Below are positions 1 through 64,000 of a DNA stretch of 64,000 bases, one piece after another. The stretch is taken from contig NZ_JACMYD010000005.1 in NCBI RefSeq assembly GCF_014267345.1, positions 62,001-126,000 of the forward strand. The letters are read 5' to 3'. Each line of letters opens with the position of its first letter. Position 1 is the stretch's first letter. The stretch comes from Corynebacterium sp. zg-331. Lineage in GTDB: Bacteria; Actinomycetota; Actinomycetes; Mycobacteriales; Mycobacteriaceae. Position numbers and translations under genes: made by a program. A model generated the notes under the pieces. It was not told the origin of the DNA and did no database searches. It was given only the letters and a program-made list of their open reading frames with translations.

Positions 1-1
1 C

Positions 2-1072
2 ATCTTCACCAAGAAATCCGGTCTATGCGGCACCCACTACAAGCAGCAGCGCAATGGCCGCCTTGAAGACAGTGCCCCACCGCCGGTAGGCAGCCTTGAC
101 GGCTATGGCCTCTATGGGATTCTTGACGATGACGGGCAGACGGTGCTGTGCCACGAGTGCGGGTTTCGCTACCCCGCCCTGGGAAATCACGTATTCGCTG
201 TCCATGAAATGACTGCCCGTGACTACAAGGTAGCCCACGGGCTGCCAAAAACCCGGTCGTTGAACTCCACAGCGGTAAGCAAAAAGCAGTCCAAGCGAGC
301 AAAAGAGCGCGTGGGCTCTGCTGGGTGGAAGGCCTTTGAGGCGCGTCGTGATCCTGTCATGGCGTCGCACTCTCGTGATGAGGAAGCATTCAAGCTCCCC
401 GCTGCCCGGGACTTTGCCATCGCGGCATTTACGCAGAATCTCACGTCGGCGGGCCGGGCTGCTAAGAAACACACCTGCCCTATCTGTGAAGCCTCCTATA
501 CGGGCTCAGGGGCGACATGCGGTGATGAAGTTTGCCGTCGTTTAGCGCGCGAAAAACCGCTCGATCTGGATGCACTTATCGAGCGGGTCTACCTCATCGA
601 GGTAGAGGGCTGTTCGTATTCTGAGGCAGGGCGCAGGCTCGGAATTAGTCATGCCGCAGTACGCAACTCCTACCTACGGTATAAGCGCCGCCTAGAGAAT
701 CAGCGTGTGATCGCCCGAAGAAAAGGCCCACACCAGCGTAGCTGCGTGGTATGCGGCGACCCCCTTTACAATAATAATCCCCAAGCGACGTCTTGCGGTG
801 ATCCCGCGTGCAGGCGCTCCCTGTTGCTGAAGAACACTCAGATTAATGTAGAGGAGGCTCGCGCCCGGGTGCAGCTTATTGATGTTGAGGGGATGACGTT
901 TATGGCTGCTGCGCGCAAGCTCAATATGAGCCACCAAGCATTGAGAAGATCTTACCGCGCGTACAAAAAGCAGCAACGTGATTTAGTATTGATTAACCAC
1001 CGACGCTTCATCAACGACCTACCCGCCCTGGACTCCATACACCCTAGCCCGCCCCCCTTAAGAGGCGACTAG
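2..1072 (+). CDS. MucR-like zinc-finger protein with duplicated zinc-ribbon/HTH module (5' partial)
   Basis: The frame is open to the left edge, so the start lies outside the window; 356 residues are visible. Near the visible N-terminus is a GLCGTHYKQQRNG tract typical of small phage zinc fingers. A MucR/Ros-like finger follows (CHECG, then paired His, then a GLPKTRS tail). After that come two copies of one module: a CPIC / CVVC zinc ribbon with a second CGD..C pair, then an alpha-helical block ending in a helix-turn-helix (SEAGRRLGISHAAVRNSY and MAAARKLNMSHQALRRSY). DNA binding is a safe inference; the target is unknown. It lies on the strand opposite the late genes at the far end of the prophage and converges on the next gene with a 4-base overlap. 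It could be a moron regulator or a packaging-end gene. Confidence 0.6.
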   Translation: MFTKKSGLCGTHYKQQRNGRLEDSAPPPVGSLDGYGLYGILDDDGQTVLCHECGFRYPALGNHVFAVHEMTARDYKVAHGLPKTRSLNSTAVSKKQSKRAKERVGSAGWKAFEARRDPVMASHSRDEEAFKLPAARDFAIAAFTQNLTSAGRAAKKHTCPICEASYTGSGATCGDEVCRRLAREKPLDLDALIERVYLIEVEGCSYSEAGRRLGISHAAVRNSYLRYKRRLENQRVIARRKGPHQRSCVVCGDPLYNNNPQATSCGDPACRRSLLLKNTQINVEEARARVQLIDVEGMTFMAAARKLNMSHQALRRSYRAYKKQQRDLVLINHRRFINDLPALDSIHPSPPPLRGD

Positions 1073-1428
1073 GACACATCGCCGCGCAGCTCCTCGGGCA
1101 CCGGCGGGCGGCGAGCCACCGGCACCAGGCCACGCAGCCGGACGATATAATCCACCGCCGCACGATACCGCTCCCGCCAGGAGCGCATATCCTCCTCCAC
1201 CTTCGCCAGAGCAGTACGCAGAAGCGTGGTCTCCTCCTGTAGCGCCTGGATACGCGCATCACGCTCCTCCAGGCGCTCATTCGTCCACTGCCGCATCTCC
1301 GCCACCAGGCCCCGGTACTGCTCAGAGACGGACTTCTCCTTAGCGCCACGGCTGGTGACCCACGACCCCGCCAGACCAGACAGCGCAGTCATGACGACTC
1401 CCGCAAAGGCCAGTATTGCTGCGGTCAT
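1069..1428 (-). CDS. Small membrane-anchored coiled-coil protein of the lysis cassette
   Basis: A 119-residue protein with one N-terminal hydrophobic segment (about residues 2-24), then a long charged, heptad-like helix (about 30-90) rich in Glu, Arg and Leu, and a Pro/Arg tail. The architecture, an inner-membrane anchor plus a coiled coil, resembles spanin-like or holin-accessory proteins at the end of siphovirus lysis modules, but no family is recognised. It is the last gene of the leftward late operon, 3 bases after the previous stop, with an AAGGAG about 11 bases upstream of the ATG. Confidence 0.55.
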   Translation of the reverse strand: MTAAILAFAGVVMTALSGLAGSWVTSRGAKEKSVSEQYRGLVAEMRQWTNERLEERDARIQALQEETTLLRTALAKVEEDMRSWRERYRAAVDYIVRLRGLVPVARRPPVPEELRGDVS

Positions 1429-1431
1429 AGG

Positions 1432-1839
1432 TCAATCGTCTCCTTGGCCTCGCCCGAATCCCCAGTATGTCAGGGCCACAACCATAAAGTAGGTCAAAGC
1501 GCTCGCGTAGCCGCGTGAGGATTCATGGAGTGCCCAGGCAGACAGGTACAGTAGCCCCCACAGGAAGTGCAGCGATACGCACACGCCGACAGCGGGGGCG
1601 AGTCCACGGCGCGTCGCTAGGCACACGAGACAAAACGCCCCAGCCGATAGCCACACGACCGCCCATACAGTCAGCGGCAGCACGCCCTCTAGGGCGGGGA
1701 TGCGATAGTCAGCGGGCACCGCTGTCGGCAGGTAGCACACGCCACGCAGCAGCACGCCTACCGTGAGGATCAAGAGCCCTACCCACCGGGAGCGCAGGAT
1801 CAACTCCACCGGGGGCCTGTGCATCACCCGCTGACACAT
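1432..1839 (-). CDS. Four-helix integral membrane protein next to the holin
   Basis: A 135-residue, very hydrophobic protein with about four predicted membrane segments (roughly residues 18-38, 50-74, 82-103 and 112-130) and short charged ends. It sits between the holin gene and the coiled-coil membrane protein, with 3-base gaps, so it is translated with the lysis genes. Membrane proteins of this size and position are common beside actinophage holins and may be a second holin or an antiholin. That role is inferred from context only. Confidence 0.55.
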   Translation of the reverse strand: MCQRVMHRPPVELILRSRWVGLLILTVGVLLRGVCYLPTAVPADYRIPALEGVLPLTVWAVVWLSAGAFCLVCLATRRGLAPAVGVCVSLHFLWGLLYLSAWALHESSRGYASALTYFMVVALTYWGFGRGQGDD

Positions 1840-1842
1840 CGC

Positions 1843-2079
1843 CTACCCCTCCTGACCGCGGAGGCCAGACACAACCGCAGCGGTCCCAGACTCCCCCACC
1901 CCCGCAGACGCGATCGACGTCAGCACGGAGATCACCGCAGCGGTAGCCGCAATACCCAGCGCCTCTACCCAGGCGATCTCATAGATCGGGGTGCCCACCG
2001 CAAGCACCGCAATCAGCGCCTGAGCCAGCGTCTTGATCGCCCGCTCAGCGGTATCAGTCCAAAAGCTCCTCGTTCGCAT
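1843..2079 (-). CDS. Holin, phage r1t family
   Basis: A 78-residue protein opening MRTRSFWTDTAERAIKTLAQ, the recognisable start of r1t-type holins (FWxDTAERAxKTxAQ), followed by two membrane segments (about 19-40 and 42-64) and a short tail containing GLRG. Holins oligomerise in the cytoplasmic membrane and make the holes that let endolysin reach the wall. The ATG at 2079 was chosen because GGAGGAGGG lies 5 bases upstream; a start nine codons earlier has no better site. The gene lies two genes away from the amidase, separated from it by a plus-strand gene. Confidence 0.85.
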   Translation of the reverse strand: MRTRSFWTDTAERAIKTLAQALIAVLAVGTPIYEIAWVEALGIAATAAVISVLTSIASAGVGESGTAAVVSGLRGQEG

Positions 2080-2155
2080 GTTTCCCTCCTCCTTGTAACA
2101 CCGCATGTAGCAGCGTCGATATGGCTCGTGAAACCATCATCGGAAAGGACCCATT

Positions 2156-2434
2156 ATGAGACTCAATCTGCGACTCGCCACCGCCGCCGTAGCCGCCACC
2201 ACCGCACTGAGCAGCACCGTCACCGCCGGGGCTACCGAGATCAGCTCAGAAAGCTCTGCAGAGGACTTCCTCTCCCCCGTGCTGATCTATGAGGACCTGC
2301 CGGAGCCAATTCGTGAGGGCATCGACGCCTACGGGCGCATGTCGGTACTCCTCAGCGGCCCCGGCACTCTGGAGCAGAAAATGGAGCCCCTGACGGACTA
2401 CGCCGCCAAGTACTTCCCCCTCCTGGCCTTCTAG
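2156..2434 (+). CDS. Small secreted protein on the opposite strand inside the lysis cassette (candidate moron)
   Basis: A 92-residue protein with a clear Sec signal peptide: basic start, hydrophobic Ala/Thr core, and an AGA-T cleavage region near residue 26. The mature part is about 65 acidic residues and resembles no known family. AAAGGA lies about 7 bases before the ATG. It is transcribed against the late operon, between holin and endolysin, and its stop overlaps the endolysin stop. This placement is typical of lysogenic-conversion genes (morons) expressed from the prophage. The function is unknown; a virulence or superinfection role would be speculation. Confidence 0.65.
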   Translation: MRLNLRLATAAVAATTALSSTVTAGATEISSESSAEDFLSPVLIYEDLPEPIREGIDAYGRMSVLLSGPGTLEQKMEPLTDYAAKYFPLLAF

Positions 2435-3291
2435 GCGGCCTTAACGGCGCGGAGCGTGGCTACCTCGCCGCGCAGCGCCTTGACTTCAGCAGCGAGGGCA
2501 CGCTGCTCGTGGATCGACACAGCCAGAAGCTCTACGAGGGTACCCCTGTTCAGGTTCTCATCACGCTTCCGGGCGGCGTCCACGAGCCACGGCACCTCCC
2601 AACCCTGGTCCTTCGGGCCTCGCAGCTGCGTGCGGTTATCCGCGGAATCACCGGCGGATGCTCGGGCCGCGAGCTTTGCCTCGTTGAGTGCGGCCGGGCC
2701 GTCCTTGTCGAATCGGCAGGTCATAGCTTCCTCTCCTTTTGCGGCATTCGTGCCGCTTACGTGTTGCTGTACTTTCTGAATGAAAATATCCCAGGGGAAA
2801 TTCGCCCCAGGATCGGTGTGGTCAGTTTCGTGCCACGCCGCGGCAGCATCACCGTGTCCAGCGATACCACGCTTGCCCGCACGCAGGTCGGCCCCATTGA
2901 TCTTCACTGCGGGAATGCCGTAGCGCTTGCACCAGTCCGCTACCACTGCCGCGCCAAGCTCCAGCTGGTGATCGGCTGCCAGCCAATCACCCCGGCGGGA
3001 CGAGGCGTAGGCCAGGAAGCTCAGGTGCAGCCCCCTCCGGTTGGCGGTGTAGCCCGCGGACCACGGGGCATAATCATCGTCATTGGCGCGTAGCGTCCGA
3101 TTCGTGCCCACCAGAATCGTGTACGAGCCAGTCCTGGAGCTGTTCTGCCAGTCCGCCCGGGATTCTAGATCATCGCCACGTGGGCACTCGTAGGTGTGGA
3201 TAAATACCGCCTGGCACCCTTTGGGGTCACGCCAACCAGAATCATTGCTGGTCAGACGAGTTACGCTCGCCTGGAATTGATCTATCGCCAT
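2431..3291 (-). CDS. Endolysin, N-acetylmuramoyl-L-alanine amidase (PGRP/Amidase_2 fold)
   Basis: A 286-residue protein. The N-terminal 180 residues have the amidase-2 layout: a first zinc His in FIHTYE, a central GHGDAAAAWH stretch and a closing HTDPGANFPW that carries the last zinc ligand. It would cleave the lactyl-alanine bond of peptidoglycan at lysis. The C-terminal 100 residues are a charged, heptad-like helix instead of a known wall-binding repeat, which may serve for oligomerisation or envelope targeting. AGGAGG precedes the ATG by 6 bases. The holin lies downstream, beyond the inserted plus-strand gene. Confidence 0.88.
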   Translation of the reverse strand: MAIDQFQASVTRLTSNDSGWRDPKGCQAVFIHTYECPRGDDLESRADWQNSSRTGSYTILVGTNRTLRANDDDYAPWSAGYTANRRGLHLSFLAYASSRRGDWLAADHQLELGAAVVADWCKRYGIPAVKINGADLRAGKRGIAGHGDAAAAWHETDHTDPGANFPWDIFIQKVQQHVSGTNAAKGEEAMTCRFDKDGPAALNEAKLAARASAGDSADNRTQLRGPKDQGWEVPWLVDAARKRDENLNRGTLVELLAVSIHEQRALAAEVKALRGEVATLRAVKAA

Positions 3292-3317
3292 ATTCTCCTC
3301 CTTCCTCCATGAGGAAA

Positions 3318-3339
3318 CCCCACCTGTAGGGAGGCGGGG
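3318..3339 (-). terminator. Weak hairpin between tail and lysis genes
   Basis: On the minus strand a 7-bp stem (one A-C mismatch) with an 8-base loop is followed by only GTTTCC. It sits between the DUF4185 tail gene and the endolysin and could be a weak terminator or a processing site. Confidence 0.25.
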
Positions 3340-3356
3340 TGTTCTGCGACACGGCT

Positions 3357-4487
3357 CTAGGCCAAAATCTTTAGCGGGCCTCGGAATCCATAAACGCCGT
3401 ACCCCGAGGAAATCGAGACGGACTGGCTAGGGTCTGCCTTATGGGCCGGGTTGGGCGCATGCGGCCACGAGGACAGGTGCAGGAAGGCGTTGGACAGCGT
3501 GCTCTTGGGATGCAGGCTCGGAGCATACATTGAGGGGAGCAGAGTGTGCGGCACCATGAGGTATTCGCGCGACCATAACGTGTCCGGACGGTCGGCGATC
3601 TGACACACCGCGCCCAGCGGGGACACGTAAGAAAGCACGACCTTGCCGCCGATGACCTGAGCATCGATCTCGCCGATAGGCCAACCCGCCTTGGGGGTGA
3701 TAATCGGCGTCGGCGGCACATGAATTTGCCACTGCCAGCGCCCGCCCGTATGCGCCCAGAACTCCCAGGCTTTATCATCCGTGAGGCGCGTCCAGTGCGC
3801 GCGCCGCAGGTAGATACCCGCCTCGCGGCCCTTCTTCCGCCCTTCGGGGGTTCCAAAAACATAAACGTGCTCATCGCCGGGCACCATCACCATGCTGGTG
3901 TTCTGGAAGAAACGCTCCCAGCCGGAATTCTCCCACTGGTAGAGGCGTCCCAGGTTATTTGCGTGGCGGCATTCCTGCCAGTTCTCCGCGTGCTGCTCAT
4001 TCGACCAAAACCACGCATTTCCATAGGTGGTGCACATATCTTGGTCGCCAGATGTGACCCACTGCCTCACACGGAATCCGTTACCCATGTAAATCCCATT
4101 CGGGAGCTGAATCACGTCGTTGGGGATGATGGTGAAGGCGTCGAAGCTGCCCGGGCGCGGCGCGCCATTTCCGATACGCCGGTAGGGCCACACTTCCTTG
4201 GCTCGCCCACCGCCGACAGCATTATCCCACTTCGGGCCGCCCAGGCCAAGGCCGTTGAAGGAGCTGGTGCGTAGGATCACCGGGGATCGCCAGCCGCGGC
4301 CCTTGGCGCTGTCCGGGTCGGTGGCATCGAAGGTGTCTCCGAAGATCGCGCCGACCCACTGGCCCTTACCGCCGGTGAAAAAGTACCCGAGGTCGGTGCC
4401 TAGGAATCCGAATCGTGCCGTGGGCTTGATGACGTTGCCGGTCAGGGTGTCCCAGCCCGCCGAGAGTCCTGTAGGGACCATTACCAT
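3357..4487 (-). CDS. DUF4185 tail protein, candidate endo-D-arabinanase (GH183-like)
   Basis: A 376-residue protein with the repeated aromatic beta-strand pattern of DUF4185: GYFFTGG, FGDTFDATD, then WRSPVILRTS, FTIIPNDVIQLPNG and HVYVFGTPEGR. These proteins form a five-bladed propeller. Actinobacterial DUF4185 enzymes are known to cut D-arabinan of mycobacterial-type cell walls (CAZy GH183). In a phage tail of a host with an arabinogalactan wall the natural role is local wall digestion at infection, which is inference here. The ATG at 4487 has AAGGAGG 8 bases upstream. It ends the tail operon, just before the lysis genes. Confidence 0.75.
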   Translation of the reverse strand: MVMVPTGLSAGWDTLTGNVIKPTARFGFLGTDLGYFFTGGKGQWVGAIFGDTFDATDPDSAKGRGWRSPVILRTSSFNGLGLGGPKWDNAVGGGRAKEVWPYRRIGNGAPRPGSFDAFTIIPNDVIQLPNGIYMGNGFRVRQWVTSGDQDMCTTYGNAWFWSNEQHAENWQECRHANNLGRLYQWENSGWERFFQNTSMVMVPGDEHVYVFGTPEGRKKGREAGIYLRRAHWTRLTDDKAWEFWAHTGGRWQWQIHVPPTPIITPKAGWPIGEIDAQVIGGKVVLSYVSPLGAVCQIADRPDTLWSREYLMVPHTLLPSMYAPSLHPKSTLSNAFLHLSSWPHAPNPAHKADPSQSVSISSGYGVYGFRGPLKILA

Positions 4488-4582
4488 GCCAGTACCTCCT
4501 TAAGGTATCGAGGAATACATACAGGGCTGACCCTACGACGAGATCAAAACACCAGTTCGATTCACGACAACGCCCCCGCCCT

Positions 4583-5206
4583 TTACACCGGGAAGCGGAC
4601 ATTCCCCTTCAAAGAAGAACCATTCGCATCAAGAAGGAACTTCGGATTCGCAGGAATACCAGTATCGGCCCGCGTGCGCCCATTCCACAGTTGGAAATGC
4701 GACTGGAGGAGAAGATTTCCATTACGGGGCACCATGAACCGCATTTCGCGGCCACCGGCAGAAACTAGTGGGGTTACATCCATGCCGAATTGCCCTGCGG
4801 CAGACCAATAAGAACCCACCCCAACAGCCTCCATACCCCCAGCGGGGGCCTGCGGGAGCTGGATACGTAGCGCCCCGCCCCGCGAGGATGCGGAAGCGCC
4901 CCAGCGAATATCAAAAAAGCACTCGAAAATGCCTCTATCCACGCGGTGACAGTATCGAAATGCCCCACCACTGCCTAGACCCATCGTGCCGTTATCCTGG
5001 AGGGTCAGCCCCGTGGTGGACCATGCAGGCAGCTGGTAATCTCGCCCCGACTCCCCCGCCGGGCCGCGTTCACCTGCAGGACCACGATCCCCAGGATCAC
5101 CCTTTGGCCCAGGATTACCCTGGAGGCCCCGCGCTCCCTGCAGACCTTGTGGGCCGCGCTCTCCAGCGGGGCCGCGCAGTGACCCAGTACGTCTCCAGAC
5201 CATCAT
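4583..5206 (-). CDS. Collagen-like tail protein with C-terminal beta domain
   Basis: 207 residues. Residues 11-55 are Gly-X-Y triplets ([10 protein letters not shown] type), enough for a short collagen triple helix. The remaining 150 residues are a beta-rich, glycine-rich domain of the kind found at the tips of phage fibres. It probably forms a trimeric fibre or receptor-binding tip. It starts 6 bases after the stop of the preceding collagen-like gene, with GAGGTGG upstream. A 95-base gap without an obvious gene follows before the DUF4185 gene. Confidence 0.7.
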
Positions 5207-5212
5207 CCACCT

Positions 5213-5785
5213 CTAGCTGCTGACGTAGACGATGCCCGTGGTGGTGTCCATATAGCAGTCCCCGGGCTGCGTCTCTGCGATCGCGCCCGGTGCACCATCG
5301 CCAAAGAACCACCGAGAACCACGCTCACCTGCCGGACCACGCTCCCCGGGATTGCCCTGCTCACCGCGCAAGCCACGCTCTCCAGGAGGGCCGATAGGCC
5401 CTCGATCGCCCTGCTTTCCGGGAGGGCCCTGCTCTCCACGCGGGCCAACGAAGTCTACGCCTGAACCTTCCTCCGGGAAGTGCTCTCCGCCCCAGATGTA
5501 CAGGTCACCGTCTGTATCGACAATGTAGCCGGAGCCCGCATCATCGGCGGTGAGGTTCTTTGGCAGATCCGCGTAGCGGGCTACCTGCCCGGCAATGCTG
5601 ATCCCCTTGCCTGCAGGGCCTTCCGGCCCGCGCTCTCCGGAGGAGCCTGCAGGACCGCGTTCGCCGCGCGGCCCACGCTCACCGGGAGGGCCTTGCTCCC
5701 CGCGGGGACCGCGGTCCCCGGGGATGCCCTGTGCCCCTGGTTCGCCCTTCGGCCCTTTGAGGCTGCCACGTTGTATCCATGCCAT
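5213..5785 (-). CDS. Collagen-like tail fibre protein with two Gly-X-Y stretches
   Basis: 190 residues with two blocks of collagen triplets (about 10-60 and 114-155). They are separated by a 50-residue segment with a DGDLYIWGG motif, and the protein closes with [16 protein letters not shown]. The same closing motif ends the next upstream protein (GDTWIDTLTGIIYELT), so the two share a C-terminal adhesin-like module. It is likely a trimeric tail fibre. GGAG lies 6 bases before the ATG. Confidence 0.7.
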
Positions 5786-5794
5786 AGTTATCTC

Positions 5795-6034
5795 CTATGT
5801 CAGCTCGTAGATAATGCCGGTCAGTGTGTCGATCCAGGTGTCCCCAGGCTTTGCTCCGGGCACAAAATCTGGGGGTTCCCCTGCGCCGTACCAGGTCGCC
5901 GGGAACTCGTTTGCTGGGCCGACTGGCCCTTGTGGCCCTTCCGGGCCGCGCTGTCCCATCGGCCCAGCCACGGGGGTTAGAATCACATCCCCGGCGATCA
6001 TCTGACCTCCAGGGAAATCACCTATTGACGGCAT
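5795..6034 (-). CDS. Short collagen-like tail protein
   Basis: 79 residues: an N-terminal leader, a short GPMGQRGPEGPQGPVGP collagen block and the terminal motif GDTWIDTLTGIIYELT shared with the next protein. GGAGGT lies 8 bases upstream of the ATG and the start overlaps the preceding gene by 17 bases. It may seed or extend the same fibre as the two longer collagen-like proteins. Confidence 0.65.
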   Translation of the reverse strand: MPSIGDFPGGQMIAGDVILTPVAGPMGQRGPEGPQGPVGPANEFPATWYGAGEPPDFVPGAKPGDTWIDTLTGIIYELT

Positions 6035-6323
6035 TGCTGCCGCACCTCCAAACTTTAGTCACGTGACCTCTGGCTAGAGTTTCCCATCCTGCTCCAGTAT
6101 CAACTTCGATAAGCGCCACGGCACGATCCGTCACCCTATCGACAATCTCCGGCGGCACAATAATTTGTGCCCCATCCTCAGAAAAGACGAAATCTTGAGT
6201 ATGGTCACCAAGGCGAGCGCGAAGCCCTGGAAGCTCTCCTTGTACGTGAAATGTCACGCGGAACGCTCCCCCAGGAGTAAGCACAGGTTCCCACCTGTAC
6301 GGGCCCCATTCCATTGACGTCAT
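6018..6323 (-). CDS. Small tail protein with beta-sandwich (LtfC-like)
   Basis: 101 residues, predominantly beta, with alternating hydrophobic strands (FRVTFHVQG, FVFSEDGAQIIVPPEIV). Size and layout match the LtfC/Gp6-type beta-sandwich proteins that precede fibre genes in corynephages; this is family-level resemblance only. The start MTSMEWGPY at 6323 was chosen over an upstream ATG because its ATGA overlaps the preceding stop exactly, implying translational coupling. Confidence 0.55.
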   Translation of the reverse strand: MTSMEWGPYRWEPVLTPGGAFRVTFHVQGELPGLRARLGDHTQDFVFSEDGAQIIVPPEIVDRVTDRAVALIEVDTGAGWETLARGHVTKVWRCGSNAVNR

Positions 6324-7417
6324 GGCAGGGCATTTCCGATATGTGTGCCCGCAAAAGATGTATTCCCTACGGGCCATCCAGGTTCAGCAGCCCAGGTAAT
6401 CGACCCGGTTAGTGGGAGCTTAGGCATCTCCCATACCGTTAAGTTCCAGCGATTAGCCTCCCTATTAAAGTACCACTGCACAGAATCCCGTTCATTGCGG
6501 GAACTGGATTTGACAGGAAAGACCCCCATATAATCCGCCATTGGGAAAAATCCACTTAATGCCGCTTGCCTAAAAAGTACAACTTTACTGGCAGAATACG
6601 GGTGCTCATAACCTTTAAGACAAAGGGTAACAAGATCACCCACTCGCCTTATGTAAGCATTTCCCATGGCGCCGCTACTATCCCGCAAGCTAGTTATGTC
6701 ATACCAGCCAGAATCCTGCACAGACAAACCCTTTAGCTGGTCATCGACATACCCCTTCGTCGCAACCGACCCTCTTGTCTTGGGGGTTTTCGCACATAAA
6801 TTACCCGATCCATCAAGCCGAACTATACGCTTAGCGTAAGTAGCACTCTGCGAACTTGCCTCCGCATCAACAGTATCGGTAATATCTGCACTCACATGTG
6901 TGTGTGCCAGATTAGCCTTTTTATCCACATAGGATTTAGGCACAAGAGCGCGGGAATTATCCGGCTCGCCGTACACGAAAATGTAGCCCTCACGGCTCGT
7001 TTTCACGTACTTATTCCCGAATCGCTCCTCCCCAATATCCCAAGTCGCATTATCCACCACCTGCGCCACAGCCTGCTCAGACTTAACCTTGGCAGCTTGC
7101 TCCGCGAGCTTGCGGGTACGGTCCACCACCGCAGGCTCCCATACTGTCTCCTCCTCCACCAGACGGAGAAAATCGGCATCCACCCCATCAGGGACATTCA
7201 CTTGAAAAAGATGCTGTGAGTGCGGGGCAATGATACGCACCCGCGTAGGCCCAGGCTCCACGTCCACACGGAATGACCCCCCAGTCATCTCCACCACCAC
7301 AGGATCAGACGTGATCACCGCAGACATGCCCGCCCGGTAATAGGCACTAGATACCTCCACCCGCCCCTCCATCGGCAGGCCATCGGTACGGGTGATAGAA
7401 GCACTAATTGTCGTCAC
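6320..7417 (-). CDS. Minor tail / receptor-binding candidate with low-GC central part
   Basis: 365 residues. The first 90 form a beta domain with a VDVEPGPTRVRII strand pattern. A helical linker with LAEQAAKVKSEQAVAQV follows, then two copies of a short (V/T)K(S/G)YVDxx motif (KSYVDKKAN, KGYVDDQLK) common in tail-fibre neck regions, and a C-terminal beta domain. From about 6400 to 7050 the DNA is clearly richer in A+T and less biased at third positions than its neighbours, suggesting recent exchange of the host-recognition part. GTG start with GGAGGAG 6 bases upstream. Confidence 0.6.
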   Translation of the reverse strand: MTTISASITRTDGLPMEGRVEVSSAYYRAGMSAVITSDPVVVEMTGGSFRVDVEPGPTRVRIIAPHSQHLFQVNVPDGVDADFLRLVEEETVWEPAVVDRTRKLAEQAAKVKSEQAVAQVVDNATWDIGEERFGNKYVKTSREGYIFVYGEPDNSRALVPKSYVDKKANLAHTHVSADITDTVDAEASSQSATYAKRIVRLDGSGNLCAKTPKTRGSVATKGYVDDQLKGLSVQDSGWYDITSLRDSSGAMGNAYIRRVGDLVTLCLKGYEHPYSASKVVLFRQAALSGFFPMADYMGVFPVKSSSRNERDSVQWYFNREANRWNLTVWEMPKLPLTGSITWAAEPGWPVGNTSFAGTHIGNALP

Positions 7418-7428
7418 AGTGGCTCCTC

Positions 7429-8544
7429 CTATACGTCCACAGGGTAGGACAACTCGAAGGTATAGATTGTTCCGGCTGACCAGCCCCCCGGATTGTGGGG
7501 CAACCCCGTACCCGCAGCACCAGTGCCCGGCGCGGAGGACTGGTGGATGCCCAGCCGCGCATCATCTTTATTCAGCGGAGCCCAGATAAGCCCGCGCGTC
7601 CAGCCAACTTTGATGAGCAGCTGTGCAGGCCAGTCCGCTGACGTAGAGCCGCCATTACTGCGATCCCAGTAGATGTGCCCTTGATTCCACACATCGGATT
7701 GCCAGTCCGCGCACGGCAGCGGCAGGTCAATCGTAAGCGGTCCCGCACCGAATTGGTTACCTGTGCCGGTACGGATCGACACCATGCCCTTGAGCCACCC
7801 ATCGGTGACCACATAGCGCGCGGAGACCTGCGGAGCATTACCCAGCCCCACCAGCTTCCCGCCGGTGGGAGGATTTACAGAGTCCTGATCGTAGAACCGC
7901 AGCGTAGGGTTCCAGGTCTTGTACGGATTGGCCTGGGTGCCAATCGCCCGCCACGCACCATCATCATCCAGGCGCTTCGTCTCCGTGGAGCGATCCGTGG
8001 CGATCCACGTCCCTACACGCGCATCCAGGTGTTGTGCGTTGGCAAGGCCATTCGCGGTGACCCGGTAGGGGCCGCCGTCGCCGCCCCACATCCGCATATC
8101 CAGCAGAGACTCCACGGTGGAGCGCCCCGCAGTAACCCGCACCAAGGCCAGCAGCGCATCGTAGCGGGTCCCCGGAATGCGGTTGATCGACGTGGCGCGC
8201 CCGCTGCCGCTGGTCACCGCTGAAGGCGGCGAGCTCGCCGTGCCCTGAACAGCCACGACATCAGCGGTAGACTTCTGCCAGTCGATCCGCAGCACCACCG
8301 CGTCCCACCTAGAGCCCGAGGACGGCGCGCTGATCGTCACCGACTCCGTGGACGTGGAGTTGATGCGCGCCCCGGCGGCGAACCCAGCCCCGGCGGCCAC
8401 GCTAATCCGCAGACCCGACCCCGCCGAGGGTTTGAGGTCATTTGGCCCGTCCACCTTGAATCGCGCCGTGACCGATTGGGTCATATCCGCGTACTGGCTC
8501 GGCCCAATCGTGGTATTCGCTGTTCCCAGCACACTCACCGCCAC
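7429..8544 (-). CDS. Minor tail protein
   Basis: 371 residues, beta-rich, with an N-terminal ADMTQSVTARFKV domain, a central SRWDAVVLRIDW strand pattern typical of actinophage minor tail proteins and a C-terminal domain rich in Trp, Gly and Asn. The GTG at 8544 stands 9 bases from AGGAGG; a GTG two codons earlier is the alternative. It lies between the ReqiPepy6 gp37-like protein and the receptor-binding candidate, so it is probably part of the baseplate. No catalytic motif was seen. Confidence 0.6.
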   Translation of the reverse strand: MAVSVLGTANTTIGPSQYADMTQSVTARFKVDGPNDLKPSAGSGLRISVAAGAGFAAGARINSTSTESVTISAPSSGSRWDAVVLRIDWQKSTADVVAVQGTASSPPSAVTSGSGRATSINRIPGTRYDALLALVRVTAGRSTVESLLDMRMWGGDGGPYRVTANGLANAQHLDARVGTWIATDRSTETKRLDDDGAWRAIGTQANPYKTWNPTLRFYDQDSVNPPTGGKLVGLGNAPQVSARYVVTDGWLKGMVSIRTGTGNQFGAGPLTIDLPLPCADWQSDVWNQGHIYWDRSNGGSTSADWPAQLLIKVGWTRGLIWAPLNKDDARLGIHQSSAPGTGAAGTGLPHNPGGWSAGTIYTFELSYPVDV

Positions 8545-8576
8545 CGGCACCCACCTCCTAGTCCACTCTGTCTGAT

Positions 8577-9722
8577 CTAGCGCCTATCATCCGGCGTTCC
8601 AACCTTCGGGGAGACGGTCAGCGACACAGGGGTTAGCTCCACCACTACCTCCGTAATTACCTGCTCCACCCGCCCCAGCTCTGGGATGTCCAGCTGCACA
8701 TAGTCCCCCACCTGGTACTGGCGAGGATAAGCCCCATCGGCGCCGAACTCCCACCCCGGCCCCGGAGAAACAGTCACCTGCGTAGAAGTAGTAGCCTCCG
8801 CCCCCTCCAGCGCGCGGTTACCCACATCGGTGAGATTATCCTTCTCGTCTCGCTGCGCCGCGGTCACCTCCCGGCGCGCCCACGGTGACGGCACGGGCGC
8901 ATACCGCATCGGGTACATACGCTGAGCAATTCCCTCCCCACGATCCAAGATGATGACCTGCGTTGCCGACGGACGCGTATTCTTCTGCTCCCAGGAGGCA
9001 ATATCCTCACCGGCGACTGACCACACCAGCCCATCGACGTGGCGCAGCGGCTCCACCTGTGCGTACAGTACTGGAGCTGTGGGCAGCTGCATACCACCCA
9101 CCGGCGGGTCACCCGGCAGCCACCCATCCAACCGCAACTGAAACCCTGACTCCCGCAGTACATCCTCTACGAGGTCGGCGGTGGTATCTAAGCGAGCGCG
9201 GACAGTGCGCTGCGGACCACGCCCCAAATCTGGTGGTACTACGATGGGGTGCCCAATACGGTCTGAGCCGATGCTCACCAGCCGCTTGACCACCGTCTCC
9301 ACTGGCCCAGACAGCGTGTAGTACTCTGCGGATTCCTGCTGAGAGAGTGGCTTATCCGGCACCGGGGGGATGTGCTGGGCGTCTAGCATCGACCATCCAG
9401 AGGCCGTGGTGACCCGAATCCTCGGGTCATGCGGGGCTGCATCATCGGTGTAGGCCACCGTCTCCACCGGCACACCAATGTGGCGTAGGCCGTTGAAATG
9501 TGCCACCAGGAGGTACTGGCCATCGGCGGGCAGTAGCAGTGCCGTTGTCGCCGTCAGCGGGGCTTCTAGCACGCACGTACCCGCGCCCTTGAGTGCCCAG
9601 GTGACCTCCACGCGCTCTGGCATCTCCACCCTGCCGACTGGGCCGGTACCGTCATGCGGCCACACCTCAACTACTAGCGGGTCGTATTGCACCCCGCGCG
9701 GGGTTTGATACATCGTGACCAT
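8577..9722 (-). CDS. Tail protein, siphovirus ReqiPepy6 Gp37-like
   Basis: 381 residues. The N-terminal ALKGAGTCVLEAPL strand pattern, the middle block with SLQQ-type helix and RLDTTADLVEDVLRESG, and the C-terminal YQVGDYVQLDIP strand match the Gp37-like tail-associated family that follows the distal tail protein in actinophages (comparable in position to the Tal/baseplate hub). AAGGAG is 6 bases before the ATG. It probably forms the tail-tip hub. No peptidase or lytic motif was recognised. Confidence 0.7.
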   Translation of the reverse strand: MVTMYQTPRGVQYDPLVVEVWPHDGTGPVGRVEMPERVEVTWALKGAGTCVLEAPLTATTALLLPADGQYLLVAHFNGLRHIGVPVETVAYTDDAAPHDPRIRVTTASGWSMLDAQHIPPVPDKPLSQQESAEYYTLSGPVETVVKRLVSIGSDRIGHPIVVPPDLGRGPQRTVRARLDTTADLVEDVLRESGFQLRLDGWLPGDPPVGGMQLPTAPVLYAQVEPLRHVDGLVWSVAGEDIASWEQKNTRPSATQVIILDRGEGIAQRMYPMRYAPVPSPWARREVTAAQRDEKDNLTDVGNRALEGAEATTSTQVTVSPGPGWEFGADGAYPRQYQVGDYVQLDIPELGRVEQVITEVVVELTPVSLTVSPKVGTPDDRR

Positions 9723-9735
9723 CGCTTACTCCTTC

Positions 9736-10665
9736 CTAGAACGGTCTGCGGTACTGGGGGCGACCGCGAGCGATGATCCGGCTCCCCGCGCTCATCCCCT
9801 CCGCGGCGGCCACCAGCGGCACATCCACACCGACCGGCACCGGCGCATAAGCGCCCGACACCAGCCCAAATCGGGACTGGCCGGAACCAAGCTCGGTGAC
9901 GGCGCGGCGGCCGGGCTCCGTAGTGATCTCCACGACCTCGCCCGCGGGGATTGCGCCGCGGTAGGCCAGCACCGAGTCTCCGATCCCTACGCGAGGGTTG
10001 CTCATGGGGCCGACGAGCCGCCACGTTAGCCACATCGCCCCCTGGCCCCGGTTAGTGAATGTCGCGGTGCTGCCCTGGTCTACCTCCAGCTCAGGCTGAG
10101 AGATGTACAGCGGCCACCCGTAGCCGCGCGTCCCGAAAAACGGGGTCCCGGCGCTCGTGTTCTGGCGGCCACCCACCACACCGATGCCGAAGGCGGATTC
10201 TTGGCGGCGGCCCTGCCACATCGCCGTGGACCCGGCCAGCAACCATGCCTCCACGCGGTCTGACTCCTCCCGGAATGGCTGCCCAGGATCGTAGGTGAAG
10301 CTGGTGCCGGGGGCGGCGCGGAGACGGCACCGCATCTCGCGCACCTCCCCGTCCGGGCGCGTCACCCGCAGCACACCCTCCTTAAACGGGGAGTTGGCCT
10401 CGCTCCACCACTCATCCGCCAGCGCATAGTACGGCTGCCCGGTCAGCCCATCGCCCACGAGGACGCGCAGCGACGGCTCCGCACGCTGAATCTGCGCCCC
10501 CACCCACAGCGTGCCGCCACGCGCCCACTGGTGCTCCACGCCCGAGACCTCCAGGCCCTCCTGCCCCAGATCAAGCAGCACGCCCTCCTCCCCAGAGGTG
10601 AGGTTCCAGATTTTCCCGCGCGGGTCGATCCATTCAATCCGCAGGTGCTCCACAAACCCTGTCAC
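9736..10665 (-). CDS. Distal tail (Dit-like) minor tail protein
   Basis: 309 residues following the tape-measure gene, where siphoviruses encode the distal tail protein. The N-terminal 100 residues show the split-barrel strand pattern seen in Dit proteins (LRIEWIDPRGKIWNLTSG). The C-terminal half is a galectin-like beta domain (FTNRGQGAMWLTWRLVGP). It would form the ring joining tube to tip. GTG start, overlapping the tape-measure stop as GTGA. Confidence 0.65.
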   Translation of the reverse strand: MTGFVEHLRIEWIDPRGKIWNLTSGEEGVLLDLGQEGLEVSGVEHQWARGGTLWVGAQIQRAEPSLRVLVGDGLTGQPYYALADEWWSEANSPFKEGVLRVTRPDGEVREMRCRLRAAPGTSFTYDPGQPFREESDRVEAWLLAGSTAMWQGRRQESAFGIGVVGGRQNTSAGTPFFGTRGYGWPLYISQPELEVDQGSTATFTNRGQGAMWLTWRLVGPMSNPRVGIGDSVLAYRGAIPAGEVVEITTEPGRRAVTELGSGQSRFGLVSGAYAPVPVGVDVPLVAAAEGMSAGSRIIARGRPQYRRPF

Positions 10666-13616
10666 TGGTCGCCCTTCCTGATCCTGTTCTTGAGCTGCAT
10701 CTCCTCCATGTCACGCACCGGCTTGGACATGTCCGCAGCCTGGTAGGTATCGATGTGGATGCTGTAGTCGCCACCGGCGCCGCTACGGCCACCGGCAGAC
10801 GCGCCGACCGCCGCCACCGCGTGCGCGTCCGCCCGGTACCCCGCGAGGTTGCGGTGTGCCGCCGCCGCCAGCTTCCCCGAGGCCGCCGCCGCGTCAGCAG
10901 CCGTATCCTCGATACCGCCCGCAAAGTCCTTGCCGAGCGCACGGCCCGAATACAGCGTGTACCCATGCCCCGAAAATGGCCCCTTCTTCGCCGGAGAGAA
11001 CGGGAAGAAGTTTCGCGCCGCCTGCACCGCTGACTTAGCCGCATCCGCCACCGCCCCGATCATGGACTTAATGCCGTCGATAAAGCCCTGGATCACGGCC
11101 TTACCGGAGGCCACCAGCAGGCTGCCCATATCCCCCAACGCAGAGAGAACTTTTCCAGGTAGCGATCCCATTAGGGAAACCACAGTGGAAATACCGGAGG
11201 AGAATATCGCAGTAACCATTCCCCATAAATTATTTATCTGTGAATACCAGGTGGATACTAACGAACCGATAATAGCCAGCAGTCGAGAGACGAATCCCCC
11301 CACTGCAGCTATCACCGTAGAGATCATGGACACAAACCCTGAGATCACCCCGGCCACCAGTGAGGCGATCAGGCCCAGTACCGAACCAACGAAGCCGACG
11401 ATCTCAGCCAATAGCGCGATAAATCCGGCGGCGACCTGCACAAGAATGGCGATCAGCGGAGCGATGGCCGACACCACCGAGGAGAAAATGCTAATCAGGG
11501 AGGACATCACCGGCAGCAGCGAGGTGACCACGGGCATGAGCGCGCTGATAATCACCCCCGCCAGCTGGAAAATCGCGGCGATGATCGGGGTGAGTGCCAC
11601 CACGACCTGCGCGATGACCTGCACAATCTGAATGATGATCGGCACCAGCGCGGCGACCACGGGCATCAGCGCCCCCATGAGGGTCTGTACCAGCTCCATG
11701 AAGATCGGTACAAGCGGCATGATCGCCTCAACGACCTGCATAAACGCGGCCTTCATCGGCTCCATGACACCCGGCACGGTCATCATGGCAGCCACCAAAG
11801 CGGCGATACCGGCCACGACGAGCGTCATAGGGCCACCGAGCAGGCTCACCGCTGTACCGACCATCTGGATGATAGGGATGATCTTGGAGAAGCCCGCGAA
11901 CGCGGCCACCACAGCCACAATCGCGGGGATCGCCGCAGTCAGCACACCACCGAAGCGCTCAAGCAACCCCGCCCCGATACTCAACGCAGAGGCCAACACA
12001 CCGCTGATTTGGCCCGCAATCTGCCCCAAAGCGGGCAGCAACGGAGCCGCAGCCAGCAACACGGAATTGAGTGCGGAGCCGAGCGGGGCGGCTCCCGCCG
12101 CCGCGTTCTGGAGGCCCTGGCCGAGGCCATCGACTACAGCAGACAGCCCCGGCCCGAGGGCCTGGATCGTCGCGGCTATCGCTGGGGCGAGGGTACCACC
12201 CACAATCTCAGCAAGCTGTCCGAAGATCGGCAGCAGCGTCCCCACGGCAGCCTGCATCGCGGAGAAAAAGCTCACCAGCGTGGAGAACCCCTCGGCCGAG
12301 TTCACCCACCGGTTCGTCGCCTCAATCGCCTGACTGATGGTGCCCAGCAGCGGCGCACCGGCGGCGTTCATGGCGGCCCAGACCCCGGAGATAATACCCC
12401 CGAGCTGCTGCATGACCGCCCAGAACTCCTTCGCTTTTGCTACCGCATTCTCGAAATATGCCTGGAGGCTACCATCCTGGAAACCGGCCACCATGCGATC
12501 TGACCAAGCGGCCGCGGCCTGGTTAATGTGCGCGGTCAGCCGCTCAAAAATAGGGCCTGCTGCTGCGCCCACCGCGATGATTCCCCGGGTCAGGGACGCA
12601 AACGCGAAGCTGAGGTTAGAGGCGGAAACTTGGGCCGTCCCGATGAGCTGAGCAACCGCGCTAAGCCCAGTGCCCTGGGAGACGAAGTCCACAAGACCAG
12701 CCGCAGCTTTACCCATGTCAGCAGCAACGACCTGCATGGCCAGTCGCAGCGGCTCCACGAACTGATTAAGCTGCCCAAAGTTGGATAGCGGCTCCCAGAA
12801 CGACTGCTTAATGTCGTCGCCCATGCCCATAAATGACGCTCGAAGGCCACGCAGCGACAGGGCCGCTTCCTGCGCCGCCGGAGGCAGCTCCCCGAGTGCG
12901 TCGGCTAGATCCTCTGGGGTGGCGGCGGTGATCGCCGCCCCCATGCCCTTGAATACCTGGACGAGCGCACCTATAGACAGCGCTGTCGCGCCGATGGCAG
13001 CTGGGCTCATCGCCGCGGTGAGCGCGAGGACGGGGCCGAGCGTACCTGCCGCCGCAGAGCCGATAGCAGCGATAGCCGGAGCGATGCCACCGATAGCGAC
13101 CTTGGAGGCCGCCAGCATGCCCATTGTCGCGGGCAGAGCCGTGAGATGGGGCAGCATACTAGAGCCAAAGAAATGGCTCGTTGTACGCATAAGCGCCATC
13201 GTGGCGAGCAGGCTCGTCTTGTCTACCTTGAGCTTGGCCCAGATCGTCAGCCCTGTGGATGCGGCCTTGGTGGCGGCGCGCGCGGCTATCGCCAGCCCCA
13301 TTGTGTTGGGCCGCATTTTTACATCGATCTTGCCCGATGCGGCTTGTGCGGCGGAGACCGCGCGCCGGACCGAGGTGATCAGTTCGGCTTCACGGGTGTC
13401 AAACCCGATGCGCACGTCCCCTGCGGCGGCCTGGGCGGCCTGTATCGCCGTGCGCACGGCTGCGGTGAACCCCGATTGGTCTAATTCAAGGTTCACCTGC
13501 AGTCGATTTTGGCGCTCCATGCGCTCCAAGAACCGCTTAAGTGACGCGGCAAAGTTCTTGGTATTCGGCATGATGCGGATGTTTGCCGCACCAATCGTTT
13601 TCCCCATTTCCGCCAC
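10662..13616 (-). CDS. Tail tape measure protein
   Basis: 984 residues. An N-terminal soluble part (about 1-130) carries RIMPNTKNFAASLKRFLERM. A very long Ala/Gly/Ile/Val-rich region follows with many hydrophobic stretches (for instance VVALTPIIAAIFQLAGVIIS) and a C-terminal AARNFFPFSPAKKGPFSG motif that is standard in actinophage tape measures. Its length sets tail length, roughly 140-150 nm by the usual 0.15 nm per residue rule (inference). The GTG at 13616, 7 bases after GAGGT, is preferred; the ATG three codons later is possible. It follows the frameshifted chaperone pair as expected. Confidence 0.9.
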   Translation of the reverse strand: MAEMGKTIGAANIRIMPNTKNFAASLKRFLERMERQNRLQVNLELDQSGFTAAVRTAIQAAQAAAGDVRIGFDTREAELITSVRRAVSAAQAASGKIDVKMRPNTMGLAIAARAATKAASTGLTIWAKLKVDKTSLLATMALMRTTSHFFGSSMLPHLTALPATMGMLAASKVAIGGIAPAIAAIGSAAAGTLGPVLALTAAMSPAAIGATALSIGALVQVFKGMGAAITAATPEDLADALGELPPAAQEAALSLRGLRASFMGMGDDIKQSFWEPLSNFGQLNQFVEPLRLAMQVVAADMGKAAAGLVDFVSQGTGLSAVAQLIGTAQVSASNLSFAFASLTRGIIAVGAAAGPIFERLTAHINQAAAAWSDRMVAGFQDGSLQAYFENAVAKAKEFWAVMQQLGGIISGVWAAMNAAGAPLLGTISQAIEATNRWVNSAEGFSTLVSFFSAMQAAVGTLLPIFGQLAEIVGGTLAPAIAATIQALGPGLSAVVDGLGQGLQNAAAGAAPLGSALNSVLLAAAPLLPALGQIAGQISGVLASALSIGAGLLERFGGVLTAAIPAIVAVVAAFAGFSKIIPIIQMVGTAVSLLGGPMTLVVAGIAALVAAMMTVPGVMEPMKAAFMQVVEAIMPLVPIFMELVQTLMGALMPVVAALVPIIIQIVQVIAQVVVALTPIIAAIFQLAGVIISALMPVVTSLLPVMSSLISIFSSVVSAIAPLIAILVQVAAGFIALLAEIVGFVGSVLGLIASLVAGVISGFVSMISTVIAAVGGFVSRLLAIIGSLVSTWYSQINNLWGMVTAIFSSGISTVVSLMGSLPGKVLSALGDMGSLLVASGKAVIQGFIDGIKSMIGAVADAAKSAVQAARNFFPFSPAKKGPFSGHGYTLYSGRALGKDFAGGIEDTAADAAAASGKLAAAAHRNLAGYRADAHAVAAVGASAGGRSGAGGDYSIHIDTYQAADMSKPVRDMEEMQLKNRIRKGDQ

Positions 13617-13640
13617 GGGCCACACCTCGCACAAGATCGT

Positions 13641-14006
13641 CTAATCTAGGGATATCATTTCCCCTACGGCAGCAATCTTGCGCCACGCTGTGCGCTTCTT
13701 TTTCAGTTTGCGACGCTTCTCCGCCGCCGCCCCCGGATAGTGCTTCCACTCCCGGAAATCCGGCTTGCGTTTCTTCTTGCCTTCCGCAACCTTCATGGCG
13801 CGCATGGCCTCCACGGCATTGCGGAGATCGAAAAGCAGCCAGTGAGCTTCTGACCAGCCGCGTCCGGACTCTTCGCCCATTAGGCGCGCAGCGTAGCGCG
13901 AGGTGGGGGGTAGCCCTGCGATGAGCAGCAGCACCTCCGCCGGGTGCCAATCAAGCGCTACCTGGGATAGCCTCAGCCCGTAATGCTCCTGAAAATCAGG
14001 CACCAA
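13641..14006 (-). CDS. Tail assembly chaperone, C-terminal part made by -1 frameshift
   Basis: The open frame continues upstream without a stop to the slippery site at 14054-14048, so its real use is as the T-part of a G-T fusion of about 281 residues. It carries a DWHPAEVLLLIAGLPPTSR motif and a Lys/Arg-rich tail, as in other gpGT-type chaperones. The fusion product binds the tape measure and recruits tail-tube protein during assembly. The GTG at 14006 lacks a good ribosome-binding site, supporting frameshift expression over independent initiation. Confidence 0.8.
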   Translation of the reverse strand: MVPDFQEHYGLRLSQVALDWHPAEVLLLIAGLPPTSRYAARLMGEESGRGWSEAHWLLFDLRNAVEAMRAMKVAEGKKKRKPDFREWKHYPGAAAEKRRKLKKKRTAWRKIAAVGEMISLD

Positions 14007-14044
14007 CGCGGAACCGTAGCGCTCAATCTGCTCATGCAGGGCCG

Positions 14045-14485
14045 CTAGTTTCCCAGAGCCTCGGAAGCTTTACTAAACGCGAGCATCACCGCGGATTCGC
14101 CCTGCTCCTGCTCGATGAGCCACGCTTCCATCGCGTCCCTGTCCTGTGCCATATCCAGCACAAACGTTTCGGCGGCCTCGATCATGTCCGCGACCTCACC
14201 CAGGTGATTGAGGAGCACACTCTCGTCCACCCCTTCGACCCTGAGCGCATCTACTCCCTGCGCGCGCTGAGCAATGCTCGCCACCTGTGCCTTGATCTTC
14301 GTGCGCTTCGACGGCAGCAGTCGGGACAGCTCCTTTAACGGCGGCATGGATTCCACATCCACGCCCTCAGCGGCCTCAGCGGGCAAGAACTCCGGGCCCA
14401 CTCCCGCCAGAGCCGGGGCAGCATCGGTGATGGCCTCCTGTTCAACATCGCGCGGTGTCTCGGAAGGTGCGGTGATATTCGACAT
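14045..14485 (-). CDS. Tail assembly chaperone, N-terminal (gpG-like) part
   Basis: 146 residues, acidic and Ala-rich N-terminus, then a helical core with KELSRLLPSKRTKIKAQV and a closing LAFSKASEALGN. It lies directly between the major tail protein and the tape measure, the invariant place of gpG-type chaperones. The start MSNITAPSE was chosen because GAAAGGAA precedes it. The stop is immediately preceded by the heptamer GGGAAAC in the correct phase for -1 slippage, so two proteins are made. Confidence 0.85.
   Translation of the reverse strand: MSNITAPSETPRDVEQEAITDAAPALAGVGPEFLPAEAAEGVDVESMPPLKELSRLLPSKRTKIKAQVASIAQRAQGVDALRVEGVDESVLLNHLGEVADMIEAAETFVLDMAQDRDAMEAWLIEQEQGESAVMLAFSKASEALGN
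14048..14054 (-). promoter_or_regulatory. Programmed -1 frameshift site GGGAAAC
   Basis: In the gpG-like frame the codons read CTG GGA AAC TAG. The heptamer G GGA AAC fits X XXY YYZ and the zero-frame stop follows at once. After slippage the frame reads GGG AAA CTA and stays open through the downstream chaperone part to 13641. Confidence 0.85.
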
Positions 14486-14510
14486 GTTTCTGGTTTCCTT
14501 TCTTGTGGAG

Positions 14511-14560
14511 ATAAAAGACGGGCCTTTACCCACGAGAATCATCCCGCAAGTAAAAGCCCG
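14511..14560 (-). terminator. Intrinsic terminator after the major tail gene
   Basis: On the minus strand an 11-bp stem (14550-14560 with 14519-14529, one mismatch) is followed by TCTTTTAT. It lies between the major tail gene and the chaperone gene and probably lowers expression of downstream tail genes relative to tail-tube protein. The arm GACGGGCCTTTACC is shared with the hairpin after the capsid gene. Confidence 0.7.
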
Positions 14561-14581
14561 ACCGCCTGTTCTGCGCCGTTT

Positions 14582-15184
14582 TTACGACCCCAAAGTCGGC
14601 TTAGTTGGGATTGCCCCCAGACGCCCCACACTCATCTTCTTCTTCCCTGTCATCGTCAAGATAGTGTACTTAATCGGCATGCCCGCGAAGCTCTCCGGGT
14701 CAAACTCAATGCCACCTTCTGGGGCGGAAGCAACCTTAGAAAGGTGGAACACGAGGAAGCCCTTGCCGTCCATGATGATCACCAACATGGCCGATTCGGT
14801 GGCGGTATAGACATCCGGCACTTCAAAATAGCCGTTCTTGTTCACGGTGCCGGGGCCGAAGCGGTGCTGCATGGGCTCCTCGGACCACTGGATAGGCGTC
14901 ACAGTGATGGTTTCCGTCACCTTCGTGGCCGTGGTGCGCAGCGAAGGATTCTCCCAGGAGCCCTTCTTTTCGCCACCCTCCACATCCGCCTCGATATTGG
15001 GCAGCTCCTCCTCTGAGGTGTGCCCCAGCGGGTGGTAGGCCCCCAGGATGCCCTTCGCGCCGCTACTGATCCAGGTCTGTATCGCCGTCAGCTCCGGCGG
15101 CTCAGTACCTGCCTCTGCGATCAGCACCGCACCCCGCCCGGGGATAAAGACGGCATTATCGTCGTAGTACTGCGTTTCAGCCAT
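14582..15184 (-). CDS. Major tail protein
   Basis: 200 residues, beta-rich, with FIPGRGAVLIAEAGTEPP at the start, a central TETITVTPIQW strand and GKGFLVFHLSKV late in the protein, the layout of siphovirus tail-tube proteins. Position (after the tail terminator and before the chaperones) agrees. The start MAETQYYDD has AGGAGGAG 4 bases upstream; the five-codon upstream extension was rejected. An intrinsic terminator directly follows, as often seen behind abundant structural genes. Confidence 0.85.
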   Translation of the reverse strand: MAETQYYDDNAVFIPGRGAVLIAEAGTEPPELTAIQTWISSGAKGILGAYHPLGHTSEEELPNIEADVEGGEKKGSWENPSLRTTATKVTETITVTPIQWSEEPMQHRFGPGTVNKNGYFEVPDVYTATESAMLVIIMDGKGFLVFHLSKVASAPEGGIEFDPESFAGMPIKYTILTMTGKKKMSVGRLGAIPTKPTLGS

Positions 15185-15581
15185 TGCTCCTCCTGACAAT
15201 CATGCTGTACGTCGAGGCCACCATCTGCGCACCGCTGGGATTATGAGGCGGCAGCTCAGCTGGCTCGCTATCGCACCTCACGCTAGAAAAATGCACGCCA
15301 CAGGCATCGCTCAGCGACAAAATCCCGTCCGCTAGGGCCTCGTGAGCTTCCATGACCTCATCCCAGGAGGGGCCAGTAGTAGACAGCGCCACCACCGCTC
15401 GGAACGCTAAGCGAGCACCCGGCAGAGACATCGCAGGGCGTAGAGACACCTGCTGGACCACCGTCACCGTCTCATCGGGCCGGTACGTCGCATCCCTGCC
15501 AAGCTCCACGGCCGCGCCCGGGGCGACCGCGCGTAGCGCGTCCCGGATCACCAGTGCCAGGTCGATTCGGTTACTGCCCAT
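15177..15581 (-). CDS. Tail terminator-like protein
   Basis: 134 residues with alternating helices and strands (VVQQVSLRPAMSL, LAFRAVVALSTT, MVASTYSMIVRR), the size and fold pattern of gpU-type tail terminators. It lies between the head-tail connector and the major tail gene and overlaps both. It would cap the tail tube at its head-proximal end. Assignment rests on order and size. Confidence 0.55.
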   Translation of the reverse strand: MGSNRIDLALVIRDALRAVAPGAAVELGRDATYRPDETVTVVQQVSLRPAMSLPGARLAFRAVVALSTTGPSWDEVMEAHEALADGILSLSDACGVHFSSVRCDSEPAELPPHNPSGAQMVASTYSMIVRRSNG

Positions 15582-15897
15582 AGAGCGCCCCCAGAAGGTT
15601 AAATTGCCCCGGCACCCACACGCCCGTGGATCCGTCCCGTTTCTCCGTGAAATGCCCGTATTCGATCGGCAGCGCTGCGGCGTGGTCGTTGTACACCACC
15701 CGATCTGTCACCCCGCGTCCTTTAGGGCTTTTGCTGCGCGCTGTCTTGAAGTTCCCGGAGTACTCGCCGGTGTCGCGGTGCCTAGCCGCCCGCGCGGACG
15801 CCGCCACACACAGCTTCTCCGCAGCTTCATCCATAATCGCGTGATTGCCTGCCATCCGCGCCATTTGTGTGCCCGCGCCTTTGTACACCTCAGCCAT
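15571..15897 (-). CDS. Head-tail connector protein (HK97 gp10-like / DUF5403-like)
   Basis: 108 residues, helical N-terminus (MARMAGNHAIMDEAAEKLCVAASARA) and a beta tail ending PIEYGHFTEKRDGSTGVWVPGQFNLLGAL. The final EYG-H.T...W.PG pattern recurs in gp10-like neck proteins that bridge capsid and tail. It overlaps neighbours at both ends, so it is translationally coupled. Confidence 0.6.
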   Translation of the reverse strand: MAEVYKGAGTQMARMAGNHAIMDEAAEKLCVAASARAARHRDTGEYSGNFKTARSKSPKGRGVTDRVVYNDHAAALPIEYGHFTEKRDGSTGVWVPGQFNLLGALYGQ

Positions 15898-16255
15898 CGC
15901 GCAGTCCCCTTTTCACGCCCGCTTGGCGCAGCGTGACCACATCGCGGGCCGTGCGCCGCGACCCACGGTGCCGCTTCGGCTCACCCACGACGTTGTAAAG
16001 CACACCCTCCGCGTCCATCACCTGCGAGAGATCATCACCCGGGAAACTCCGGCAGTACAGGCGCTTCGTGTTGAGTACCTGCGTCTCCCCGGCGGCCGCC
16101 AAGGCCTCGATGTCCTCGGTGCGGGACTGCTGGATACGGCCCCACACCGTGACCCGCCCAGTCTCCACAGCCTCCATCCGCCCACGCACGCCCTCACGAC
16201 GTTCCCGAAGGATCACCGTGACCTGGTGGTGCGCGCCCTGGAGATTCCTCAGCAT
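15890..16255 (-). CDS. Head-tail joining / stopper protein candidate
   Basis: 121 residues, beta-rich, with VTVILRERREGVRGRMEAV and a YCRSFPGDDLSQVMDAEGVLYNVVG segment, as in phage neck (stopper) proteins. The start MLRNLQG at 16255 overlaps the previous stop as TGATG. No enzymatic motif was seen. Assigned by order in the head-tail module. Confidence 0.5.
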   Translation of the reverse strand: MLRNLQGAHHQVTVILRERREGVRGRMEAVETGRVTVWGRIQQSRTEDIEALAAAGETQVLNTKRLYCRSFPGDDLSQVMDAEGVLYNVVGEPKRHRGSRRTARDVVTLRQAGVKRGLRDG

Positions 16256-16719
16256 CAGACCACATCCTCCCCGTACCACGGGAACCCGTACTCGGAGCCG
16301 TCGGGCACGTAGCCGGTGCGCCGTATGCCCGTATCACCCCGATAGGTGCTCAGCGTGGATAGGCCACGCACGCGCTGTACCGCGCGGTGATCCTCCAGCA
16401 CCGCCACTTCGTTTGGAGTAAAAACATCTGCTTTCGTCACAGACGAATCTAGGCCATAGGAGTAATCACCCTCAGCCTCGCGGGTCATCCGGTCGGGATT
16501 CACGTACAGGCGACGAGCCGCCAGCGCGAGCACCGCCATCACCCCCGGTGGCACATCCAGTGGATCAGCCCACCGCCGCCGCGTGATCGCCAGCGCCGCC
16601 GCCGAAACGATCTCGATAGCCCACACCGCCAGCCCCTCATCAATCGGGCCATGGTCCGAGGTCAGCGACCGCTCCAGATCCACCACGTCGAGCAGCCTTA
16701 CCCGCTCTACCATGTCCAT
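16255..16719 (-). CDS. Head-tail adaptor protein
   Basis: 154 residues, mostly alpha-helical (RLLDVVDLERSLTSD, WAIEIVSAAALAITRRRW, GVMAVLALAARRLYVNP), followed by an extended tail with GYVPDGSEYGFPWYGEDVV. This helical-bundle-plus-tail layout and position directly after the major capsid gene match gp6/gp15-type adaptors that sit under the portal. Confidence 0.65.
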   Translation of the reverse strand: MDMVERVRLLDVVDLERSLTSDHGPIDEGLAVWAIEIVSAAALAITRRRWADPLDVPPGVMAVLALAARRLYVNPDRMTREAEGDYSYGLDSSVTKADVFTPNEVAVLEDHRAVQRVRGLSTLSTYRGDTGIRRTGYVPDGSEYGFPWYGEDVV

Positions 16720-16734
16720 CTCTCCTTCCTTCTG

Positions 16735-16785
16735 ATAAGAAAAAGCCCGCCCCTTGTCCCCACGTGGGGCTAGGGACGGGCCTTT
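16735..16785 (-). terminator. Intrinsic terminator after the major capsid gene
   Basis: On the minus strand an imperfect 12-13 bp GC stem (16773-16785 with 16741-16753, one bulge and one mismatch) runs into GCTTTTTC. It lies between the capsid gene and the head-tail genes. Its first arm contains the same GACGGGCCTTTACC as the terminator behind the major tail gene. Confidence 0.7.
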
Positions 16786-16796
16786 ACCTGCGGCGG

Positions 16797-17879
16797 CTAG
16801 TTCGTAGACCCACCAGCCGTTTCCGGGGTGTCCGGCTTCGCCTCGATCATGGTGTCCGCGCCGGTGAGCTTCACGATGCGCTGCGCATCAAGCACCTGCG
16901 CACCCGCGAAAGTATCCACCACGGCACGGTCGGTGAGGATGTCCGGGTCGTAGTCCTGGAGGTAGCGCAGGGAGAACCCCTGGGCGGCAGTGCGAGCCGC
17001 GAAAGCCACACCGCGCGGAGCCATCGTGGTACGAGTCGCCAGGGTGATCGCGTCACGCTGGAAAGCCCAAGCTTCATTAACACCCACGGTGTAGTCCGCA
17101 ATGACCGTGAAGCCGTAGAGGTTACCGAGGGTGGCTTGGCGCAGCAGGCCGGAATCCCCGGCCTCGTTGACCTTCTGCAGCTGCGGGTGATCCAGAAGCG
17201 CTGCCTCCCAGTTTGCACCCACCACGAGCACGCGGCCCGTCAGAGGCACGCCGCGCTGGGAGAGTAGCTGGTGCGCGGAGCGGATCGCGGGCAGCACATC
17301 CTCACGGTAGGTGGCCTTAAGCTGGTTCGGCTTCACCGAGATGCTCGCGGCGGCACCGAAGCCCGCGAACTCCGTCCCGGCCTCACGCAGAGCGTTGATG
17401 GTGTCGTAGCTCTTACCGTCCACGCCCACGTAGGGCTTGGTGGACTTGTCCACGGCGGTCAGGCCAGCGGGCACGGACTGGAACGCGGCCACCACGGCAG
17501 CGTTGATCTGCGCAGCCACGGACTCCGCCATCGGGGCGACCACCTGGGACTCCAGATCAGTCAGCGTGAACGTGACGAAATCATCCGGGAGCTGCACCGC
17601 GTTATAGACCTGATCGGTCAAGGTGACCGAGGTGTGCGGCTGGTACAGCTCGCTATACTCGATCTTGTCCTGGTTCTTGCGATTGTCCTGGGTGTACACC
17701 TTGGCCTTGTCGATCATCACCGGGCGCTTCACGGTGACCGACGCGCCACGCCCAGGGGTGAACTCACTGGAGTAATCGGTGTTCACCATGCGTGCGAGAG
17801 TGGACTGGTACTTGAGGGCGGCCAGCATCGAGCGTGCGGCCTGCTCCGGGGTGTACAGAAGGTGCTGAGGTGCAGCCAT
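16797..17879 (-). CDS. Major capsid protein
   Basis: 360 residues with an N-terminal LLYTPEQAARSMLAALKYQSTLARMV helix, GASVTVKRPVMIDKA, a central FTLTDLESQVVAPMAESVAAQINAAV spine-helix-like region and a C-terminal PRGVAFAARTAAQGFSLRYLQDYD, as in HK97-fold coats of the P22-like/corynephage group. It directly follows the scaffold gene (6-base gap). The terminator behind it fits its expected high expression. Confidence 0.88.
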   Translation of the reverse strand: MAAPQHLLYTPEQAARSMLAALKYQSTLARMVNTDYSSEFTPGRGASVTVKRPVMIDKAKVYTQDNRKNQDKIEYSELYQPHTSVTLTDQVYNAVQLPDDFVTFTLTDLESQVVAPMAESVAAQINAAVVAAFQSVPAGLTAVDKSTKPYVGVDGKSYDTINALREAGTEFAGFGAAASISVKPNQLKATYREDVLPAIRSAHQLLSQRGVPLTGRVLVVGANWEAALLDHPQLQKVNEAGDSGLLRQATLGNLYGFTVIADYTVGVNEAWAFQRDAITLATRTTMAPRGVAFAARTAAQGFSLRYLQDYDPDILTDRAVVDTFAGAQVLDAQRIVKLTGADTMIEAKPDTPETAGGSTN

Positions 17880-17885
17880 TATGTC

Positions 17886-18410
17886 TTACCTTTCGTAGAT
17901 ACGGTTGCCGATCTTGGACAGATCGGTCTCATCCTCGGGCCGGGTAGCCCGCACATCGCCACGACGCAGCCCATCACGCGGCACCGCCCCCGGGATGAAG
18001 CTCCGCTGCTCAAACTGGCTGAGAAGTGCCTTCGCATCCTCCACCAGGGCCTCCCGAGTGTCACCAACGAGACGAGTAGCCATACCGAGCGGCAGACCCA
18101 CCTCATCGGCCACGTCGCGCTGGAGGAGCTTCCGCTCCGCCTCCACCGCGCGGGCGCGCAGCGCCTTATTCTCCGAGTTCTTCTTCCGCAGCTGGCGGTG
18201 AAGCTTCACGACGTCCTCGGAAGTATCCTCCTCAGTGTCGGTATCCTCCGCCTCATCGTCGGGAGTCTCCGTGGACTCCTCTGCTTCGGCGGGCTCCTCG
18301 GCCTCGGCAGCAGCAGCGAGGTCGTTCGGGGTTACCGGGGTCTCCTCGGCGGCGGCCTCCGGGACCGCATCCACCTCGGGAGCCTCAGTAGTCATGGCGT
18401 TGTCTGACAT
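17886..18410 (-). CDS. Capsid scaffolding protein
   Basis: 174 residues. The first 70 are highly acidic and Ala/Pro/Thr-rich, followed by a coiled coil (VVKLHRQLRKKNSENKALRARAVEAERKLL) and a basic C-terminus. This is the standard layout of scaffold proteins encoded just before the coat gene. It directs procapsid assembly and is then removed. The ATG has GGAAAA upstream. Confidence 0.8.
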   Translation of the reverse strand: MSDNAMTTEAPEVDAVPEAAAEETPVTPNDLAAAAEAEEPAEAEESTETPDDEAEDTDTEEDTSEDVVKLHRQLRKKNSENKALRARAVEAERKLLQRDVADEVGLPLGMATRLVGDTREALVEDAKALLSQFEQRSFIPGAVPRDGLRRGDVRATRPEDETDLSKIGNRIYER

Positions 18411-18473
18411 GCTCGTTTTCCTTTCGCACCAGGCGACCAGGGGTACTCCCCGGCCACCAGGGCCGGGCTTTAT

Positions 18474-19601
18474 TCACATCCTCATCGCAGCCGCCCGGTA
18501 CCTCTCGATCCGCGACAAAAGGGCTCGCCGCTGCTCCTCCAGCGCCACCACCGGAATATCGTGGTCCCCCTGACCCGCCGATCTCAGGTCAGCGATCTCA
18601 GCCTCCACCCCTGCCAGGCGGCGCTGGAGATCATCGGCGTGATCCAAATAGTCCTGCGCCGACCAATCCGCCGCCTTCTTCACGGTGCCCTTACGCTCGG
18701 AGGCCTTCCGGGGCGCTGGGCGCTTCTTCCTCCCCGTGGCTTGACCGCGTACCGGCGCTGGGCGCCGCGCCCCCTCCAGCGGGCCGTCGTAGTCCTCCGG
18801 GAGCGTGCCGGACTCCCGCCACCTCCGCCACGCCGCCATCGGGTCCACCTGGCCTGCGGCCACCTCTGCCCACTCCCGAGCCAGCTCATTACCATTACCA
18901 GGTAGCCGCAGCCTGCCGTCCACCTTGTACACCGGCTCCAGGGTGCATTCGCACAGGTCATGGACCTTAAAATTGCCGCCGCCTTCAAACCGCGAGTTCG
19001 ACTCCGCGAACGAGTCCGAGCGGTACAGCCCCTCCCCCTCGCCCATGAGCCCTGTGTAGGATACGCCGCGGCTCGCCAGCATCGCGCAAAACGGGCACGG
19101 GTCGGCATCCACCACCCGCGCGTACCCAATCGGCCCATGCCCGCGCTTGACATCCTCCTCGATGACGCGGCGGCCCCCATCCGCAGCGAGCTTGGTGGCC
19201 TTGCCTGCCACTGCGCGCTCGCCCGCCTCCATCGCGTCCGCCGTGCTGTAGCCCTTCCTGCTCACCGCTTTGAGGACCCCACGCACCGTGCTCACCAGCT
19301 CACGGTAGGCGTCCCCCTCATCGTAGGGGTCCGGGGCCTCGTAGATCGGCTCATGCTGCTCATCCTCCACCTGCGAAAAGGCGTGTAGGTAGTCCAGGGA
19401 GGTGTAGTGGCTCAGCGTCCGATACTGGACCACCTTCGGCGCGGCCTCGCGGGCGAATACCTCCACGGTCTCATCAATCCGCGCGTAGTCTACCGTGCGG
19501 CGGAAAAGCCGCGCGATCCACCGCCGCAACGACTCCCCCAGACTTACCTGCTCCAGCCGGTGCCGCTCCGTGAGCGCACGCCCCTTAGCTGTCCTCGCCA
19601 C
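18474..19601 (-). CDS. Minor capsid protein, MuF / VG15-like
   Basis: 375 residues. The central block ARVVDADPCPFCAMLASRGVSYTG and the later HDLCECTLEPVY are the hallmark Cys pairs of VG15/MuF-type minor head proteins encoded after the portal. A Lys/Arg-rich low-complexity stretch and a C-terminal coiled coil (QRRLAGVEAEIADLR) follow. The GTG at 19601 (9 bases after GGAGG) is preferred to the ATG three codons earlier, which would abut the ribosome-binding site. It overlaps the portal gene. Confidence 0.75.
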   Translation of the reverse strand: MARTAKGRALTERHRLEQVSLGESLRRWIARLFRRTVDYARIDETVEVFAREAAPKVVQYRTLSHYTSLDYLHAFSQVEDEQHEPIYEAPDPYDEGDAYRELVSTVRGVLKAVSRKGYSTADAMEAGERAVAGKATKLAADGGRRVIEEDVKRGHGPIGYARVVDADPCPFCAMLASRGVSYTGLMGEGEGLYRSDSFAESNSRFEGGGNFKVHDLCECTLEPVYKVDGRLRLPGNGNELAREWAEVAAGQVDPMAAWRRWRESGTLPEDYDGPLEGARRPAPVRGQATGRKKRPAPRKASERKGTVKKAADWSAQDYLDHADDLQRRLAGVEAEIADLRSAGQGDHDIPVVALEEQRRALLSRIERYRAAAMRM

Positions 19602-21009
19602 CGGATACATCCTCCACCGAGGCGAGGCTGTGGCGGCGCGCCACAGCCGTCATCGGATCCCGCTCCGTCTCCTTCTCGGCCTCCTCATCAGCGATGCGCT
19701 CCCACTCGGCAACCTGAGAGCGCTCCACACCCGGCACCATCTGCCACAAAGCCCGATGCGGGGCGTGGAGCATCTGCGCGAGCTTACCCAGCGCGTCCGC
19801 TGCCTGCGACAAGGAACGAATCTCCGTGTCCTGCCACGTCACGCGCAGCATATCGTCCTCCGCGATGCTGGACATTCCAGCCATCGCCGCCGCGACGCGC
19901 AGCAGCCGCGCATACGACGCGCCCGCGCTGACCTGCCGCTCATGCACCTTCTGCGCCAGCGGGGCGCGCGCCGCCGCCAGCGCCTCCGCGCTCAAGTTCA
20001 CCAGCTGGCCGGTCAAGGCATACGCGGGAGTCTGGGACACCGCCGCCAGGGCCTCAATATCCGACCGCCACGAGGACACGAAAGGGTCAAGCGCTGTGGC
20101 GTCCAAGGTCCCGAAGCGGGTATCAGGGGACTCACCTATGAGCACGTCATCCTGGGCTAGCTTAAGGCGCAGCTCATCCGCCTTCACATGGTCGGTCTCC
20201 TCCGTGGGGTCGCCGTCCTCATCCAGCAGCGACGGAATCTCTAAGCCCGTCGCGGTCTTGACCTTCCATGAGTTGAAATGCTGAGCCAACAACCTGTCAT
20301 ATGCAGTTTTGTTGATACGTTGGGCGGTGGGGATAAACGGCTCCACATCCCCCACCGTGCGGCCCTGCAAATCCACCTGGTTAGCGAACCGTACCACCGG
20401 CACGAAGCTCACCCCCGTGGGGCGCTCCTCTACCACCCGGAAACCGCCCAGTCTCGTCCCCACACGCTCAGGGCCCTGCTCCACCAGGTACGCCACCCCC
20501 GGCACGTGAAGGAGGTACCGCGTACGCTTTCCCTCAGTGCTCAACGCCTCCAGAGCCACCGAGGGATACTCGCCCAGGCCACGCCCCTCATACTCGACCG
20601 CCATGTGGCACGGCGACAAGAACGAAATCCTGGACTTACCCCGCTCCTCCGCGTGAGACACCACCCCGTAGGAATGCCCGTAGGCGATCATCGCCCGGTG
20701 GTTGGCGATCTGCTGCACGGACATGTCGTTAGCCATCCACAGCCGCCATGCCTCCTCCACAGGCCCCCCATCACCCTCAACACCGTCTACATACATCGCC
20801 TGAACAACGTTGCTCACCACGAGGAGCAGCCACGGTGTGCGGGACAGGGCGCTGAGTGCTCTGTGCTCATGGGTGGCCTTCGGCGGCAGGTCAAACCCCG
20901 TTTCCAACTCCGGCCGCAACCACGAATCTACGCGCTGGCACGCTAACTCCTGCTTGCACATCTTCGCGCTCAGACGGTCAAAGACCTCTTTCAGCTCCAG
21001 CTCCGTCAC
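19585..21009 (-). CDS. Portal protein (SPP1 gp6-like)
   Basis: 474 residues with the ordered blocks of SPP1-type portals: an N-terminal helix ending in WLLLVVSNVVQAMYVDG, IANHRAMIAYGHSYGVV, FLSPCHMAVEY, the stem region FIPTAQRINKTAYDRLLAQHFNSWKVKTATGLE and a C-terminal EALAAARAPLAQKVHERQ helix. It forms the dodecameric ring at the capsid vertex through which DNA is pumped. It overlaps the terminase stop by 4 bases. Confidence 0.88.
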   Translation of the reverse strand: MTELELKEVFDRLSAKMCKQELACQRVDSWLRPELETGFDLPPKATHEHRALSALSRTPWLLLVVSNVVQAMYVDGVEGDGGPVEEAWRLWMANDMSVQQIANHRAMIAYGHSYGVVSHAEERGKSRISFLSPCHMAVEYEGRGLGEYPSVALEALSTEGKRTRYLLHVPGVAYLVEQGPERVGTRLGGFRVVEERPTGVSFVPVVRFANQVDLQGRTVGDVEPFIPTAQRINKTAYDRLLAQHFNSWKVKTATGLEIPSLLDEDGDPTEETDHVKADELRLKLAQDDVLIGESPDTRFGTLDATALDPFVSSWRSDIEALAAVSQTPAYALTGQLVNLSAEALAAARAPLAQKVHERQVSAGASYARLLRVAAAMAGMSSIAEDDMLRVTWQDTEIRSLSQAADALGKLAQMLHAPHRALWQMVPGVERSQVAEWERIADEEAEKETERDPMTAVARRHSLASVEDVSGGEDS

Positions 21010-22514
21010 GCCACTCTCCCTCGTTTCTTCTGGGCCACCGGCTCCATCGTCAGCCCCCGCACAGCCAGGGTGATCGCGCGGAGGGGTTCGATAGCCACCT
21101 CACCAAATTGCTCCCATGTCCAGGCGGTTTGCGACGATCCCACGAGCCGCTTGCGGGCCGTGTGCGCCGCATCATCCAGCAGCGGGTGCTGCGAGTGCAG
21201 CAGCGTCGGCTCCGCCTCCCCATCCTCATCGACGTGCGTCAGCCGGTCGTACACCTCCTCCGTCGCCCGGGTCAGGTCCCGGGTGCTCGCCAGCGATACC
21301 GGCACCCCTGCGTTCGCCAGCTGCATACCCAGCGATGCCGCACCAGACATCGAATCCACCACCACCCCCGCCTTCGGCTTGTGTTTCTTCACCACGCGGG
21401 CCACTTCATCTTGCACCCAGGACACACCGGACTCCGCCGCGATCAGGTCTACTACCACTCGCCCGTCCTTGAGGAGCGCCGCGCCCGCGAGGAACGCCTT
21501 ATCGCGGTCCCTCGTGACCTCCAGCGCGAGGGACCGTCGCTTTGCCTTCGCGCCGAGCATCGCCTCCGGCGTCACCAAAGCCCGCGCCCACACGTCCACG
21601 CCGATCACCGCATCCAGTGATGCCTCCGTCCAAATCCCTAGCCGCTCCCGCTTGTACGCCTCCTCCGACATACCACGCAGATCGACCTCCTGAATCCAAT
21701 CCCACGACTGCACGTAGCCCAGCGATGGGTTGGACTGCACCACGGCCTCCATCGAGTCCCACGGCACCACATCCAGGTCCGCCGCCCACTCGAAAAACGC
21801 CAGGTGCCGGTTCTTTTCCGGCTCATCCAGCGCGCGATCCCGCACCGACCGCAGCACCGTCGAATAGTCAAACCCAGTCGAGGAGGTATACCACAGCTGC
21901 GGTGCCGGGCGCGCCGACAGAGTAGGCAGCAGATCAGACACCAGCGTCTCATCCAGCTGAAAAGCCTCATCGAGCACCACAAGATCACCGGAGAAGCCAC
22001 GGCCACCGCCGCCCTGGCGGGCCAGGAAGTCAATCCTGCGCCCGTCTTTGAGCACGATGCTCACGTTGTCCGAGGACTCCGACATGCGCTTGACGTGGCT
22101 CATCAGTTCCGGGCTGCGCTCAATCACCCGCTTCAAATCGCGGTACGCACCCTTCGCGGTCTTGAACTTATGCGCCGTGTGGATGATCTGCTCCTCCCCG
22201 AACAAGAACAGGCCCGCGAGTTCGCGGGCCATGAGCACCACGTTCTTACCGTTCTGGCGAGGCACCACCAACCCCACCTCGAACGCCTCCCACGCCCCAT
22301 TTAGACGCTCGCCCAAGGCGTTGCGCAAAACCAGCTTCTGCCACGGGAACAGGTGCAGGCCGAAAGCATCCGCGAGATCACACGCATCATCCCCGGCGGT
22401 GGTTCTCCACGCCGGGGCCAAGAAATGCGGCGGTACCTGCGCCCCCACCGGCTGCGAACGCACCGGAAACTCCGAGTCCGGCACCACCAGCTGCCGGTCA
22501 CGCACCATCCCCAT
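21006..22514 (-). CDS. terL: Terminase large subunit
   Basis: 502 residues. Walker A-like VVPRQNGKN (about residues 84-92), Walker B LVVLDEAF (about 178-185) and coupling motif TSS are visible. The C-terminal nuclease carries acidic residues in RSLALEVTRDRDK and VVVDSMSGA (the usual D-x-x-x-D type cluster). It powers DNA packaging and cuts the concatemer. It starts directly after the small subunit with no gap, and is followed by the portal gene. Confidence 0.92.
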   Translation of the reverse strand: MGMVRDRQLVVPDSEFPVRSQPVGAQVPPHFLAPAWRTTAGDDACDLADAFGLHLFPWQKLVLRNALGERLNGAWEAFEVGLVVPRQNGKNVVLMARELAGLFLFGEEQIIHTAHKFKTAKGAYRDLKRVIERSPELMSHVKRMSESSDNVSIVLKDGRRIDFLARQGGGGRGFSGDLVVLDEAFQLDETLVSDLLPTLSARPAPQLWYTSSTGFDYSTVLRSVRDRALDEPEKNRHLAFFEWAADLDVVPWDSMEAVVQSNPSLGYVQSWDWIQEVDLRGMSEEAYKRERLGIWTEASLDAVIGVDVWARALVTPEAMLGAKAKRRSLALEVTRDRDKAFLAGAALLKDGRVVVDLIAAESGVSWVQDEVARVVKKHKPKAGVVVDSMSGAASLGMQLANAGVPVSLASTRDLTRATEEVYDRLTHVDEDGEAEPTLLHSQHPLLDDAAHTARKRLVGSSQTAWTWEQFGEVAIEPLRAITLAVRGLTMEPVAQKKRGRVA

Positions 22515-23156
22515 CTACGCACCCTCCCGCTGTGCCTTCGCCAAGCGGGCCTGGCGCTTCTCCATGAGCTGATCCAGCGCGGAGCGCTCCTTGGCCTTGG
22601 CCTCCGCCTGCTTAAGCACCCCGATAGCGCTCAGGGTGCGAGTCACCGCCGCCTGCATCTGGCGGGCCTCCGAGATCATGCCGGTCACCACCACCTGCAC
22701 CTGCGTGGAGCCATCATCAAGCTCCTGCGGGTCCCCCAGCTCGAACCAGAGTGTCGAGTCCGTGCTAAGCGCCGCAGCGAATCGTTGCAGACGGTCGGTC
22801 ATGCGGCACGCCTCCAAGAGGGCGACCTGCGCCCCGGCATCCAGGTCGTACTCACTGGTGATCGCCTCCCACAGGGCGCGGCCCGCGCGCTTGAGGAACG
22901 TCGGAGTCTCCGGCGAGCCAGCCTCCGCCGAGGCCAGTACCTTCTCCCCGGTTGCTTCGTCCTCCACGCGCTTTTTCACCATCGAGCGGCGCGGCTTCTT
23001 CTCCCCCGAGGCGAGCTTCGCGCGGTGCTCGCGGGCGTGCGCGTTGTACGCGGCGCGGCACTCATCGCAGGTGCGTTCCTTCTTGCGCACGTGCTGCCGG
23101 TAGCCCGCGACGCTGCCGCACTTCGGGCGCTTCTGCGGTGGCTTCTTCTCGTCCAT
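22515..23156 (-). CDS. Terminase small subunit candidate
   Basis: 213 residues. The N-terminus has a zinc-finger-like CGSVAGYRQHVRKKERTCDECRAAYNAH typical of actinobacterial phage packaging proteins, followed by basic linkers. A helical domain (FLKRAGRALWEAITSEYDLDAGAQVALLEACRMTDRLQRF) resembles small terminases, and the C-terminus is a long coiled coil. It would recognise the packaging site. The start MDEKKPP was selected at 23156; the ribosome-binding site is poor, and a start at 23204 is possible. Confidence 0.75.
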   Translation of the reverse strand: MDEKKPPQKRPKCGSVAGYRQHVRKKERTCDECRAAYNAHAREHRAKLASGEKKPRRSMVKKRVEDEATGEKVLASAEAGSPETPTFLKRAGRALWEAITSEYDLDAGAQVALLEACRMTDRLQRFAAALSTDSTLWFELGDPQELDDGSTQVQVVVTGMISEARQMQAAVTRTLSAIGVLKQAEAKAKERSALDQLMEKRQARLAKAQREGA

Positions 23157-23394
23157 GCCTGCTATCTCAGCGGAGCGCGCGGAATGTGAACCGCTCCGCG
23201 ACATGTAAACCGCCTGGGATTTGAGAAATCCGGCCCCTGCCGGATTTTAGCAACGTGGCCAAAAAGAAGAACCAGCCAGCAGAATTAGGCCGGGGCGGAT
23301 GGATGGCTATACCGGGAGGTGCCGGGGGTTGTGCCCTTGGGGGAGTCCTCCCCCTCCCTGGTGGTGGTTGCCCCTCTCTTGGTGTCCTGACCTT

Positions 23395-23600
23395 GCGTTT
23401 TGTTCACTTCGTCGTTGCTTGCTGTTGTTTTGTTTTATTTATTTTTCTTATTCTTTTCCATCTTCGTTCACTTTACTTATCTTATCTTCAATCATTCTTC
23501 GTTCATTTAATCTTCTTCTTCACTTCTTCATCTTACTTTCTTCACCATTCAATTAACGTTGTTGTTTGCTTTGTCTTTCTTCCTTTTCCTCGACTTGAAT
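23395..23600 (+). other. Extreme pyrimidine-rich tract between HNH and terminase genes
   Basis: About 200 bases in which the plus strand is almost all T and C (long runs of TTC, TTTT and CTT) with very few purines, unlike the high-GC flanks. It overlaps the last codons of the HNH gene and fills the gap to the small terminase. No plausible gene is seen from 23205 to 23541. Candidate roles are a packaging (cos) region, a structured leader or a purine-rich mRNA leader for the terminase operon; none is proven. Confidence 0.6.
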
Positions 23601-23832
23601 TGCATTCTCGGTGTGCTGGTCGTGTCTCGCCGTGGAGTTGTCCTGCGCGTGCGATGGGAACGACATGGTCGAGGGTGAAGGCTCGTGCGTGGTGTGGTGG
23701 CAGGGCCATGTCGATGGGCTGGCCGCAGAGCCAGCAGACGGCGCGCGCGGGGTCGCGCTCTAAGCGGCGACGTTCGCGGGCGACGCGGCGGCCCCAGCGG
23801 GCCTTATCTCCGTGGCGGTCAAAGCGTGGCAT
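23542..23832 (-). CDS. HNH endonuclease
   Basis: 96 residues with a clear HNH/zinc layout: CWLCG, then FTLDHVVP carrying the first catalytic His, then HRECNSSRGKG. Small HNH proteins next to the terminase are required for cohesive-end DNA packaging in HK97-type phages, and this gene lies just upstream of the small terminase. The last codons run into the pyrimidine-rich tract. Confidence 0.88.
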   Translation of the reverse strand: MPRFDRHGDKARWGRRVARERRRLERDPARAVCWLCGQPIDMALPPHHARAFTLDHVVPIARAGQLHGETRPAHRECNSSRGKGRKTKQTTTLIEW

Positions 23833-23867
23833 GGGGGCCTCCTGTCTTGCGGGGTGAGGGTATGAGT

Positions 23868-23902
23868 AAAGCCCCGGCCATCGTAAGGTGATGACCGGGG
23901 CT
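23868..23902 (-). terminator. Intrinsic terminator between early and late genes
   Basis: A 13-bp GC-rich stem (23870-23882 with 23890-23902, one mismatch) and a 7-base loop, followed on the minus strand by TTTACTC. It separates the zinc-finger gene at 23926 from the HNH gene and so marks an early/late boundary. Confidence 0.65.
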
Positions 23903-23925
23903 GTGGCAGTGGTGGGCGACAGCGG

Positions 23926-24315
23926 TTAGGGCCAGAGGGGCATCTGCTCGCCTACGGCGGCCCCCAGGTCGATGTCAGCTTGAAGGCGGGCGTGCTGGGC
24001 GCGGGCGATGGCCTCGGCCAGCTCTTCCCAGGTGGCGGAGCGGAGGACAGGCCAGTGGCGGTGACGGACGTGGTGAATGGTGTCTTTGGGGATTCCAAGG
24101 CGGCGTGCGAGTGCCCGGTCGCGTTCGCCGGGGCGGCGTTCGGTTTCGATAAGGTGGGCGGCGGCTTCGACGGGGTACTCGCGCACGCGGGGGTTGTGGT
24201 CGGCTCCGATGGTGCCGGCATGGAGCTGGCGGTAGTGGCCTAGGCAGAGTCCGAGGCCCTCATGGTCTGGTGCGGCGCGGGGTCGTGGGCAGCCGACGCG
24301 GAGGCATTTGGGCAT
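23926..24315 (-). CDS. Phage zinc-finger / HTH protein
   Basis: 129 residues. An N-terminal Cys/His motif (CLRVGC ... GLCLGHYRQLHAG) resembles the visible N-terminus of the gene at the left window edge. A helix-turn-helix-like segment follows (RDRALARRLGIPKDTIHHVRHRH) and then a helical C-terminus. It probably binds DNA and, by its position at the head of the late operon, may control late transcription; that is inference. AAAGGGGGTG lies before the ATG. Confidence 0.55.
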   Translation of the reverse strand: MPKCLRVGCPRPRAAPDHEGLGLCLGHYRQLHAGTIGADHNPRVREYPVEAAAHLIETERRPGERDRALARRLGIPKDTIHHVRHRHWPVLRSATWEELAEAIARAQHARLQADIDLGAAVGEQMPLWP

Positions 24316-24361
24316 GGATTTTCACCCCCTTTCTGTAGTGTTTGTGCTGGTGGTGGCCCGA

Positions 24362-24391
24362 TTACGCAATACAACAGATTTGATGTATTAT
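24362..24391 (+). promoter_or_regulatory. Candidate plus-strand promoter with overlapping dyad
   Basis: TTACGC (24362-24367) and TATTAT (24386-24391) with 18-base spacing. An inverted repeat AATACA / TGTATT (24368-24373 and 24384-24389) overlaps the -10, suggesting repression. It would transcribe the small plus-strand genes that follow. Confidence 0.4.
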
Positions 24392-24396
24392 GGGTC

Positions 24397-24440
24397 TTGT
24401 GAGGGTGAGAGACTCACAACCTCCCGGCCCAGCCGGGCAG
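24397..24440 (+). other. Structured leader of the small plus-strand operon
   Basis: Two adjacent hairpins: TTGTGAG/CTCACAA (24397-24403 with 24413-24419) and CCCGGC/GCCGGG just after. They lie between the candidate promoter and the ribosome-binding site of the 45-residue gene. Confidence 0.4.
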
Positions 24441-24465
24441 GGAGAACTAGATAGAGGAGGTGAAG

Positions 24466-24603
24466 ATGATGGATTCCATCACCGCCCTAGCCGGAGCGAT
24501 CAGCGGCCTCATCACCGCAATCACCGCGCTACTACGGCTCATCTGGACGATCTACCAGGATCAAAAAGAAAAGCCCCCGCACGGTAAGCACCGCAGAGAC
24601 TAG
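24466..24603 (+). CDS. 45-residue single-span membrane protein
   Basis: A small gene with a strong GAGGAGGTGAAG directly before tandem ATGs. The protein has one hydrophobic helix (about residues 4-30, ALAGAISGLITAITALLRLI) and a basic tail (KEKPPHGKHRRD). It is transcribed opposite to all surrounding early and late genes. It could be a toxin-like or signalling miniprotein or a moron. The function is unknown. Confidence 0.55.
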   Translation: MMDSITALAGAISGLITAITALLRLIWTIYQDQKEKPPHGKHRRD

Positions 24604-24606
24604 AGC

Positions 24607-24660
24607 ACCCCGCCCCGGCTCCTGGCTACTCGAACTAGCCAGGCTCCCCGGGTGCGGGGC
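24607..24660 (+). other. Large GC hairpin between two small plus-strand genes
   Basis: A perfect 8-bp stem CCTGGCTA/TAGCCAGG with a 7-base loop, extended outward by CCCCGG-type pairs. No T tract follows, so it is more likely an RNA-stability or attenuation element than a terminator. Confidence 0.4.
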
Positions 24661-24696
24661 ACCCCTCCACCCTAACCCCTCAACGAAAGGACTCCC

Positions 24697-24867
24697 ATGA
24701 AAACAACCGCCATACTGATCTACATAGCCGCAGCGCTCAGCGTCTTTGCCATCGCCTTCACCGGCTTAAGCGGCTGGTGGGCCGCTCTCGTACTGACCCC
24801 GGTTGCTCTTATGGCCGGGTATGACCTCCGTGGACGAATCGGGGGTGCTCATGCTGGCCGTAGCTGA
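24697..24867 (+). CDS. 56-residue membrane protein
   Basis: GAAAGGA lies 6 bases before the ATG. The protein has two closely spaced hydrophobic segments (about residues 4-22 and 26-42) and a short basic tail, with no recognised family. It overlaps the next plus-strand gene by about 47 bases in another frame. It belongs to the same plus-strand mini-operon as the 45-residue protein. Confidence 0.5.
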   Translation: MKTTAILIYIAAALSVFAIAFTGLSGWWAALVLTPVALMAGYDLRGRIGGAHAGRS

Positions 24868-25066
24868 CCTAGAGACCGGGCGGGTGTACTGGACGGCCAC
24901 ACAGTGCGCCGACCATATCGGCATCTCCCGGGCGACTTGGGCAGCCTATGCCTCCCGCGACCAGTGCCCTGCCCCCGCTGAGCGTTTTGAGGGCCTGCGC
25001 TTGTGGGACGCCTCGGAGGTGCGGGCGTGGCACGCGGCACGCCCGTCGCAGCAGCGGCGCGGCTAG
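24821..25066 (+). CDS. Small HTH (AlpA/excisionase-like) DNA-binding protein
   Basis: 81 residues. After a short leader the sequence WTATQCADHIGISRATWAAYASRDQCPAP and the closing GLRLWDASEVRAWHAARP form the winged-helix pattern of AlpA/MerR-like excisionase proteins (helix-turn-helix, wing, then W/V-RxW). It probably controls excision or transcription. The ATG at 24821 is preferred; one at 24851 is possible. Its stop converges on the dUTPase stop. Confidence 0.6.
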   Translation: MTSVDESGVLMLAVADLETGRVYWTATQCADHIGISRATWAAYASRDQCPAPAERFEGLRLWDASEVRAWHAARPSQQRRG

Positions 25067-25572
25067 GCCCCGGTGGACCCGAACCCGCCTTCGCCGCGCT
25101 CTGTGTCCGGCAGGCTTTTTACCAGCTCCATCCTGGGGGCGATAATCGGATGGAGCACCAGCTGAGCAATCCGATCCCCCCGATTGACCATGACCGGTCT
25201 ACCACCATGGTTGATCATGAGGACTTGGATTTCTCCTCGATAACCTGCATCGATGGTGCCCGGGGCGTTGAGGATCGTCAGCCCGTGGGCACTAGCTAGC
25301 CCAGACCGGGGGGTGATATAGCCGACATGCCCGTGGGGGATGGCGACACGTACTCCGGTGTGGATGAGCACACGAGACCCAGGGGCGATACGCACGTCCT
25401 CTGCTGACTGGAGGTCTAGGCCGGCGTCATCGGGGTGGGCGCGGACAGGGTCGTATCCGAGGTAGGAGACCACCAGGAGGGGCTGATCTAGAGCGGGCTC
25501 CGGCGCGGCGGGCATGTAGATGTTTTTGAATGCATGGCATAGAGCGTTAGCCCTGCGGGAAATGATTTTCAT
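25063..25572 (-). CDS. dut: dUTP diphosphatase
   Basis: 169 residues with all five trimeric dUTPase motifs: DDAGLDLQS (1), PRSGLAS (2), NAPGTIDAGYRGEIQV (3), RGDRIAQLV (4) and GEGGFGSTG (5). It hydrolyses dUTP to dUMP and pyrophosphate, keeping uracil out of phage DNA. A 35-residue N-terminal extension precedes motif 1. AAGGAGG stands 5 bases before the ATG at 25572, and the start overlaps the RusA stop. Confidence 0.92.
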   Translation of the reverse strand: MKIISRRANALCHAFKNIYMPAAPEPALDQPLLVVSYLGYDPVRAHPDDAGLDLQSAEDVRIAPGSRVLIHTGVRVAIPHGHVGYITPRSGLASAHGLTILNAPGTIDAGYRGEIQVLMINHGGRPVMVNRGDRIAQLVLHPIIAPRMELVKSLPDTERGEGGFGSTGA

Positions 25573-25976
25573 AGTGCCTCCTTGAGGGTGTAGATGGTGA
25601 TGAGTGCCCCGGTGGGGGCGTTGTGGAGTGCGCGGTGCTTGTGGCCGATAAGCCGGGTGACTTGGGAGTCATCGCGGAAAGCGACGCCGGTGAGGGCGTC
25701 ATCGACGGCGCGCAGGAGCTTGTCGAGGTCGGGGCGCTGGATCATCGGGTCATTGCGTTTGCAGCCCCAGTTTTTAGGGCGGGGCATGTGGAAATCCACG
25801 TGGAGCTCGATGGGCCCTTCGAGTGGTTGGGTGATGTGCTCGCGGGCTGTGCGGGCGATGGTGCTGCGCCAGGACTTGACGTTTTTCGAGGATTCCACCA
25901 GCCTGCCGCCACCAACATGCCTTTTGCTTCCTTGGGGCGCGGGCAGGCCCGGCACAAAGAGCTTAATCCTGGTCAT
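25569..25976 (-). CDS. rusA: RusA-family Holliday junction resolvase
   Basis: 135 residues with the RusA pattern: VPGLPAPQGSKR at the start, a central PDLDKLLRAVDDALTGVAFRDDSQV holding the conserved acidic residues, and a terminal beta strand. RusA enzymes resolve Holliday junctions and help finish phage replication and recombination before packaging. It overlaps its neighbours at both ends by 4 bases. Confidence 0.88.
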   Translation of the reverse strand: MTRIKLFVPGLPAPQGSKRHVGGGRLVESSKNVKSWRSTIARTAREHITQPLEGPIELHVDFHMPRPKNWGCKRNDPMIQRPDLDKLLRAVDDALTGVAFRDDSQVTRLIGHKHRALHNAPTGALITIYTLKEAL

Positions 25977-26164
25977 GGTGCTGTCACCGCCTGTTCGGTG
26001 TCGGTGCCTGCGGGGGTGTGGGTGAGCCAGACGGTCCAGCCACGCTTGATCTGAAACCGCAAGGCGTTGATGTGGCGCATGGCTTCATAGCGGCTGGTGT
26101 GGGTCGCCACGATCGGACTCACATCGGGTGTGGGTTGGATGTGGACTTTCCATAGATCACGCAT
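25973..26164 (-). CDS. Small hypothetical phage protein
   Basis: 63 residues, alpha/beta, beginning MRDLWKVHIQPTPDV and containing RYEAMRHINALRFQIKRGWTVWL, which suggests one amphipathic helix between two strands. No family is recognised. The ATG at 26164 overlaps the end of the pentapeptide gene; an extension 13 codons upstream lacks a ribosome-binding site. Confidence 0.5.
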   Translation of the reverse strand: MRDLWKVHIQPTPDVSPIVATHTSRYEAMRHINALRFQIKRGWTVWLTHTPAGTDTEQAVTAP

Positions 26165-26663
26165 CGGGGGCCTTTTCTCCCCACAGCTCACGTAGCTGGT
26201 CAATTACGTCGGCTTGATCGGCCATGTGGACCTCGCAGAGCGTGAGTGCGGCTTCGAGGTATGGGCGGCGGCGGGGGATTTCGTTGCCTTCGGCTTCAGG
26301 CCAGTCGTCGTCCTGGGCGATGAGGGTGCGTAGCTGGCTGGGGGTGCCGTCCCAGCAGCCGACGCGCATGTGCCAGCCGTCGGGGGTGGGGACGAGGTAG
26401 ACCTGGCCGGAGGGCAGGCGCTCGATGACCAGCCCATCCCAGTAGGCGCCCCATAGGTTAGTCCACCGTAGGGCAGTGTCTCGTAGGTCAGCGTCTCGTA
26501 GGTTAGCCCACCGTAGGTCAGCCCACTGTAGGTTAGCGCCCCGTAGGGCGAGATGGCTCAGGTCGAGGCCGCTGAGGTCTTGATTTGAGAGGTCGAGAGG
26601 ACGGTCGTTGTCGTGGGCCTCCTGGATGCGGGCCTTGATGTCGGCTCGGGTGAGGGTGCTCAT
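26157..26663 (-). CDS. Pentapeptide-repeat protein
   Basis: 168 residues. Residues about 24-72 are A(D/N)Lxx repeats (LDLSNQDLSGLDLSHLALRG, then ANLQWADLRWANLRDADLRD) that should form a short right-handed quadrilateral helix. The C-terminal half is a separate alpha/beta domain of unknown kind. Phage pentapeptide proteins of this hybrid layout are common but uncharacterised. The start at 26663 overlaps the previous stop as ATGA. Confidence 0.7.
   Translation of the reverse strand: MSTLTRADIKARIQEAHDNDRPLDLSNQDLSGLDLSHLALRGANLQWADLRWANLRDADLRDTALRWTNLWGAYWDGLVIERLPSGQVYLVPTPDGWHMRVGCWDGTPSQLRTLIAQDDDWPEAEGNEIPRRRPYLEAALTLCEVHMADQADVIDQLRELWGEKAPDA
26452..26556 (-). repeat. Seven 15-bp tandem repeats coding pentapeptides
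   Basis: Units of the form CGTAGGTCAGCGTCT repeat every 15 bases with small differences, encoding successive LRWAN/LRDAD-type pentapeptides on the minus strand. The high DNA identity between units implies recent unit duplication. Confidence 0.8.
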
Positions 26664-27001
26664 GCTTCCCACCCCCAGCGCAGCACACGGCGCTTCTTTT
26701 GGGCCATCTTTTCCGGCCAGACGGTATCGGTGGACATTATCCAGCCTCCGTTGCCTGCGCCCCAGTAGGCACCTTCTCCATCAGCCGCCACGATGGTGCC
26801 CCTCGGTGCGTTCTTGTAGTCTCCTTCAGTTTCGAGGTATTCCGGGTGGTGAGTTTCCAGGTTGGTTCCCTCGATTTCTGTGATGTCGTCGAGGATGTCT
26901 TGGATTTTCCCGAGCTGTTTGTGGGTGGTGGCGAGGTGTTGTTTTAGGGCGGTGATTTCTCCGATTATTTGTCGGAGGTCGTTAATATTCGTCGTGTTCA
27001 T
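26660..27001 (-). CDS. Hypothetical phage protein with N-terminal coiled coil
   Basis: 113 residues. Residues 5-45 form a heptad-like helix (DLRQIIGEITALKQHLATTHKQLGKIQDIL). The rest is a small glycine-rich beta domain ending in a basic KKRRVLRWGWEA tail. No family is recognised. It overlaps its neighbours on both sides within the early operon. Confidence 0.5.
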   Translation of the reverse strand: MNTTNINDLRQIIGEITALKQHLATTHKQLGKIQDILDDITEIEGTNLETHHPEYLETEGDYKNAPRGTIVAADGEGAYWGAGNGGWIMSTDTVWPEKMAQKKRRVLRWGWEA

Positions 27002-27248
27002 ATTCCCATTCCCTTTCGTATTCGTATTGGTTTTCTGCGCGTATTTCTTCTATGCGCGCTTGTGTGGCTCCGGGGTCGTATTCGAGTTCCACTTCGACTT
27101 CTGCGGCGTCGCGGTCGGCGAGGGCTTGGCGGAGGTAGGTGTCTACCTCGCGGTCGTCGGTGGGGTCTTCGAGGTGTCCGCTGGTGGTAATGGTGGCGCG
27201 GATTTCGTAGACGCCGGGCTGGTCGGCGGGGTGTGTGGGTTCTTGCAT
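26982..27248 (-). CDS. Small acidic phage protein with Tyr/Glu-rich tail
   Basis: 88 residues, strongly acidic. A short N-terminal strand pattern (YEIRATITTSGHLED) precedes a helix (VDTYLRQALADRDAAEVEVELEYD) and a YEYEREWEYEHDEY tail. The charge and size resemble DNA-mimic or inhibitor proteins, but nothing in the sequence proves that. AAAGGAG lies 5 bases before the ATG. Confidence 0.5.
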   Translation of the reverse strand: MQEPTHPADQPGVYEIRATITTSGHLEDPTDDREVDTYLRQALADRDAAEVEVELEYDPGATQARIEEIRAENQYEYEREWEYEHDEY

Positions 27249-27401
27249 GGGGTCTCCTTTCCGGGTTTTGGTCTAGCCATATCCTGTGGGTTGGCTGTGG
27301 GTGTGGCGGGGTGGGGCGTGTGGGTGCGGCGCTTAAAGGCCGTTTTCCCGCTTCGAGATATCCGAAATGAACACGAGTACCAGGGAGGGGGTAAAAGTCC
27401 G

Positions 27402-27427
27402 CGAGAGCCCACCTCTCGTTCGTTTTT
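27402..27427. terminator. Possible bidirectional terminator
   Basis: A perfect 6-bp stem CGAGAG/CTCTCG with a 5-base loop. On the plus strand it is followed by TTCGTTTTT, and on the minus strand by CGGACTTTTA after the stop of the gene at 27436. The gap 27249-27435 holds no other signal. Confidence 0.4.
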
Positions 27428-27435
27428 GGGCCACT

Positions 27436-27909
27436 CTAGGCCTGGCCGATCTTCCCGATCATCGCCGTGAGACGCTGACGCGCCCCCGCCGCCTCCCCCA
27501 CATCCGGAGCAACTTCCCCAGCATCAGCACGCCGCTGCGCCAGCGACTTATAGCCTCTGAGCTGCCCAAACGTACCCTCCGCGAGCTGCCGGTCACGCTC
27601 CTCACGCAGCTGCTCACGATGCGCCGCCAGCGCCTCCCGCCGTGCAGGGTCCGCCTCCCACCGATCCCGCACCACAAAAGCGGCTTCCCGCAGGTCACGC
27701 GGGGTAACCATACGATCCCCCGCCATCTCCAGACACCACACCTTCACCGCCTCCAGCCACACCTGCGGAGGCAGCGACACCCGGCCCAAAACCTCCCCCC
27801 ACGCCGTGGCCGTCACGCCGTCTTCATCAGGCTGCGGGAAGCGATCCGGAGCCAGAACCTTCCCCGCCGATAGCACGTAATGCCCCAGGTCATAGGCGGT
27901 TTCATGCAC
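27436..27909 (-). CDS. Hypothetical early phage protein (replication-associated)
   Basis: 157 residues, mostly helical: AWGEVLGRVSLPPQVWLEAVKVWCLEMAGDRMVTPRDLREAAFVVRDRWEADPARREAL, then a charged, flexible C-terminus. Similar helical proteins follow the replication initiator in corynephages and may load helicase, but this one has no diagnostic motif. It starts by ATGA overlap with the replication protein. Confidence 0.5.
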   Translation of the reverse strand: MHETAYDLGHYVLSAGKVLAPDRFPQPDEDGVTATAWGEVLGRVSLPPQVWLEAVKVWCLEMAGDRMVTPRDLREAAFVVRDRWEADPARREALAAHREQLREERDRQLAEGTFGQLRGYKSLAQRRADAGEVAPDVGEAAGARQRLTAMIGKIGQA

Positions 27910-28849
27910 TGGTGATCTCCTTCGGGTAGCGAGGATTACTCGGCCATGTCAACGCCCCCTGAGCCGGTGGCGACACCACGGTCTGCCTGCCTGGCATTGG
28001 CCCCCAATCCTCGGGCCTAGTGCCCCGCAAGCGCCGAGGTTTCTGCTGCTCACCGGCATTTCTCACAGGCAGAGGTTCGTCCTCCCAGCCGTCGCGGTTC
28101 AGCCACGTCGCCGGGTGCGGGATGAACTGCCGCTCGGGCAGGTTCGGGTCGCTGGCCAGGCGTTTCGCCCCATCGAGCACCGCCTGCTCCCCACCCCGCC
28201 CCTTCGCACGCCTCCACGCCTCCAGAGCCTTGCGCTTGCCCGTGCGACGCGGATAAGCCGCCCAAAACATCTCGAACCCGACCGGGTACTCAGCACGCTT
28301 TCGAGAGGGTTCCCCCGAGGCACGATCACGCTCAAACGGCCCGTTTGAGCAAGAGCCCGATAGGGCTCTCTTACTGTTCCCCTGTTCCCCTGTTCCTACT
28401 CCGAGTTTTCCCGAAACTTCGGCGGACTCCCCCGAATCCTCGATGTATCCCTCCGAGTCCTCGGCGGGAACCTGTCTGAACAGGGGCTTTGTCGGATCAA
28501 ACGGCGTTCCATCCTCCGGGGCAGGGTGTTTTGACCTCTTCGCCCGCTTGTCGATCTTCTGGTGCTTCTCCCACGTCGAAATCGAGTAGTAGGGACGTCC
28601 CGAAACTTGGTAAAACTTTACGCCGAACACTCGATGTATCCCCCCGAGTCCTCGGCGGAAATCTTCGAGGGTGATGTTTTCATCCCTCGGGAACGCGAAC
28701 CCCATCAGCTCCCGAGGCTCCGCCGTCCCTCTCCCGTAGTCATCCGCCCACTGCCACATCGCAATGAAAAGCAACCGCCACTGATACTCCAGTGTCTCGA
28801 TTCCCGGCGAGGACCACAGCTCCGGCTTCACACTCCGAATACGCGCCAC
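27902..28849 (-). CDS. Phage replication protein (DnaD/O-like)
   Basis: 315 residues. The N-terminal 100 (VARIRSVKPELWSSPGI, LFIAMWQWADDYGRG, YQVSGRPYYSISTWEKHQKIDK) form the winged-helix domain of phage replication initiators. A Ser/Glu-rich linker follows. The C-terminal FEMFWAAYPRRTGKRKALEAWRRAKGRG ... FIPHPATWLNRDGWEDE is the helicase-loader-like signature. It probably binds the phage origin and recruits DnaB. The GTG at 28849 has AAGGAGGTGA 5 bases upstream; the long upstream open frame is spurious. The origin is often within such a gene but was not identified. Confidence 0.8.
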   Translation of the reverse strand: MARIRSVKPELWSSPGIETLEYQWRLLFIAMWQWADDYGRGTAEPRELMGFAFPRDENITLEDFRRGLGGIHRVFGVKFYQVSGRPYYSISTWEKHQKIDKRAKRSKHPAPEDGTPFDPTKPLFRQVPAEDSEGYIEDSGESAEVSGKLGVGTGEQGNSKRALSGSCSNGPFERDRASGEPSRKRAEYPVGFEMFWAAYPRRTGKRKALEAWRRAKGRGGEQAVLDGAKRLASDPNLPERQFIPHPATWLNRDGWEDEPLPVRNAGEQQKPRRLRGTRPEDWGPMPGRQTVVSPPAQGALTWPSNPRYPKEITSA

Positions 28850-28904
28850 CCCCGTCACCTCCTTCCCCTTATGGTCTACCCCAGTGTGGGGTGGTGGACA
28901 CCGC

Positions 28905-29348
28905 CTAGAACGGTGGCTCCTCACCACCCCGCCCCGCGCCGAACCCTCCCTGCGGCGGAGCGGAGTTCCACGGATCCGAAGACCCCTGCGAGGCCTGCCG
29001 CGCAGGACCCCACCCCTGCTGGGATTTACGAGGCCAGGCATGCACATACTCCGCATCCATGACGACGTTCTTATATTCCTTGCCGTCCTTGCCCGTGGAC
29101 TGCTCCTCATAAAGCCGCCCGAAGGCATTTACCGTGTCCCCCTTCTGGGGCACGTGCATAGTGGGATCAGCCCCAAAAAGCCGCACGGAAATGAAGATGG
29201 AACGCAAAGTGTCCCACTCATTTTCACCTACCTTTTTGGAGTCATTGCACCCCACGGTCACCATCAAATATGGATTGCCGTTCTTATCGGTGCCCGTAAA
29301 GGCATCCCTGACAGCATTTCCCCTGATCTCCGCTCGTGGTGTGGGCAT
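28905..29348 (-). CDS. ssb: Single-stranded DNA-binding protein
   Basis: 147 residues: an OB-fold N-terminus (IRGNAVRDAF, PYLMVTVGCN, SIFISVRLFG, KGDTVNAFGRLYEE), a Gly/Gln/Pro-rich linker and the acidic tip EEPPF that docks partner proteins. It coats single-stranded DNA in replication and RecT-mediated annealing. Its start overlaps the recT stop, linking it to the recombination module. Confidence 0.9.
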   Translation of the reverse strand: MPTPRAEIRGNAVRDAFTGTDKNGNPYLMVTVGCNDSKKVGENEWDTLRSIFISVRLFGADPTMHVPQKGDTVNAFGRLYEEQSTGKDGKEYKNVVMDAEYVHAWPRKSQQGWGPARQASQGSSDPWNSAPPQGGFGAGRGGEEPPF

Positions 29349-30181
29349 TACGCGGCCTCCTGCTCGGGTAGCTCCTCGGCGCGGGTGGCGGCGGCCTCGG
29401 CCAGCTCGGTGAGCTGCTCGGGGGGCATCCCAATGCCCTGGGCGTGGGTGATGATCCGGTCCAGGTGCTCCCGGTCCTCCACCTGCGCCAGCGCCGCTAG
29501 AGCCTTGTCGAGCTGGGTACGGTCCCCTCCGGTCTGCTGCTTTTTGGCCTCCAGGGCGGCGCGCACCGCGTCTGCGCCACGCTCCTGCCCCTGGCCGTCC
29601 ATGCGCCTAGCGGTGGCCTTCACGGGGCGCGGCTCCAGCTCCAGGTCCTCCGCCGTGTAGCGGATACCCAGCAGCACATCCGGGGCGAGCTTGCGGCACA
29701 CCTCAGACAGGGCCTTGGCGTACAGCATCGCCTGCGGGTCCGAGGCGTATTTCTTGTTGCTGGTGTACCCGGCCTTCTTCGCCCGGTCGATGCTCCACGT
29801 GGAGGTCTCCGTCTCCCCGCGCGGCGACGTGCCGGTCACCGTCACCGACTCATCCGTGGACTCCACCGTCTCAAAGCAATACCCCTTGGCTTTGAGGAGG
29901 CCTGCCATCGTGCGGGCGTAGATCGCGGGCTGCCCATGCACCACGAAAACCTGTTGCAACGCCTGTTGCGGCTTCAATCCGAGTTCCGCGCCGTAGAGGA
30001 TCGCCGCCGCCGCATCATCGGGCTTGCTACGGAAAACTTGCGGCACCATCGCAGTGTTGCATAGCGCGGTGGCGAGCTTGTGGGCCGCGTCCATCGCTTC
30101 AGCCTGCCGCACCAGCAGCGCCAGGCCCTCATCCGTCGTATCCGGCACACCCCCACCGAGGGGTTGAATCTCCGTACTCAT
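29348..30181 (-). CDS. recT: RecT-family single-strand annealing protein
   Basis: 277 residues with the RecT core: ALCNTAMVPQVFRSKPDDAAAAILYGAELGLKPQQALQQVFVVHGQPAIYARTMAGLLKAKG, then KAGYTSNKKYASDPQAMLYAKALSEVCRKLAPDVLLGIRYTAEDL. It anneals complementary single strands made by the adjacent exonuclease. The start MSTEIQP at 30181 follows GAAGGAGAAGAA; the 32-codon upstream extension in this frame is rejected because another tiny gene occupies it. Confidence 0.92.
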   Translation of the reverse strand: MSTEIQPLGGGVPDTTDEGLALLVRQAEAMDAAHKLATALCNTAMVPQVFRSKPDDAAAAILYGAELGLKPQQALQQVFVVHGQPAIYARTMAGLLKAKGYCFETVESTDESVTVTGTSPRGETETSTWSIDRAKKAGYTSNKKYASDPQAMLYAKALSEVCRKLAPDVLLGIRYTAEDLELEPRPVKATARRMDGQGQERGADAVRAALEAKKQQTGGDRTQLDKALAALAQVEDREHLDRIITHAQGIGMPPEQLTELAEAAATRAEELPEQEAA

Positions 30182-30306
30182 TTCTTCTCCTTCTTGTTGT
30201 TCTTCGGGTCGCCGTGGGTTTTCACCCGGCGCTTCATCCACCGACGCTGAGCCTTCTTCACCCAGTGCTTGGACCACTTATTGCTCCATATCGGTGACCG
30301 CCGCAA
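30178..30306 (-). CDS. 42-residue basic phage protein
   Basis: The frame reads MRRSPIWSNKWSKHWVKKAQ and ends in a Lys/Arg/Asn-rich tail. It starts at TTG after AAGGAAA and stops by ATGA overlap with recT. Very basic and Trp-rich (WSNKWSKHW), so it probably binds nucleic acid or a partner of RecT. It overlaps the end of the preceding 37-residue gene. Confidence 0.5.
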   Translation of the reverse strand: MRRSPIWSNKWSKHWVKKAQRRWMKRRVKTHGDPKNNKKEKK

Positions 30307-30391
30307 TTTCCTTATCTAGCGGATGAGGCTTACGGGGCTTCATTACTCCCGGAGCGGGGATTTCTCCCTCTTCAACAAAACGCAGTTCCAT
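30278..30391 (-). CDS. 37-residue phage protein
   Basis: A tiny gene starting 2 bases after the exonuclease stop. The product MELRFVEEGEIPAPGVMKPR and following residues is Pro-rich and mixed charge with no family. Context (between exonuclease and RecT genes) and tight spacing support it; there is no independent evidence of translation. Confidence 0.4.
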   Translation of the reverse strand: MELRFVEEGEIPAPGVMKPRKPHPLDKEIAAVTDMEQ

Positions 30392-30393
30392 GT

Positions 30394-31371
30394 TTAGGCT
30401 GCCTTTCTGAATCGGTAGGTAGGTGCCCCGGTGGCCGCAGCCACAACCTCCGGGTACTTCGCTTTGAACTTTGCGGCGTCGAGCTTCGGGGTGAGCACGT
30501 CCGGGTCTTTGAGCAGGTGCCGGGCTTCCTTTGGTACCGCCCGGGCGGAGAATCGGCCCGCCACCGGCGACATGAAGGCTTTACCGTCCACGGTGGCCTT
30601 GCGGCCGCCCGCCAGCTCCTCCAGGGCGCGTTTTTCGGCCTCCAGGGCCTCCTCCACCCGGGCCTTTTCCTCCAGGAGGCGGTGGTACTCGGCCACCTGC
30701 CCCACGGTGAGCTCCACGGTCTCCTCCCCCACGGTGGGGGCCTGGGCGGTGTCCACGGCGCGCAGGAGGTCTGCTGGGGGCCGTGGTGGCTCCGCCTCCC
30801 CCAGACTCGCTACGAAATCCGCGACCTGGGCGACGACGCCCTCCCACAAATCAGCGTCCCACGCCACCTCGTAGAGGCGCGGTACCGTCGAGCCGACCTG
30901 AGCGACCACCGTGGCCTGGTGGATACCCGAGATGCCCATCTGTGCGAGCACCTGGGGGTAGATATGCGCCGGGAGCTCGGTCTCAGAGTCCCATACGGAC
31001 AAGCTGTTGGAGGTCTTACACTCGATGATCCAATGCCCCCGCCCTCGTGCCGCACGCCTATCCAGTGTGGCCTGATTCGCAAACGGCAAGTTCTCGTCGG
31101 TGTAGGCGACCTCCCCCCGCCCGGTGCGCCACCCTGGATGGTGGCGTCGCCACCACGCCACTAGGGAGTCCTCCGCATCATGCCCCCAGTCCAGGTAATC
31201 CCCAGACAATGCCTCCGGCTCGGCCATCCCGGACATCACCATCCACAGCTCAGAGGGTGTCTCCCACGGATTCAGCCCCAGGATGGTGGGGATTTTCGAG
31301 GCGGTCACCAGCCGAGCGTGCTCCGGGCTGCCCGGGGCCGCCATCTCCGCAGGCACTAGGACGCGGCTCAT
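30394..31371 (-). CDS. YqaJ/RecE-type viral exonuclease
   Basis: 325 residues. The N-terminal 200 hold the YqaJ nuclease motifs: SKIPTILGLNPWETPSELW, DYLDWGHDAEDSL, ANQATLDRR and the catalytic IIECKTSNSLSVW, followed by PAHIYPQVLAQMGISG. It degrades one strand of double-stranded ends to feed RecT. The C-terminal part is a charged coiled coil (AEYHRLLEEKARVEEALEAEKRALEEL) and a small domain, possibly for RecT contact. Confidence 0.88.
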   Translation of the reverse strand: MSRVLVPAEMAAPGSPEHARLVTASKIPTILGLNPWETPSELWMVMSGMAEPEALSGDYLDWGHDAEDSLVAWWRRHHPGWRTGRGEVAYTDENLPFANQATLDRRAARGRGHWIIECKTSNSLSVWDSETELPAHIYPQVLAQMGISGIHQATVVAQVGSTVPRLYEVAWDADLWEGVVAQVADFVASLGEAEPPRPPADLLRAVDTAQAPTVGEETVELTVGQVAEYHRLLEEKARVEEALEAEKRALEELAGGRKATVDGKAFMSPVAGRFSARAVPKEARHLLKDPDVLTPKLDAAKFKAKYPEVVAAATGAPTYRFRKAA

Positions 31372-31676
31372 GCCACCACCCCCTGAGTCCAGTACGCCAG
31401 CCTAGGGGCAGGGTCATGCTCATCAGCCCAGGACCGGACCGTATTCTCCGTGCACTGAAAGGCATCCGCGAGGCGATAAATCGCCGCTTCCCGGCCCATC
31501 AGCGCTTTGAAATGTGACCATTCGTCCGCCAGTTTTTCCGGGATTGAGCGATCCGCCTCAGGGAAATAGGCGGTGTTGTGGCGGTGCCTGTAGCAGGCCC
31601 AGCACCGATCCCGAGCGGCGATTTTCATACTCCGCCCGCAGTTCACACACGCCCCTATGCGGGTTATGGTGGTCAT
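31368..31676 (-). CDS. Zinc-finger plus helix-turn-helix phage protein
   Basis: 102 residues. Residues 9-30 carry two CxxC pairs (CVNCGRSMKIAARDRCWACYRHR), a treble-clef-like finger. The second half includes GREAAIYRLADAFQCTENTVRSWADEHDP, a convincing helix-turn-helix. It probably regulates early genes. It is part of the 4-base-overlap chain that runs from 32571 to 31368. Confidence 0.6.
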   Translation of the reverse strand: MTTITRIGACVNCGRSMKIAARDRCWACYRHRHNTAYFPEADRSIPEKLADEWSHFKALMGREAAIYRLADAFQCTENTVRSWADEHDPAPRLAYWTQGVVA

Positions 31677-31879
31677 TTTTGCCCCTTTCGTGAGGCGAGG
31701 TTGAGGGCCTTGCTGCCGAGCGTGGTGGTGTAGTACTTACCGTCGATCTCGATGACAAGGCCCAGATTTTCTAGGTCTCTTAGGGATTCTGAGTTGAGTT
31801 TCCCTCCACCCCTGGCGACATTTTGTAGGCACAAAATATCATAAAACTCAAGCCGATTGAGTGCTTCATTTGGCGTCAT
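31673..31879 (-). CDS. Small winged-helix-like phage protein
   Basis: 68 residues, MTPNEALNRLEFYDILCLQN, then LRDLENLGLVIEIDGKYYTTTLGSKALNLA. The helix-strand-strand pattern looks like a minimal winged helix. The DNA here is less GC-rich than the neighbours. It starts by ATGA overlap after GGGGAGGTAGA. Confidence 0.55.
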   Translation of the reverse strand: MTPNEALNRLEFYDILCLQNVARGGGKLNSESLRDLENLGLVIEIDGKYYTTTLGSKALNLASRKGQK

Positions 31880-32007
31880 TCTACCTCCCCTTGCGCTATA
31901 TCAAGAGCATTATCCAGTGCATTATAAAGAGCAGGACTAAGGCAGGAATGGTAACGCAGGATAATCCACTGAAGTTTCCTTACAATTTCGTGTTCAGGGC
32001 TAGTCAT
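31876..32007 (-). CDS. 43-residue phage protein
   Basis: Starts MTSPEHEIVRKLQWIILRYH, helical throughout, ending QGEVE. GGAG lies 8 bases before the ATG and both ends overlap neighbours as ATGA. It is an amphipathic helical miniprotein with no family. The A+T-rich composition (for example from 31880 to 31980) contrasts with the flanks. Confidence 0.5.
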   Translation of the reverse strand: MTSPEHEIVRKLQWIILRYHSCLSPALYNALDNALDIAQGEVE

Positions 32008-32177
32008 GGCAGGAGCTCCATCCCCGCGTACACGCCCAAGCAGTAGAGCATGAGTGCAAGGAGGAACCCCACGCCCACCTCATCGCCCGGGGTGATGTAT
32101 TCCTCCGTGAGCACCCCAGTCACATCCGCAAGACGCAACAAATCCGACTCGCGCGACTCAAACTCACCGACAGTCAC
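32004..32177 (-). CDS. 57-residue single-span membrane protein
   Basis: GTG start 7 bases after AGGCAGG. The protein has an acidic N-terminal half (MTVGEFESRESDLLRLADVT) and one membrane helix near the C-terminus (VGFLLALMLYCLGVYAGMEL). It is translationally coupled to both neighbours through GTGA and ATGA overlaps. The function is unknown; single-span early proteins often modify host membranes. Confidence 0.5.
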   Translation of the reverse strand: MTVGEFESRESDLLRLADVTGVLTEEYITPGDEVGVGFLLALMLYCLGVYAGMELLP

Positions 32178-32359
32178 GATTTGCCTGCCTTTCTCTCTGC
32201 GACACGCGCCAAATCGCCCAAAACGCGCTCCGCCTCATGAATCTGAATCCGCTGCTTAGGCGTAAGGAACGCCGAATCCCGACGGATCATCGCCAACAGC
32301 CCAACGACGCCCCGCAGTCGCTTAGCCGCCACCTGTGGGGCCATACCCGGGTACTCCAT
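32174..32359 (-). CDS. Small helical basic phage protein
   Basis: 61 residues, MEYPGMAPQVAAKRLRGVVG followed by FLTPKQRIQIHEAERVLGDLARVAERKAGKS. Two amphipathic, positively charged helices; no family is recognised. CAGGAGGTGGCG stands before the ATG, which overlaps the previous stop as TGATG. Confidence 0.5.
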   Translation of the reverse strand: MEYPGMAPQVAAKRLRGVVGLLAMIRRDSAFLTPKQRIQIHEAERVLGDLARVAERKAGKS

Positions 32360-32571
32360 CACGCCACCTCCTGCACGGGCGGGAAAAGCCGATCGATCAC
32401 AGCCCTCGGGAACACAGTTTTTGTTCCGGTGCGGATTCCCCGCAGCTGCGGGTCGAGACGCCCCTCGCGGGACTGCTCACACAGCGTGGAATACGCAATG
32501 CCGCTGATCTCGGCAACCTCCTGTAGGGAGTAGCACCGCGACACACGCGGTAGTCTTGCTATCCTGGACAT
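32359..32571 (-). CDS. Small HTH protein, excisionase-like
   Basis: 70 residues. CYSLQEVAEISGIAYSTLCEQSREGRLDPQLRGIRTGTKTVFPRAVIDRLFPP is the MerR/AlpA-type helix-turn-helix with wing found in phage excisionases and small activators. The ATG at 32571 sits 6 bases after AGGAGG. It is the first gene of the early minus-strand train, so it may be an early activator as well as, or instead of, an excisionase. Confidence 0.65.
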   Translation of the reverse strand: MSRIARLPRVSRCYSLQEVAEISGIAYSTLCEQSREGRLDPQLRGIRTGTKTVFPRAVIDRLFPPVQEVA

Positions 32572-32597
32572 TTGGTTCCTCCTCATCTGGGAATCAC

Positions 32598-32640
32598 CCC
32601 CGTGCGCCTGGTGCTAGCAGGCACGCGGGGCTTTACATTT
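32598..32640 (+). terminator. Strong hairpin upstream of the early gene train
   Basis: 13-base arms (32598-32610 and 32618-32630, two mismatches) around a 7-base loop, followed on the plus strand by CTTTACATTT. It could stop plus-strand transcription entering the early operon. On the minus strand it lies in the leader of the HTH gene. Confidence 0.4.
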
Positions 32641-32747
32641 CAGGGGTGGAGTGCAGGTGCCACCTCGACGCAGAGATATGTGCGCCATCATGGGTGGCCC
32701 TTAAGCAGGGAAAGATCACGAAACCCGCCTTTGACGCCCCACCCCAG

Positions 32748-32793
32748 TGCGCGCGCCCGGACTCGAACCGGGAAAATTACACCTGTCGCGCGC
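32748..32793 (-). other. tRNA-like minihelix (acceptor stem plus T-arm only)
   Basis: On the minus strand GCGCGCG, a 14-base linker, a perfect T-arm (CCCGG TTCGAGT CCGGG) and the pairing CGCGCGC, then A. This is a full 7-bp acceptor stem and T-arm with no D-arm or anticodon arm. It looks like a tRNA reduced to its minihelix half. Confidence 0.45.
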
Positions 32794-32795
32794 CG

Positions 32796-32901
32796 TGCCG
32801 CCTGGAGGAATTGAACCCCCAGTGTTGTGTCGCCATGCTTGCACATCCCAATTCCAATACGGATATAGTCACGGTGACACCACGCTCCACCCTGGGGCGG
32901 C
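32796..32901 (-). other. Degenerate tRNA-like element
   Basis: On the minus strand GCCGCCC at the 5' side pairs with AGGCGGC (6 of 7), and a T-arm GGGGG TTCAATT CCTCC directly precedes the 3' acceptor. A possible D-arm (GGTG/CACC) follows the 5' acceptor. The middle, about 52 bases, gives no acceptable anticodon arm, so the 106-base element is too long and irregular for a normal tRNA. Confidence 0.35.
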
Positions 32902-33106
32902 CTTGATTTGTATCCGCGCTGGTCGTTCCCTCGCGTGGGGGCGCTACCCCACCACACGGTGTAGCCGCAGGCCCGGGTGGGTCACGGCGATCTAAGAACC
33001 ACGCTCACCACCCGACTGCCTGCACCCGTATCACACCAGCGCTATGCACTATTGAGTTTGCAGTACTACAACACACACAGAGATTCATCACTGTGTCGAT
33101 AATCTG

Positions 33107-33122
33107 GGATACACGTATCCCC
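33107..33122. repeat. Perfect 16-bp palindrome
   Basis: GGGATAC AC GTATCCC, 7-bp arms with a 2-base centre, in the non-coding stretch 32572-33194. No T run follows. It may be an operator or another protein-binding site. Confidence 0.35.
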
Positions 33123-33131
33123 GCACCCGCG

Positions 33132-33197
33132 GCAGGAATCGAACCCGCCCAACAGCCACCAGGCCCAGGCCACCGGCACAACACGCCAGCTACATCA
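33132..33197 (-). other. Third tRNA-like remnant
   Basis: A T-arm GCGGG TTCGATT CCTGC is clear (33132-33148). A 5-bp stem with a 7-base loop GTGTTGT (33173-33189) resembles an anticodon arm with U33 and anticodon GUU. No matching acceptor stem is found and the spacing is wrong, so it is not called as a functional tRNA. Confidence 0.3.
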
Positions 33198-33977
33198 CGC
33201 AGCCCCCTCAACCCGGAACCGACCATCAAGAAAACGGGAGATGAAGTACTCCTGCCCCTTGCCCGTCACCTTCGGCGTCTTGGACAGCGACGTATGCCCA
33301 TCCGAATGCACCACCGTGGTCTCCTTAACACGGAACAGTCCTAACTCCATCGCACGCTGCGTGGGCATATTCCAGTCCATACCCTTCCGGGACACCAGGA
33401 ACCCGTGACTGCGCAGCCACGCAAACAGCCGGTTCGCACCCACCGGGACGCCATTGCCACGCAAGATTTTCGCCAGGTCACCCACGAGAATGCTGGTCTT
33501 TGACGCACTCACAGCGTCCGCGAACAGGACCTTCGGCGCAGTCAACTCGGCCTGGGCCTCCAGCTCCGCACGGCGCGCCCGCTCCTCCTTCAAGTCCGTA
33601 GCCAGGCGGATGATGAAGTCCGGGTTCGTCAGTGCCTCCTCCGCCGCCGCTGGAGTGAGATACCCGCCGCGCTTACGAATCGAGGGAAGTACCTCGCCGG
33701 TGACCCAGCGCTTGAACTCACGCGCCTCGGGGCGCTTACTCCCCAGGATCACGGAGTACAGACCAGACTCCGTGATGGTGGCCATCTGCTGTGTGCCGCC
33801 GGGGGTACTCACTGAGTGAGTATCCTTTTCGTCCTCATCTAGGCGACGGGCCAGGTTCGCAGCGTCACGGTATCCGAGCACCTTGGCGACGTCGCTGGCG
33901 ACCCAGCACGGCTCACCGTCCTCGGCCACGACCACACGCACCTGGTGGTCGCGGAAGTTGAACAACTGAACGTCCAT
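33195..33977 (-). CDS. Phage antirepressor (BRO-N plus KilAC/ANT)
   Basis: 260 residues. The N-terminal 105 form a BRO-N domain (FRDHQVRVVVAEDGEPCWVASDVAKVLGYRDAANLARRL, ITESGLYSVILGSKRPEAREFKRWVTGEVLPSIRKRGGY). The C-terminal part is the ANT/KilAC domain (SILVGDLAKILRGNGVPVGANRLFAWLRSHGFL). Such proteins oppose the prophage repressor during induction. It lies just downstream of the Cro-like gene, on the lytic side of the switch. Confidence 0.9.
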   Translation of the reverse strand: MDVQLFNFRDHQVRVVVAEDGEPCWVASDVAKVLGYRDAANLARRLDEDEKDTHSVSTPGGTQQMATITESGLYSVILGSKRPEAREFKRWVTGEVLPSIRKRGGYLTPAAAEEALTNPDFIIRLATDLKEERARRAELEAQAELTAPKVLFADAVSASKTSILVGDLAKILRGNGVPVGANRLFAWLRSHGFLVSRKGMDWNMPTQRAMELGLFRVKETTVVHSDGHTSLSKTPKVTGKGQEYFISRFLDGRFRVEGAA

Positions 33978-34008
33978 CGTGTTATATTCTCCTTTGGATT
34001 CTTAGTTG

Positions 34009-34037
34009 CCCCGCTTCGTGCGGGGCTTCTTCATTTA
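34009..34037 (+). terminator. Hairpin terminator between Cro-like and antirepressor genes
   Basis: Perfect 7-bp GCCCCGC/GCGGGGC stem with loop TTCGT, then TTCTTCATTT on the plus strand. No T run exists on the minus strand, so it may only partly separate the Cro-like gene from the antirepressor, or act as an RNA-stabilising hairpin. Confidence 0.5.
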
Positions 34038-34062
34038 TGCGGCTTATGCGGTGCGATCCGAT

Positions 34063-34293
34063 TTATGCGGCGGCGGTCGCGCTTTCGTGGATCATCATGG
34101 TGTCGAGGGGGCGGCCGGTGATGTTCTTGAGTCGCATCAGGCTCACAACATCTGGGTTGGTGGCCCCTCGTCGCCACTTCCGTACCGTCTCCCCGGTCTT
34201 GTAGAGGAACATCTGCCCCAACTGCTCGTCTGAGCGGGCTCCGCTCGCAGCCTTCGCGTGATCCAAGACCGTGGGGTCCAGTCGATACTCCAT
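34063..34293 (-). CDS. Cro-like HTH regulator
   Basis: 76 residues, with RSDEQLGQMFLYKTGETVRKWRRGATNPDVVSLMRLKNITGRPLD, a compact helix-turn-helix of phage switch proteins. The ATG at 34293 is preceded by AGGAGGTGAAC. It is transcribed away from the repressor gene, the first gene on the lytic side, so a Cro-type role is inferred. The long upstream open frame is the switch region, not coding. Confidence 0.75.
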   Translation of the reverse strand: MEYRLDPTVLDHAKAASGARSDEQLGQMFLYKTGETVRKWRRGATNPDVVSLMRLKNITGRPLDTMMIHESATAAA

Positions 34294-34342
34294 AGGTTCA
34301 CCTCCTAAGTCTTTGCGGTCATTTCCTGACCGGCATGTCTCA

Positions 34343-34371
34343 ATCATGCACGATGCGTTCACAGATTGCAA
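34343..34371 (-). promoter_or_regulatory. Candidate lytic (P-R-like) promoter
   Basis: On the minus strand TTGCAA (34371-34366) and CATGAT (34348-34343) with 17-base spacing, about 50 bases upstream of the Cro-like ATG. The half-site GCAAACTTTGA (34368-34378) overlaps the -35. Confidence 0.5.
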
Positions 34372-34422
34372 ACTTTGAACGGTGGACTCACAAAACCGCA
34401 GGTAAACGTGTCTCAAAGTTGC
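34368..34422. promoter_or_regulatory. Paired inverted operator half-sites
   Basis: GCAAACTTTGA (34368-34378) and TCAAAGTTGC (34413-34422) are inverted copies, one base different in length. Each overlaps the -35 of one of the two divergent promoters, as expected for repressor/Cro operators. Confidence 0.5.
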
Positions 34423-34454
34423 ACACACCGACTCGTCCATGTAGCCTCTAGGGC
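34419..34454 (+). promoter_or_regulatory. Candidate repressor-maintenance promoter, leaderless
   Basis: TTGCAC (34419-34424), 17 bases, TAGCCT (34442-34447). The expected transcription start falls on or next to the ATG at 34455 and no Shine-Dalgarno lies before that ATG, so the repressor mRNA is probably leaderless. Confidence 0.55.
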
Positions 34455-34922
34455 ATGAAACATGGCACCTGGATCGCTCAGATCACCGAAGGGGACAGCG
34501 AACGCGAGATAGCCCGCAAAGCGGGATTCTCGAATCGCACCCTCAACTCCCAGCTACAGCGCGACCGCATCTCAGCCGAGAACGTCATTGCCATCGCCAT
34601 CGCCTATGGCCATCACCCCGTCGGCGCGCTCGTGGACACCGGGTACCTCGATGAGCAGTGGGCGCAGCAGATCGACCCCGCCCGTATCCTCCAGGAGGTC
34701 TCCGAGGAGCAGCTGGCCTATGAGGTGCTGCGCCGCATGAAGATCGGCGCAAAGACCGACTACCTCACCACGGACGTGAACGAACTCGCTGCTCGTCGCG
34801 CACGGCGTGCGGGTGGGGGTGACGGAAGCACCCCTACTGTCCCGACCGAGGCCTATGCTGCGGACAGCACACCAGACGAAGACGAGCTGAGGTGGGAGTA
34901 TGGCGAGGACCCTATCGACTGA
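34455..34922 (+). CDS. Phage immunity repressor (HTH)
   Basis: 155 residues. The N-terminal 70 residues hold SEREIARKAGFSNRTLNSQLQRDRISAENVIAIAIAYGHHPVGALVDTGYL, a helix-turn-helix of the type found in repressors of actinobacterial temperate phages. The C-terminus is acidic and flexible. It overlaps the ImmA-type protease gene by 23 bases, a usual pairing in which the protease inactivates the repressor on induction. The ATG follows a -10-like box directly (see promoter). Confidence 0.8.
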   Translation: MKHGTWIAQITEGDSEREIARKAGFSNRTLNSQLQRDRISAENVIAIAIAYGHHPVGALVDTGYLDEQWAQQIDPARILQEVSEEQLAYEVLRRMKIGAKTDYLTTDVNELAARRARRAGGGDGSTPTVPTEAYAADSTPDEDELRWEYGEDPID

Positions 34923-35292
34923 GACCCTGATCGACCTGGCCGAGGCCGAGGGCATCTCCGTGCACTGGCACACCGGCGGCCCCAAAGGCGCGTGGATACC
35001 CGAGACCCAGCGGATCAGTATCCGCTACGGCATGTCCGAGGCGCAGACGCGCTGCACCCTCGCCCACGAGCTAGGGCACGCCCGCTACGGACACCCCGCA
35101 GGCCACGACGAACGGCACGAAAAAATCGCGTGGCGGTACGCCGCGCAGCTGCTCATCTCCGAGGCGGACTACGCCGCTGCCGAGCGCGCCTACGGGCACG
35201 ATCATAGGATCATCGCCGCACGGCTGGGTGTTACCCAGCACCTGGTGGGGGTGTGGGCTGAGACCTGGGAGCGCAAGCGCCTCGCAGCATGA
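34900..35292 (+). CDS. ImmA/IrrE-type metallopeptidase
   Basis: 130 residues with the zinc-protease motif LAHELGHARYGH (about residues 58-69) and a downstream acidic helix with EKIAWRYAAQLLISEADY, both standard for ImmA/IrrE proteins. It likely cleaves or antagonises the overlapping repressor to trigger induction. A winged-helix-like C-terminus (IIAARLGVTQHLVGVWAETWER) may contact the repressor. Confidence 0.88.
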   Translation: MARTLSTETLIDLAEAEGISVHWHTGGPKGAWIPETQRISIRYGMSEAQTRCTLAHELGHARYGHPAGHDERHEKIAWRYAAQLLISEADYAAAERAYGHDHRIIAARLGVTQHLVGVWAETWERKRLAA

Positions 35293-35395
35293 CCCCCGCT
35301 AGGCACCCCCAATACCCCCGGCGGTGTAACACAATCCCATCTAATAGCAATATTATTCACAGTAAAACCCCAGCCCACCACGAAAGGACACCCCC

Positions 35396-36166
35396 ATGCC
35401 CAACCAACACAAGCCCCCTACCTGGAAAAAAGTCCTCGCATGGACCACCATCATCGCCGGGCTAATACTCGTACTGGGCGGCGCTTTCGGCACCAATGGC
35501 GACGAAAGTAGACTCCAGTCCGCGCTCGCGGGGCTCCTTTTTGGAGGGGCGTTCTGCGCTCCCGGCGTGTGGTGGATGTACTGCGAGAAGCGCGACCAGG
35601 CGGCCCGCGAGACTGCTGCCCAGCACGCGACCAACTACGGCCTGCTCTCGGAGACTGACCGTGCGCTCCTGGGTGAGCCGCCCGCAGCCGAGACGATCGG
35701 CCGCCGCTGGCCTACCGTCGCCATCGCCTCCGTCGTAGCCCTTTTCACCGGCGCCGCGATCACCCCCGGGACGGAAACCGAAACAGAAGAGGCTGGCTTT
35801 ACACCCAGGCTGGTGACAGAGACCTCCGTGGAGGTGCAGACCAGCGTCGTGAAAATCACCTCAGAAGAGGTGGTCACCGTCACCGAGACCGCTACCGAGG
35901 AGCCCCAAGAGGCAAACCAGGAGGAGGAAAGGGCGGAGCCTGCCGAGCAGGACGCCCCAGACGCCGCGAGCGAGGACCAGGCCGCACAGGAACCTGAGCC
36001 AGTGGCCTACAACCCCGCGCCCGAGCCTGCCCCGGCACCGGCGTCCGTGTACTACGCCAGCTGCCGCCAGGCCAAAGCCGCCGGAGCCGCGCCCCTCTAC
36101 GCCGGAAGCCCCGGCTACCGCCCCGGCCTCGACCGCGACGGCGACGGCATCGCCTGCGAACACTAA
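35396..36166 (+). CDS. Membrane protein with C-terminal excalibur calcium-binding domain
   Basis: 256 residues. Two or three membrane segments (about residues 12-32, 42-62 and 102-122) are followed by an acidic Thr/Glu/Pro-rich extracellular stalk. An excalibur domain closes the protein (YYASCRQAKAAGAAPLYAGSPGYRPGLDRDGDGIACE) with the DxDxDG calcium loop and paired Cys. Surface proteins of this kind lie between the repressor and integrase in several actinobacterial prophages and are candidates for superinfection exclusion or lysogenic conversion; that role is inference. Confidence 0.75.
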   Translation: MPNQHKPPTWKKVLAWTTIIAGLILVLGGAFGTNGDESRLQSALAGLLFGGAFCAPGVWWMYCEKRDQAARETAAQHATNYGLLSETDRALLGEPPAAETIGRRWPTVAIASVVALFTGAAITPGTETETEEAGFTPRLVTETSVEVQTSVVKITSEEVVTVTETATEEPQEANQEEERAEPAEQDAPDAASEDQAAQEPEPVAYNPAPEPAPAPASVYYASCRQAKAAGAAPLYAGSPGYRPGLDRDGDGIACEH

Positions 36167-36179
36167 CCCGGAGGACCCC

Positions 36180-36662
36180 ATGAAAAAGCACATCACCCTT
36201 GCTACCGCTGCGGCGGGCATGACCCTCGCCATCACCGCTTGCAGCTCAGACAGCATCGGCCACGAGGATCTCACTGCGACCACCACGCCGACCACGGCCA
36301 GCAGCACTACCCAGGCGACAAGCACCATGGCCCCCAGCGACACAGAGGAACCCGGCAGCGAAGAGCCCTCCCCCATCGAGGAAGCCGAGGTGCCTCCCGT
36401 CGCCCCGGAGGCCCCTCCCGTACAACCAGAAGCCGCGGCCCCTGCCCAGCAGCCGGAGGAGGTCTACGAGCCTCCCGCAGCCAAACCCCCCTCGCCCGGG
36501 GTATACGGCACCCAGGGCGCCCTACAGGTGGAACCACCGAGGATACTGGACAAGGCCATCGACCACTGCGGTACCACCGACATGTACGAGCGCGGCACGA
36601 CATTTTTCACCGACGGGACTACCGGGTGGACCCAGGAGTGCTCCACCCAAATGGGCAGCTGA
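36180..36662 (+). CDS. Prophage-encoded lipoprotein
   Basis: 160 residues with a lipoprotein signal peptide (MKKHITLATAAAGMTLAITACSS; the lipobox Cys is residue 21). A long Thr/Ser/Pro/Glu-rich stalk and a C-terminal folded part with two Cys (DHCGTTDMYERG, WTQECSTQMGS) follow. It is 13 bases after the excalibur protein and followed by a strong terminator, so they form a small plus-strand operon. Prophage lipoproteins often block DNA injection by related phages; this is not shown here. Confidence 0.75.
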   Translation: MKKHITLATAAAGMTLAITACSSDSIGHEDLTATTTPTTASSTTQATSTMAPSDTEEPGSEEPSPIEEAEVPPVAPEAPPVQPEAAAPAQQPEEVYEPPAAKPPSPGVYGTQGALQVEPPRILDKAIDHCGTTDMYERGTTFFTDGTTGWTQECSTQMGS

Positions 36663-36674
36663 GCACAAAAAGAA

Positions 36675-36705
36675 CCCCCGTAGCCACCACGCTACGGGGG
36701 TTTCT
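36675..36705 (+). terminator. Strong intrinsic terminator
   Basis: Perfect 10-bp stem CCCCCGTAGC/GCTACGGGGG with a 6-base loop followed by TTTCTC. A's on the left side make it usable from both directions. It ends the lipoprotein operon ahead of the integrase gene. Confidence 0.85.
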
Positions 36706-36753
36706 CAACCATTACTCCCCAGACCCAATGAAAGGAGCAGTTTTAACTATACC

Positions 36754-37941
36754 ATGCCACAGAAGAAAAAGACCACCGCGGGCAAGGTCCGGTGGGTAGG
36801 GCGCTACCGCGACCGCCAGGGCAAAGAGCACTCCAAGACCTTTGATACGCAGCGTGAGGCCAAGGCCTGGGAGGCGGAGCAGCAGCGGGCCATGCGCCGC
36901 GGAGAATGGGTAGACCCCTCCACACACAAGATCACCGTGTCCGAGGCCCTGGAGCGGTGGGCCAGCCGCCCTGGACTCCGCGAGTCTAGCAGGGCTGCCT
37001 ACGCCACCGTCGCAGCGAATCTCGGCCCCATCGCGGACGTACCCCTCGCCGAGCTGCGCAGGCGCGATACCGATGACTGGGCCACCATGCTCATCAAGGG
37101 CCGCCCATGGAGGGGCGGCCAGACAGTCTCGGAGGGCACGGCCCAGCGGTGGGTACACGTCGTCTCCGCCGCCGTGAGCCTCGCCGTGGATGATGGTCTC
37201 ATCGCCCGCAATCCCATCAAGGCCCCGCGGGTAAAGGCATCTCGGAGCGTGTCGCGCTCCCAGATCCCCACCAGCGCGCAGGTCGCAGCGATCGTGGAGC
37301 GCCTGGAGGCAGGTGGGGCGGAATACATGGAGCGCGGGACTCTCCGTACCCAGGGGCCGCGGCCAGATATTGCAGACATGGTGCGCACTGCAGTGGGTAC
37401 GGGTATGCGTATCTCGGAGCTGTGTGGCCTGCGGGTGCAGGACGTGGATTTTTTGCGTCGTGTAGTGCGTGTGGAGCAGCAGGCTGCTCCTGCTGGGGAT
37501 GGGCTGCTGCCGCTGAAAACGCGAGCGTCGCGGCGTGAGATCGCGGTGGCCGATGACCTGCTGGAGGTGCTGGATCGATGGTGCGCGGGGCAGCCGATGG
37601 GCGAGAGAGTCTTTCGGCGGGCCGGTGGGCATCCGATAGGGCGTGTGGGGGCGGGGGCCGCGCTGCGGATCACGACAGGCTTCCTCGGGCTTCCGGTGAC
37701 GTTCCACTCGCTGCGGCATTACTATGCTTCGCTGCTGATTGATAGTGGGGTGTCGGTGGCTGGTGTGCGGGCTGCGATGGGGCATGAGTCGGCGTCGATG
37801 ACGCTATCGGTCTATGTGCATCTGTGGCCGGGTGCGGAGGATCAGACTCGTGCGGCGATTTCGGGGGCGGTGTCTCGTGCGGGATTTTTGCGGGATCGTG
37901 GAGAGGATTCCGGAGGGAGATTTTATGTTTCCGCAGGTTAA
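36754..37941 (+). CDS. int: Tyrosine-type site-specific integrase
   Basis: 395 residues. An N-terminal arm-binding domain (VRWVGRYRDRQGKEHSKTFDTQREAKAWEAE), a core-binding SAM-like domain (about 60-165) and a catalytic domain with Arg in GTGMRISEL, His-x-x-Arg in HSLRHYYAS, His in GHES and the nucleophile Tyr in LSVYVHLWP. It integrates and excises the prophage, and the end of the element lies directly after it. The nearest good Shine-Dalgarno is about 17 bases before the ATG, so expression may be weak. Confidence 0.95.
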   Translation: MPQKKKTTAGKVRWVGRYRDRQGKEHSKTFDTQREAKAWEAEQQRAMRRGEWVDPSTHKITVSEALERWASRPGLRESSRAAYATVAANLGPIADVPLAELRRRDTDDWATMLIKGRPWRGGQTVSEGTAQRWVHVVSAAVSLAVDDGLIARNPIKAPRVKASRSVSRSQIPTSAQVAAIVERLEAGGAEYMERGTLRTQGPRPDIADMVRTAVGTGMRISELCGLRVQDVDFLRRVVRVEQQAAPAGDGLLPLKTRASRREIAVADDLLEVLDRWCAGQPMGERVFRRAGGHPIGRVGAGAALRITTGFLGLPVTFHSLRHYYASLLIDSGVSVAGVRAAMGHESASMTLSVYVHLWPGAEDQTRAAISGAVSRAGFLRDRGEDSGGRFYVSAG

Positions 37942-38110
37942 TCGGGGTTTGTGTGGGGCATTTTGGCGTATCGTTCCGGATTGCGCTTATCCTGCTGGAC
38001 ACTTACCGTGGTGCGTCCAACCCGCTGCCCACAGCCTAGATCATCTTTTGGTACAAGAAAACTGGTTTTACACACACTACATTTGGCAACCGCAAAAAAT
38101 ATTAAAACCG
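37942..38110. other. Prophage right end / probable attachment-site region
   Basis: The composition changes from phage to host between the integrase stop and the lhr remnant. Near 38085-38112 are two CCGCA-containing direct repeats separated by an A+T-rich spacer, which could be integrase arm sites. The crossover core cannot be fixed without the left end. A 110-residue open frame here shows no coding features. Confidence 0.4.
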
Positions 38111-39383
38111 CAGGCCACGAGGGCAATCTCAGCTCCCGCCGCCCGGAAATCGACCAGGAGGGGGTGAGTAAGGGTTGGTTCCCCGTCGATCTTTTCCACC
38201 ACCCCGGCACCACGCAGGGCCGCCACGATCTCCCCCGGTTGCCCCAGGAGAAACAAACTTTTCCCGCGCAGATATGCCCGTAATTGCCCTCCCGTCAGCA
38301 CCACCACGGCCCCGGAGGAGCGCGATAATCCCGGCTGGGGCCACGGCAGGGCCACGCCAAAGGGATTGGCCGGATCGCTCGCGGCAAGAACCACGGTGGG
38401 CGCCTCCGGGGCGTCACGCAGCAGGTCTACCACCGCCGAGGAAGAAAACTGCGCCGCCCCCAGCCCCTCGATAAACATGCCACGCATGGCCTTGCCGGAC
38501 TCCTCGTACGTGGAGAGCACCTTGTAGGCGCGGGCGAAGTTCCCGCCCTCCGCCGTCACGCTGCCGCGCGCCACCACCCCGTAGCGCCAGGCTCCACCTG
38601 CCCAGCGTGTCCGCGGGGTGCGCCGCCGCACCTCGTCGGTCTCCCGCGCACGCAGTCGGACAAAGGAATCCAGACTCACCGCCCCCGCGCCGACCAGCGA
38701 CCATAGCGTGGTGCACAGTGTCGCGGAATCCAGCAACACCTTGCCAGGAGTTCCTGGAACAGATAGGCGCCGCCGTCGAAGGCCTCCAGCACCTCCTGCT
38801 GCTCGGGGGCGTAGTCCGCCACGCGCGCGAGCTGCTCGATAGCCTCGTAGGCTCCGTCGATACCGGCCCAGGGTGTCCGGATCACAGTACTCTTGTTCCT
38901 CGATTCCCTCCCGGAATCGTCCGCGCACCAAGGGCAAGGCGTCCAGCACCTCCGGGGTGATCCCCAACGCCTCGCGGGCTTCCGACGCCGTGGAGGGGCC
39001 GCGATGGCGCGCCCAGCGGGCGGCCAATTGCGCGGGTTGGTCGAGGATGGGCACGTCGGCCAGGTCGATGCGGATGACACGGTCACCGAGTTCTCAGTCG
39101 AAGGCCTCATTATCCGCCGTGACCGGGGCCCGCTCCACATCCGCCCCCAGGGCCTTCAGCGGGGAGATATAGAGGACCTTGACCCCGGGCGGGGCGTCGA
39201 TCAGCCCGCTGATCGCGGTGAGGAAAGCCGCCAGCGTCTTGCCCGAGCCGGTGGGCGCCACCACCAGCGCGTTGCGTCCCTTCCCGATGGCCTCCCAGGC
39301 CTGTTTCTGCACCGGGGTGGGCTCGCCCAGGCGCTGCTGAAACCAGGCGAATACCCGGGGGTGAAATCGGTCAAAACGGCCAT
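38077..39383 (-). pseudogene. lhr: Degraded Lhr-type ATP-dependent helicase
   Basis: The first part reads like Lhr (FAWFQQRLGEPTPVQKQAWEA, Walker A in VVAPTGSGKTLAAFL, ISPLKALGADVER) but the ATG (39383) and that frame differ by one base, so a frameshift occurs within the first ten codons. After ADNEAFD a TGA interrupts. The frame then resumes in the C-terminal part (DRVIRIDLADVPILDQPAQL to HPLLVDFRAAGAEI), with further frame changes near 38740-38840. About two thirds of a normal protein of about 1500 residues is missing. The 3' end abuts the prophage. It is a decaying pseudogene, not an active helicase. Confidence 0.8.
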
Positions 39384-39417
39384 GCCTAAATCTAACCAAA
39401 GGGATAAAATGGCGGGC

Positions 39418-40155
39418 ATGACTGAGCTTTCCGACGCCCGCCTGACCCATCACCTCGCGCAGGGGGCCGCAGAGATCCTCAAGGGCATCCGCAACGTGGG
39501 CCTGCTGGGCGGCAGAAACCTCGGGGACGCCGGCGACGAGCTGGCCCAAAGCTGGATCTCCCGGGTGCTCGGACAACACCGCCCCCACGATGGTTTCCTC
39601 TCCGAGGAGGCCTCCGACGATCTCGATCGCCTGGGCAAGGAGCGGGTGTGGATCGTCGATCCGCTCGACGGCACCAAGGAGTTTGCCACCGGCCGCCAGG
39701 ACTGGGCCGTGCACATTGCGCTCGTCGAAAACGGGGTCCCCATTCACGCCGCCGTGGGCCTGCCCGACCTGGGCGTGGTGTTCGATTCCCAGGACGTGCG
39801 CGCCGTCACCGGCCCCTACGCCCGCACGATCGCCGTGTCCCGGCACCGCCCACCCGCGATCGCCACCACCGTGGCCGAGGAACTCGGTTTCGACCTCACC
39901 CCCCTTGGTTCCGCCGGGGCCAAGGCCATGCACGTGCTGCTGGGCGACTGCGACGCCTACGTGCACGCCGGGGGCCAGTACGAATGGGATCAGGCCGCCC
40001 CCGTGGGCGTGGCCAAGGCCGCCGGCCTGCACTGTTCCCGCCTCGACGGCAGCGAGTTGACCTACAACAACAAGGACACCTACATCCCCGACCTCCTCAT
40101 CTGCCGCCCCGAGCTTGCAGAGGACATCTTGGAAACGGTGGCCCGCCACGGGTAA
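39418..40155 (+). CDS. cysQ: 3'(2'),5'-bisphosphate nucleotidase / inositol monophosphatase family (CysQ-like)
   Basis: 245 residues with the metal-binding motifs of the family: FLSEEA (first Glu), WIVDPLDGTKEFATG (the DPxDGT loop) and YEWDQAAPVGVAKAAGL (WDxA-type motif). It would hydrolyse 3'-phosphoadenosine 5'-phosphate in sulfur assimilation and possibly inositol phosphates. The ATG at 39418 was chosen; the ATG three codons earlier (39409), closer to AAAGGGA, is equally possible. Intact, unlike its divergent lhr neighbour. Confidence 0.88.
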   Translation: MTELSDARLTHHLAQGAAEILKGIRNVGLLGGRNLGDAGDELAQSWISRVLGQHRPHDGFLSEEASDDLDRLGKERVWIVDPLDGTKEFATGRQDWAVHIALVENGVPIHAAVGLPDLGVVFDSQDVRAVTGPYARTIAVSRHRPPAIATTVAEELGFDLTPLGSAGAKAMHVLLGDCDAYVHAGGQYEWDQAAPVGVAKAAGLHCSRLDGSELTYNNKDTYIPDLLICRPELAEDILETVARHG

Positions 40156-40166
40156 TTTAAAGGCCT

Positions 40167-40808
40167 ATGAAGATCACCCGCGCCCTCTTCGGGGTGGCCA
40201 TCGCCCTTAGTGCCACCCTCACACCCGCGGCACACGCCAGCACCATCGTTCACCAGGCCATGGCGATCAAGGCCGCCGAGGGCTACCAGTGCACCCTCAC
40301 GGTGGTCGATGAGACCACTGCTTATACCGCCCTGCACTGCGGATTCGGCAACTGGCGGGTGGGCGACACTATCCGCTCCCTCGACACCGGGCAGCCCCTG
40401 GGCACCATCACCGCCCTGGGTTCTGACCTCGCCCAGCCCCTCGACGCCGTGCAAATCGCCCTCGATCCCGACGTGCAGGTGGCCGACGAGGTAGCCCGAG
40501 GCGACTCCGCCGCCCTGCGCACCGGGGACATCGTGCAGTTCCAGGCACCCGGCAACTACGCGGTGGGCGTCATCACCGAGGACGTGCCCCGCTACGTCTC
40601 CGTGGGCAGCAACCTCTACCCCAGCCTGCTCATCAACTCCAACGTGGTGACCTACGCCGGCAACTCCGGCGGACCGCTCATGGACGAGGAGGGCAACGTG
40701 GTGGCCGTGCTCTCCGCCGGGAATCAGGAGGACAACTCCCTGTTTACGCCCCTGCACCTCATCGAGGAGGGGTTCGGGGAGCATAGCCGGGACACACGCA
40801 GCTCGTAG
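40167..40808 (+). CDS. Secreted trypsin-like serine protease
   Basis: 213 residues with a Sec signal peptide (cleavage near AHA-ST, residue 23). The catalytic triad is visible: His in YTALHCG, Asp in QPLDAVQIAL and Ser in YAGNSGGPL. The final residues after NSLFTPLHLIEEG overlap the convergent ABC gene by 85 bases and look unlike a normal protease end. The 3' end may therefore have been replaced when the siderophore island was inserted. Otherwise it appears functional and exported. Confidence 0.8.
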   Translation: MKITRALFGVAIALSATLTPAAHASTIVHQAMAIKAAEGYQCTLTVVDETTAYTALHCGFGNWRVGDTIRSLDTGQPLGTITALGSDLAQPLDAVQIALDPDVQVADEVARGDSAALRTGDIVQFQAPGNYAVGVITEDVPRYVSVGSNLYPSLLINSNVVTYAGNSGGPLMDEEGNVVAVLSAGNQEDNSLFTPLHLIEEGFGEHSRDTRSS

Positions 40809-42196
40809 TCGCCGACGCGGTCCATGAGCTCCCGGTCGTGCGTCACCAGGATCACCACGGCCCCCTCCTCGGCGCAGGATCGGATGACCATGGCCATCTG
40901 CTCCATCGCCCTGAGATCCAGCCCGGACGTCGGCTCGTCGAAGACGATGACCTCCGAGCCCGCGATCCGCGCGGTCGCCACCGCCAGGCGCTGTCTCTGC
41001 CCACCGGAAAGGCTCAGCGGGTGTCGATCGCCCAGGCCCGCCAACCCGAGCGAGGCAAGCAGCACCTCCTCATCCCTCGCGCCGCGCGCGCTAAGTCGCA
41101 GCTCATCCTCGACGCTCTCGCCGAACAGCTGACGATTCACGTCCTGCATCACGGCCGAGCACACCGCCCGGCGTCGCCGGAGGGAGAGCTCCTGCCCATC
41201 CAACCGCACGACGCCCTCGGCCTTCTGTAGGCCGACAAGCACGCGGAGCAGCGTCGATTTCCCCGCACCGTTGCGGCCGGTCACGCAGGTCACCGCTCCC
41301 CGGGGAAACCGCGCGGCCGGGAGGGACAGCCTCTTCTTCCCCGATCGGCGCACGACGAGGTTCTCCGCGGTCAGGCCGTCCCCTCCGGTCCGCGGCACCG
41401 GGGCGAGCCCGTCTTCCGGTGGCTCCTCGAATGCGCGTAATCCCCCGGCGATGCGCTGCTGCGGGGTCATGGCCCAAAAATCGTCGGCGGACCGGTCGCC
41501 GACGATACGACCGCCCTCCATCTGCACCACCCGGTCCACGACGCCCACGAGGTGGTGCATCCGGTGCTCGGCGATGATGACCGTCGCCCCGGCCTTCCGC
41601 ACGCGCCAGACCGCCTCGGTAAAGCGACGGGTGCTCTCGATGTCAAGGTTCGCGGTCGGTTCGTCGAGCAGGTAGAGCTGCGGCCGGGACACCACGGCGG
41701 CGGCGAGCGCCACCCGTTGCCGCTCACCGCCGCTGAGCTCCGCCATGCCTCGACTCAGGAGCCCGGTGAGCTCAAAACGACCGGCGGCGGCATCCACCCT
41801 CGCGAGGATCTCGTCTCGAGGTAGCTCCGCGTTCGATACCCCGAAAGCGATCTCGGACAGGACGTCCGTGGCAAAGAATTGGGTGCGGGGATTCTGGAAC
41901 ACGGTCGCGGCGGTACGCCCGGCGGTGGCGAGATCGATTCTCGACGGGTCCTGCCCTCCGACCTCAACGTGGCCGGAGACGCGCCCAGGGTACACGTGCG
42001 GAACGAGTCCGTTGACCACGCGCAGCAGGGAAGACTTCCCCGCCCCGGAATGCCCGGTGACGAGGACGATCTCACCGGGATCGATCCGGAGTGTGACGTC
42101 ATCGAGGAGCGCCTCGCCGCCGGGATCGGTGGTGAGGGTGAGGCCGCGGATATCGACGACCGGGCGGGAAGAATCGGGTATCGGGTCGGTAATCAT
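40724..42196 (-). CDS. ECF transporter ATPase, two ABC domains in one chain
   Basis: 490 residues with two complete ABC ATPases. Domain 1: Walker A GHSGAGKSS, signature LSGGERQRV, Walker B LYLLDEPT. Domain 2: Walker A GRNGAGKST, signature LSGGQRQRL, Walker B VIVFDEPT. This is the EcfA-A' arrangement of the CbiO/YkoD type. With the EcfT and EcfS genes upstream it makes an importer. As the last gene of the siderophore operon it probably takes up the ferric siderophore or a precursor. The AGGAGA site is 3-4 bases before the ATG. Confidence 0.9.
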   Translation of the reverse strand: MITDPIPDSSRPVVDIRGLTLTTDPGGEALLDDVTLRIDPGEIVLVTGHSGAGKSSLLRVVNGLVPHVYPGRVSGHVEVGGQDPSRIDLATAGRTAATVFQNPRTQFFATDVLSEIAFGVSNAELPRDEILARVDAAAGRFELTGLLSRGMAELSGGERQRVALAAAVVSRPQLYLLDEPTANLDIESTRRFTEAVWRVRKAGATVIIAEHRMHHLVGVVDRVVQMEGGRIVGDRSADDFWAMTPQQRIAGGLRAFEEPPEDGLAPVPRTGGDGLTAENLVVRRSGKKRLSLPAARFPRGAVTCVTGRNGAGKSTLLRVLVGLQKAEGVVRLDGQELSLRRRRAVCSAVMQDVNRQLFGESVEDELRLSARGARDEEVLLASLGLAGLGDRHPLSLSGGQRQRLAVATARIAGSEVIVFDEPTSGLDLRAMEQMAMVIRSCAEEGAVVILVTHDRELMDRVGDYELRVSRLCSPNPSSMRCRGVNRELSS

Positions 42197-42220
42197 GGAT
42201 CTCCTGGAGGTCAGGGGCGT

Positions 42221-42901
42221 TCAGAGGGACTGCTGCACGGCGAGCACGCCCACCGCAACCGCGACGATAAGCAGCAGCGCATCGACCCACCCCAGCCGCA
42301 GGGACACGACGGAGGTGGGCGTGCGCGTGCAACCGAGGCCCCGGAGCAGCGCGGAGGCAGAGAGCTCGTCGCCGGTGTGCACGGAACTCGCCACGAGCGG
42401 CAACACCGCCCGGCGAATCGCCGTCACCGGGTGCAGGAAGAGGGCCGCCCCCGAGGAAACGATCCCCCGGAGGACGAGATTGTCACGGATGGTGCGAGCA
42501 TCATCGACGACGACCGGCAGGAAACGCACCGCGACGACCGCCGGGACCGCCAGTACCCGAGGCACTCTCCCCCACCTCATCGCCGCGAGGAGCGAACCGG
42601 TGGTGATCCCGCCGAGGAGCACCCACGACAGCAATCCCACGAGGAAGAAACGATAGGTGAAGGTAAGGGCGAAGACGACGAGGACGGGCACTACGCCGTG
42701 CACGCCGAAGACCAGCGCCGCCTCCAGGACCAGAACAACGACGGCGAGAACCGGCCGACCGACGGCGAGCAGGGCCGCGATGACGATCGCCGCGCCGACG
42801 ACCTCGACCAGCTCGGTGCCGACGGTCAACAGGGAAATATTGATGATGACGAGGGAGACGACGGCGACGCGGGCATCGCACCCGGGATTAGAGGCCCGCA
42901 C
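42221..42901 (-). CDS. ECF transporter transmembrane subunit (EcfT/CbiQ-like)
   Basis: 226 residues with five to six membrane segments and the cytoplasmic coupling motifs of EcfT proteins, seen as AVPAVVAVRFLPVVVDDARTIRDNLVLRG and the later ASALLRGLGCTRTP (A-R-G type motifs). It connects the S subunit to the ATPase. The GTG at 42901 overlaps the EcfS stop; a Shine-Dalgarno is not obvious and an upstream start in the same frame (42973) cannot be excluded. Confidence 0.8.
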   Translation of the reverse strand: MRASNPGCDARVAVVSLVIINISLLTVGTELVEVVGAAIVIAALLAVGRPVLAVVVLVLEAALVFGVHGVVPVLVVFALTFTYRFFLVGLLSWVLLGGITTGSLLAAMRWGRVPRVLAVPAVVAVRFLPVVVDDARTIRDNLVLRGIVSSGAALFLHPVTAIRRAVLPLVASSVHTGDELSASALLRGLGCTRTPTSVVSLRLGWVDALLLIVAVAVGVLAVQQSL

Positions 42902-43496
42902 GAGAGAAATACGATCGTAGGACGCGCTGACCGATCCACCCGCCGATGAGCGCGGCGAGGAAGAAGAGAACAATCATCGCGATGACCATCGGCGTGGAGA
43001 GAAAGTCGCTGAAGCGCTGGGCCCACTCGGGGTCAGAGTTCTCTGCGTACCGGGTAATGATCTCGTCCCGCATGAACAGCAACGGCAGCAAGGACCCGAT
43101 GGGGTAGATGCCGAAGATACCGTAGCCGAGGATCGTGCGCCCGGCGTCCCGGTAGCCGCCGCTACGGATGATGAGATCGGCGATGAGGCCAAGGAGGAAG
43201 GCAATCGGGACGCCGACAAAGGCGTCGCCGAGCAGGCCGGAGATGAGACTCAGCAGCGTGGCGGCGGTCGTCACGAGACCAAATCCGTGAACGCGCCGGA
43301 TAAACAGCGCGAAGGGGATGCCATTGACGATGATCGCGGCGACGGCTCCGAAGGGCTGCACCTCCGGCCCGAGCACCCCGATGACGTTGAACAGCACGTT
43401 GATCACCGCAAAGATCACCGTGAAGATGCCGACGGTCACGAGGTCACGGCCGGTGATCCCACCGGAGCGGGTGGGGGTGTTCTCAGGAATAGTCAC
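42888..43496 (-). CDS. ECF S component, MptD / Trep_Strep type
   Basis: 202 residues, about six membrane segments, beginning GRDLVTVGIFTVIFAVINVLFNVIG and containing GIPFALFIRRVHGFG and SLISGLLGDAFVGVPIAFLLGLIADLI, the pattern of Trep_Strep/MptD family S components. These are found next to siderophore-type ABC genes in Streptococcus, Enterococcus and Treponema, for example near equibactin. It is the likely substrate-binding subunit. GTG start coupled to the upstream ABC gene by a GTGA overlap. Confidence 0.82.
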   Translation of the reverse strand: MTIPENTPTRSGGITGRDLVTVGIFTVIFAVINVLFNVIGVLGPEVQPFGAVAAIIVNGIPFALFIRRVHGFGLVTTAATLLSLISGLLGDAFVGVPIAFLLGLIADLIIRSGGYRDAGRTILGYGIFGIYPIGSLLPLLFMRDEIITRYAENSDPEWAQRFSDFLSTPMVIAMIVLFFLAALIGGWIGQRVLRSYFSRAGL

Positions 43497-45280
43497 TGGA
43501 AGAGATCCTTTCGTGAAGGGAGGTTCGTGGTTGGTTCTCGCCGGTCGGCCGCGAGGTTCCAGCGGCCGGCTTCCTCGCGGAGGGACCAGAATCGTCGATA
43601 GCGATCGTCGTCACGCGCAAGTTCCTCGTGGGTTCCCTGGGCGACGATCCGCCCGCCTTCGAGCAGAAGTATCTGATCGGCGCTGCGGATGGTCTCCAGC
43701 TGGTGGGCGACAACGATGACGGTCGCGTCGCGGGACAGGTCCGCGAGGGCCTCGGTCACGGCCCGGCGGGTGATGGAGTCGAGGGCGCTACTCGGCTCGT
43801 CGCACAGGACGAGCGGGGCCTTGCGCAGCAGCGCCCGGGCAATGGATACGCGCTGGCGCTCGCCCCCGGAGAGCAAGCTGCCGCCCTCCCCGACGCGGGT
43901 ATCCCAGCCGTCGGCGAGGCGGTCGGCGATCTCCGTGACGTGCGCCCAGTCGGCGGCCGCGCGGATGTCTTCCGGGGACGCCGACGGGTCCCCGAGGGCA
44001 ATATTCGCCCACAGGGTGTCGTCGAAGAGGTAGACGTCCTGAAAAATCATCGACAGGTTACCGTAGAGATCGGTCGTCGTCATGTCCCGCAGGTCTACGC
44101 CGCCGATCTCCACGGAGCCGGAATCGACGTCCCACAGCCGGGCGAGGAGCCGCACGATGGTGGTCTTGCCGGAACCGGAAGGACCGACGAGCGCGGTATA
44201 GGTCCGGTCCGGGATCGTGAGGTCCACACCATCGAGGATCCGGTGTCCGGTCGAGTCACCGTCGTAGCTGAAGCGAACATCGCGAAGGCGGACGTCGGCC
44301 CGCTCCGGGAAAGACACCGCAGCGGCCGGCTCAGGCAGGCCCGGCGTGTCCAAGAGCGCGCGGACCTCATCAATCTCTTTCTTTGATTGATGCAGGGCCG
44401 TGGACATGGACGACACCACCCGCAGCGGCCCCGCGGCAAGGGTAACGAGGCCGATAAGCGCCACCGCCGTTACGGCATCACCATCGCCTCCCACGTCCGT
44501 CCACAGCGCGAGCGCCGCAACCGCGCCGAGGATGAGCTGAATGATAAATCCCTGGAGCACCATCCCGCCGACGGATAACCACAGCGCCCTGCGGCTCATC
44601 GCCCGTTGCCGGTCGATGGCCCGGTGCAGCGGAGGGTAGTCCGCGGCGATGCCGGAGGAACGCAGGACCTGCTGGCCCCGGGCGAACTCCAGCAGCCGGA
44701 AATCCGTCTCCGCGCGCACCTCCCGCACCCGCTCTTCCCCGGCGGACTCCCACCGGGCGGCGACGCGAGAGGATAGGTACACGATCGGCCCGGCGAGAAC
44801 GAGCGCCAGGCCGACCCGCCAGTCCAGCAGCAGCGCCCCGACGGCGATCGTCGCCGGGGCGGTGATATTCACGGTCAGGGGGACCAGGACGTCCATCGCC
44901 GCCGTGGCGACGAAGAGCGTTCCGCGCACCGCCGAGTGGGATGCCCGGCCCTGTGATTCCGGGCCGAACCAGCTCAGCGGTAAACGGAGCAGTGTCTCCC
45001 CGAGGCCTCGGTGCATCGACCGGATAACGCCGAGGGAGCCGGTGAACCCGCGATTCGTGGCGACGGTCATGATGACGGAGTGGATAACGACCGCGACGGC
45101 GAGAACGGCGAGTGCCCGCCCCGTGGCGGACCAGTCGGCGCGGAAAAGCGAGGTGAGAACGGGAACCATGAGCAGGACGGCGATGCCCTGCGTGATCCCG
45201 GCCGCGACGGCGAGAGCGAGCACCTGGCGCATACGCCGGGTGTCCTGTCCGTCGGTGAGGGCGAGTAGTGAACGGATCAT
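43493..45280 (-). CDS. ABC transporter, permease-ATPase fusion (YbtQ-like)
   Basis: 595 residues. Six membrane segments occupy residues about 15-300, then an ATPase with Walker A GPSGSGKTT, Q-loop IFQDVYLFDDT, signature LSGGERQRV and Walker B LVLCDEPSSALDS. It pairs with the next upstream half-transporter, as YbtP/YbtQ and IrtA/IrtB do, for ferric siderophore import across the cytoplasmic membrane. The start MIRSLLALT overlaps the previous stop by ATGA and follows AGGAGG by 7 bases, so the 10-codon upstream extension was dropped. Confidence 0.88.
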   Translation of the reverse strand: MIRSLLALTDGQDTRRMRQVLALAVAAGITQGIAVLLMVPVLTSLFRADWSATGRALAVLAVAVVIHSVIMTVATNRGFTGSLGVIRSMHRGLGETLLRLPLSWFGPESQGRASHSAVRGTLFVATAAMDVLVPLTVNITAPATIAVGALLLDWRVGLALVLAGPIVYLSSRVAARWESAGEERVREVRAETDFRLLEFARGQQVLRSSGIAADYPPLHRAIDRQRAMSRRALWLSVGGMVLQGFIIQLILGAVAALALWTDVGGDGDAVTAVALIGLVTLAAGPLRVVSSMSTALHQSKKEIDEVRALLDTPGLPEPAAAVSFPERADVRLRDVRFSYDGDSTGHRILDGVDLTIPDRTYTALVGPSGSGKTTIVRLLARLWDVDSGSVEIGGVDLRDMTTTDLYGNLSMIFQDVYLFDDTLWANIALGDPSASPEDIRAAADWAHVTEIADRLADGWDTRVGEGGSLLSGGERQRVSIARALLRKAPLVLCDEPSSALDSITRRAVTEALADLSRDATVIVVAHQLETIRSADQILLLEGGRIVAQGTHEELARDDDRYRRFWSLREEAGRWNLAADRREPTTNLPSRKDLFQ

Positions 45281-47061
45281 CGGGTGGCCTCCTGTTCCAT
45301 GTCCTCCCACATGCGGGCGTACAACCCGCCACAGGCGACGAGTTCTCCGTGCGTCCCCGATTCGACGAGGGCTCCCCGATCCATGACGAGGATGCGGTCG
45401 GCATCCGCGATGGTCGTGAGCCGGTGGGCGATGACGACAATGGTCCGGCCACGCGTGAGGCGGGTCAGCCCCTCCTGGATGGCCGTCTCGGATTCGGGGT
45501 CGGTTGCAGACGTGGCTTCGTCGAGAATGAGCACCGGGGTGTCGGCGAGGAGAGCGCGGGCAATGCCGATGCGCTGGGCCTCCCCGCCGGAGAGACGGGC
45601 GTCCTCACCCACCACCGAGTCATACCCGCGGGGCAGGGCGAGGATGCGGTCGTGGATATTCGCCGCGCGGGCGGCCTCGATCACCCGCTCCTCCGGTGCG
45701 TCCGGGGCGCCGAGCCGGATGTTGTCGATGACGGACATGGACAGCAACCCCGCGTCCTGGAAGACGGTGCCGACGGTGCGGCGCAGAACCTCCGGGGCGA
45801 TGTCCCGCACATCGACCCCGCCGACGGCGACGGTTCCGGCATCCGCGTCCCGGAATCGGGCGATGAGGGCGGCAAGCGTCGACTTGCCGGAACCGGACGG
45901 TCCGACGAGGGCGGTGACGCCGCCGGCGGGGATCTCTGCGGTCACTTTATCCACGGCCGGGGTGTCCGCGCCGTAGGAGAAGGTGACATCGCGCAGCGAG
46001 ACGCCGTAGCTCGATCCGTTCGGATGTGGGCGGCGTGGGGAGTCGGTCACGGGCAGCTCGGGTTCGTCGAGGATCTCGACGATGCGCCCGGCGGCATCGA
46101 CGGCCTGGGTGCGGGCCTGGTTGCCGAGGGCAAGGGTCTGGAGGCTCACGGGGAGAAACATCGCGATGATGGTGACGACGAGCACGTCGGCGGGGCGGGT
46201 CCATCCCACGTGCACAAACCACGCGCCGAAGGCGAGTTCGACGGCCCCGGCGAAGGCCGCGGACAGGAAGATCACCGCGACAGACTGGGCGCGCATCTGC
46301 GGCGCGACCATCGCGGCGAAGGATCGAAGGAAGGTATCCGAGCGCTCCGCGAACCGGCGAGAGCCCTCCTCACCGTGGTTGAAGATCTTGAGGACGGCGA
46401 TGCCATTGACGTATTCCACGACCGCGTCAGAAACCCCGGCGAGTCCCTCGTGGATGCGATCCATGACCTCCCGATTGGAACCGCTGGCGAGGGCGCTGAA
46501 CGCCGCGAGATAGAGCACACCCGGCAGCAGGGCGACGAGGCCGAGTCGCCAGTCGAGAAGGAAACACACGATGATGCTCGCAAGAGGCGTGAGTGCGCCG
46601 GCGACGAGCTCGACGACGGTGTGGGCGACGAGCTGGTGCAGCGAATCGACGTCGTTCTGGACGGCCTGGCGCACCCGCCCGGAGGAGCGGTCATCGAACC
46701 ACCCGAGGGGTAGCCGGGAGAGTTTCGCCGCGAGGGTGCGGCGCAGGCGAGCCTGGAGGCTCACGTCCGCAAAGTGCGTGATGAGCAGGGCCAGAGCACC
46801 GAAAAGAGCGCTGAGCCCGAGGCCGGTGAGAAACCACAGGAGGGGTCCGGTCACGGCGGTATCGCCATCGAGGAGACGGTCGGCCAGGGCCGCGAGGGCC
46901 AGGTAGGTCACGACGGTTGCCGCCGAGCCGAGCACCTGGAGGATCACGCCGGCCGTGAGCGCGGGCACGACCGGGCGCAGGATACGAGTCATCGCACCCG
47001 GTGGAGCGAGGGTGTCACCCCCGGGATCCTCCGATGCCACCGGGTGAGCGTGTGCGGTCAT
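45277..47061 (-). CDS. ABC transporter, permease-ATPase fusion (YbtP-like)
   Basis: 594 residues with the exporter-type fold: six membrane helices (about 25-320), Walker A GPSGSGKST, Q-loop VFQDAGLLSMSV, signature LSGGEAQRI, Walker B LILDEATSATD, switch His in IAHRL. Partner of the following half-transporter. In yersiniabactin systems this pair imports the ferric siderophore and may release iron. The start MTAHAHP at 47061 has AAGGA 6 bases upstream; it begins 2 bases after the thioesterase stop. Confidence 0.88.
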   Translation of the reverse strand: MTAHAHPVASEDPGGDTLAPPGAMTRILRPVVPALTAGVILQVLGSAATVVTYLALAALADRLLDGDTAVTGPLLWFLTGLGLSALFGALALLITHFADVSLQARLRRTLAAKLSRLPLGWFDDRSSGRVRQAVQNDVDSLHQLVAHTVVELVAGALTPLASIIVCFLLDWRLGLVALLPGVLYLAAFSALASGSNREVMDRIHEGLAGVSDAVVEYVNGIAVLKIFNHGEEGSRRFAERSDTFLRSFAAMVAPQMRAQSVAVIFLSAAFAGAVELAFGAWFVHVGWTRPADVLVVTIIAMFLPVSLQTLALGNQARTQAVDAAGRIVEILDEPELPVTDSPRRPHPNGSSYGVSLRDVTFSYGADTPAVDKVTAEIPAGGVTALVGPSGSGKSTLAALIARFRDADAGTVAVGGVDVRDIAPEVLRRTVGTVFQDAGLLSMSVIDNIRLGAPDAPEERVIEAARAANIHDRILALPRGYDSVVGEDARLSGGEAQRIGIARALLADTPVLILDEATSATDPESETAIQEGLTRLTRGRTIVVIAHRLTTIADADRILVMDRGALVESGTHGELVACGGLYARMWEDMEQEATR

Positions 47062-47063
47062 GA

Positions 47064-47852
47064 TCATTCCTTTCTTTGGTGGCTGCGGGCAGCGGCGGTA
47101 CGGAGAACGCCGCCGCAGCACATCTGCGCTAGTTCTGGACGATGGATGTGGTGCATGTGGTCCCCGGGCACGATGACGGGTCCGAGGACATCGGGTGACA
47201 AACGTCGCCACCCCGTAGCCGAAGCGGCAGTCAGTTCTTTATCAGCGCATCTCTTAACAATAATGATTGTCGATTGGGTCGCGGCGTTCGCCCATGGAGG
47301 TGGGATGTACGTCTCGATGAGGTGGTAGTCCTCGCGGATCGCCGGAAGGTACAGCGCCGCGAGCTCGGGGTCGGCCAGGGCCCGGGCGGTATCCGGATCA
47401 TTCCGAGACAGTTCCTCGACAATGCCGCTATCCGCCCCCACGTGCATCGCCCCGCCGCCCGCGCGATCCGGGGATACCTGCCCGCTGACGACAAGCACCG
47501 CTCCTCCTCCCCCGCCTGCGCGCTGCCAGGCAAGCAGCGTCTCGTAGGCGAGCACCGCCCCGAGGGAGTGCCCCGCGAGAACGATGGGAAAAGAGGCGAC
47601 CCCCAGTACGGCAGCGATCTCTGCGGCAAGATCGCGCATCGTCTCCGGGTGCGCATCCCCCAGGCGGTAATCGCGGCCGGGATATGTCACGCCGAGCACC
47701 CGAACCTGCGGCCCCGCAATCCGGCCCCACCGTGCGTACTGCCGGGGGCTGCCCCCGGCATGGGGGAAGACCACGATGGTGGGGCGGGAGGCAGGTCCCG
47801 CCACCGATCCGGGAACGGGAACAAGGATGCGGGAGGCGGCGTCGAATCCCAT
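47064..47852 (-). CDS. Type II thioesterase (YbtT-like)
   Basis: 262 residues, alpha/beta hydrolase: VVFPHAGGSPRQYARW at the start, nucleophile Ser in LAGHSLGAVLAYE, acidic residue and catalytic His near the end in VPGDHMHHIHRPELAQ. It removes stalled or wrong acyl groups from the carriers of the NRPS. GGAGGTG precedes the ATG at 47852, which overlaps the previous stop as TGATG. The open frame extending 115 codons further upstream is a shadow of the upstream gene. Confidence 0.9.
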   Translation of the reverse strand: MGFDAASRILVPVPGSVAGPASRPTIVVFPHAGGSPRQYARWGRIAGPQVRVLGVTYPGRDYRLGDAHPETMRDLAAEIAAVLGVASFPIVLAGHSLGAVLAYETLLAWQRAGGGGGAVLVVSGQVSPDRAGGGAMHVGADSGIVEELSRNDPDTARALADPELAALYLPAIREDYHLIETYIPPPWANAATQSTIIIVKRCADKELTAASATGWRRLSPDVLGPVIVPGDHMHHIHRPELAQMCCGGVLRTAAARSHQRKE

Positions 47853-50062
47853 CACCGCACCTCCCCCGGCCGAGCCATCCGCACCGGCGGCACAGATCGG
47901 ATATCCGCAGGAGCCGGGAGGGCGGAGCAAACCCGCAGCCACCACCGCAGCACGAACACCGTGCGCCGGATCCGGCGCGCCGCCTCGCCTCGGTCGCTGC
48001 CTGTGGCCTCGGCGATGAGCCCGGCCACCGCGCGGTGGATGCCCTCCGGCCACACGGTCTCCACGACCTCGCCCCATGTGGGTGGAGCACCATCCCGCCC
48101 CCACACCTGCGCAACCGCGCCGTCCGGGTCGGTGAGCGCCCCACCCACAACGTGCGGGCGCTGCGACCAGCGCGGGAGTGTGCCGATGCCATCCCACGTC
48201 AGCTCGCCATCAGCGGTCTCGACGACCGCCGCCGCCACCGGCTGGGAGTGATTGTCCGGGTCGCTCGGATCCATCCGATGGTCCAGGACGACATCCACGG
48301 GCACCCGACCCCACATCCCCGAGACAAACCACCGGCCCGAACCCGCTCCCGGATTGACGACCACGTCCCCCAGCGGCACGGCACCCAGCGCCTCGGCAAG
48401 CGACAGGCCTGCCCGGTCGAGGACCTGATGGCTCGTGCGCAACAGAACGTGGGTGACGGTCGATCTCCGGGTGAGAGATCGAACCGCGTCGATGAACGCG
48501 CGGCTCGGACCGAGGTGCTCGTAGAAGCCGGTGACCCGGTAGGCCGTGCCGTGATCGCGGGCAAGGGCGGTCAGCGTGGTGACGGTTCCAGGATCCACCG
48601 GCAGCTCCTGGAGCACTGGGATTCCGGCGCGGAGGAAACCGGCGGCGAGGTCGTCCCCCTGCCCGCCGACGATCCCACTGCGAACGGCGACAACCGCCAC
48701 CGCGTCCTCCGGAAGGCTAGGGACATCGGCGGTGCCGCCGGTAGTGAGGTACCGCACACCTAGGTCGCGGGCCAGGTTCCGTCCGCTTCGTCCACCGGCT
48801 CCGACGATCGCCGTCAGCGGTGCCGGAGAGTCGGATTGCGCGAGCGCGTCCGCGTAGCGGGCACCGAAGCCCGCACCGACGACCACGGCTCCTCGGGGTG
48901 TCCCACCGAGGTCGTAGGTGAACGTCACGCCGACGCCATCTGCCCCGGGGTCGGCGCCGATCCATGTGGCCGCGGCTTCGCTTGCGCACGCCCACCGGAC
49001 TCCCACCGGTTCCTTCCCGGCAAGCAGGGTCAACGCAGCGCCCACGGCGAGGTCGCCGGTCGCTCGGTAGCTGTCCGCGCACCGGTAGTCGGCGGTCACG
49101 GTCTCCACGATGTCAGGTCCCGCCGCACAGGCGCGCACAACGATGCGGAAGTACCGCTCCGCTTCCGGCCCGGCCTCCCGGCGGGAGGCAGCGGCGACAT
49201 CATCGATGGTCGCCTCCCCGGCAATGACCCGGCGCAGTTCCCGCACGGTTTCTGGCGCGTCCATGACGTTGATGCCCCGCAGGTACGGGACGCCGATCCC
49301 CCGGGCGACGCCCACGTACTCCTCGTCTAGGTGCACGCTCAGCAACGCGTCGGCCGGGGGATGCCATCCCGCCGCAGATCGGCCGGCGCTGACACCAGAG
49401 GTTGCGTCCTTGACGACGGCGCCGTCCCACCAGACCGCGCCCGGCCAGCCGCCATCAGAGGAGAGCGAGTCCATGTACTCATGCAGCGTCGCCGCCGTCA
49501 GCGGTTGACGCCCACCGACGGCGACCTCGGCCCGCGCGCGAGTCGGATCCGTGACGAGCCGCAGGGCCGCCGCAAGCATCGCCCCCGTCAATCCCGGTTG
49601 TACGCCGGCGCAGAGGAGCACGCTTCGTCCGGCGCGCCGCGCAGCCTCATCGAGCTCAGCGATGATCCGCTCCGAACCCCCGGGATCGACCATATGTAGG
49701 CCGAGGCTCAGCGCCGCGCGTGCCAGGGGGACGGTGATCCTCGATGAGGGCCCCATCCCGTTAATGAGCACGGCCGTGCCGTCTTCGACGAGCTCGGCAC
49801 CGAGAGCAGCAGTGATCTGCGGTTCAGCGTCTGACCCCGGAGTGAGGTCGAGCACCGCCGTCTCGACGGTCGGCCCGCCGGATCGACCCTGGGCGCATGT
49901 CGCAGCGAGATCCGCAAGACGGTCGGCGTTACGCCCGAGGATGACCACGCGATCCCCTTCACCAAGCACACGGATCAGTCGTGCCGCCGCTGCGGAACCG
50001 ACCGCCCCATTCGCGCCGGCCACAAGCACCGTCCGCCGCACCGAGCCCGTCGTCGCCGTCAT
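47852..50062 (-). CDS. Fusion of saccharopine-dehydrogenase-like and thiazolinyl imide reductase domains
   Basis: 736 residues. The N-terminal half (about 1-380) has an NAD(P) fold start VLVAGANGAVGSAAAARLIR and the saccharopine-dehydrogenase-like layout (LCAGVQPGLTGAMLAAALRL, VPYLRGINVMDAPETVRELRRV). The C-terminal half (about 390-700) begins AVVVGAGFGARYADAL and continues VLQELPVDPGTVTTL, like Irp3/YbtU/PchG thiazolinyl imide reductases, which reduce one thiazoline to thiazolidine on the assembly line. The fusion of both on one chain is unusual. ATGA overlap with the NRPS stop, GAAGGAG upstream. Confidence 0.85.
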   Translation of the reverse strand: MTATTGSVRRTVLVAGANGAVGSAAAARLIRVLGEGDRVVILGRNADRLADLAATCAQGRSGGPTVETAVLDLTPGSDAEPQITAALGAELVEDGTAVLINGMGPSSRITVPLARAALSLGLHMVDPGGSERIIAELDEAARRAGRSVLLCAGVQPGLTGAMLAAALRLVTDPTRARAEVAVGGRQPLTAATLHEYMDSLSSDGGWPGAVWWDGAVVKDATSGVSAGRSAAGWHPPADALLSVHLDEEYVGVARGIGVPYLRGINVMDAPETVRELRRVIAGEATIDDVAAASRREAGPEAERYFRIVVRACAAGPDIVETVTADYRCADSYRATGDLAVGAALTLLAGKEPVGVRWACASEAAATWIGADPGADGVGVTFTYDLGGTPRGAVVVGAGFGARYADALAQSDSPAPLTAIVGAGGRSGRNLARDLGVRYLTTGGTADVPSLPEDAVAVVAVRSGIVGGQGDDLAAGFLRAGIPVLQELPVDPGTVTTLTALARDHGTAYRVTGFYEHLGPSRAFIDAVRSLTRRSTVTHVLLRTSHQVLDRAGLSLAEALGAVPLGDVVVNPGAGSGRWFVSGMWGRVPVDVVLDHRMDPSDPDNHSQPVAAAVVETADGELTWDGIGTLPRWSQRPHVVGGALTDPDGAVAQVWGRDGAPPTWGEVVETVWPEGIHRAVAGLIAEATGSDRGEAARRIRRTVFVLRWWLRVCSALPAPADIRSVPPVRMARPGEVR

Positions 50063-53000
50063 CGTTTCTCCTTCGAATCCACCACGCCGGACGCCCACGG
50101 CGCCCGCGCCACCACAAGGTCTGCGACCGCCGGAGCATGCTGGACATCGAGACAGGTGAAATGATCACCATCGACGTCCACGACATCCATCCCGCCCTGG
50201 CACTGATCGGCCCAAAACGCCGTCATATCGTCGCCGAGGTCTGGCAGGAAGGACAGCGGATCCCGCTGCCGCAGGAACGTCACCGGCACGGTCACCAGCG
50301 GTTCGGACCACGCTGCCACCGCCGCGAGGCTGTGGACATACACCTCCCGCAAGGCGTTGAGGGCTTCCCTGGACCACGGCCGCCCTGCCTCGGTGCGGAG
50401 GAACCTGTCGAGCCGCGCACCGGATGTCTGCGGCACACGGGCTATCTGCGTGCGCAGGTCATCATCGGCGTACCGGTAAACAACCTCAGCAGTAATGTCC
50501 TCGTGGCCGTCTTTCCGGGCCGCCCGCAGCGCGAGGCCGAGGCTTTCCTCATCGAGGTCAATGCCCATGTCCTGCGGCCTGCACCCCATGAGTCGGGCAA
50601 AGGAAAAGTCCAGGAGGATCTCGTCGCGCACGGTGAAAGGGATCCGGTAGGAGCTCATGACCGTCGCGGTGGCCGCCACCCCGCACGCGGCGAGGCGGTC
50701 GGCGATCCCGGCGGCGAGAAGCCCGCCCATGCAGTACCCAACGACGTGCACGCGCCGCGCCTGCGTCTCCAAGACGCTCACAGCGTACCGCTCGGCGAGA
50801 TCGTGGAATAGCTCCTCCGGCGGGGTCGTGAGGTAGTTATCCCCGGCGGAGCGTTCGATGCCCAACACTGGTTTCACGCCGCGCTCTGCAAGCTCCCGGA
50901 GGAGTGCCGCATACGGTCCGATGCCACCGGAGCCGTCGTGAACCACAACCGTAAGATCGGTGCTACCGGCCCGCCCAAGCAGCCAGGTGAGGCGAGGGCC
51001 GGAATGCGGAGAGGACGACTCCGTCACCTCGATAGTCGGCATCCGGTCGTCGGGTGGGGTGAGACCGAGCACGCGACGGCAGCCGTCGATCGTCGGGTAG
51101 GCGACAATGGCGCGCAGCGTCTCGTCCCAGCTCGGCAAGTCCTCCCTACCGATGGCCCGACGCATCTGGCCGATGCACCGCGCAAGCAACAAGCTGTCGC
51201 CCCCGAGGGCGTGAAAGTCGGCGTCCCCGGGCAACGGCTCGGACGGGTCAAGATTAAGAACCTCCCGCCAAGCGTCGGCCACCGGATCCGCTGCTGGGGG
51301 AACGGTTCTGGGGCGGGTGGACGGACGCGCCTCCACCAGGCGAGCAACGGCGGCGCGATCCCGCTTTCCGTTCGCGGTCAACGGCAACGCGGTCACCACC
51401 CCGATCCGCCGAGGCCGCATCTGCGCGGGCAACAGCTCAGCGACGGCGGCCCGCACACGCGCGGCGTCGAAATCCTCCCCGGATGTCGCCTCGGGTTTTC
51501 TCACGATGAAGACGTGCTGTGCCCCAAGTTCTAGCACCGACCCCGGCTCCGGGAGCACCACGACGGACTCCATCGGCGAGGCCTCGATCGCCTCCCGCCA
51601 CTGTTCTAAAGTGAAAAATGGCGAGCCGGTACCCAGGCGGGCATCCGTCGTGTCACCGAGCCCCTCCTTGAACTCCATCGACGCCATGAGCGGCGCGTTC
51701 GTCGCCGTGGAGTCAATGACCACGAGCAGCCCACCCGGTGCGAGCATCCGCTCAACCCGTCTGAGCGCATCGTCGATGTTCCGGGCGTTGTGCAACACGT
51801 TCGCGCACAACACCACGTCTACTGACCCCGGCTGTATGCCTTGCTCCTCAGGTGCGATGTTGATATCAAACAACGCGGTGCACACCTGCGGCCACTCTCG
51901 CTCCGCAGCGTCGGTGAAATACCGGGATACGTCCGTAAATAAGTAATCCACCCCGGCCTCCGGCAATTCCGCGATGACGTCGGCGGTCGTCCCGCCGACC
52001 CCCGCGCCGATCTCCAGAACCCGGCACCGTCGCCCGGCACCGATGAGGGTTCGCGCATGATGCCCGACCGCCGCTGCGCACACGCCATTGAGGTACGAGG
52101 CCAGCAGATTCTCCCCGTAGGAGGCGCGGGCAACGCCCATGTCCCCGGAGGGAAAGAGAAGGGAGAGCGGATCGACGCTACCGCTTAGCAATCCCGGCAA
52201 CGCTTCCAGGCTGGATCGCAGGTAGTCCAGCTGACGGCGGCCGTAGCCCAGCCGTTCGTCGAGAAGATAGATCTCCGCCCAACGGGCATCGGCAGCGCCA
52301 CTCCCGGCATCCACCACGGACACCCGCCCCTCAGAGCACCGCAGCCGGCCCGCGAGTTCCAACTGGTCAATCCATCGGTTCATGAGTGCAGCGCGCGCCC
52401 GGGCACCCGTGCCCGCAACGATCTCGTCCCGGGTCGCGCTCTCGTCCGGGGAAGCCGAGGTCACGCGCGCGATCTGCGCGGTCATAGCGTCCAGGGCAGC
52501 GGCAGTCACAAGGTCGTGGATCCGGCGGAAATCACGGCACTGACCGTCATCAGGCTCCTGTGCCCGGGCCATGATCGCGGCCCTCAGCGCCCGATCCATA
52601 TCCACGGTGGCCTCGGGCACAACGACGGCAACGAGTTCCCGTCGATCTCCTTCCGCCGTCACCACGGCGAGGGCATCGGCAACCCCATCGACCGCTCGCA
52701 GCCCGGCCTCGACCTCGCCGAGTTCGACGCGGTACCCATGGATCTTCGCCTGCTCATCATCGACCCGACCGCAGAACTCGATCTCGCCGTTTGGCAGGTA
52801 CCGGCCGACATCACCGGTGCGATAGCACCTCTCCCCGGTAGCGAGGTGGCGGCCAAACGCGACCGCCGTGCGCTCCGGATCGCCAAGATAACCCTCGACC
52901 ACCCCATCACCGGCGATGACGATCTCACCGCGCTGACCGACGGCCGCGCGCCCACCGTCCCGGTCAAGCACCCACACGGCCTGGTGGCCGAGCGCGCGAC

Positions 53001-56000
53001 CGTAGGGCACCGAACGATGGACCGCGTCATCCTCGGGGACGCAGCGATGGACGATCGACCAGATGGAGCCCTCGGTTGCACCGCCCAGAGCATCGACGAC
53101 GACCTCCGGGACGAGGGCGCGCACGCGGGCGGGCTGGTTGATCGGCACCCGGTCGCCAGAAACAAGGACCGTGCGCAGTGACGGCAGCGCCTCACCGACG
53201 TCATCGAGGTGATCGAGCAGGATCGTGAGCTGCGCAGGCACGGAGTTCCACAGCGTGACGCCGTGCCGATGGATGTCCCGCGTCCACGTCTCCGGGTCCG
53301 GCACCGCCCCACACGAGGGCACTACCACGGCACCGCCGGCCCCAAGCACGCCGAAGACATTGAATATCGCGAGGTCGAACGAGGGACGGGAAACCGCGAG
53401 CACGCGATCCGCGGGCACAAGCTCCAGGCGCTTCGCCATCTCGTCGAGCGTCGTGCACACCTGCCGATGGGTCACGCACACCCCTTTCGGCGTACCAGTC
53501 GAGCCGGAGGTAAAAATGACGTACGCCAGATCGTCCGCCGACGGCGGATCGGCGAGCGCCTGGCACACCGCTTCTCGCCACGCTACGTCCTCTCCTCCCG
53601 ACCGCATGGGAGCGCAGGCCGCCCGTAGCGTGGCGCCATCGACAACCGGCACTTCTTCCGCGTACGCCTGCCGCACCGCGTCCAGCGCGGCCCGATGGCG
53701 GGACTCCGGCCACTCCAGATCGAGCGGCACGAAGGCACGCCCCGTGAGCAGCGCGGCGAACTGCGCCGCGATCTGTCCCTCCCCGGGAGGTAGGAGGACC
53801 GCTACCGGAGCACAACCCCCGGGAAGCACCCCGGCGATCCGCACCGCGGCCTCGCACAGCTCGGCCCGAGACACCGTGCGATCCCCCTGAATGACCGCCG
53901 GAGCCGCCGGAGCATCGAGCGCCGCGCGCAGGAACCGGCCGTGGAGTAGTCGCCCGTCTGTCGACCGGATCCGCACCACCGGCTCCGGTGCACGAGTCGC
54001 GGGAACAGCCACGATTCCCACGGCGAGCTGATCGAGGATGCCTCGTACCTCGGCGAAGAGGGCGTCCAGCACCGCCGGGTGGAAACCACCGTCGCGGGAG
54101 TCCCAGTCCATCGTGACCCCCTCCCCGTCCGGGGACAGCTGCACATCCAGGAGCACCTGCGGGGTCTTGCTGATCGCCATGCCGGGCACAGCCCGGAGCA
54201 GTCGCGGGGGTTCAACGGCCGTCACCCCCACGGTCGAGGTGAATACCACCGGGATGCGGCCGCGCTCCTCGCCACCGGTGCGGCGCAGGTCACGCACGAC
54301 CTGCACGCCCGAGTAGGTCGGATGATCGAGGGCGTCAAAGAGCCGACGCTGGAGGACCTGCGCCGTCAGCCCGAGGTCTCGGCCCAGCGGGAGATCGAGA
54401 ACGACGGTCGAGGTAAAGTCACCGACGATCCGCCCGATGTCCGCAGCGGACGGGTCGTTTTCGCCAACAGGCGCGCGATCCACCGTCGTGAGGGTGATCA
54501 AGGCGGAGACAAGATCGCGCTCTGCGCCCGCGTCCTCCCCTTCCACCCGGTGATGCTCGTACCCGCCGAGCTCGATGTCCGCATGCCGCCGCGCAGCCGT
54601 AGCGAACGCCGCGAGCACCAGCCCGGAGGGCGTGACGGTCAATCGGGCGGCCGTCTCGCACAGGCCACGCCAGGCGTCCACGTTCAGGTGGTGGCTGCGG
54701 CGCGTCGTGCCACCGAGCCCCATCGCGTCTGGGTCCGGGGAGAACATCAGCGCTGGCGGCAGGGCGTCCAACCGATCCCGCCACCAGCGGGTGTCCCGGT
54801 CTCGCGCCGCGCGCCCCTCCGGTGTCGCCGCATGCACAGCGCGGGCCTCCAAACACTGCCGGAAGGTCGCCGCCGGGGCATTGAGGGATTCCCGGGGATG
54901 CCGCAGGCAATAATCGAGGTCTCGGACAAGGGAGCGAATGCCCACGTAGTCGGTGACGATGAGATCCACCGACAGATGCAGCACCGGGTCACCGGCTCCG
55001 ATGGTGAGCGCAAGCTCGACCATCGGAGCCTCGCCGACAGAAAAATTCCGTTCCTGGAGATCAGCGCGGACGATGGCCCGCGCGGTCTCCGGGTCCGATT
55101 CCCCTGCAGTGACATCGATCACGCGCACATGAGCCCCGACGGTGCGATCGATGCGCTGACGACCCTCGCGATCGACGAGCACCCGCAGCATCTCGTGGGC
55201 GCCAACAACCCGTCGCCAGGCTCGACGCACCGCTTCGACCGGATCCGCCGCCGAGGCCGCGTCCATTTTGTCAAGAGGCAACACAAACTCGCTGTACCCC
55301 TGGCAGGCGACCCCGCCGTCGTCGTAGGCTGTCGTGCGGCCCATGAGGTAGCTGGCCTGCACGTCGGTGAGGTCGAACCAATCCTCCGTAGATTCCGCCT
55401 GCGCATCCGTCGCGCCAACCACCGCGTCCCGAAAGTCGCCGAAGTCGGGAGTCGTCAGGAGCATGCGGAGTTCGGCGTCGATCCCGCGCGCTCGCAAGGC
55501 GCTGATGCAGCGCGTGGCGGTAAGCGAATCACCCCCGGAGCGAAAGAAATTCGTGTCATCCGTGATCTGATCAAGGCCCAGAACGTCCGCCCAGACCTCG
55601 GCGAGTGTGGAGTCGCATGCCCGCCGCGCGTTTTCCCGGCCTTCGTCCCCGGCCGGGAGCCTGGTGAGCTCCGCGACGGTCCTCCGGATCACCCGGTGCG
55701 CGATCTCGGCGGGCATGACCTCGACGAGGTAATCGGCGGTGAGGTGCAGGCCATCGCGGTCATCGGCAACCTGGAGATCAAGGACGACCTGCGGCGTCGT
55801 CGAAGAGGCCGCGACTTGAGTGCCGAAGCTGCGCTCGCGCAATGACCGCAACGCACCGGGGGTCACCGCCGAGAGACCAAGACCACACGTGAATACGACC
55901 GGGAAGAGCCCAGCCGCGGGGTCGCCGCTGGTCTGCACGGCGCGGGCGGCGAGACGTAGGGCATCCTGGGCCGGGTCGTCCGCCCCGGCCAGCGCGGCCT

Positions 56001-59000
56001 GCCCCGAGCGTTCCGCGATCGCGCGATCCTCCGCGCGCAGACCGTGCACGCCGATGAGACTGAGACTGGTGAAGTCCCCGAGCACTCGCTCTATGCCCGG
56101 CGCGGAGAGGTCGCGATCAAAGCGGGTGAGATTGATGGTGAGACCGTCCTCGCCGGTCTCCGCGGCGAGGACGCGACCAAACGCGGCGAGAACCCCAGCC
56201 GCCGGGGTGACGCGGCGGGTAGCAAAGCCCTCTCGGATGCGCTCCCACGTCGCAGCGTCGATGTCCGCGCTAACCCGGGCCATCGATGTATCTGTGAGTC
56301 CGATGAGCGTCTGGCGATCGGGGACAAACGGTGCCGGAGGGAGCTTCGCCAACACGGAATCCAAGCGTCCGGCCAGGTCGTCGGGGGTAAGCATCCGCCC
56401 CTGCCACGGCACGGGGGCCACAGGATCGGTAAGCCATGGCCGGTTAACAAGGTACGCGGCGATGCCGGTGGTGGTGTTCTCGCCCACCGCAGACCCAGCG
56501 TAGGAATCCGAAATCTCGTCCATGAGCAGCATCATTGACGCGCCATCGAGCAGGAGGTTGTTCATCGACACCGCAACGGTCGCCCCGTCCACTCCGGTGG
56601 ACACGCGCACGGCGAGCGGTCCCTCCACGCGTGGATCGGGCATGCGATCGCGCAGCTCCGCAGCGGCGTCCCCGGTCACGGCCCACACGCCTGCGAATCG
56701 TTCTCCTGCGGTCCGGGCATCCATGACTCTGGCAACAGGTACCCCCTTCAGCCCATCGGCCACAATTGTGCGAAGAACTGGGTGACGGCGAACGACCGTG
56801 CGCACAGCCGACTCCAGACGTGTGGTGTCCACGACGGGTGCGTGGAAGATGAATAAGCAGCGGGCGGGTGCACCCCCGAGGAGCTGTCCGTCTTCTTGTC
56901 CGGCAAGATAGGCCTGCTGAACTCGGGTGAGCGGGTGCGTACCAACGGCGGGGTCCGCGACGGCATCTGCACCGACCACCCGGCGGCGCAACTCACCGAA
57001 AGTCGGATTGTTGAAGACGTCCACGGCGCGCAGGCCGGTCACCCCTGCCTCCCGCAGGTCCGCGAGCACTCGCGTCGCGGTGAGGGAGTCCCCGCCAGCG
57101 GCGAAAAAGTCCATCTCGTCGGGGATGTTGCCGCCGTTATCCGGAAGCCCGGGCAGGTGCCTGCGCCAGCTCGCCGCAAGCACCTCGGCGAGATCAGACC
57201 CATCATCCGCTGCGGGTGCCACGATCGCAGGAGTCATGCTCATCCCGGTGTCCGCGGCCACCGCTCTCAGGACGACGCTGTGCCCATCCTCCGCTTCGAG
57301 GTAGCGGACGCGCAGGCCGGCCTCCGACAGCAGCGACGACCACCCGGCGGCAGAGGACAGCCCTACCCGATCAAGCACCGCCGGATTCACCAGCGCCGCA
57401 GAGATAAGCGTCGCCGCAGTCGGCCGTTCGGCCTCGATGACGTGAACCTCCGCCCCCGGCGCCAACGGCACCTCCGCCAGCCCAGCGCGCAGGCGCGGAT
57501 CCCGGTGCAAGGTGCCGCAGGCCACGACAATATCCGCCGGGGCGGGCACATCGACGACATCGGCGACGCAGGTCCGTCCGTCGACCGCCGCGATGTCTGC
57601 GACGAGCTCGTCCGGTCCCACAACAATCCAGCTGTCTGCCTCGCGCCCCTGGACGGATTCGCCGAGCGCGACCCCGTATCCGAGTTCCACGACAACCACC
57701 CGATCCCCACGCCCGGCGCGGCGAAGCATACTCTCGTCCAGGACATCCAGCGCCCGCGCGACCGTCGGCTCCGCCGCCGCGAGAGCCCGTGGTGATAGCA
57801 CCGGGTGATCGAGGATCCTGAAACGCCGCGCGCGAGCCCGGACGATATCCACGAGCAGGTGTACCTCCTGAGCGGACCAGGCGACGGGGGCGTCGGCTAG
57901 CCCGGTCGCCTCCGGTCCCTCGGCGACAAACTTCCGCCACGCCGCGACGACGGGCACAGCCCACGGCACAAGATCGGCGTCAGCCGTGCCATTGAGACGC
58001 GCCACCACGCTTCCGAGCAGGGTAGAAACGGTGCCGGTCTCGGTAGGAGAGACAGCACCACCGAGCCGAGCGACCATCTCGCGGAACATCTCGTCCACCG
58101 CGACCGGGTCCAGCACGCCGACGGGCATGTCCCACCGGATCTCCACGGTCGCGTCGTCGATAGTCGCGAGCTGACAGTCGATGAGCACCCCCGGTGTCCG
58201 CGTCAGCTGCCACTCCAGGACCACGTCCCGGGTGGCGGGGGCGAGGGCAGCATCATACCCCACCACTGAAGTGAACACTGCTGGATAACGGCCGGTGCGG
58301 CCGTCGCTTGCGGCGTGCACGCCGTCTCCCGCGATATCCGCAGAGGCGTTCTCGGTGAGCATGGCGGCGAGAGCGTCGCTGGTAGCGGCGGGATCAGCCG
58401 CCGCCGGGCATGCGCACACCCCCAGGCGGGAAAAGGTGCCCAGGACTTCGCGGCCGTCGCCGGTGTCCGGCCGGTGGATCAGGGGAACGACGACGCCCAC
58501 CTCCGCTAAGCCCGACCGCTTCGCGAGGAGAGACCCGAACTCCGAAAGGACCACCGCCGATAGAGCCGCCCCGGTGCGGGCGGCAGCGCGCTGGAGAGTG
58601 GCACGGGGAATGCGCGCCCGGACGCTGCCAAAGGCGGCTAGAGGGGCGTCCATACCGGCGGAAGCGGGATCCTGACCATCAGCGACGGGGAGCACCGGTG
58701 GCTCTGGGGCCGCCGTTGGGAATCCGGCGGCGCCAGCTGCCCTCCCGCCACCGGCGAGGGCGTGGCAGTGCTGGGCAAACATCTTGGCAGACGGATCCAC
58801 CGTCACCACTTCGTCCGGGTTCTGCCCCGACAGCGCAGCGGTGAGAGCACCGACGACGACGGCGAGGCTGCGCCCATCGAGGGCCAGGTAGTCGATGAGC
58901 ACGCCGACCTCGCGCGCCCCCTCCCCGGGGAGAACGAGTTCCAGCGGCACCTTCGGTGCGACAGACGAGAGATACGCGCGAAGATCCGCGAACCGGTCGA

Positions 59001-59067
59001 GGACGGTGACCCACAGGGCGTCGCGGGGGGCGGTGACGCGCTGGGCATCGTCACCGTCACGGATCAC
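50059..59067 (-). CDS. Siderophore NRPS, main fragment: (Cy)-MT-like-PCP-Cy-PCP-Cy-A(MT)-PCP-TE
   Basis: 3002 residues continuing the broken upstream frames. Approximate domains: end of Cy (1-340, motif DYLALDGRS); short methyltransferase-like (380-600, VELGYGVALG); PCP (625-700, GGDSLT); Cy (710-1140, NNLLLDGAS with Asn for the first Asp); PCP (1155-1220, GGDSLT); Cy (1230-1690, DLIVTDYVG); A (1705-2150 and 2530-2580) with VIFTSGSTGTPKGV and GGATEG; inserted C-methyltransferase (2155-2520, LEIGAGVGG); PCP (2590-2665, GGDSLL); TE (2690-3002) with GYCMGG, a Cys nucleophile. FDLAIFN and LWNS in the A domain suit cysteine. It probably builds and releases a polythiazoline siderophore. The annotated GTG is likely not a real start; see the frameshift near 59085. 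Confidence 0.88.
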   Translation of the reverse strand: MIRDGDDAQRVTAPRDALWVTVLDRFADLRAYLSSVAPKVPLELVLPGEGAREVGVLIDYLALDGRSLAVVVGALTAALSGQNPDEVVTVDPSAKMFAQHCHALAGGGRAAGAAGFPTAAPEPPVLPVADGQDPASAGMDAPLAAFGSVRARIPRATLQRAAARTGAALSAVVLSEFGSLLAKRSGLAEVGVVVPLIHRPDTGDGREVLGTFSRLGVCACPAAADPAATSDALAAMLTENASADIAGDGVHAASDGRTGRYPAVFTSVVGYDAALAPATRDVVLEWQLTRTPGVLIDCQLATIDDATVEIRWDMPVGVLDPVAVDEMFREMVARLGGAVSPTETGTVSTLLGSVVARLNGTADADLVPWAVPVVAAWRKFVAEGPEATGLADAPVAWSAQEVHLLVDIVRARARRFRILDHPVLSPRALAAAEPTVARALDVLDESMLRRAGRGDRVVVVELGYGVALGESVQGREADSWIVVGPDELVADIAAVDGRTCVADVVDVPAPADIVVACGTLHRDPRLRAGLAEVPLAPGAEVHVIEAERPTAATLISAALVNPAVLDRVGLSSAAGWSSLLSEAGLRVRYLEAEDGHSVVLRAVAADTGMSMTPAIVAPAADDGSDLAEVLAASWRRHLPGLPDNGGNIPDEMDFFAAGGDSLTATRVLADLREAGVTGLRAVDVFNNPTFGELRRRVVGADAVADPAVGTHPLTRVQQAYLAGQEDGQLLGGAPARCLFIFHAPVVDTTRLESAVRTVVRRHPVLRTIVADGLKGVPVARVMDARTAGERFAGVWAVTGDAAAELRDRMPDPRVEGPLAVRVSTGVDGATVAVSMNNLLLDGASMMLLMDEISDSYAGSAVGENTTTGIAAYLVNRPWLTDPVAPVPWQGRMLTPDDLAGRLDSVLAKLPPAPFVPDRQTLIGLTDTSMARVSADIDAATWERIREGFATRRVTPAAGVLAAFGRVLAAETGEDGLTINLTRFDRDLSAPGIERVLGDFTSLSLIGVHGLRAEDRAIAERSGQAALAGADDPAQDALRLAARAVQTSGDPAAGLFPVVFTCGLGLSAVTPGALRSLRERSFGTQVAASSTTPQVVLDLQVADDRDGLHLTADYLVEVMPAEIAHRVIRRTVAELTRLPAGDEGRENARRACDSTLAEVWADVLGLDQITDDTNFFRSGGDSLTATRCISALRARGIDAELRMLLTTPDFGDFRDAVVGATDAQAESTEDWFDLTDVQASYLMGRTTAYDDGGVACQGYSEFVLPLDKMDAASAADPVEAVRRAWRRVVGAHEMLRVLVDREGRQRIDRTVGAHVRVIDVTAGESDPETARAIVRADLQERNFSVGEAPMVELALTIGAGDPVLHLSVDLIVTDYVGIRSLVRDLDYCLRHPRESLNAPAATFRQCLEARAVHAATPEGRAARDRDTRWWRDRLDALPPALMFSPDPDAMGLGGTTRRSHHLNVDAWRGLCETAARLTVTPSGLVLAAFATAARRHADIELGGYEHHRVEGEDAGAERDLVSALITLTTVDRAPVGENDPSAADIGRIVGDFTSTVVLDLPLGRDLGLTAQVLQRRLFDALDHPTYSGVQVVRDLRRTGGEERGRIPVVFTSTVGVTAVEPPRLLRAVPGMAISKTPQVLLDVQLSPDGEGVTMDWDSRDGGFHPAVLDALFAEVRGILDQLAVGIVAVPATRAPEPVVRIRSTDGRLLHGRFLRAALDAPAAPAVIQGDRTVSRAELCEAAVRIAGVLPGGCAPVAVLLPPGEGQIAAQFAALLTGRAFVPLDLEWPESRHRAALDAVRQAYAEEVPVVDGATLRAACAPMRSGGEDVAWREAVCQALADPPSADDLAYVIFTSGSTGTPKGVCVTHRQVCTTLDEMAKRLELVPADRVLAVSRPSFDLAIFNVFGVLGAGGAVVVPSCGAVPDPETWTRDIHRHGVTLWNSVPAQLTILLDHLDDVGEALPSLRTVLVSGDRVPINQPARVRALVPEVVVDALGGATEGSIWSIVHRCVPEDDAVHRSVPYGRALGHQAVWVLDRDGGRAAVGQRGEIVIAGDGVVEGYLGDPERTAVAFGRHLATGERCYRTGDVGRYLPNGEIEFCGRVDDEQAKIHGYRVELGEVEAGLRAVDGVADALAVVTAEGDRRELVAVVVPEATVDMDRALRAAIMARAQEPDDGQCRDFRRIHDLVTAAALDAMTAQIARVTSASPDESATRDEIVAGTGARARAALMNRWIDQLELAGRLRCSEGRVSVVDAGSGAADARWAEIYLLDERLGYGRRQLDYLRSSLEALPGLLSGSVDPLSLLFPSGDMGVARASYGENLLASYLNGVCAAAVGHHARTLIGAGRRCRVLEIGAGVGGTTADVIAELPEAGVDYLFTDVSRYFTDAAEREWPQVCTALFDINIAPEEQGIQPGSVDVVLCANVLHNARNIDDALRRVERMLAPGGLLVVIDSTATNAPLMASMEFKEGLGDTTDARLGTGSPFFTLEQWREAIEASPMESVVVLPEPGSVLELGAQHVFIVRKPEATSGEDFDAARVRAAVAELLPAQMRPRRIGVVTALPLTANGKRDRAAVARLVEARPSTRPRTVPPAADPVADAWREVLNLDPSEPLPGDADFHALGGDSLLLARCIGQMRRAIGREDLPSWDETLRAIVAYPTIDGCRRVLGLTPPDDRMPTIEVTESSSPHSGPRLTWLLGRAGSTDLTVVVHDGSGGIGPYAALLRELAERGVKPVLGIERSAGDNYLTTPPEELFHDLAERYAVSVLETQARRVHVVGYCMGGLLAAGIADRLAACGVAATATVMSSYRIPFTVRDEILLDFSFARLMGCRPQDMGIDLDEESLGLALRAARKDGHEDITAEVVYRYADDDLRTQIARVPQTSGARLDRFLRTEAGRPWSREALNALREVYVHSLAAVAAWSEPLVTVPVTFLRQRDPLSFLPDLGDDMTAFWADQCQGGMDVVDVDGDHFTCLDVQHAPAVADLVVARAPWASGVVDSKEKR

Positions 59068-60341
59068 CCGCAGCCGGACCAGCGGGTAACGATGCCCTCC
59101 GCTGCGCGCCTGACCTGTGTGGCCGTAAAACCGGCCCCGGGGTCCTCCCCGCTCCTTGCGTCGCGAAGACCGAGGATCACCGAGTACGCGGTGGCTGCGC
59201 GAACCGTGCCCCGAATACCGTCGGTTCCCAGTGCATAGGCCCGCTGGAGTGGGGTGAGGGGGAACCGGGCACCGGCGTCGACGGCCCCGGCGCAGGTGGC
59301 CGGGGCGGCGGAGGCACCCGTTTCGTCAGGCTCGCATCGACCCATCGCATCGACGGCGGCGATGAACCTGTCTAACGTCGGGTTCCCGAACAGGTCTGCG
59401 ACCGTCACCCGATAACCGCGCGCCCGCAGGTGCGCGCACACGGCGGTCGCGCCGACGCTGTCTCCGCCCAGAGCGAAGAAGTTGGCGTCCGGCCCGTGGA
59501 GCTCCATAGCCGCCGCGTCAAGCACAGCAGCCCAGGCCTCCGCCACATCAGCGCCAGTCCCTCCCGGAACCACACCACCCCCAGGTTCCCCATCCAGGAC
59601 CCGCGCGGCCCACGCGCGGTCGATCTTTCCGTTCGCGGTGAGTTGTAGCTCCGACACAACGATCACGTCACGCGGCACCATGAAACCCGGCACACACGCG
59701 GCAAGGCGGTCCCGCACCAGGTCTCCGAACTGCGTCTCGGGCTGTGCGTCCTCCATCTTTTCGGCTACGACGAGCGCACGCAATGCCGTGTTCCCCGAAG
59801 CGGGCAGAACCACAGCCGCCTCGACACCATCGATGGCCCGGAGGTGGTGCTCGATGTCCCCGAGTTCCACCCGGTGTCCACGGATCTTCACCTGATTGTC
59901 TTGCCTGCCAACGAAGAACAGCAGATCATCATCCCCCCAGTAACCGTGGTCACCGGTGCGATACCAGCGGGAGCCGTCGGCGTCGGTGACGAACCTGTCA
60001 GCGGTGAGATCCGCCCGGCCGAGGTACTCCGAGGCTAGGCTCGCTCCCCCAATCCACAACTCCCCCACGGCGCCACTCGGTACCTCACGCCCGTCTGCAT
60101 CCATGACCCGGTACGCCTGGCCCGGGAGGGGACGACCATAGGGCACAGACGGCCACGCCGGATCAAGATCCCCGGGGCCGTCGATAACGTGTTCATTCGA
60201 CCAGATCCCGCTCTCGGTGGCTCCCCCCCATGGCGACGACGCGCGCCCCCACGGCGTGCCCATCCCCCGAAACCGCGCGATCTTCGGTGATAGCGCGGAT
60301 ACGCGCGGGGAGCGTCGGCGATACCCAATCTCCGGAAACAA
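59064..60341 (-). pseudogene. NRPS fragment: end of A1, PCP1, start of Cy2
   Basis: From the GGATES motif (about 60228) this frame carries the rest of the first adenylation domain (YRTGDHGYWG, GHRVELGDIEHHL, LTANGKIDR). A carrier protein with the phosphopantetheine site FFALGGDSVGAT and the start of the second cyclisation domain (FPLTPLQRAYALG) follow, and it breaks off after EGIVTR at about 59085. The heterocyclisation domain then continues one frame over in the large downstream fragment (YPLVRLRV). The first 40 codons of the open frame upstream of GGATES are out of frame and not real. Confidence 0.8.
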
Positions 60342-60960
60342 GGATCAGCCGTAAAGGCAGCTCCGGCCCGTCTTCGGCGGCGACGGTGAGCATGTCCGCG
60401 AGGGCTGGGGCGCTGTTCCACACGGTCACGCGATGCCGACGGATGAGTTCGCACCAGGTAAAGGCGTCGCGCCGGTCGCTCTCCGCGATACACACGACGG
60501 TGCCGCCCGCACCGAGCAACCCGAAGACGTCGAAGACGCTGAGGTCGAAGTCCAGGGAGGATACGGCGAGAACGCTGTCCTCCGGTCCAATACCGTGGCG
60601 CTCGACGACGGCGGCGACGGTGTTTGTCGCCGCGCGGTGGGTCATGACGACGCCCTTCGGCGTGCCCGTCGATCCGGATGTGAAGATAACGTATGCGCGA
60701 TCGTCACCATCGACGGCGCGCGGCAGGTCGGCCGGGGCGGGTTTCTGCCCATCGTCGTACACCGCCGGGTCCACCTTCTCGATGACCACCACCGGCTGCG
60801 CAACCTCCCTGACGGCGCGCACGCGTTCATCGGGGTGTCGATGCTCACGGGCAGGTACGCCGCCCCGAGGTACATAACGGCGAGCACCGCCGCGATCTGG
60901 TCGCGCCCCTTCGGCAGCCGGATCAACACCAGGTCGCCCGGAGTGACCTGGTCTGCCCAT
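60193..60960 (-). pseudogene. NRPS fragment: core of the first adenylation domain
   Basis: The meaningful part runs from about 60832 to 60229: DERVRAVREVAQPVVVIEKV, then YVIFTSGSTGTPKGVVMTH, LDFDLSVFDVFGLLGAGG, VTVWNSAPALADML and LILVSGDWVS. It joins to the upstream frame by regaining one base in a short G run (60832-60835 on the plus strand) and to the downstream frame by losing one in a run of seven (60223-60229). FDLSVFD and VWNS agree with Cys-activating domains of the pyochelin/yersiniabactin type. Confidence 0.75.
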
Positions 60961-62528
60961 CCCACCGCGAGCCGCAGCGCTGCACGGTGGAGTTCAGCAT
61001 AGGTAAGGTTCTCGCCGCGGGCGGGATCGACGACAGCCGTGGCGCCCGGACGCGCCTCGACCTGCCGCAGCCACGCCCCGTGGAGGGTCGGCGTCTCGAC
61101 GGCGGCATCCACCGACGGCATGGAGTTCACAACAGCACGCCGGTCGGCAACGGCACGGGATAGCCGCACAATCTCGTCGATCGGTCGCCCACCACATCGA
61201 CGAAGCTCCCCCACCGAACCCGACCCCACCGCAGCGAGGCGGTCCAGTGCGTCGGCCACCGTCCCGAGCAGCTCTGGGCCAAAGGCTCCGGGGAAGGCAC
61301 CGTCGCGCACGTCGAGGGCCACGCAGATCTCCTCCGGGACGAGGTGGAGAATCTGCAGATCAACGAGAACCTGCGGGGTCACCGATCCCGTCGCCGTCAG
61401 CCGCCCAAACACCTCCAGCACCTCGGTGGTGAGCAGCACCTCCTCCCCACCGCACGTGAGCACGAACGGCAGGCTCCCGCCATGTCCCTCGCCACGGTAG
61501 AGCAGCGCGCGCATTTCTTCCGTGGAATCCAGCCCGGCACGAATACGGCGGCGCAACTCGGCGCTTGCCTCTAGCGCGGCCTCGCCGAGGGTTCGACCTA
61601 TCGCCGACGGCGGGCGAACGGCCCACGTTCGCGTCCGGTCTAGAACGTCGTCGGGGGTACGACGGGCGCTGAGGCCGGGGACGATAATGGTGAGATCCTC
61701 GTTTCCGCACCACAGGCCGAGGGCATGGCGGTACACCGCGAGCAGGAGCCCCGAACGGGTGGTTCCCATCGCGTCGGCGACCGCACCGATGGCCGCCCAG
61801 GACGCCGGATCGAGCCTGTGGGCGTGCCTGGTCACGGTTCGTTCCGGGGCGCCGACGAGCGGAATAGTCGGACCGGCGGGGAGGGGATCCGGCTGCGGCA
61901 TGGCGTCGTCGATCTTCGATGCCTTCGTCGTGGCCGTCCCCTCGCGAGCGGCGATGTCTGCGAAGGTCACCCACGGCCGGGTCACGTCGGCGGCGCGGTA
62001 CGCAGCGGCCAATTCCCGGATGATGATGCCCACGCCTACGAGGTCTGCGACCGCAAGGGAGATCCCGATGTGAAGAATCCCCAGCTCACGGCCGTCGTCG
62101 GCATGCCAGTGCAGGATATCCAGCCACCCAGACTCCCCGAGCTCGTGATCGGCATGTCTGCCGAGGATCTCTCGACGGTGATCGACCAGGTACGCAGCGA
62201 GATCCTCGTCCGTGCCCGCGCCCGTGAACTCCGTGATGGTCAGCGGCAGACGAGCCTCCCTGCCGTTATCGACGTGTCTGCCATCGACGATGGTGGAGCG
62301 CAGCACCGGGTGGCGACGCAAGGCGGCAACAGCGGAGCGCATCCGATCAGGGTCCACGGGTACACCGGTGAACTCGAAGAGGGCGAGGCAGTCGACGCCG
62401 CCGTGGAGCTGATCCCCCGAGCGGCCAGAGAGGTACGCCCGTTGCGTGCCGGTCAGCGACCTTGTTGTCTCCCTGGGCGTCGCATAATCGCTGGTAGTGC
62501 GACCGTGCGTGACTCGTTGCGGCTTCAA
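60642..62528 (-). CDS. NRPS N-terminal fragment: Cy1 and start of A1
   Basis: The operon's first gene starts at TTG 62528, 5 bases after GGAGGG. Residues about 25-460 form a heterocyclisation domain (LTGTQRAYLSG, ALRRHPVLRSTIV, ISLAVADLVGV where the first motif Asp is Ser, PFVLTCGG, PQVLVDLQI). From about 490 an adenylation domain begins (RPGATAVVDPARGENLTYAE, PVSIDTP), then the frame is lost at about 60832. Residues after that are out of frame. No aryl carrier domain precedes Cy1, so an ArCP must act in trans. Confidence 0.82.
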   Translation of the reverse strand: MKPQRVTHGRTTSDYATPRETTRSLTGTQRAYLSGRSGDQLHGGVDCLALFEFTGVPVDPDRMRSAVAALRRHPVLRSTIVDGRHVDNGREARLPLTITEFTGAGTDEDLAAYLVDHRREILGRHADHELGESGWLDILHWHADDGRELGILHIGISLAVADLVGVGIIIRELAAAYRAADVTRPWVTFADIAAREGTATTKASKIDDAMPQPDPLPAGPTIPLVGAPERTVTRHAHRLDPASWAAIGAVADAMGTTRSGLLLAVYRHALGLWCGNEDLTIIVPGLSARRTPDDVLDRTRTWAVRPPSAIGRTLGEAALEASAELRRRIRAGLDSTEEMRALLYRGEGHGGSLPFVLTCGGEEVLLTTEVLEVFGRLTATGSVTPQVLVDLQILHLVPEEICVALDVRDGAFPGAFGPELLGTVADALDRLAAVGSGSVGELRRCGGRPIDEIVRLSRAVADRRAVVNSMPSVDAAVETPTLHGAWLRQVEARPGATAVVDPARGENLTYAELHRAALRLAVGWADQVTPGDLVLIRLPKGRDQIAAVLAVMYLGAAYLPVSIDTPMNACAPSGRLRSRWWSSRRWTRRCTTMGRNPPRPTCRAPSMVTIAHTLSSHPDRRARRRASS

Positions 62529-62545
62529 TATTTCCCTCCAGAAGG

Positions 62546-62564
62546 TAAGGTATGGCTCACATAA
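62546..62564 (-). promoter_or_regulatory. Candidate DtxR box at the siderophore promoter
   Basis: The 19 bases TAAGGTATGGCTCACATAA match 14 positions of the DtxR consensus TTAGGTTAGSCTAACCTAA. They lie 18 bases upstream of the NRPS start and touch the candidate -10, the usual place for iron-dependent repression. Confidence 0.5.
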
Positions 62565-62590
62565 TATCCCACACGGCCAGCAAGTGAAAA
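62561..62590 (-). promoter_or_regulatory. Candidate promoter of the siderophore operon
   Basis: On the minus strand TTTTCA (62590-62585) and TATTAT (62566-62561) with 18-base spacing. The start of transcription would fall inside the candidate DtxR box. Confidence 0.45.
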
Positions 62591-62660
62591 CTCTTACAAC
62601 ACGATGCGATAGAGGAACCCCTCACCGACATACACCATCGGACATAAAAGCACACTACAC

Positions 62661-62686
62661 AAAAGTTCAAATAGTCGAACTCTTTT
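62661..62686. promoter_or_regulatory. Inverted repeat between divergent siderophore genes
   Basis: AAAAGTTC, an 8-base spacer, then GAACTCTTTT, an 8-bp dyad with one extra base, about 72 bases before the MFS gene. It could be the operator for that gene. TATACG follows at about 62696 as a weak -10. The gap 62529-62757 contains no gene. Confidence 0.4.
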
Positions 62687-62757
62687 CTTCAATGGTATAC
62701 GGTAGCACTGAGATCTATCTCCGATAACCACCCCGCATTCCCCTCCAGGAGGAACAC

Positions 62758-64000
62758 GTGAAAGTCCGTTGGCTCACCACCGTCGTCGCCCTCTCGGCGG
62801 CGATCATGACGCTCGACATGACCGTCGTGACCATCGCCCTTCCGGATATCACCCGAGAGTTCTCTGCTGGCCTCGACGACGCCCAATGGATCGTCAACGC
62901 CTACGTCCTCGTCTTCGCCGCGCTCCTCCTCGGCGTCGGCGCCCTCTCCGATCACATGCCGCGACACCGGCTCTTCATCCTTGGCCACCTCATCTTCGGG
63001 GCATCATCCCTGTTCTGCGCGCTGTCCAGCTCTTCCGGAATGCTCATCGCCGGGCGAGTGTGCCAGGCCATCGGCGCGACGCTCGTCTTCGGCACCTGCA
63101 TGCCGCTCATCGCCGACGCCCACGAGGGCAACGACGCCGCCCGCTCCCGCGCCGTCGGCGCGTTCATGGCCGCGGGCGCACTGGCCGCGGCCCTCGGCCC
63201 GCTGATCGGCGGACTCCTCGTCGGCGGCGGGGGCTGGCGGTGGATCTTCACCATGAATATCCCCGTCAGCATCATCGCCATGGTTGTCATGGCTCTCGTC
63301 GCGCCGAATAACACGCGCGTGACGCGGAAAACCACCGGACGAGACTGGGCGTCCACCGTGCTCGTCGCCCTAGGTCTCTTCTGCGCGAACTACGCCCTCG
63401 TCACCGGCCCCAACGACGGCTGGAACAGCACGAACGTTCTCGCGACGATTATCGCCGCCGTCTTTTTCCTCGCGGTATTCGTCGTTATTCAACTGCGTGC
63501 GGGTGAGGACGCCCTGCTCGATCTCCGCCTATTCTCCGTCCCCTCTTTCAGCGCGGCGATCATCCTGTCCTTCACCGGACGCCTCGTCACCTTCGGCCTG
63601 CTGACGTACCTGATCTTCTGGCTTTCCGGCATCCAGGCCCTCTCACCGATCGGGATGGACCTCGTTCTCCTCGCGCTCGCCATGCCAATGGTCATCATCG
63701 CCGCGCCGTCGTCGGCCCTGGAGAAAACGGGCAAGGTTAACATCGTCACAAGTGTGGCGATGATCATCACCGCCATCGGCCTGCTCTGGGCGGCCCTCGC
63801 CCTCGGACCCGACTCAACTTGGTGCTCAGCGATCGGCCCCCTGCTCATCACAGGCATCGGTGCCGGGCTAGCCATGCCACACATGATGAACATCACCATC
63901 TCGGTCGTTCCCGCCTCTCGGTCAGGCGCGGCCACCGGTGCCACAAACAGCGCCTTCCCTCTTGGCACCGCCACCGGCGTGGCGATCTTCGGGGCGATCC
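62758..64000 (+). CDS. MFS transporter, DHA2-like drug/siderophore exporter (3' partial)
   Basis: GTG start 5 bases after AGGAGG; 414 codons are open to the right edge. The protein shows the 14-helix DHA2 layout: LSAAIMTLDMTVVTIALPDI in helix 1 (motif D1), DDAQWIVNAYVLVFAALLL, GALSDHMPRHRLF (motif A), GRVCQAIGATLVF (motif B) and LGPLIGGLLVGGGGWRWIFTMNIP (motif C/antiporter). It diverges from the NRPS across a shared regulatory region, so it is the likely siderophore exporter. An alternative is a multidrug pump unrelated to iron. Confidence 0.88.
   Translation, partial: MKVRWLTTVVALSAAIMTLDMTVVTIALPDITREFSAGLDDAQWIVNAYVLVFAALLLGVGALSDHMPRHRLFILGHLIFGASSLFCALSSSSGMLIAGRVCQAIGATLVFGTCMPLIADAHEGNDAARSRAVGAFMAAGALAAALGPLIGGLLVGGGGWRWIFTMNIPVSIIAMVVMALVAPNNTRVTRKTTGRDWASTVLVALGLFCANYALVTGPNDGWNSTNVLATIIAAVFFLAVFVVIQLRAGEDALLDLRLFSVPSFSAAIILSFTGRLVTFGLLTYLIFWLSGIQALSPIGMDLVLLALAMPMVIIAAPSSALEKTGKVNIVTSVAMIITAIGLLWAALALGPDSTWCSAIGPLLITGIGAGLAMPHMMNITISVVPASRSGAATGATNSAFPLGTATGVAIFGAI

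What the first reader, a model, noticed from the sequence alone, without database searches (positions are those of the whole stretch)
50059..62528. Thiazoline siderophore NRPS with four cyclisation domains but only two adenylation domains
Read across the frame breaks the line is Cy-A-PCP-Cy-MT-like-PCP-Cy-PCP-Cy-A(MT)-PCP-TE. Two carriers have no A domain of their own, so one Cys-type A domain must load several carriers, as the single A domain of yersiniabactin HMWP2 does. Unlike yersiniabactin no polyketide module is present, and unlike pyochelin there are four heterocyclisation domains. The order does not match a system I can name, so the product, probably an aryl-capped chain of three or four (methyl)thiazoline/thiazolidine rings, may be new.
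Basis: partly seen in the sequence, partly recalled or inferred. Interest (0 to 1): 0.85.

Follow-up and report, generated by a model that had tools for sequence, protein, structure and literature searches.

The report
Four-cyclase thiazoline metallophore line, frame-broken
This Corynebacterium gene cluster encodes a giant enzyme with four ring-forming domains, interrupted by three frame breaks in this genome but open in four related genomes, that likely builds an undescribed metal-scavenging molecule of up to four sulfur-containing rings for taking up iron or zinc.

Summary
On the minus strand at 62528-50059 the line reads Cy1-A1-PCP1-Cy2-(MT-like)-PCP2-Cy3-PCP3-Cy4-A2(MT)-PCP4-TE, with three frame breaks in its first third. 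It is one open frame of 4,050-4,950 codons in four other Corynebacterium genomes. All four Cy keep the cyclodehydration Thr, Asp and Gln; both A domains carry cysteine-type codes. A Gordonia homolog has four Cy and four carriers but one A domain, supporting one A domain loading several carriers.

New here: the line has no aryl carrier; the genome holds unlinked genes of 2,3-dihydroxybenzoate type and a free-standing carrier. The thioesterase has Cys in place of Ser, as reported for coelibactin and sorangibactin. A fused dehydrogenase-like/thiazolinyl-imide-reductase protein, type II thioesterase, ABC pair and ECF transporter follow, an equibactin-like set. A DtxR-like box precedes the window copy; zinc-type (Zur) boxes precede three of six orthologs, not the window's.

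Verdict: a new variant of the yersiniabactin/equibactin/coelibactin kind, probably an iron/zinc metallophore with up to four Cys-derived rings. Product, starter and metal are inferred. The window's own copy may not be functional.

The parts
62546..62564 (.). DtxR-like operator just upstream of the synthetase start
   Evidence: 14/19 to the recalled DtxR consensus, 0 of 300 shuffles of the 330-bp upstream region reach it; in the whole window one other place, 26498 in a repeat, also scores 14/19
60642..62528 (-). synthetase piece 1: Cy1 (about 62470-61180) and N-terminal part of A1
   Evidence: AMP-binding 488-566; Cy1 aligns to PchE E 3e-17, EpoB, HMWP2
60193..60960 (-). synthetase piece 2: middle of A1 (most of the Cys-type pocket)
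   Evidence: AMP-binding E 1e-38
59064..60341 (-). synthetase piece 3: C-terminal part of A1, PCP1, first residues of Cy2
   Evidence: (PP-binding 265-330)
50059..59067 (-). synthetase piece 4 (3002 aa): rest of Cy2, MT-like domain, PCP2, Cy3, PCP3, Cy4, A2 with embedded MT, PCP4, TE
57226..57963 (-). MT-like domain of module 2, degenerate SAM-binding glycine motif, homologous to the A2-embedded MT
51538..52500 (-). methyltransferase embedded in A2 with intact EIGAGVGG motif
50062..51000 (-). terminal thioesterase with GYCMGG (Cys where EntF has Ser)
47852..50098 (-). 748-aa fusion: dehydrogenase-like N half + thiazolinyl imide reductase C half
   Evidence: TIGR01761 E 5e-39, 134.8 bits, below its cut-off of 188.8; aligns to YbtU/Irp3 4gmg E 4e-25; C. 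oculi ortholog carries saccharopine-dehydrogenase PF03435
47064..48197 (-). type II thioesterase (GHSLG); the Thioesterase domain is residues 140-360 of this frame, so the real start lies inside it
   Evidence: PF00975 E 4e-31
45277..47211 (-). ABC transporter, fused permease-ATPase, first of a pair
43493..45310 (-). ABC transporter, fused permease-ATPase, second of a pair
42888..43496 (-). ECF transporter S component, MptD/Trep_Strep family
   Evidence: PF09605 E 1e-45, TIGR02185 above cut-off
42221..42973 (-). ECF transporter T component (CbiQ family)
   Evidence: PF02361 E 5e-10
40724..42196 (-). ECF transporter double ATPase
   Evidence: two ABC_tran stretches
62758..64000 (+). divergent MFS exporter (EmrB type, below that model's cut-off; runs past the window end); its start lies beside the synthetase in the window and the other five loci
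   Evidence: window; protein or start of coding DNA in the other five:

Best explanation
The locus is an operon for a likely thiazoline metallophore whose synthetase reads Cy1-A1-PCP1-Cy2-(MT-like)-PCP2-Cy3-PCP3-Cy4-A2(MT)-PCP4-TE, broken by three frame breaks in this genome and open in four relatives, and it is predicted to make an aryl-capped chain of up to four cysteine-derived rings. Shown by sequence: domain order, Cys-type A codes, the Thr-Asp-Gln cyclodehydration set in all four Cy, Cys in the TE active site, the reductase fusion and the transporters. Inferred mechanism: a carrier off the line, loaded with 2,3-dihydroxybenzoate, likely donates to Cy1; A1 and A2 would load Cys on all four carriers, two of them without an A domain of their own; each Cy would condense and cyclise one Cys; the fused reductase would turn at least one thiazoline into a thiazolidine; the A2-embedded MT would methylate at the last module; and the Cys thioesterase would release the chain, perhaps onto an added thiol amino acid or as a thiolactone, as proposed for sorangibactin. 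The divergent MFS pump is the likely exporter, and the ABC pair with the ECF system the likely importer of the metal complex. Control is likely by iron (DtxR) here and by iron and zinc in several relatives.
For: Domain calls and order. Open orthologs. Same layout in metagenomic and Gordonia homologs, and one A for four carriers in P0013. T, D and Q in all four Cy in the five orthologs compared: (roles of this set from passages of PMC9547227). Cys-TE; essential Cys and essential saccharopine-dehydrogenase protein in sorangibactin: PMC10127202, passages and section 2.3. Equibactin accessory set (saccharopine-dehydrogenase EqbM, reductase EqbF, YbtPQ-like EqbKL, importer EqbHIJ): PMC3672683. DHB-type genes; aryl ligase (E <= 1e-120) in 6 of 6 genomes with the full fusion reductase against 63 of 242 in the genus. 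Regulation. Even purifying selection on all pieces.
Against: The window copy has three breaks and may make nothing. Cy1 has Ser for the first Asp of DxxxxDxxS in five of five orthologs, Cy3 has Asn or Ser there, and Cy2 has Asn in two of five; Cy2 and Cy3 lack, in five of five, the Arg that pairs with that Asp. So fewer than four rings is possible. No aryl carrier is on the line. The DHB genes are unlinked to this operon and may serve only the second NRPS on contig C17. The aryl ligase stays below the DHB-ligase cut-off (580 of 724 bits). No Zur box is found before the window, C. oculi or G200 copies, and no DtxR-like box before C. oculi or G200; a 14/19 DtxR score also occurs once elsewhere in the window. 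The reductase model scores below its cut-off. The module-2 MT-like model was of low confidence (pLDDT 43). The 6-of-6 co-occurrence includes close relatives and is weak.
Confidence: 0.68

Rival explanations
1. Cy1 does not condense: the chain starts with free cysteine on PCP1, and the product is a non-aryl chain of Cys plus up to three rings, closer to a zinc or copper chelator than a siderophore.
For: No aryl carrier on the line; first Asp of the Cy1 core motif lost, Gly for Ser at its end, in five of five orthologs, and Ser in two and Ala in one distant homolog at that Asp (P0009, P0010, P0013); no aryl genes in the operon; zinc-type boxes in three orthologs.
Against: Cy1 is as conserved as Cy2-4 (C. 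oculi vs G108: 57.8 against 47.4, 54.4 and 59.8%) and keeps Thr, Asp and Gln; all six genomes with the full fusion reductase encode an aryl-AMP ligase and a carrier off the line.
Confidence: 0.2
2. The locus is an ordinary equibactin or yersiniabactin-type siderophore cluster with one extra inactive Cy domain, making a three-ring aryl product for iron only.
For: Equibactin-like accessory genes; DtxR-like box; irregular Cy1 and Cy3 core motifs.
Against: Four Cy and four carriers are kept from Corynebacterium to Gordonia; TE with Cys; no aryl carrier on the line; a separate second A domain with MT; Zur-type boxes in three of six orthologs.
Confidence: 0.2
3. The window copy is a dead gene, and only the transport half of the operon is in use here to take up a relative's product.
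For: Three frame breaks within 1.8 kb, while the reductase, type II TE and two ABC frames align over their length to C. oculi; a genome (G056) that keeps the ABC pair and an MptD-like frame but only the first 626 residues of a synthetase and a reductase fragment.
Against: dN/dS is uniform and low in all four pieces, so the breaks are recent or sequence errors; one lies in a run of seven G; no reads were available.
Confidence: 0.4

Closest known systems
Equibactin (eqb) of Streptococcus equi, with the Clostridium kluyveri relative
   Same: Cys-loading NRPS with Cy domains and carriers lacking A domains, saccharopine-dehydrogenase EqbM, thiazoline reductase EqbF, type II TE, YbtPQ-like ABC pair, three-gene importer, DtxR-like regulator (PMC3672683: abstract, passages and section 6)
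   Different: Equibactin: one A, three Cy, four carriers including an aryl carrier on the line, salicylate ligase in the cluster, TE Ser replaced by Ala. Here: two A, four Cy, no aryl carrier, TE Ser replaced by Cys, EqbM- and EqbF-like parts fused. Equibactin sequences were not compared here
Sorangibactin and coelibactin
   Same: TE with an essential Cys nucleophile (Cys also stated for coelibactin), saccharopine-dehydrogenase protein, trans-acting thiazolinyl imine reductase (PMC10127202, passages and section 2.3). Coelibactin is called a putative zincophore (abstract); its Zur control is recalled
   Different: Seven- plus five-domain line starting from a salicylate-loaded carrier, Ser-derived oxazole made with a P450, separate methyltransferases; no P450 or salicylate synthase in this operon. 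Exact domain order was in a figure not held, and sequences were not compared
Yersiniabactin HMWP2/HMWP1
   Same: Cy1 and Cy4 align to HMWP2/Irp2 Cy domains; YbtU/Irp3-like reductase; Cys loading of A-less carriers (recalled)
   Different: No polyketide module, no on-line aryl carrier, four Cy, two A
Pyochelin PchE/PchF
   Same: Cy1, Cy4 and both A domains align to PchE; last module Cy-A(MT)-PCP-TE is PchF-like (PchF order recalled)
   Different: PchE aryl carrier and inserted epimerase absent; two more Cy modules
C. diphtheriae sidAB/cdtPQ
   Same: Yersiniabactin-like locus of the genus under both DtxR and Zur, product unknown (PMC6711530, passages)
   Different: sidB is described as a polyketide synthase; sequences were not compared here

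Membership tests
Thiazoline NRPS metallophore synthetases (general kind) | Cy domains with Thr-Asp cyclodehydration pair | tested here: met
   4 of 4 Cy in 5 of 5 orthologs compared; solved Cy relatives for Cy1 and Cy4
Thiazoline NRPS metallophore synthetases (general kind) | Cys-specific A domain | tested here: met
   codes DLFNLSMIWK (A1, C. oculi) and DLFNLSLIWK (A2), read by a recalled pocket mapping; last Lys assumed; no substrate predictor was run
Thiazoline NRPS metallophore synthetases (general kind) | thiazolinyl imide reductase | tested here: met
   TIGR01761 E 5e-39 but 134.8 bits, below its 188.8 cut-off; Irp3 E 4e-25
Equibactin | aryl carrier at the N-terminus of the line | tested here: not met
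   orthologs and P0009/P0010 begin directly with Cy1
Equibactin | single A domain, three Cy | tested here: not met
   two A, four Cy
Equibactin | saccharopine-dehydrogenase protein and reductase | tested here: met
   fused here; PF03435 on the C. oculi ortholog; the window's N half itself has no PF03435 hit at 1e-3
Equibactin | salicylate-AMP ligase in the cluster | tested here: not met
   none among the operon's proteins; DHB-type ligase on another contig
Coelibactin/sorangibactin | terminal TE with Cys nucleophile | tested here: met
   GYCMGG in 5 of 5 orthologs, against EntF GYSLGG
Coelibactin/sorangibactin | cytochrome P450 and salicylate synthase in the cluster | tested here: not met
   none among the operon's proteins; elsewhere in the genome 3 of 4 chorismate enzymes were scanned and score 88, 105 and 123 bits on TIGR03494, cut-off 325
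Coelibactin/sorangibactin | Zur control | tested here: inconclusive
   box in 3 of 6 orthologous promoters, not in the window's
Coelibactin/sorangibactin | thiolactone or homocysteine end | not testable with these tools
   needs chemistry
Yersiniabactin | polyketide synthase module | tested here: not met
   no PKS domain in the line or operon
Pyochelin | inserted epimerase in the first A domain | tested here: not met
   A1 of C. oculi aligns through to its end without insert and is followed by PCP1

The most novel reading that the evidence does not exclude
An actinobacterial line builds a dual zinc/iron metallophore with four consecutive Cys-derived rings, started from a 2,3-dihydroxybenzoyl carrier in trans and released as a thiolactone by a Cys thioesterase; one A domain can feed all four carriers, and the lineage shows A domains being lost one at a time, leaving their inserted methyltransferases behind.
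Probability: 0.22. Interest if true: 0.72.

Novelty: new variant of a known kind. Interest (0 to 1): 0.5.

Why it matters
If right, it adds a four-cyclase architecture to the thiazoline metallophores and gives several Corynebacterium species a candidate zinc/iron scavenger. Its relatives form a natural series (two A domains here, one in Gordonia) in which loading of A-less carriers in trans can be tested directly. It also offers a second branch in which to study Cys thioesterases, which in sorangibactin are tied to an unusual thiolactone ending.

Tried and rejected
Rejected as unlikely: salicylate made in this genome as the starter (of four chorismate enzymes, two score as isochorismate synthases and one as PabB; the fourth, on C21, was not scanned; ligase motifs are of the DHB kind, Ser and Val, in 6 of 6 genomes with the full reductase, while G056 has Ser and Leu; motif meaning recalled and in part in a passage). 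Rejected: Cy1 as a decaying remnant, since it is as conserved as the others. Rejected: the frame breaks as old decay. Led nowhere: AlphaFold model of the module-2 MT-like domain (pLDDT 43), so no fold search was run; PDB search with that domain; first motif script for the ligases printed nothing and was replaced. Repeats inside the gene: two short families only. Literature: phrases for four heterocyclisation/cyclisation/Cy domains or four contiguous/consecutive thiazolines gave 0 papers in the held library. Most subscription papers are not in it, and antiSMASH and MIBiG were not available, so 'not in print' is claimed only for these searches. Papers opened: PMC3672683 and PMC10127202 (abstract, passages, one section each), PMC12971057, PMC6711530, PMC12188740, PMC9547227 (passages only).

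Results against the reading: window, C. oculi and G200 lack a Zur box, and C. oculi and G200 also lack a DtxR-like box; a second 14/19 DtxR score lies at 26498 in a repeat; irregular Cy1-Cy3 core motifs. The Zur pattern was composed after I had seen the G098 and G108 sites, so its hits there are not independent; the AztD hits and the rarity of the pattern are. Both AztD proteins score below that model's cut-off (351 and 340 of 400 bits). Dropped or partial rows: P0003 and P0008 are truncated; by motif pattern 8 of 11 close homologs (P0002-P0011, P0013) show four Cy Asp motifs, P0003, P0007 and P0008 three. The NRPS homolog search listed 120 of 1518 hits and scored a capped candidate set; the fusion search likewise scored a capped set and its 14 hits include the window's own protein and fragments. 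G056 is not counted among the six orthologs because its reductase match is a fragment. G039, G150 and G151 have weak reductase matches, and of these only G039 was read.


Full report
What is there. The window lies in a 2.16-Mb genome (contig C20) that I take as Corynebacterium because its reductase is 72-76% identical to that of C. oculi. On the minus strand, four overlapping frames (62528-60642, 60960-60193, 60341-59064, 59067-50059) carry one very large NRPS. Behind it follow a 748-aa fusion protein, a type II thioesterase, two fused permease-ATPase ABC proteins, and an ECF transporter of S (MptD/Trep_Strep), T and double-ATPase components. A divergent EmrB-type MFS pump starts at 62758. As far as the ORF lists show, synthetase, fusion protein, thioesterase and ABC pair follow one another in the other five loci too.

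Domain order. Cy1 and Cy4 align to solved Cy domains of PchE, EpoB and HMWP2/Irp2, Cy4 also to BmdB. All four Cy keep the Thr of the FTS-type motif and the Asp and Gln of the LDxQ-type motif in the window and four open orthologs. Passages of PMC9547227 name this Asp-Thr dyad and nearby Gln as affecting cyclodehydration, and describe the DxxxxD aspartates as structural, the first pairing with an Arg. Here only Cy4 keeps both that Asp and that Arg in all five. Cy1 has Ser for the Asp (Arg kept); Cy2 has Asp or Asn but Thr, Ile or Ala for the Arg; Cy3 has Asn or Ser, and Gln, Gly or Glu for the Arg. Cy1 is nevertheless as conserved as the rest (C. oculi vs G108: 57.8, 47.4, 54.4, 59.8% for Cy1-4), so it does not look like a remnant.

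A domains. By a recalled pocket mapping, A1 (read in C. oculi, because the window's A1 is broken) gives DLFNLSMIWK and A2 gives DLFNLSLIWK, both Cys-type. Two carriers have no A domain in their module. The Gordonia hydrophobica homolog P0013 (3526 aa) has the same four Cy and four carriers but only one A motif, with Cy4 running straight into the MT. This is the best evidence that one A domain feeds several carriers, though a separate A domain elsewhere in that genome was not excluded. The MT-like domain of module 2 is homologous to the MT inside A2 but its glycine-rich motif is degenerate, as if an A domain had been lost around it. Its structure prediction was of low confidence.

Release. The thioesterase reads GYCMGG in 5 of 5 orthologs, aligned to GYSLGG of EntF. 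Sorangibactin, the product of a coelibactin-like cluster, needs such a Cys and ends in a homocysteine thiolactone, and its saccharopine-dehydrogenase protein and thiazolinyl imine reductase are both needed (PMC10127202, passages and section 2.3). The 748-aa fusion here joins those two functions: its C half matches thiazolinyl imide reductase (below the cut-off) and YbtU/Irp3, and its C. oculi ortholog carries PF03435. A capped search of the large protein set gave 14 proteins for the fusion, the window's own and fragments included. In equibactin the same two functions are separate proteins, EqbM and EqbF.

Starter. Neither the orthologs nor P0009/P0010 have a carrier before Cy1. In the host genome an isochorismatase, an isochorismate synthase and a free-standing 79-aa carrier sit together on contig C22; a second isochorismate synthase is on C12 and an aryl-AMP ligase on C18. 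Carriers off the line also occur in the other five genomes; in G098 and G108 they are fused to the isochorismatase. The ligase is closest to the DHB-AMP ligase model but below its cut-off (580 of 724 bits). Its pocket motifs are of the DHB kind in 6 of 6 genomes with the full reductase; G056 differs at one position. Such a ligase (E <= 1e-120) is found in 63 of 242 Corynebacterium genomes and in 6 of 6 with the full fusion reductase, but these six are partly close relatives. A second NRPS on C17 with a binding-protein gene nearby could be the real user of DHB. The DHB cap is therefore likely, not shown.

Metal. A pattern of the Zur type, composed after seeing the G098 and G108 sites, occurs with at most one mismatch at six places in six genomes and never in the reversed control. 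Two places are those synthetase promoters, two lie upstream of AztD-like zinc chaperones (351 and 340 bits, below that model's cut-off of 400), and two lie elsewhere. Scored against the AztD boxes, G098 and G108 (17/19) and G021/C. bovis (16/19) have a match that 0 of 300 shuffles reach; the window, C. oculi and G200 do not. DtxR-like boxes are found in the window (14/19, 0 of 300), G021 (13/19, 0 of 300), G098 (14/19, 1 of 300) and G108 (14/19, 2 of 300), not in C. oculi or G200; one further 14/19 score lies in the window at 26498. The C. diphtheriae sidAB cluster, of unknown product, is likewise under both regulators (PMC6711530, passages). So 'metallophore' fits better than 'siderophore'.

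State of the window copy. Three breaks fall within about 1.8 kb. dN/dS against C. oculi and C. bovis is low and even over all four pieces (dS 0.57-0.82, dN 0.10-0.18), as between open copies (0.72 and 0.15). One break lies in a run of seven G. The breaks are therefore recent or errors of sequence. Open copies exist in four other genomes.

Placement. In content the operon is equibactin-like, in release chemistry coelibactin/sorangibactin-like, and in its last module pyochelin-like (the last recalled); it fails defining features of each (see the membership table). I file it as a new variant of the thiazoline NRPS metallophores. Four Cy domains in one metallophore line were not found in the searches listed, which covered only the held open-access library.

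Noticed in passing
window about 8577-26700, perhaps 5-33 kb: A prophage fills much of the left part of the window: SPP1-type portal, terminase large subunit, Gp37-like protein, dUTPase.
   Followed up: partly
window 26157-26672 (repeats 26446-26547): A pentapeptide-repeat protein beside the prophage dUTPase, with 15-base tandem repeats in its gene.
   Followed up: no
L005 5970-18831 (G000:C17): A second NRPS region: 2171-aa protein with two Condensation, AMP-binding, two carrier and a thioesterase domain, a stand-alone A domain, a siderophore-interacting FAD protein and a periplasmic-binding-type lipoprotein, perhaps a DHB-based siderophore.
   Followed up: partly
L054/L053 (G056:C1:1680-1710 kb): G056 keeps the MFS, ABC pair and an MptD-like frame of this operon, but the synthetase is cut to a 1013-aa frame whose first 626 residues are 91% identical to the full-length homolog P0006, with a reductase fragment: a deletion that leaves mainly transport.
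   Followed up: partly
window 62665-62680: Inverted repeat GTTC-N8-GAAC beside the divergent MFS gene; similar repeats stand at this place in C. bovis and G098. Possible operator of the pump.
   Followed up: no
L069 1439-2728 and L072 1537-2769: AztD-like zinc chaperone genes with a Zur-type box, possible reference sites for the genus.
   Followed up: yes
L051/L052 (G039:C1 from 2093.5 kb): A different Corynebacterium thiazoline-type cluster with separate dehydrogenase-like and reductase proteins, an aryl ligase and an NRPS that does start with a carrier-like motif.
   Followed up: partly
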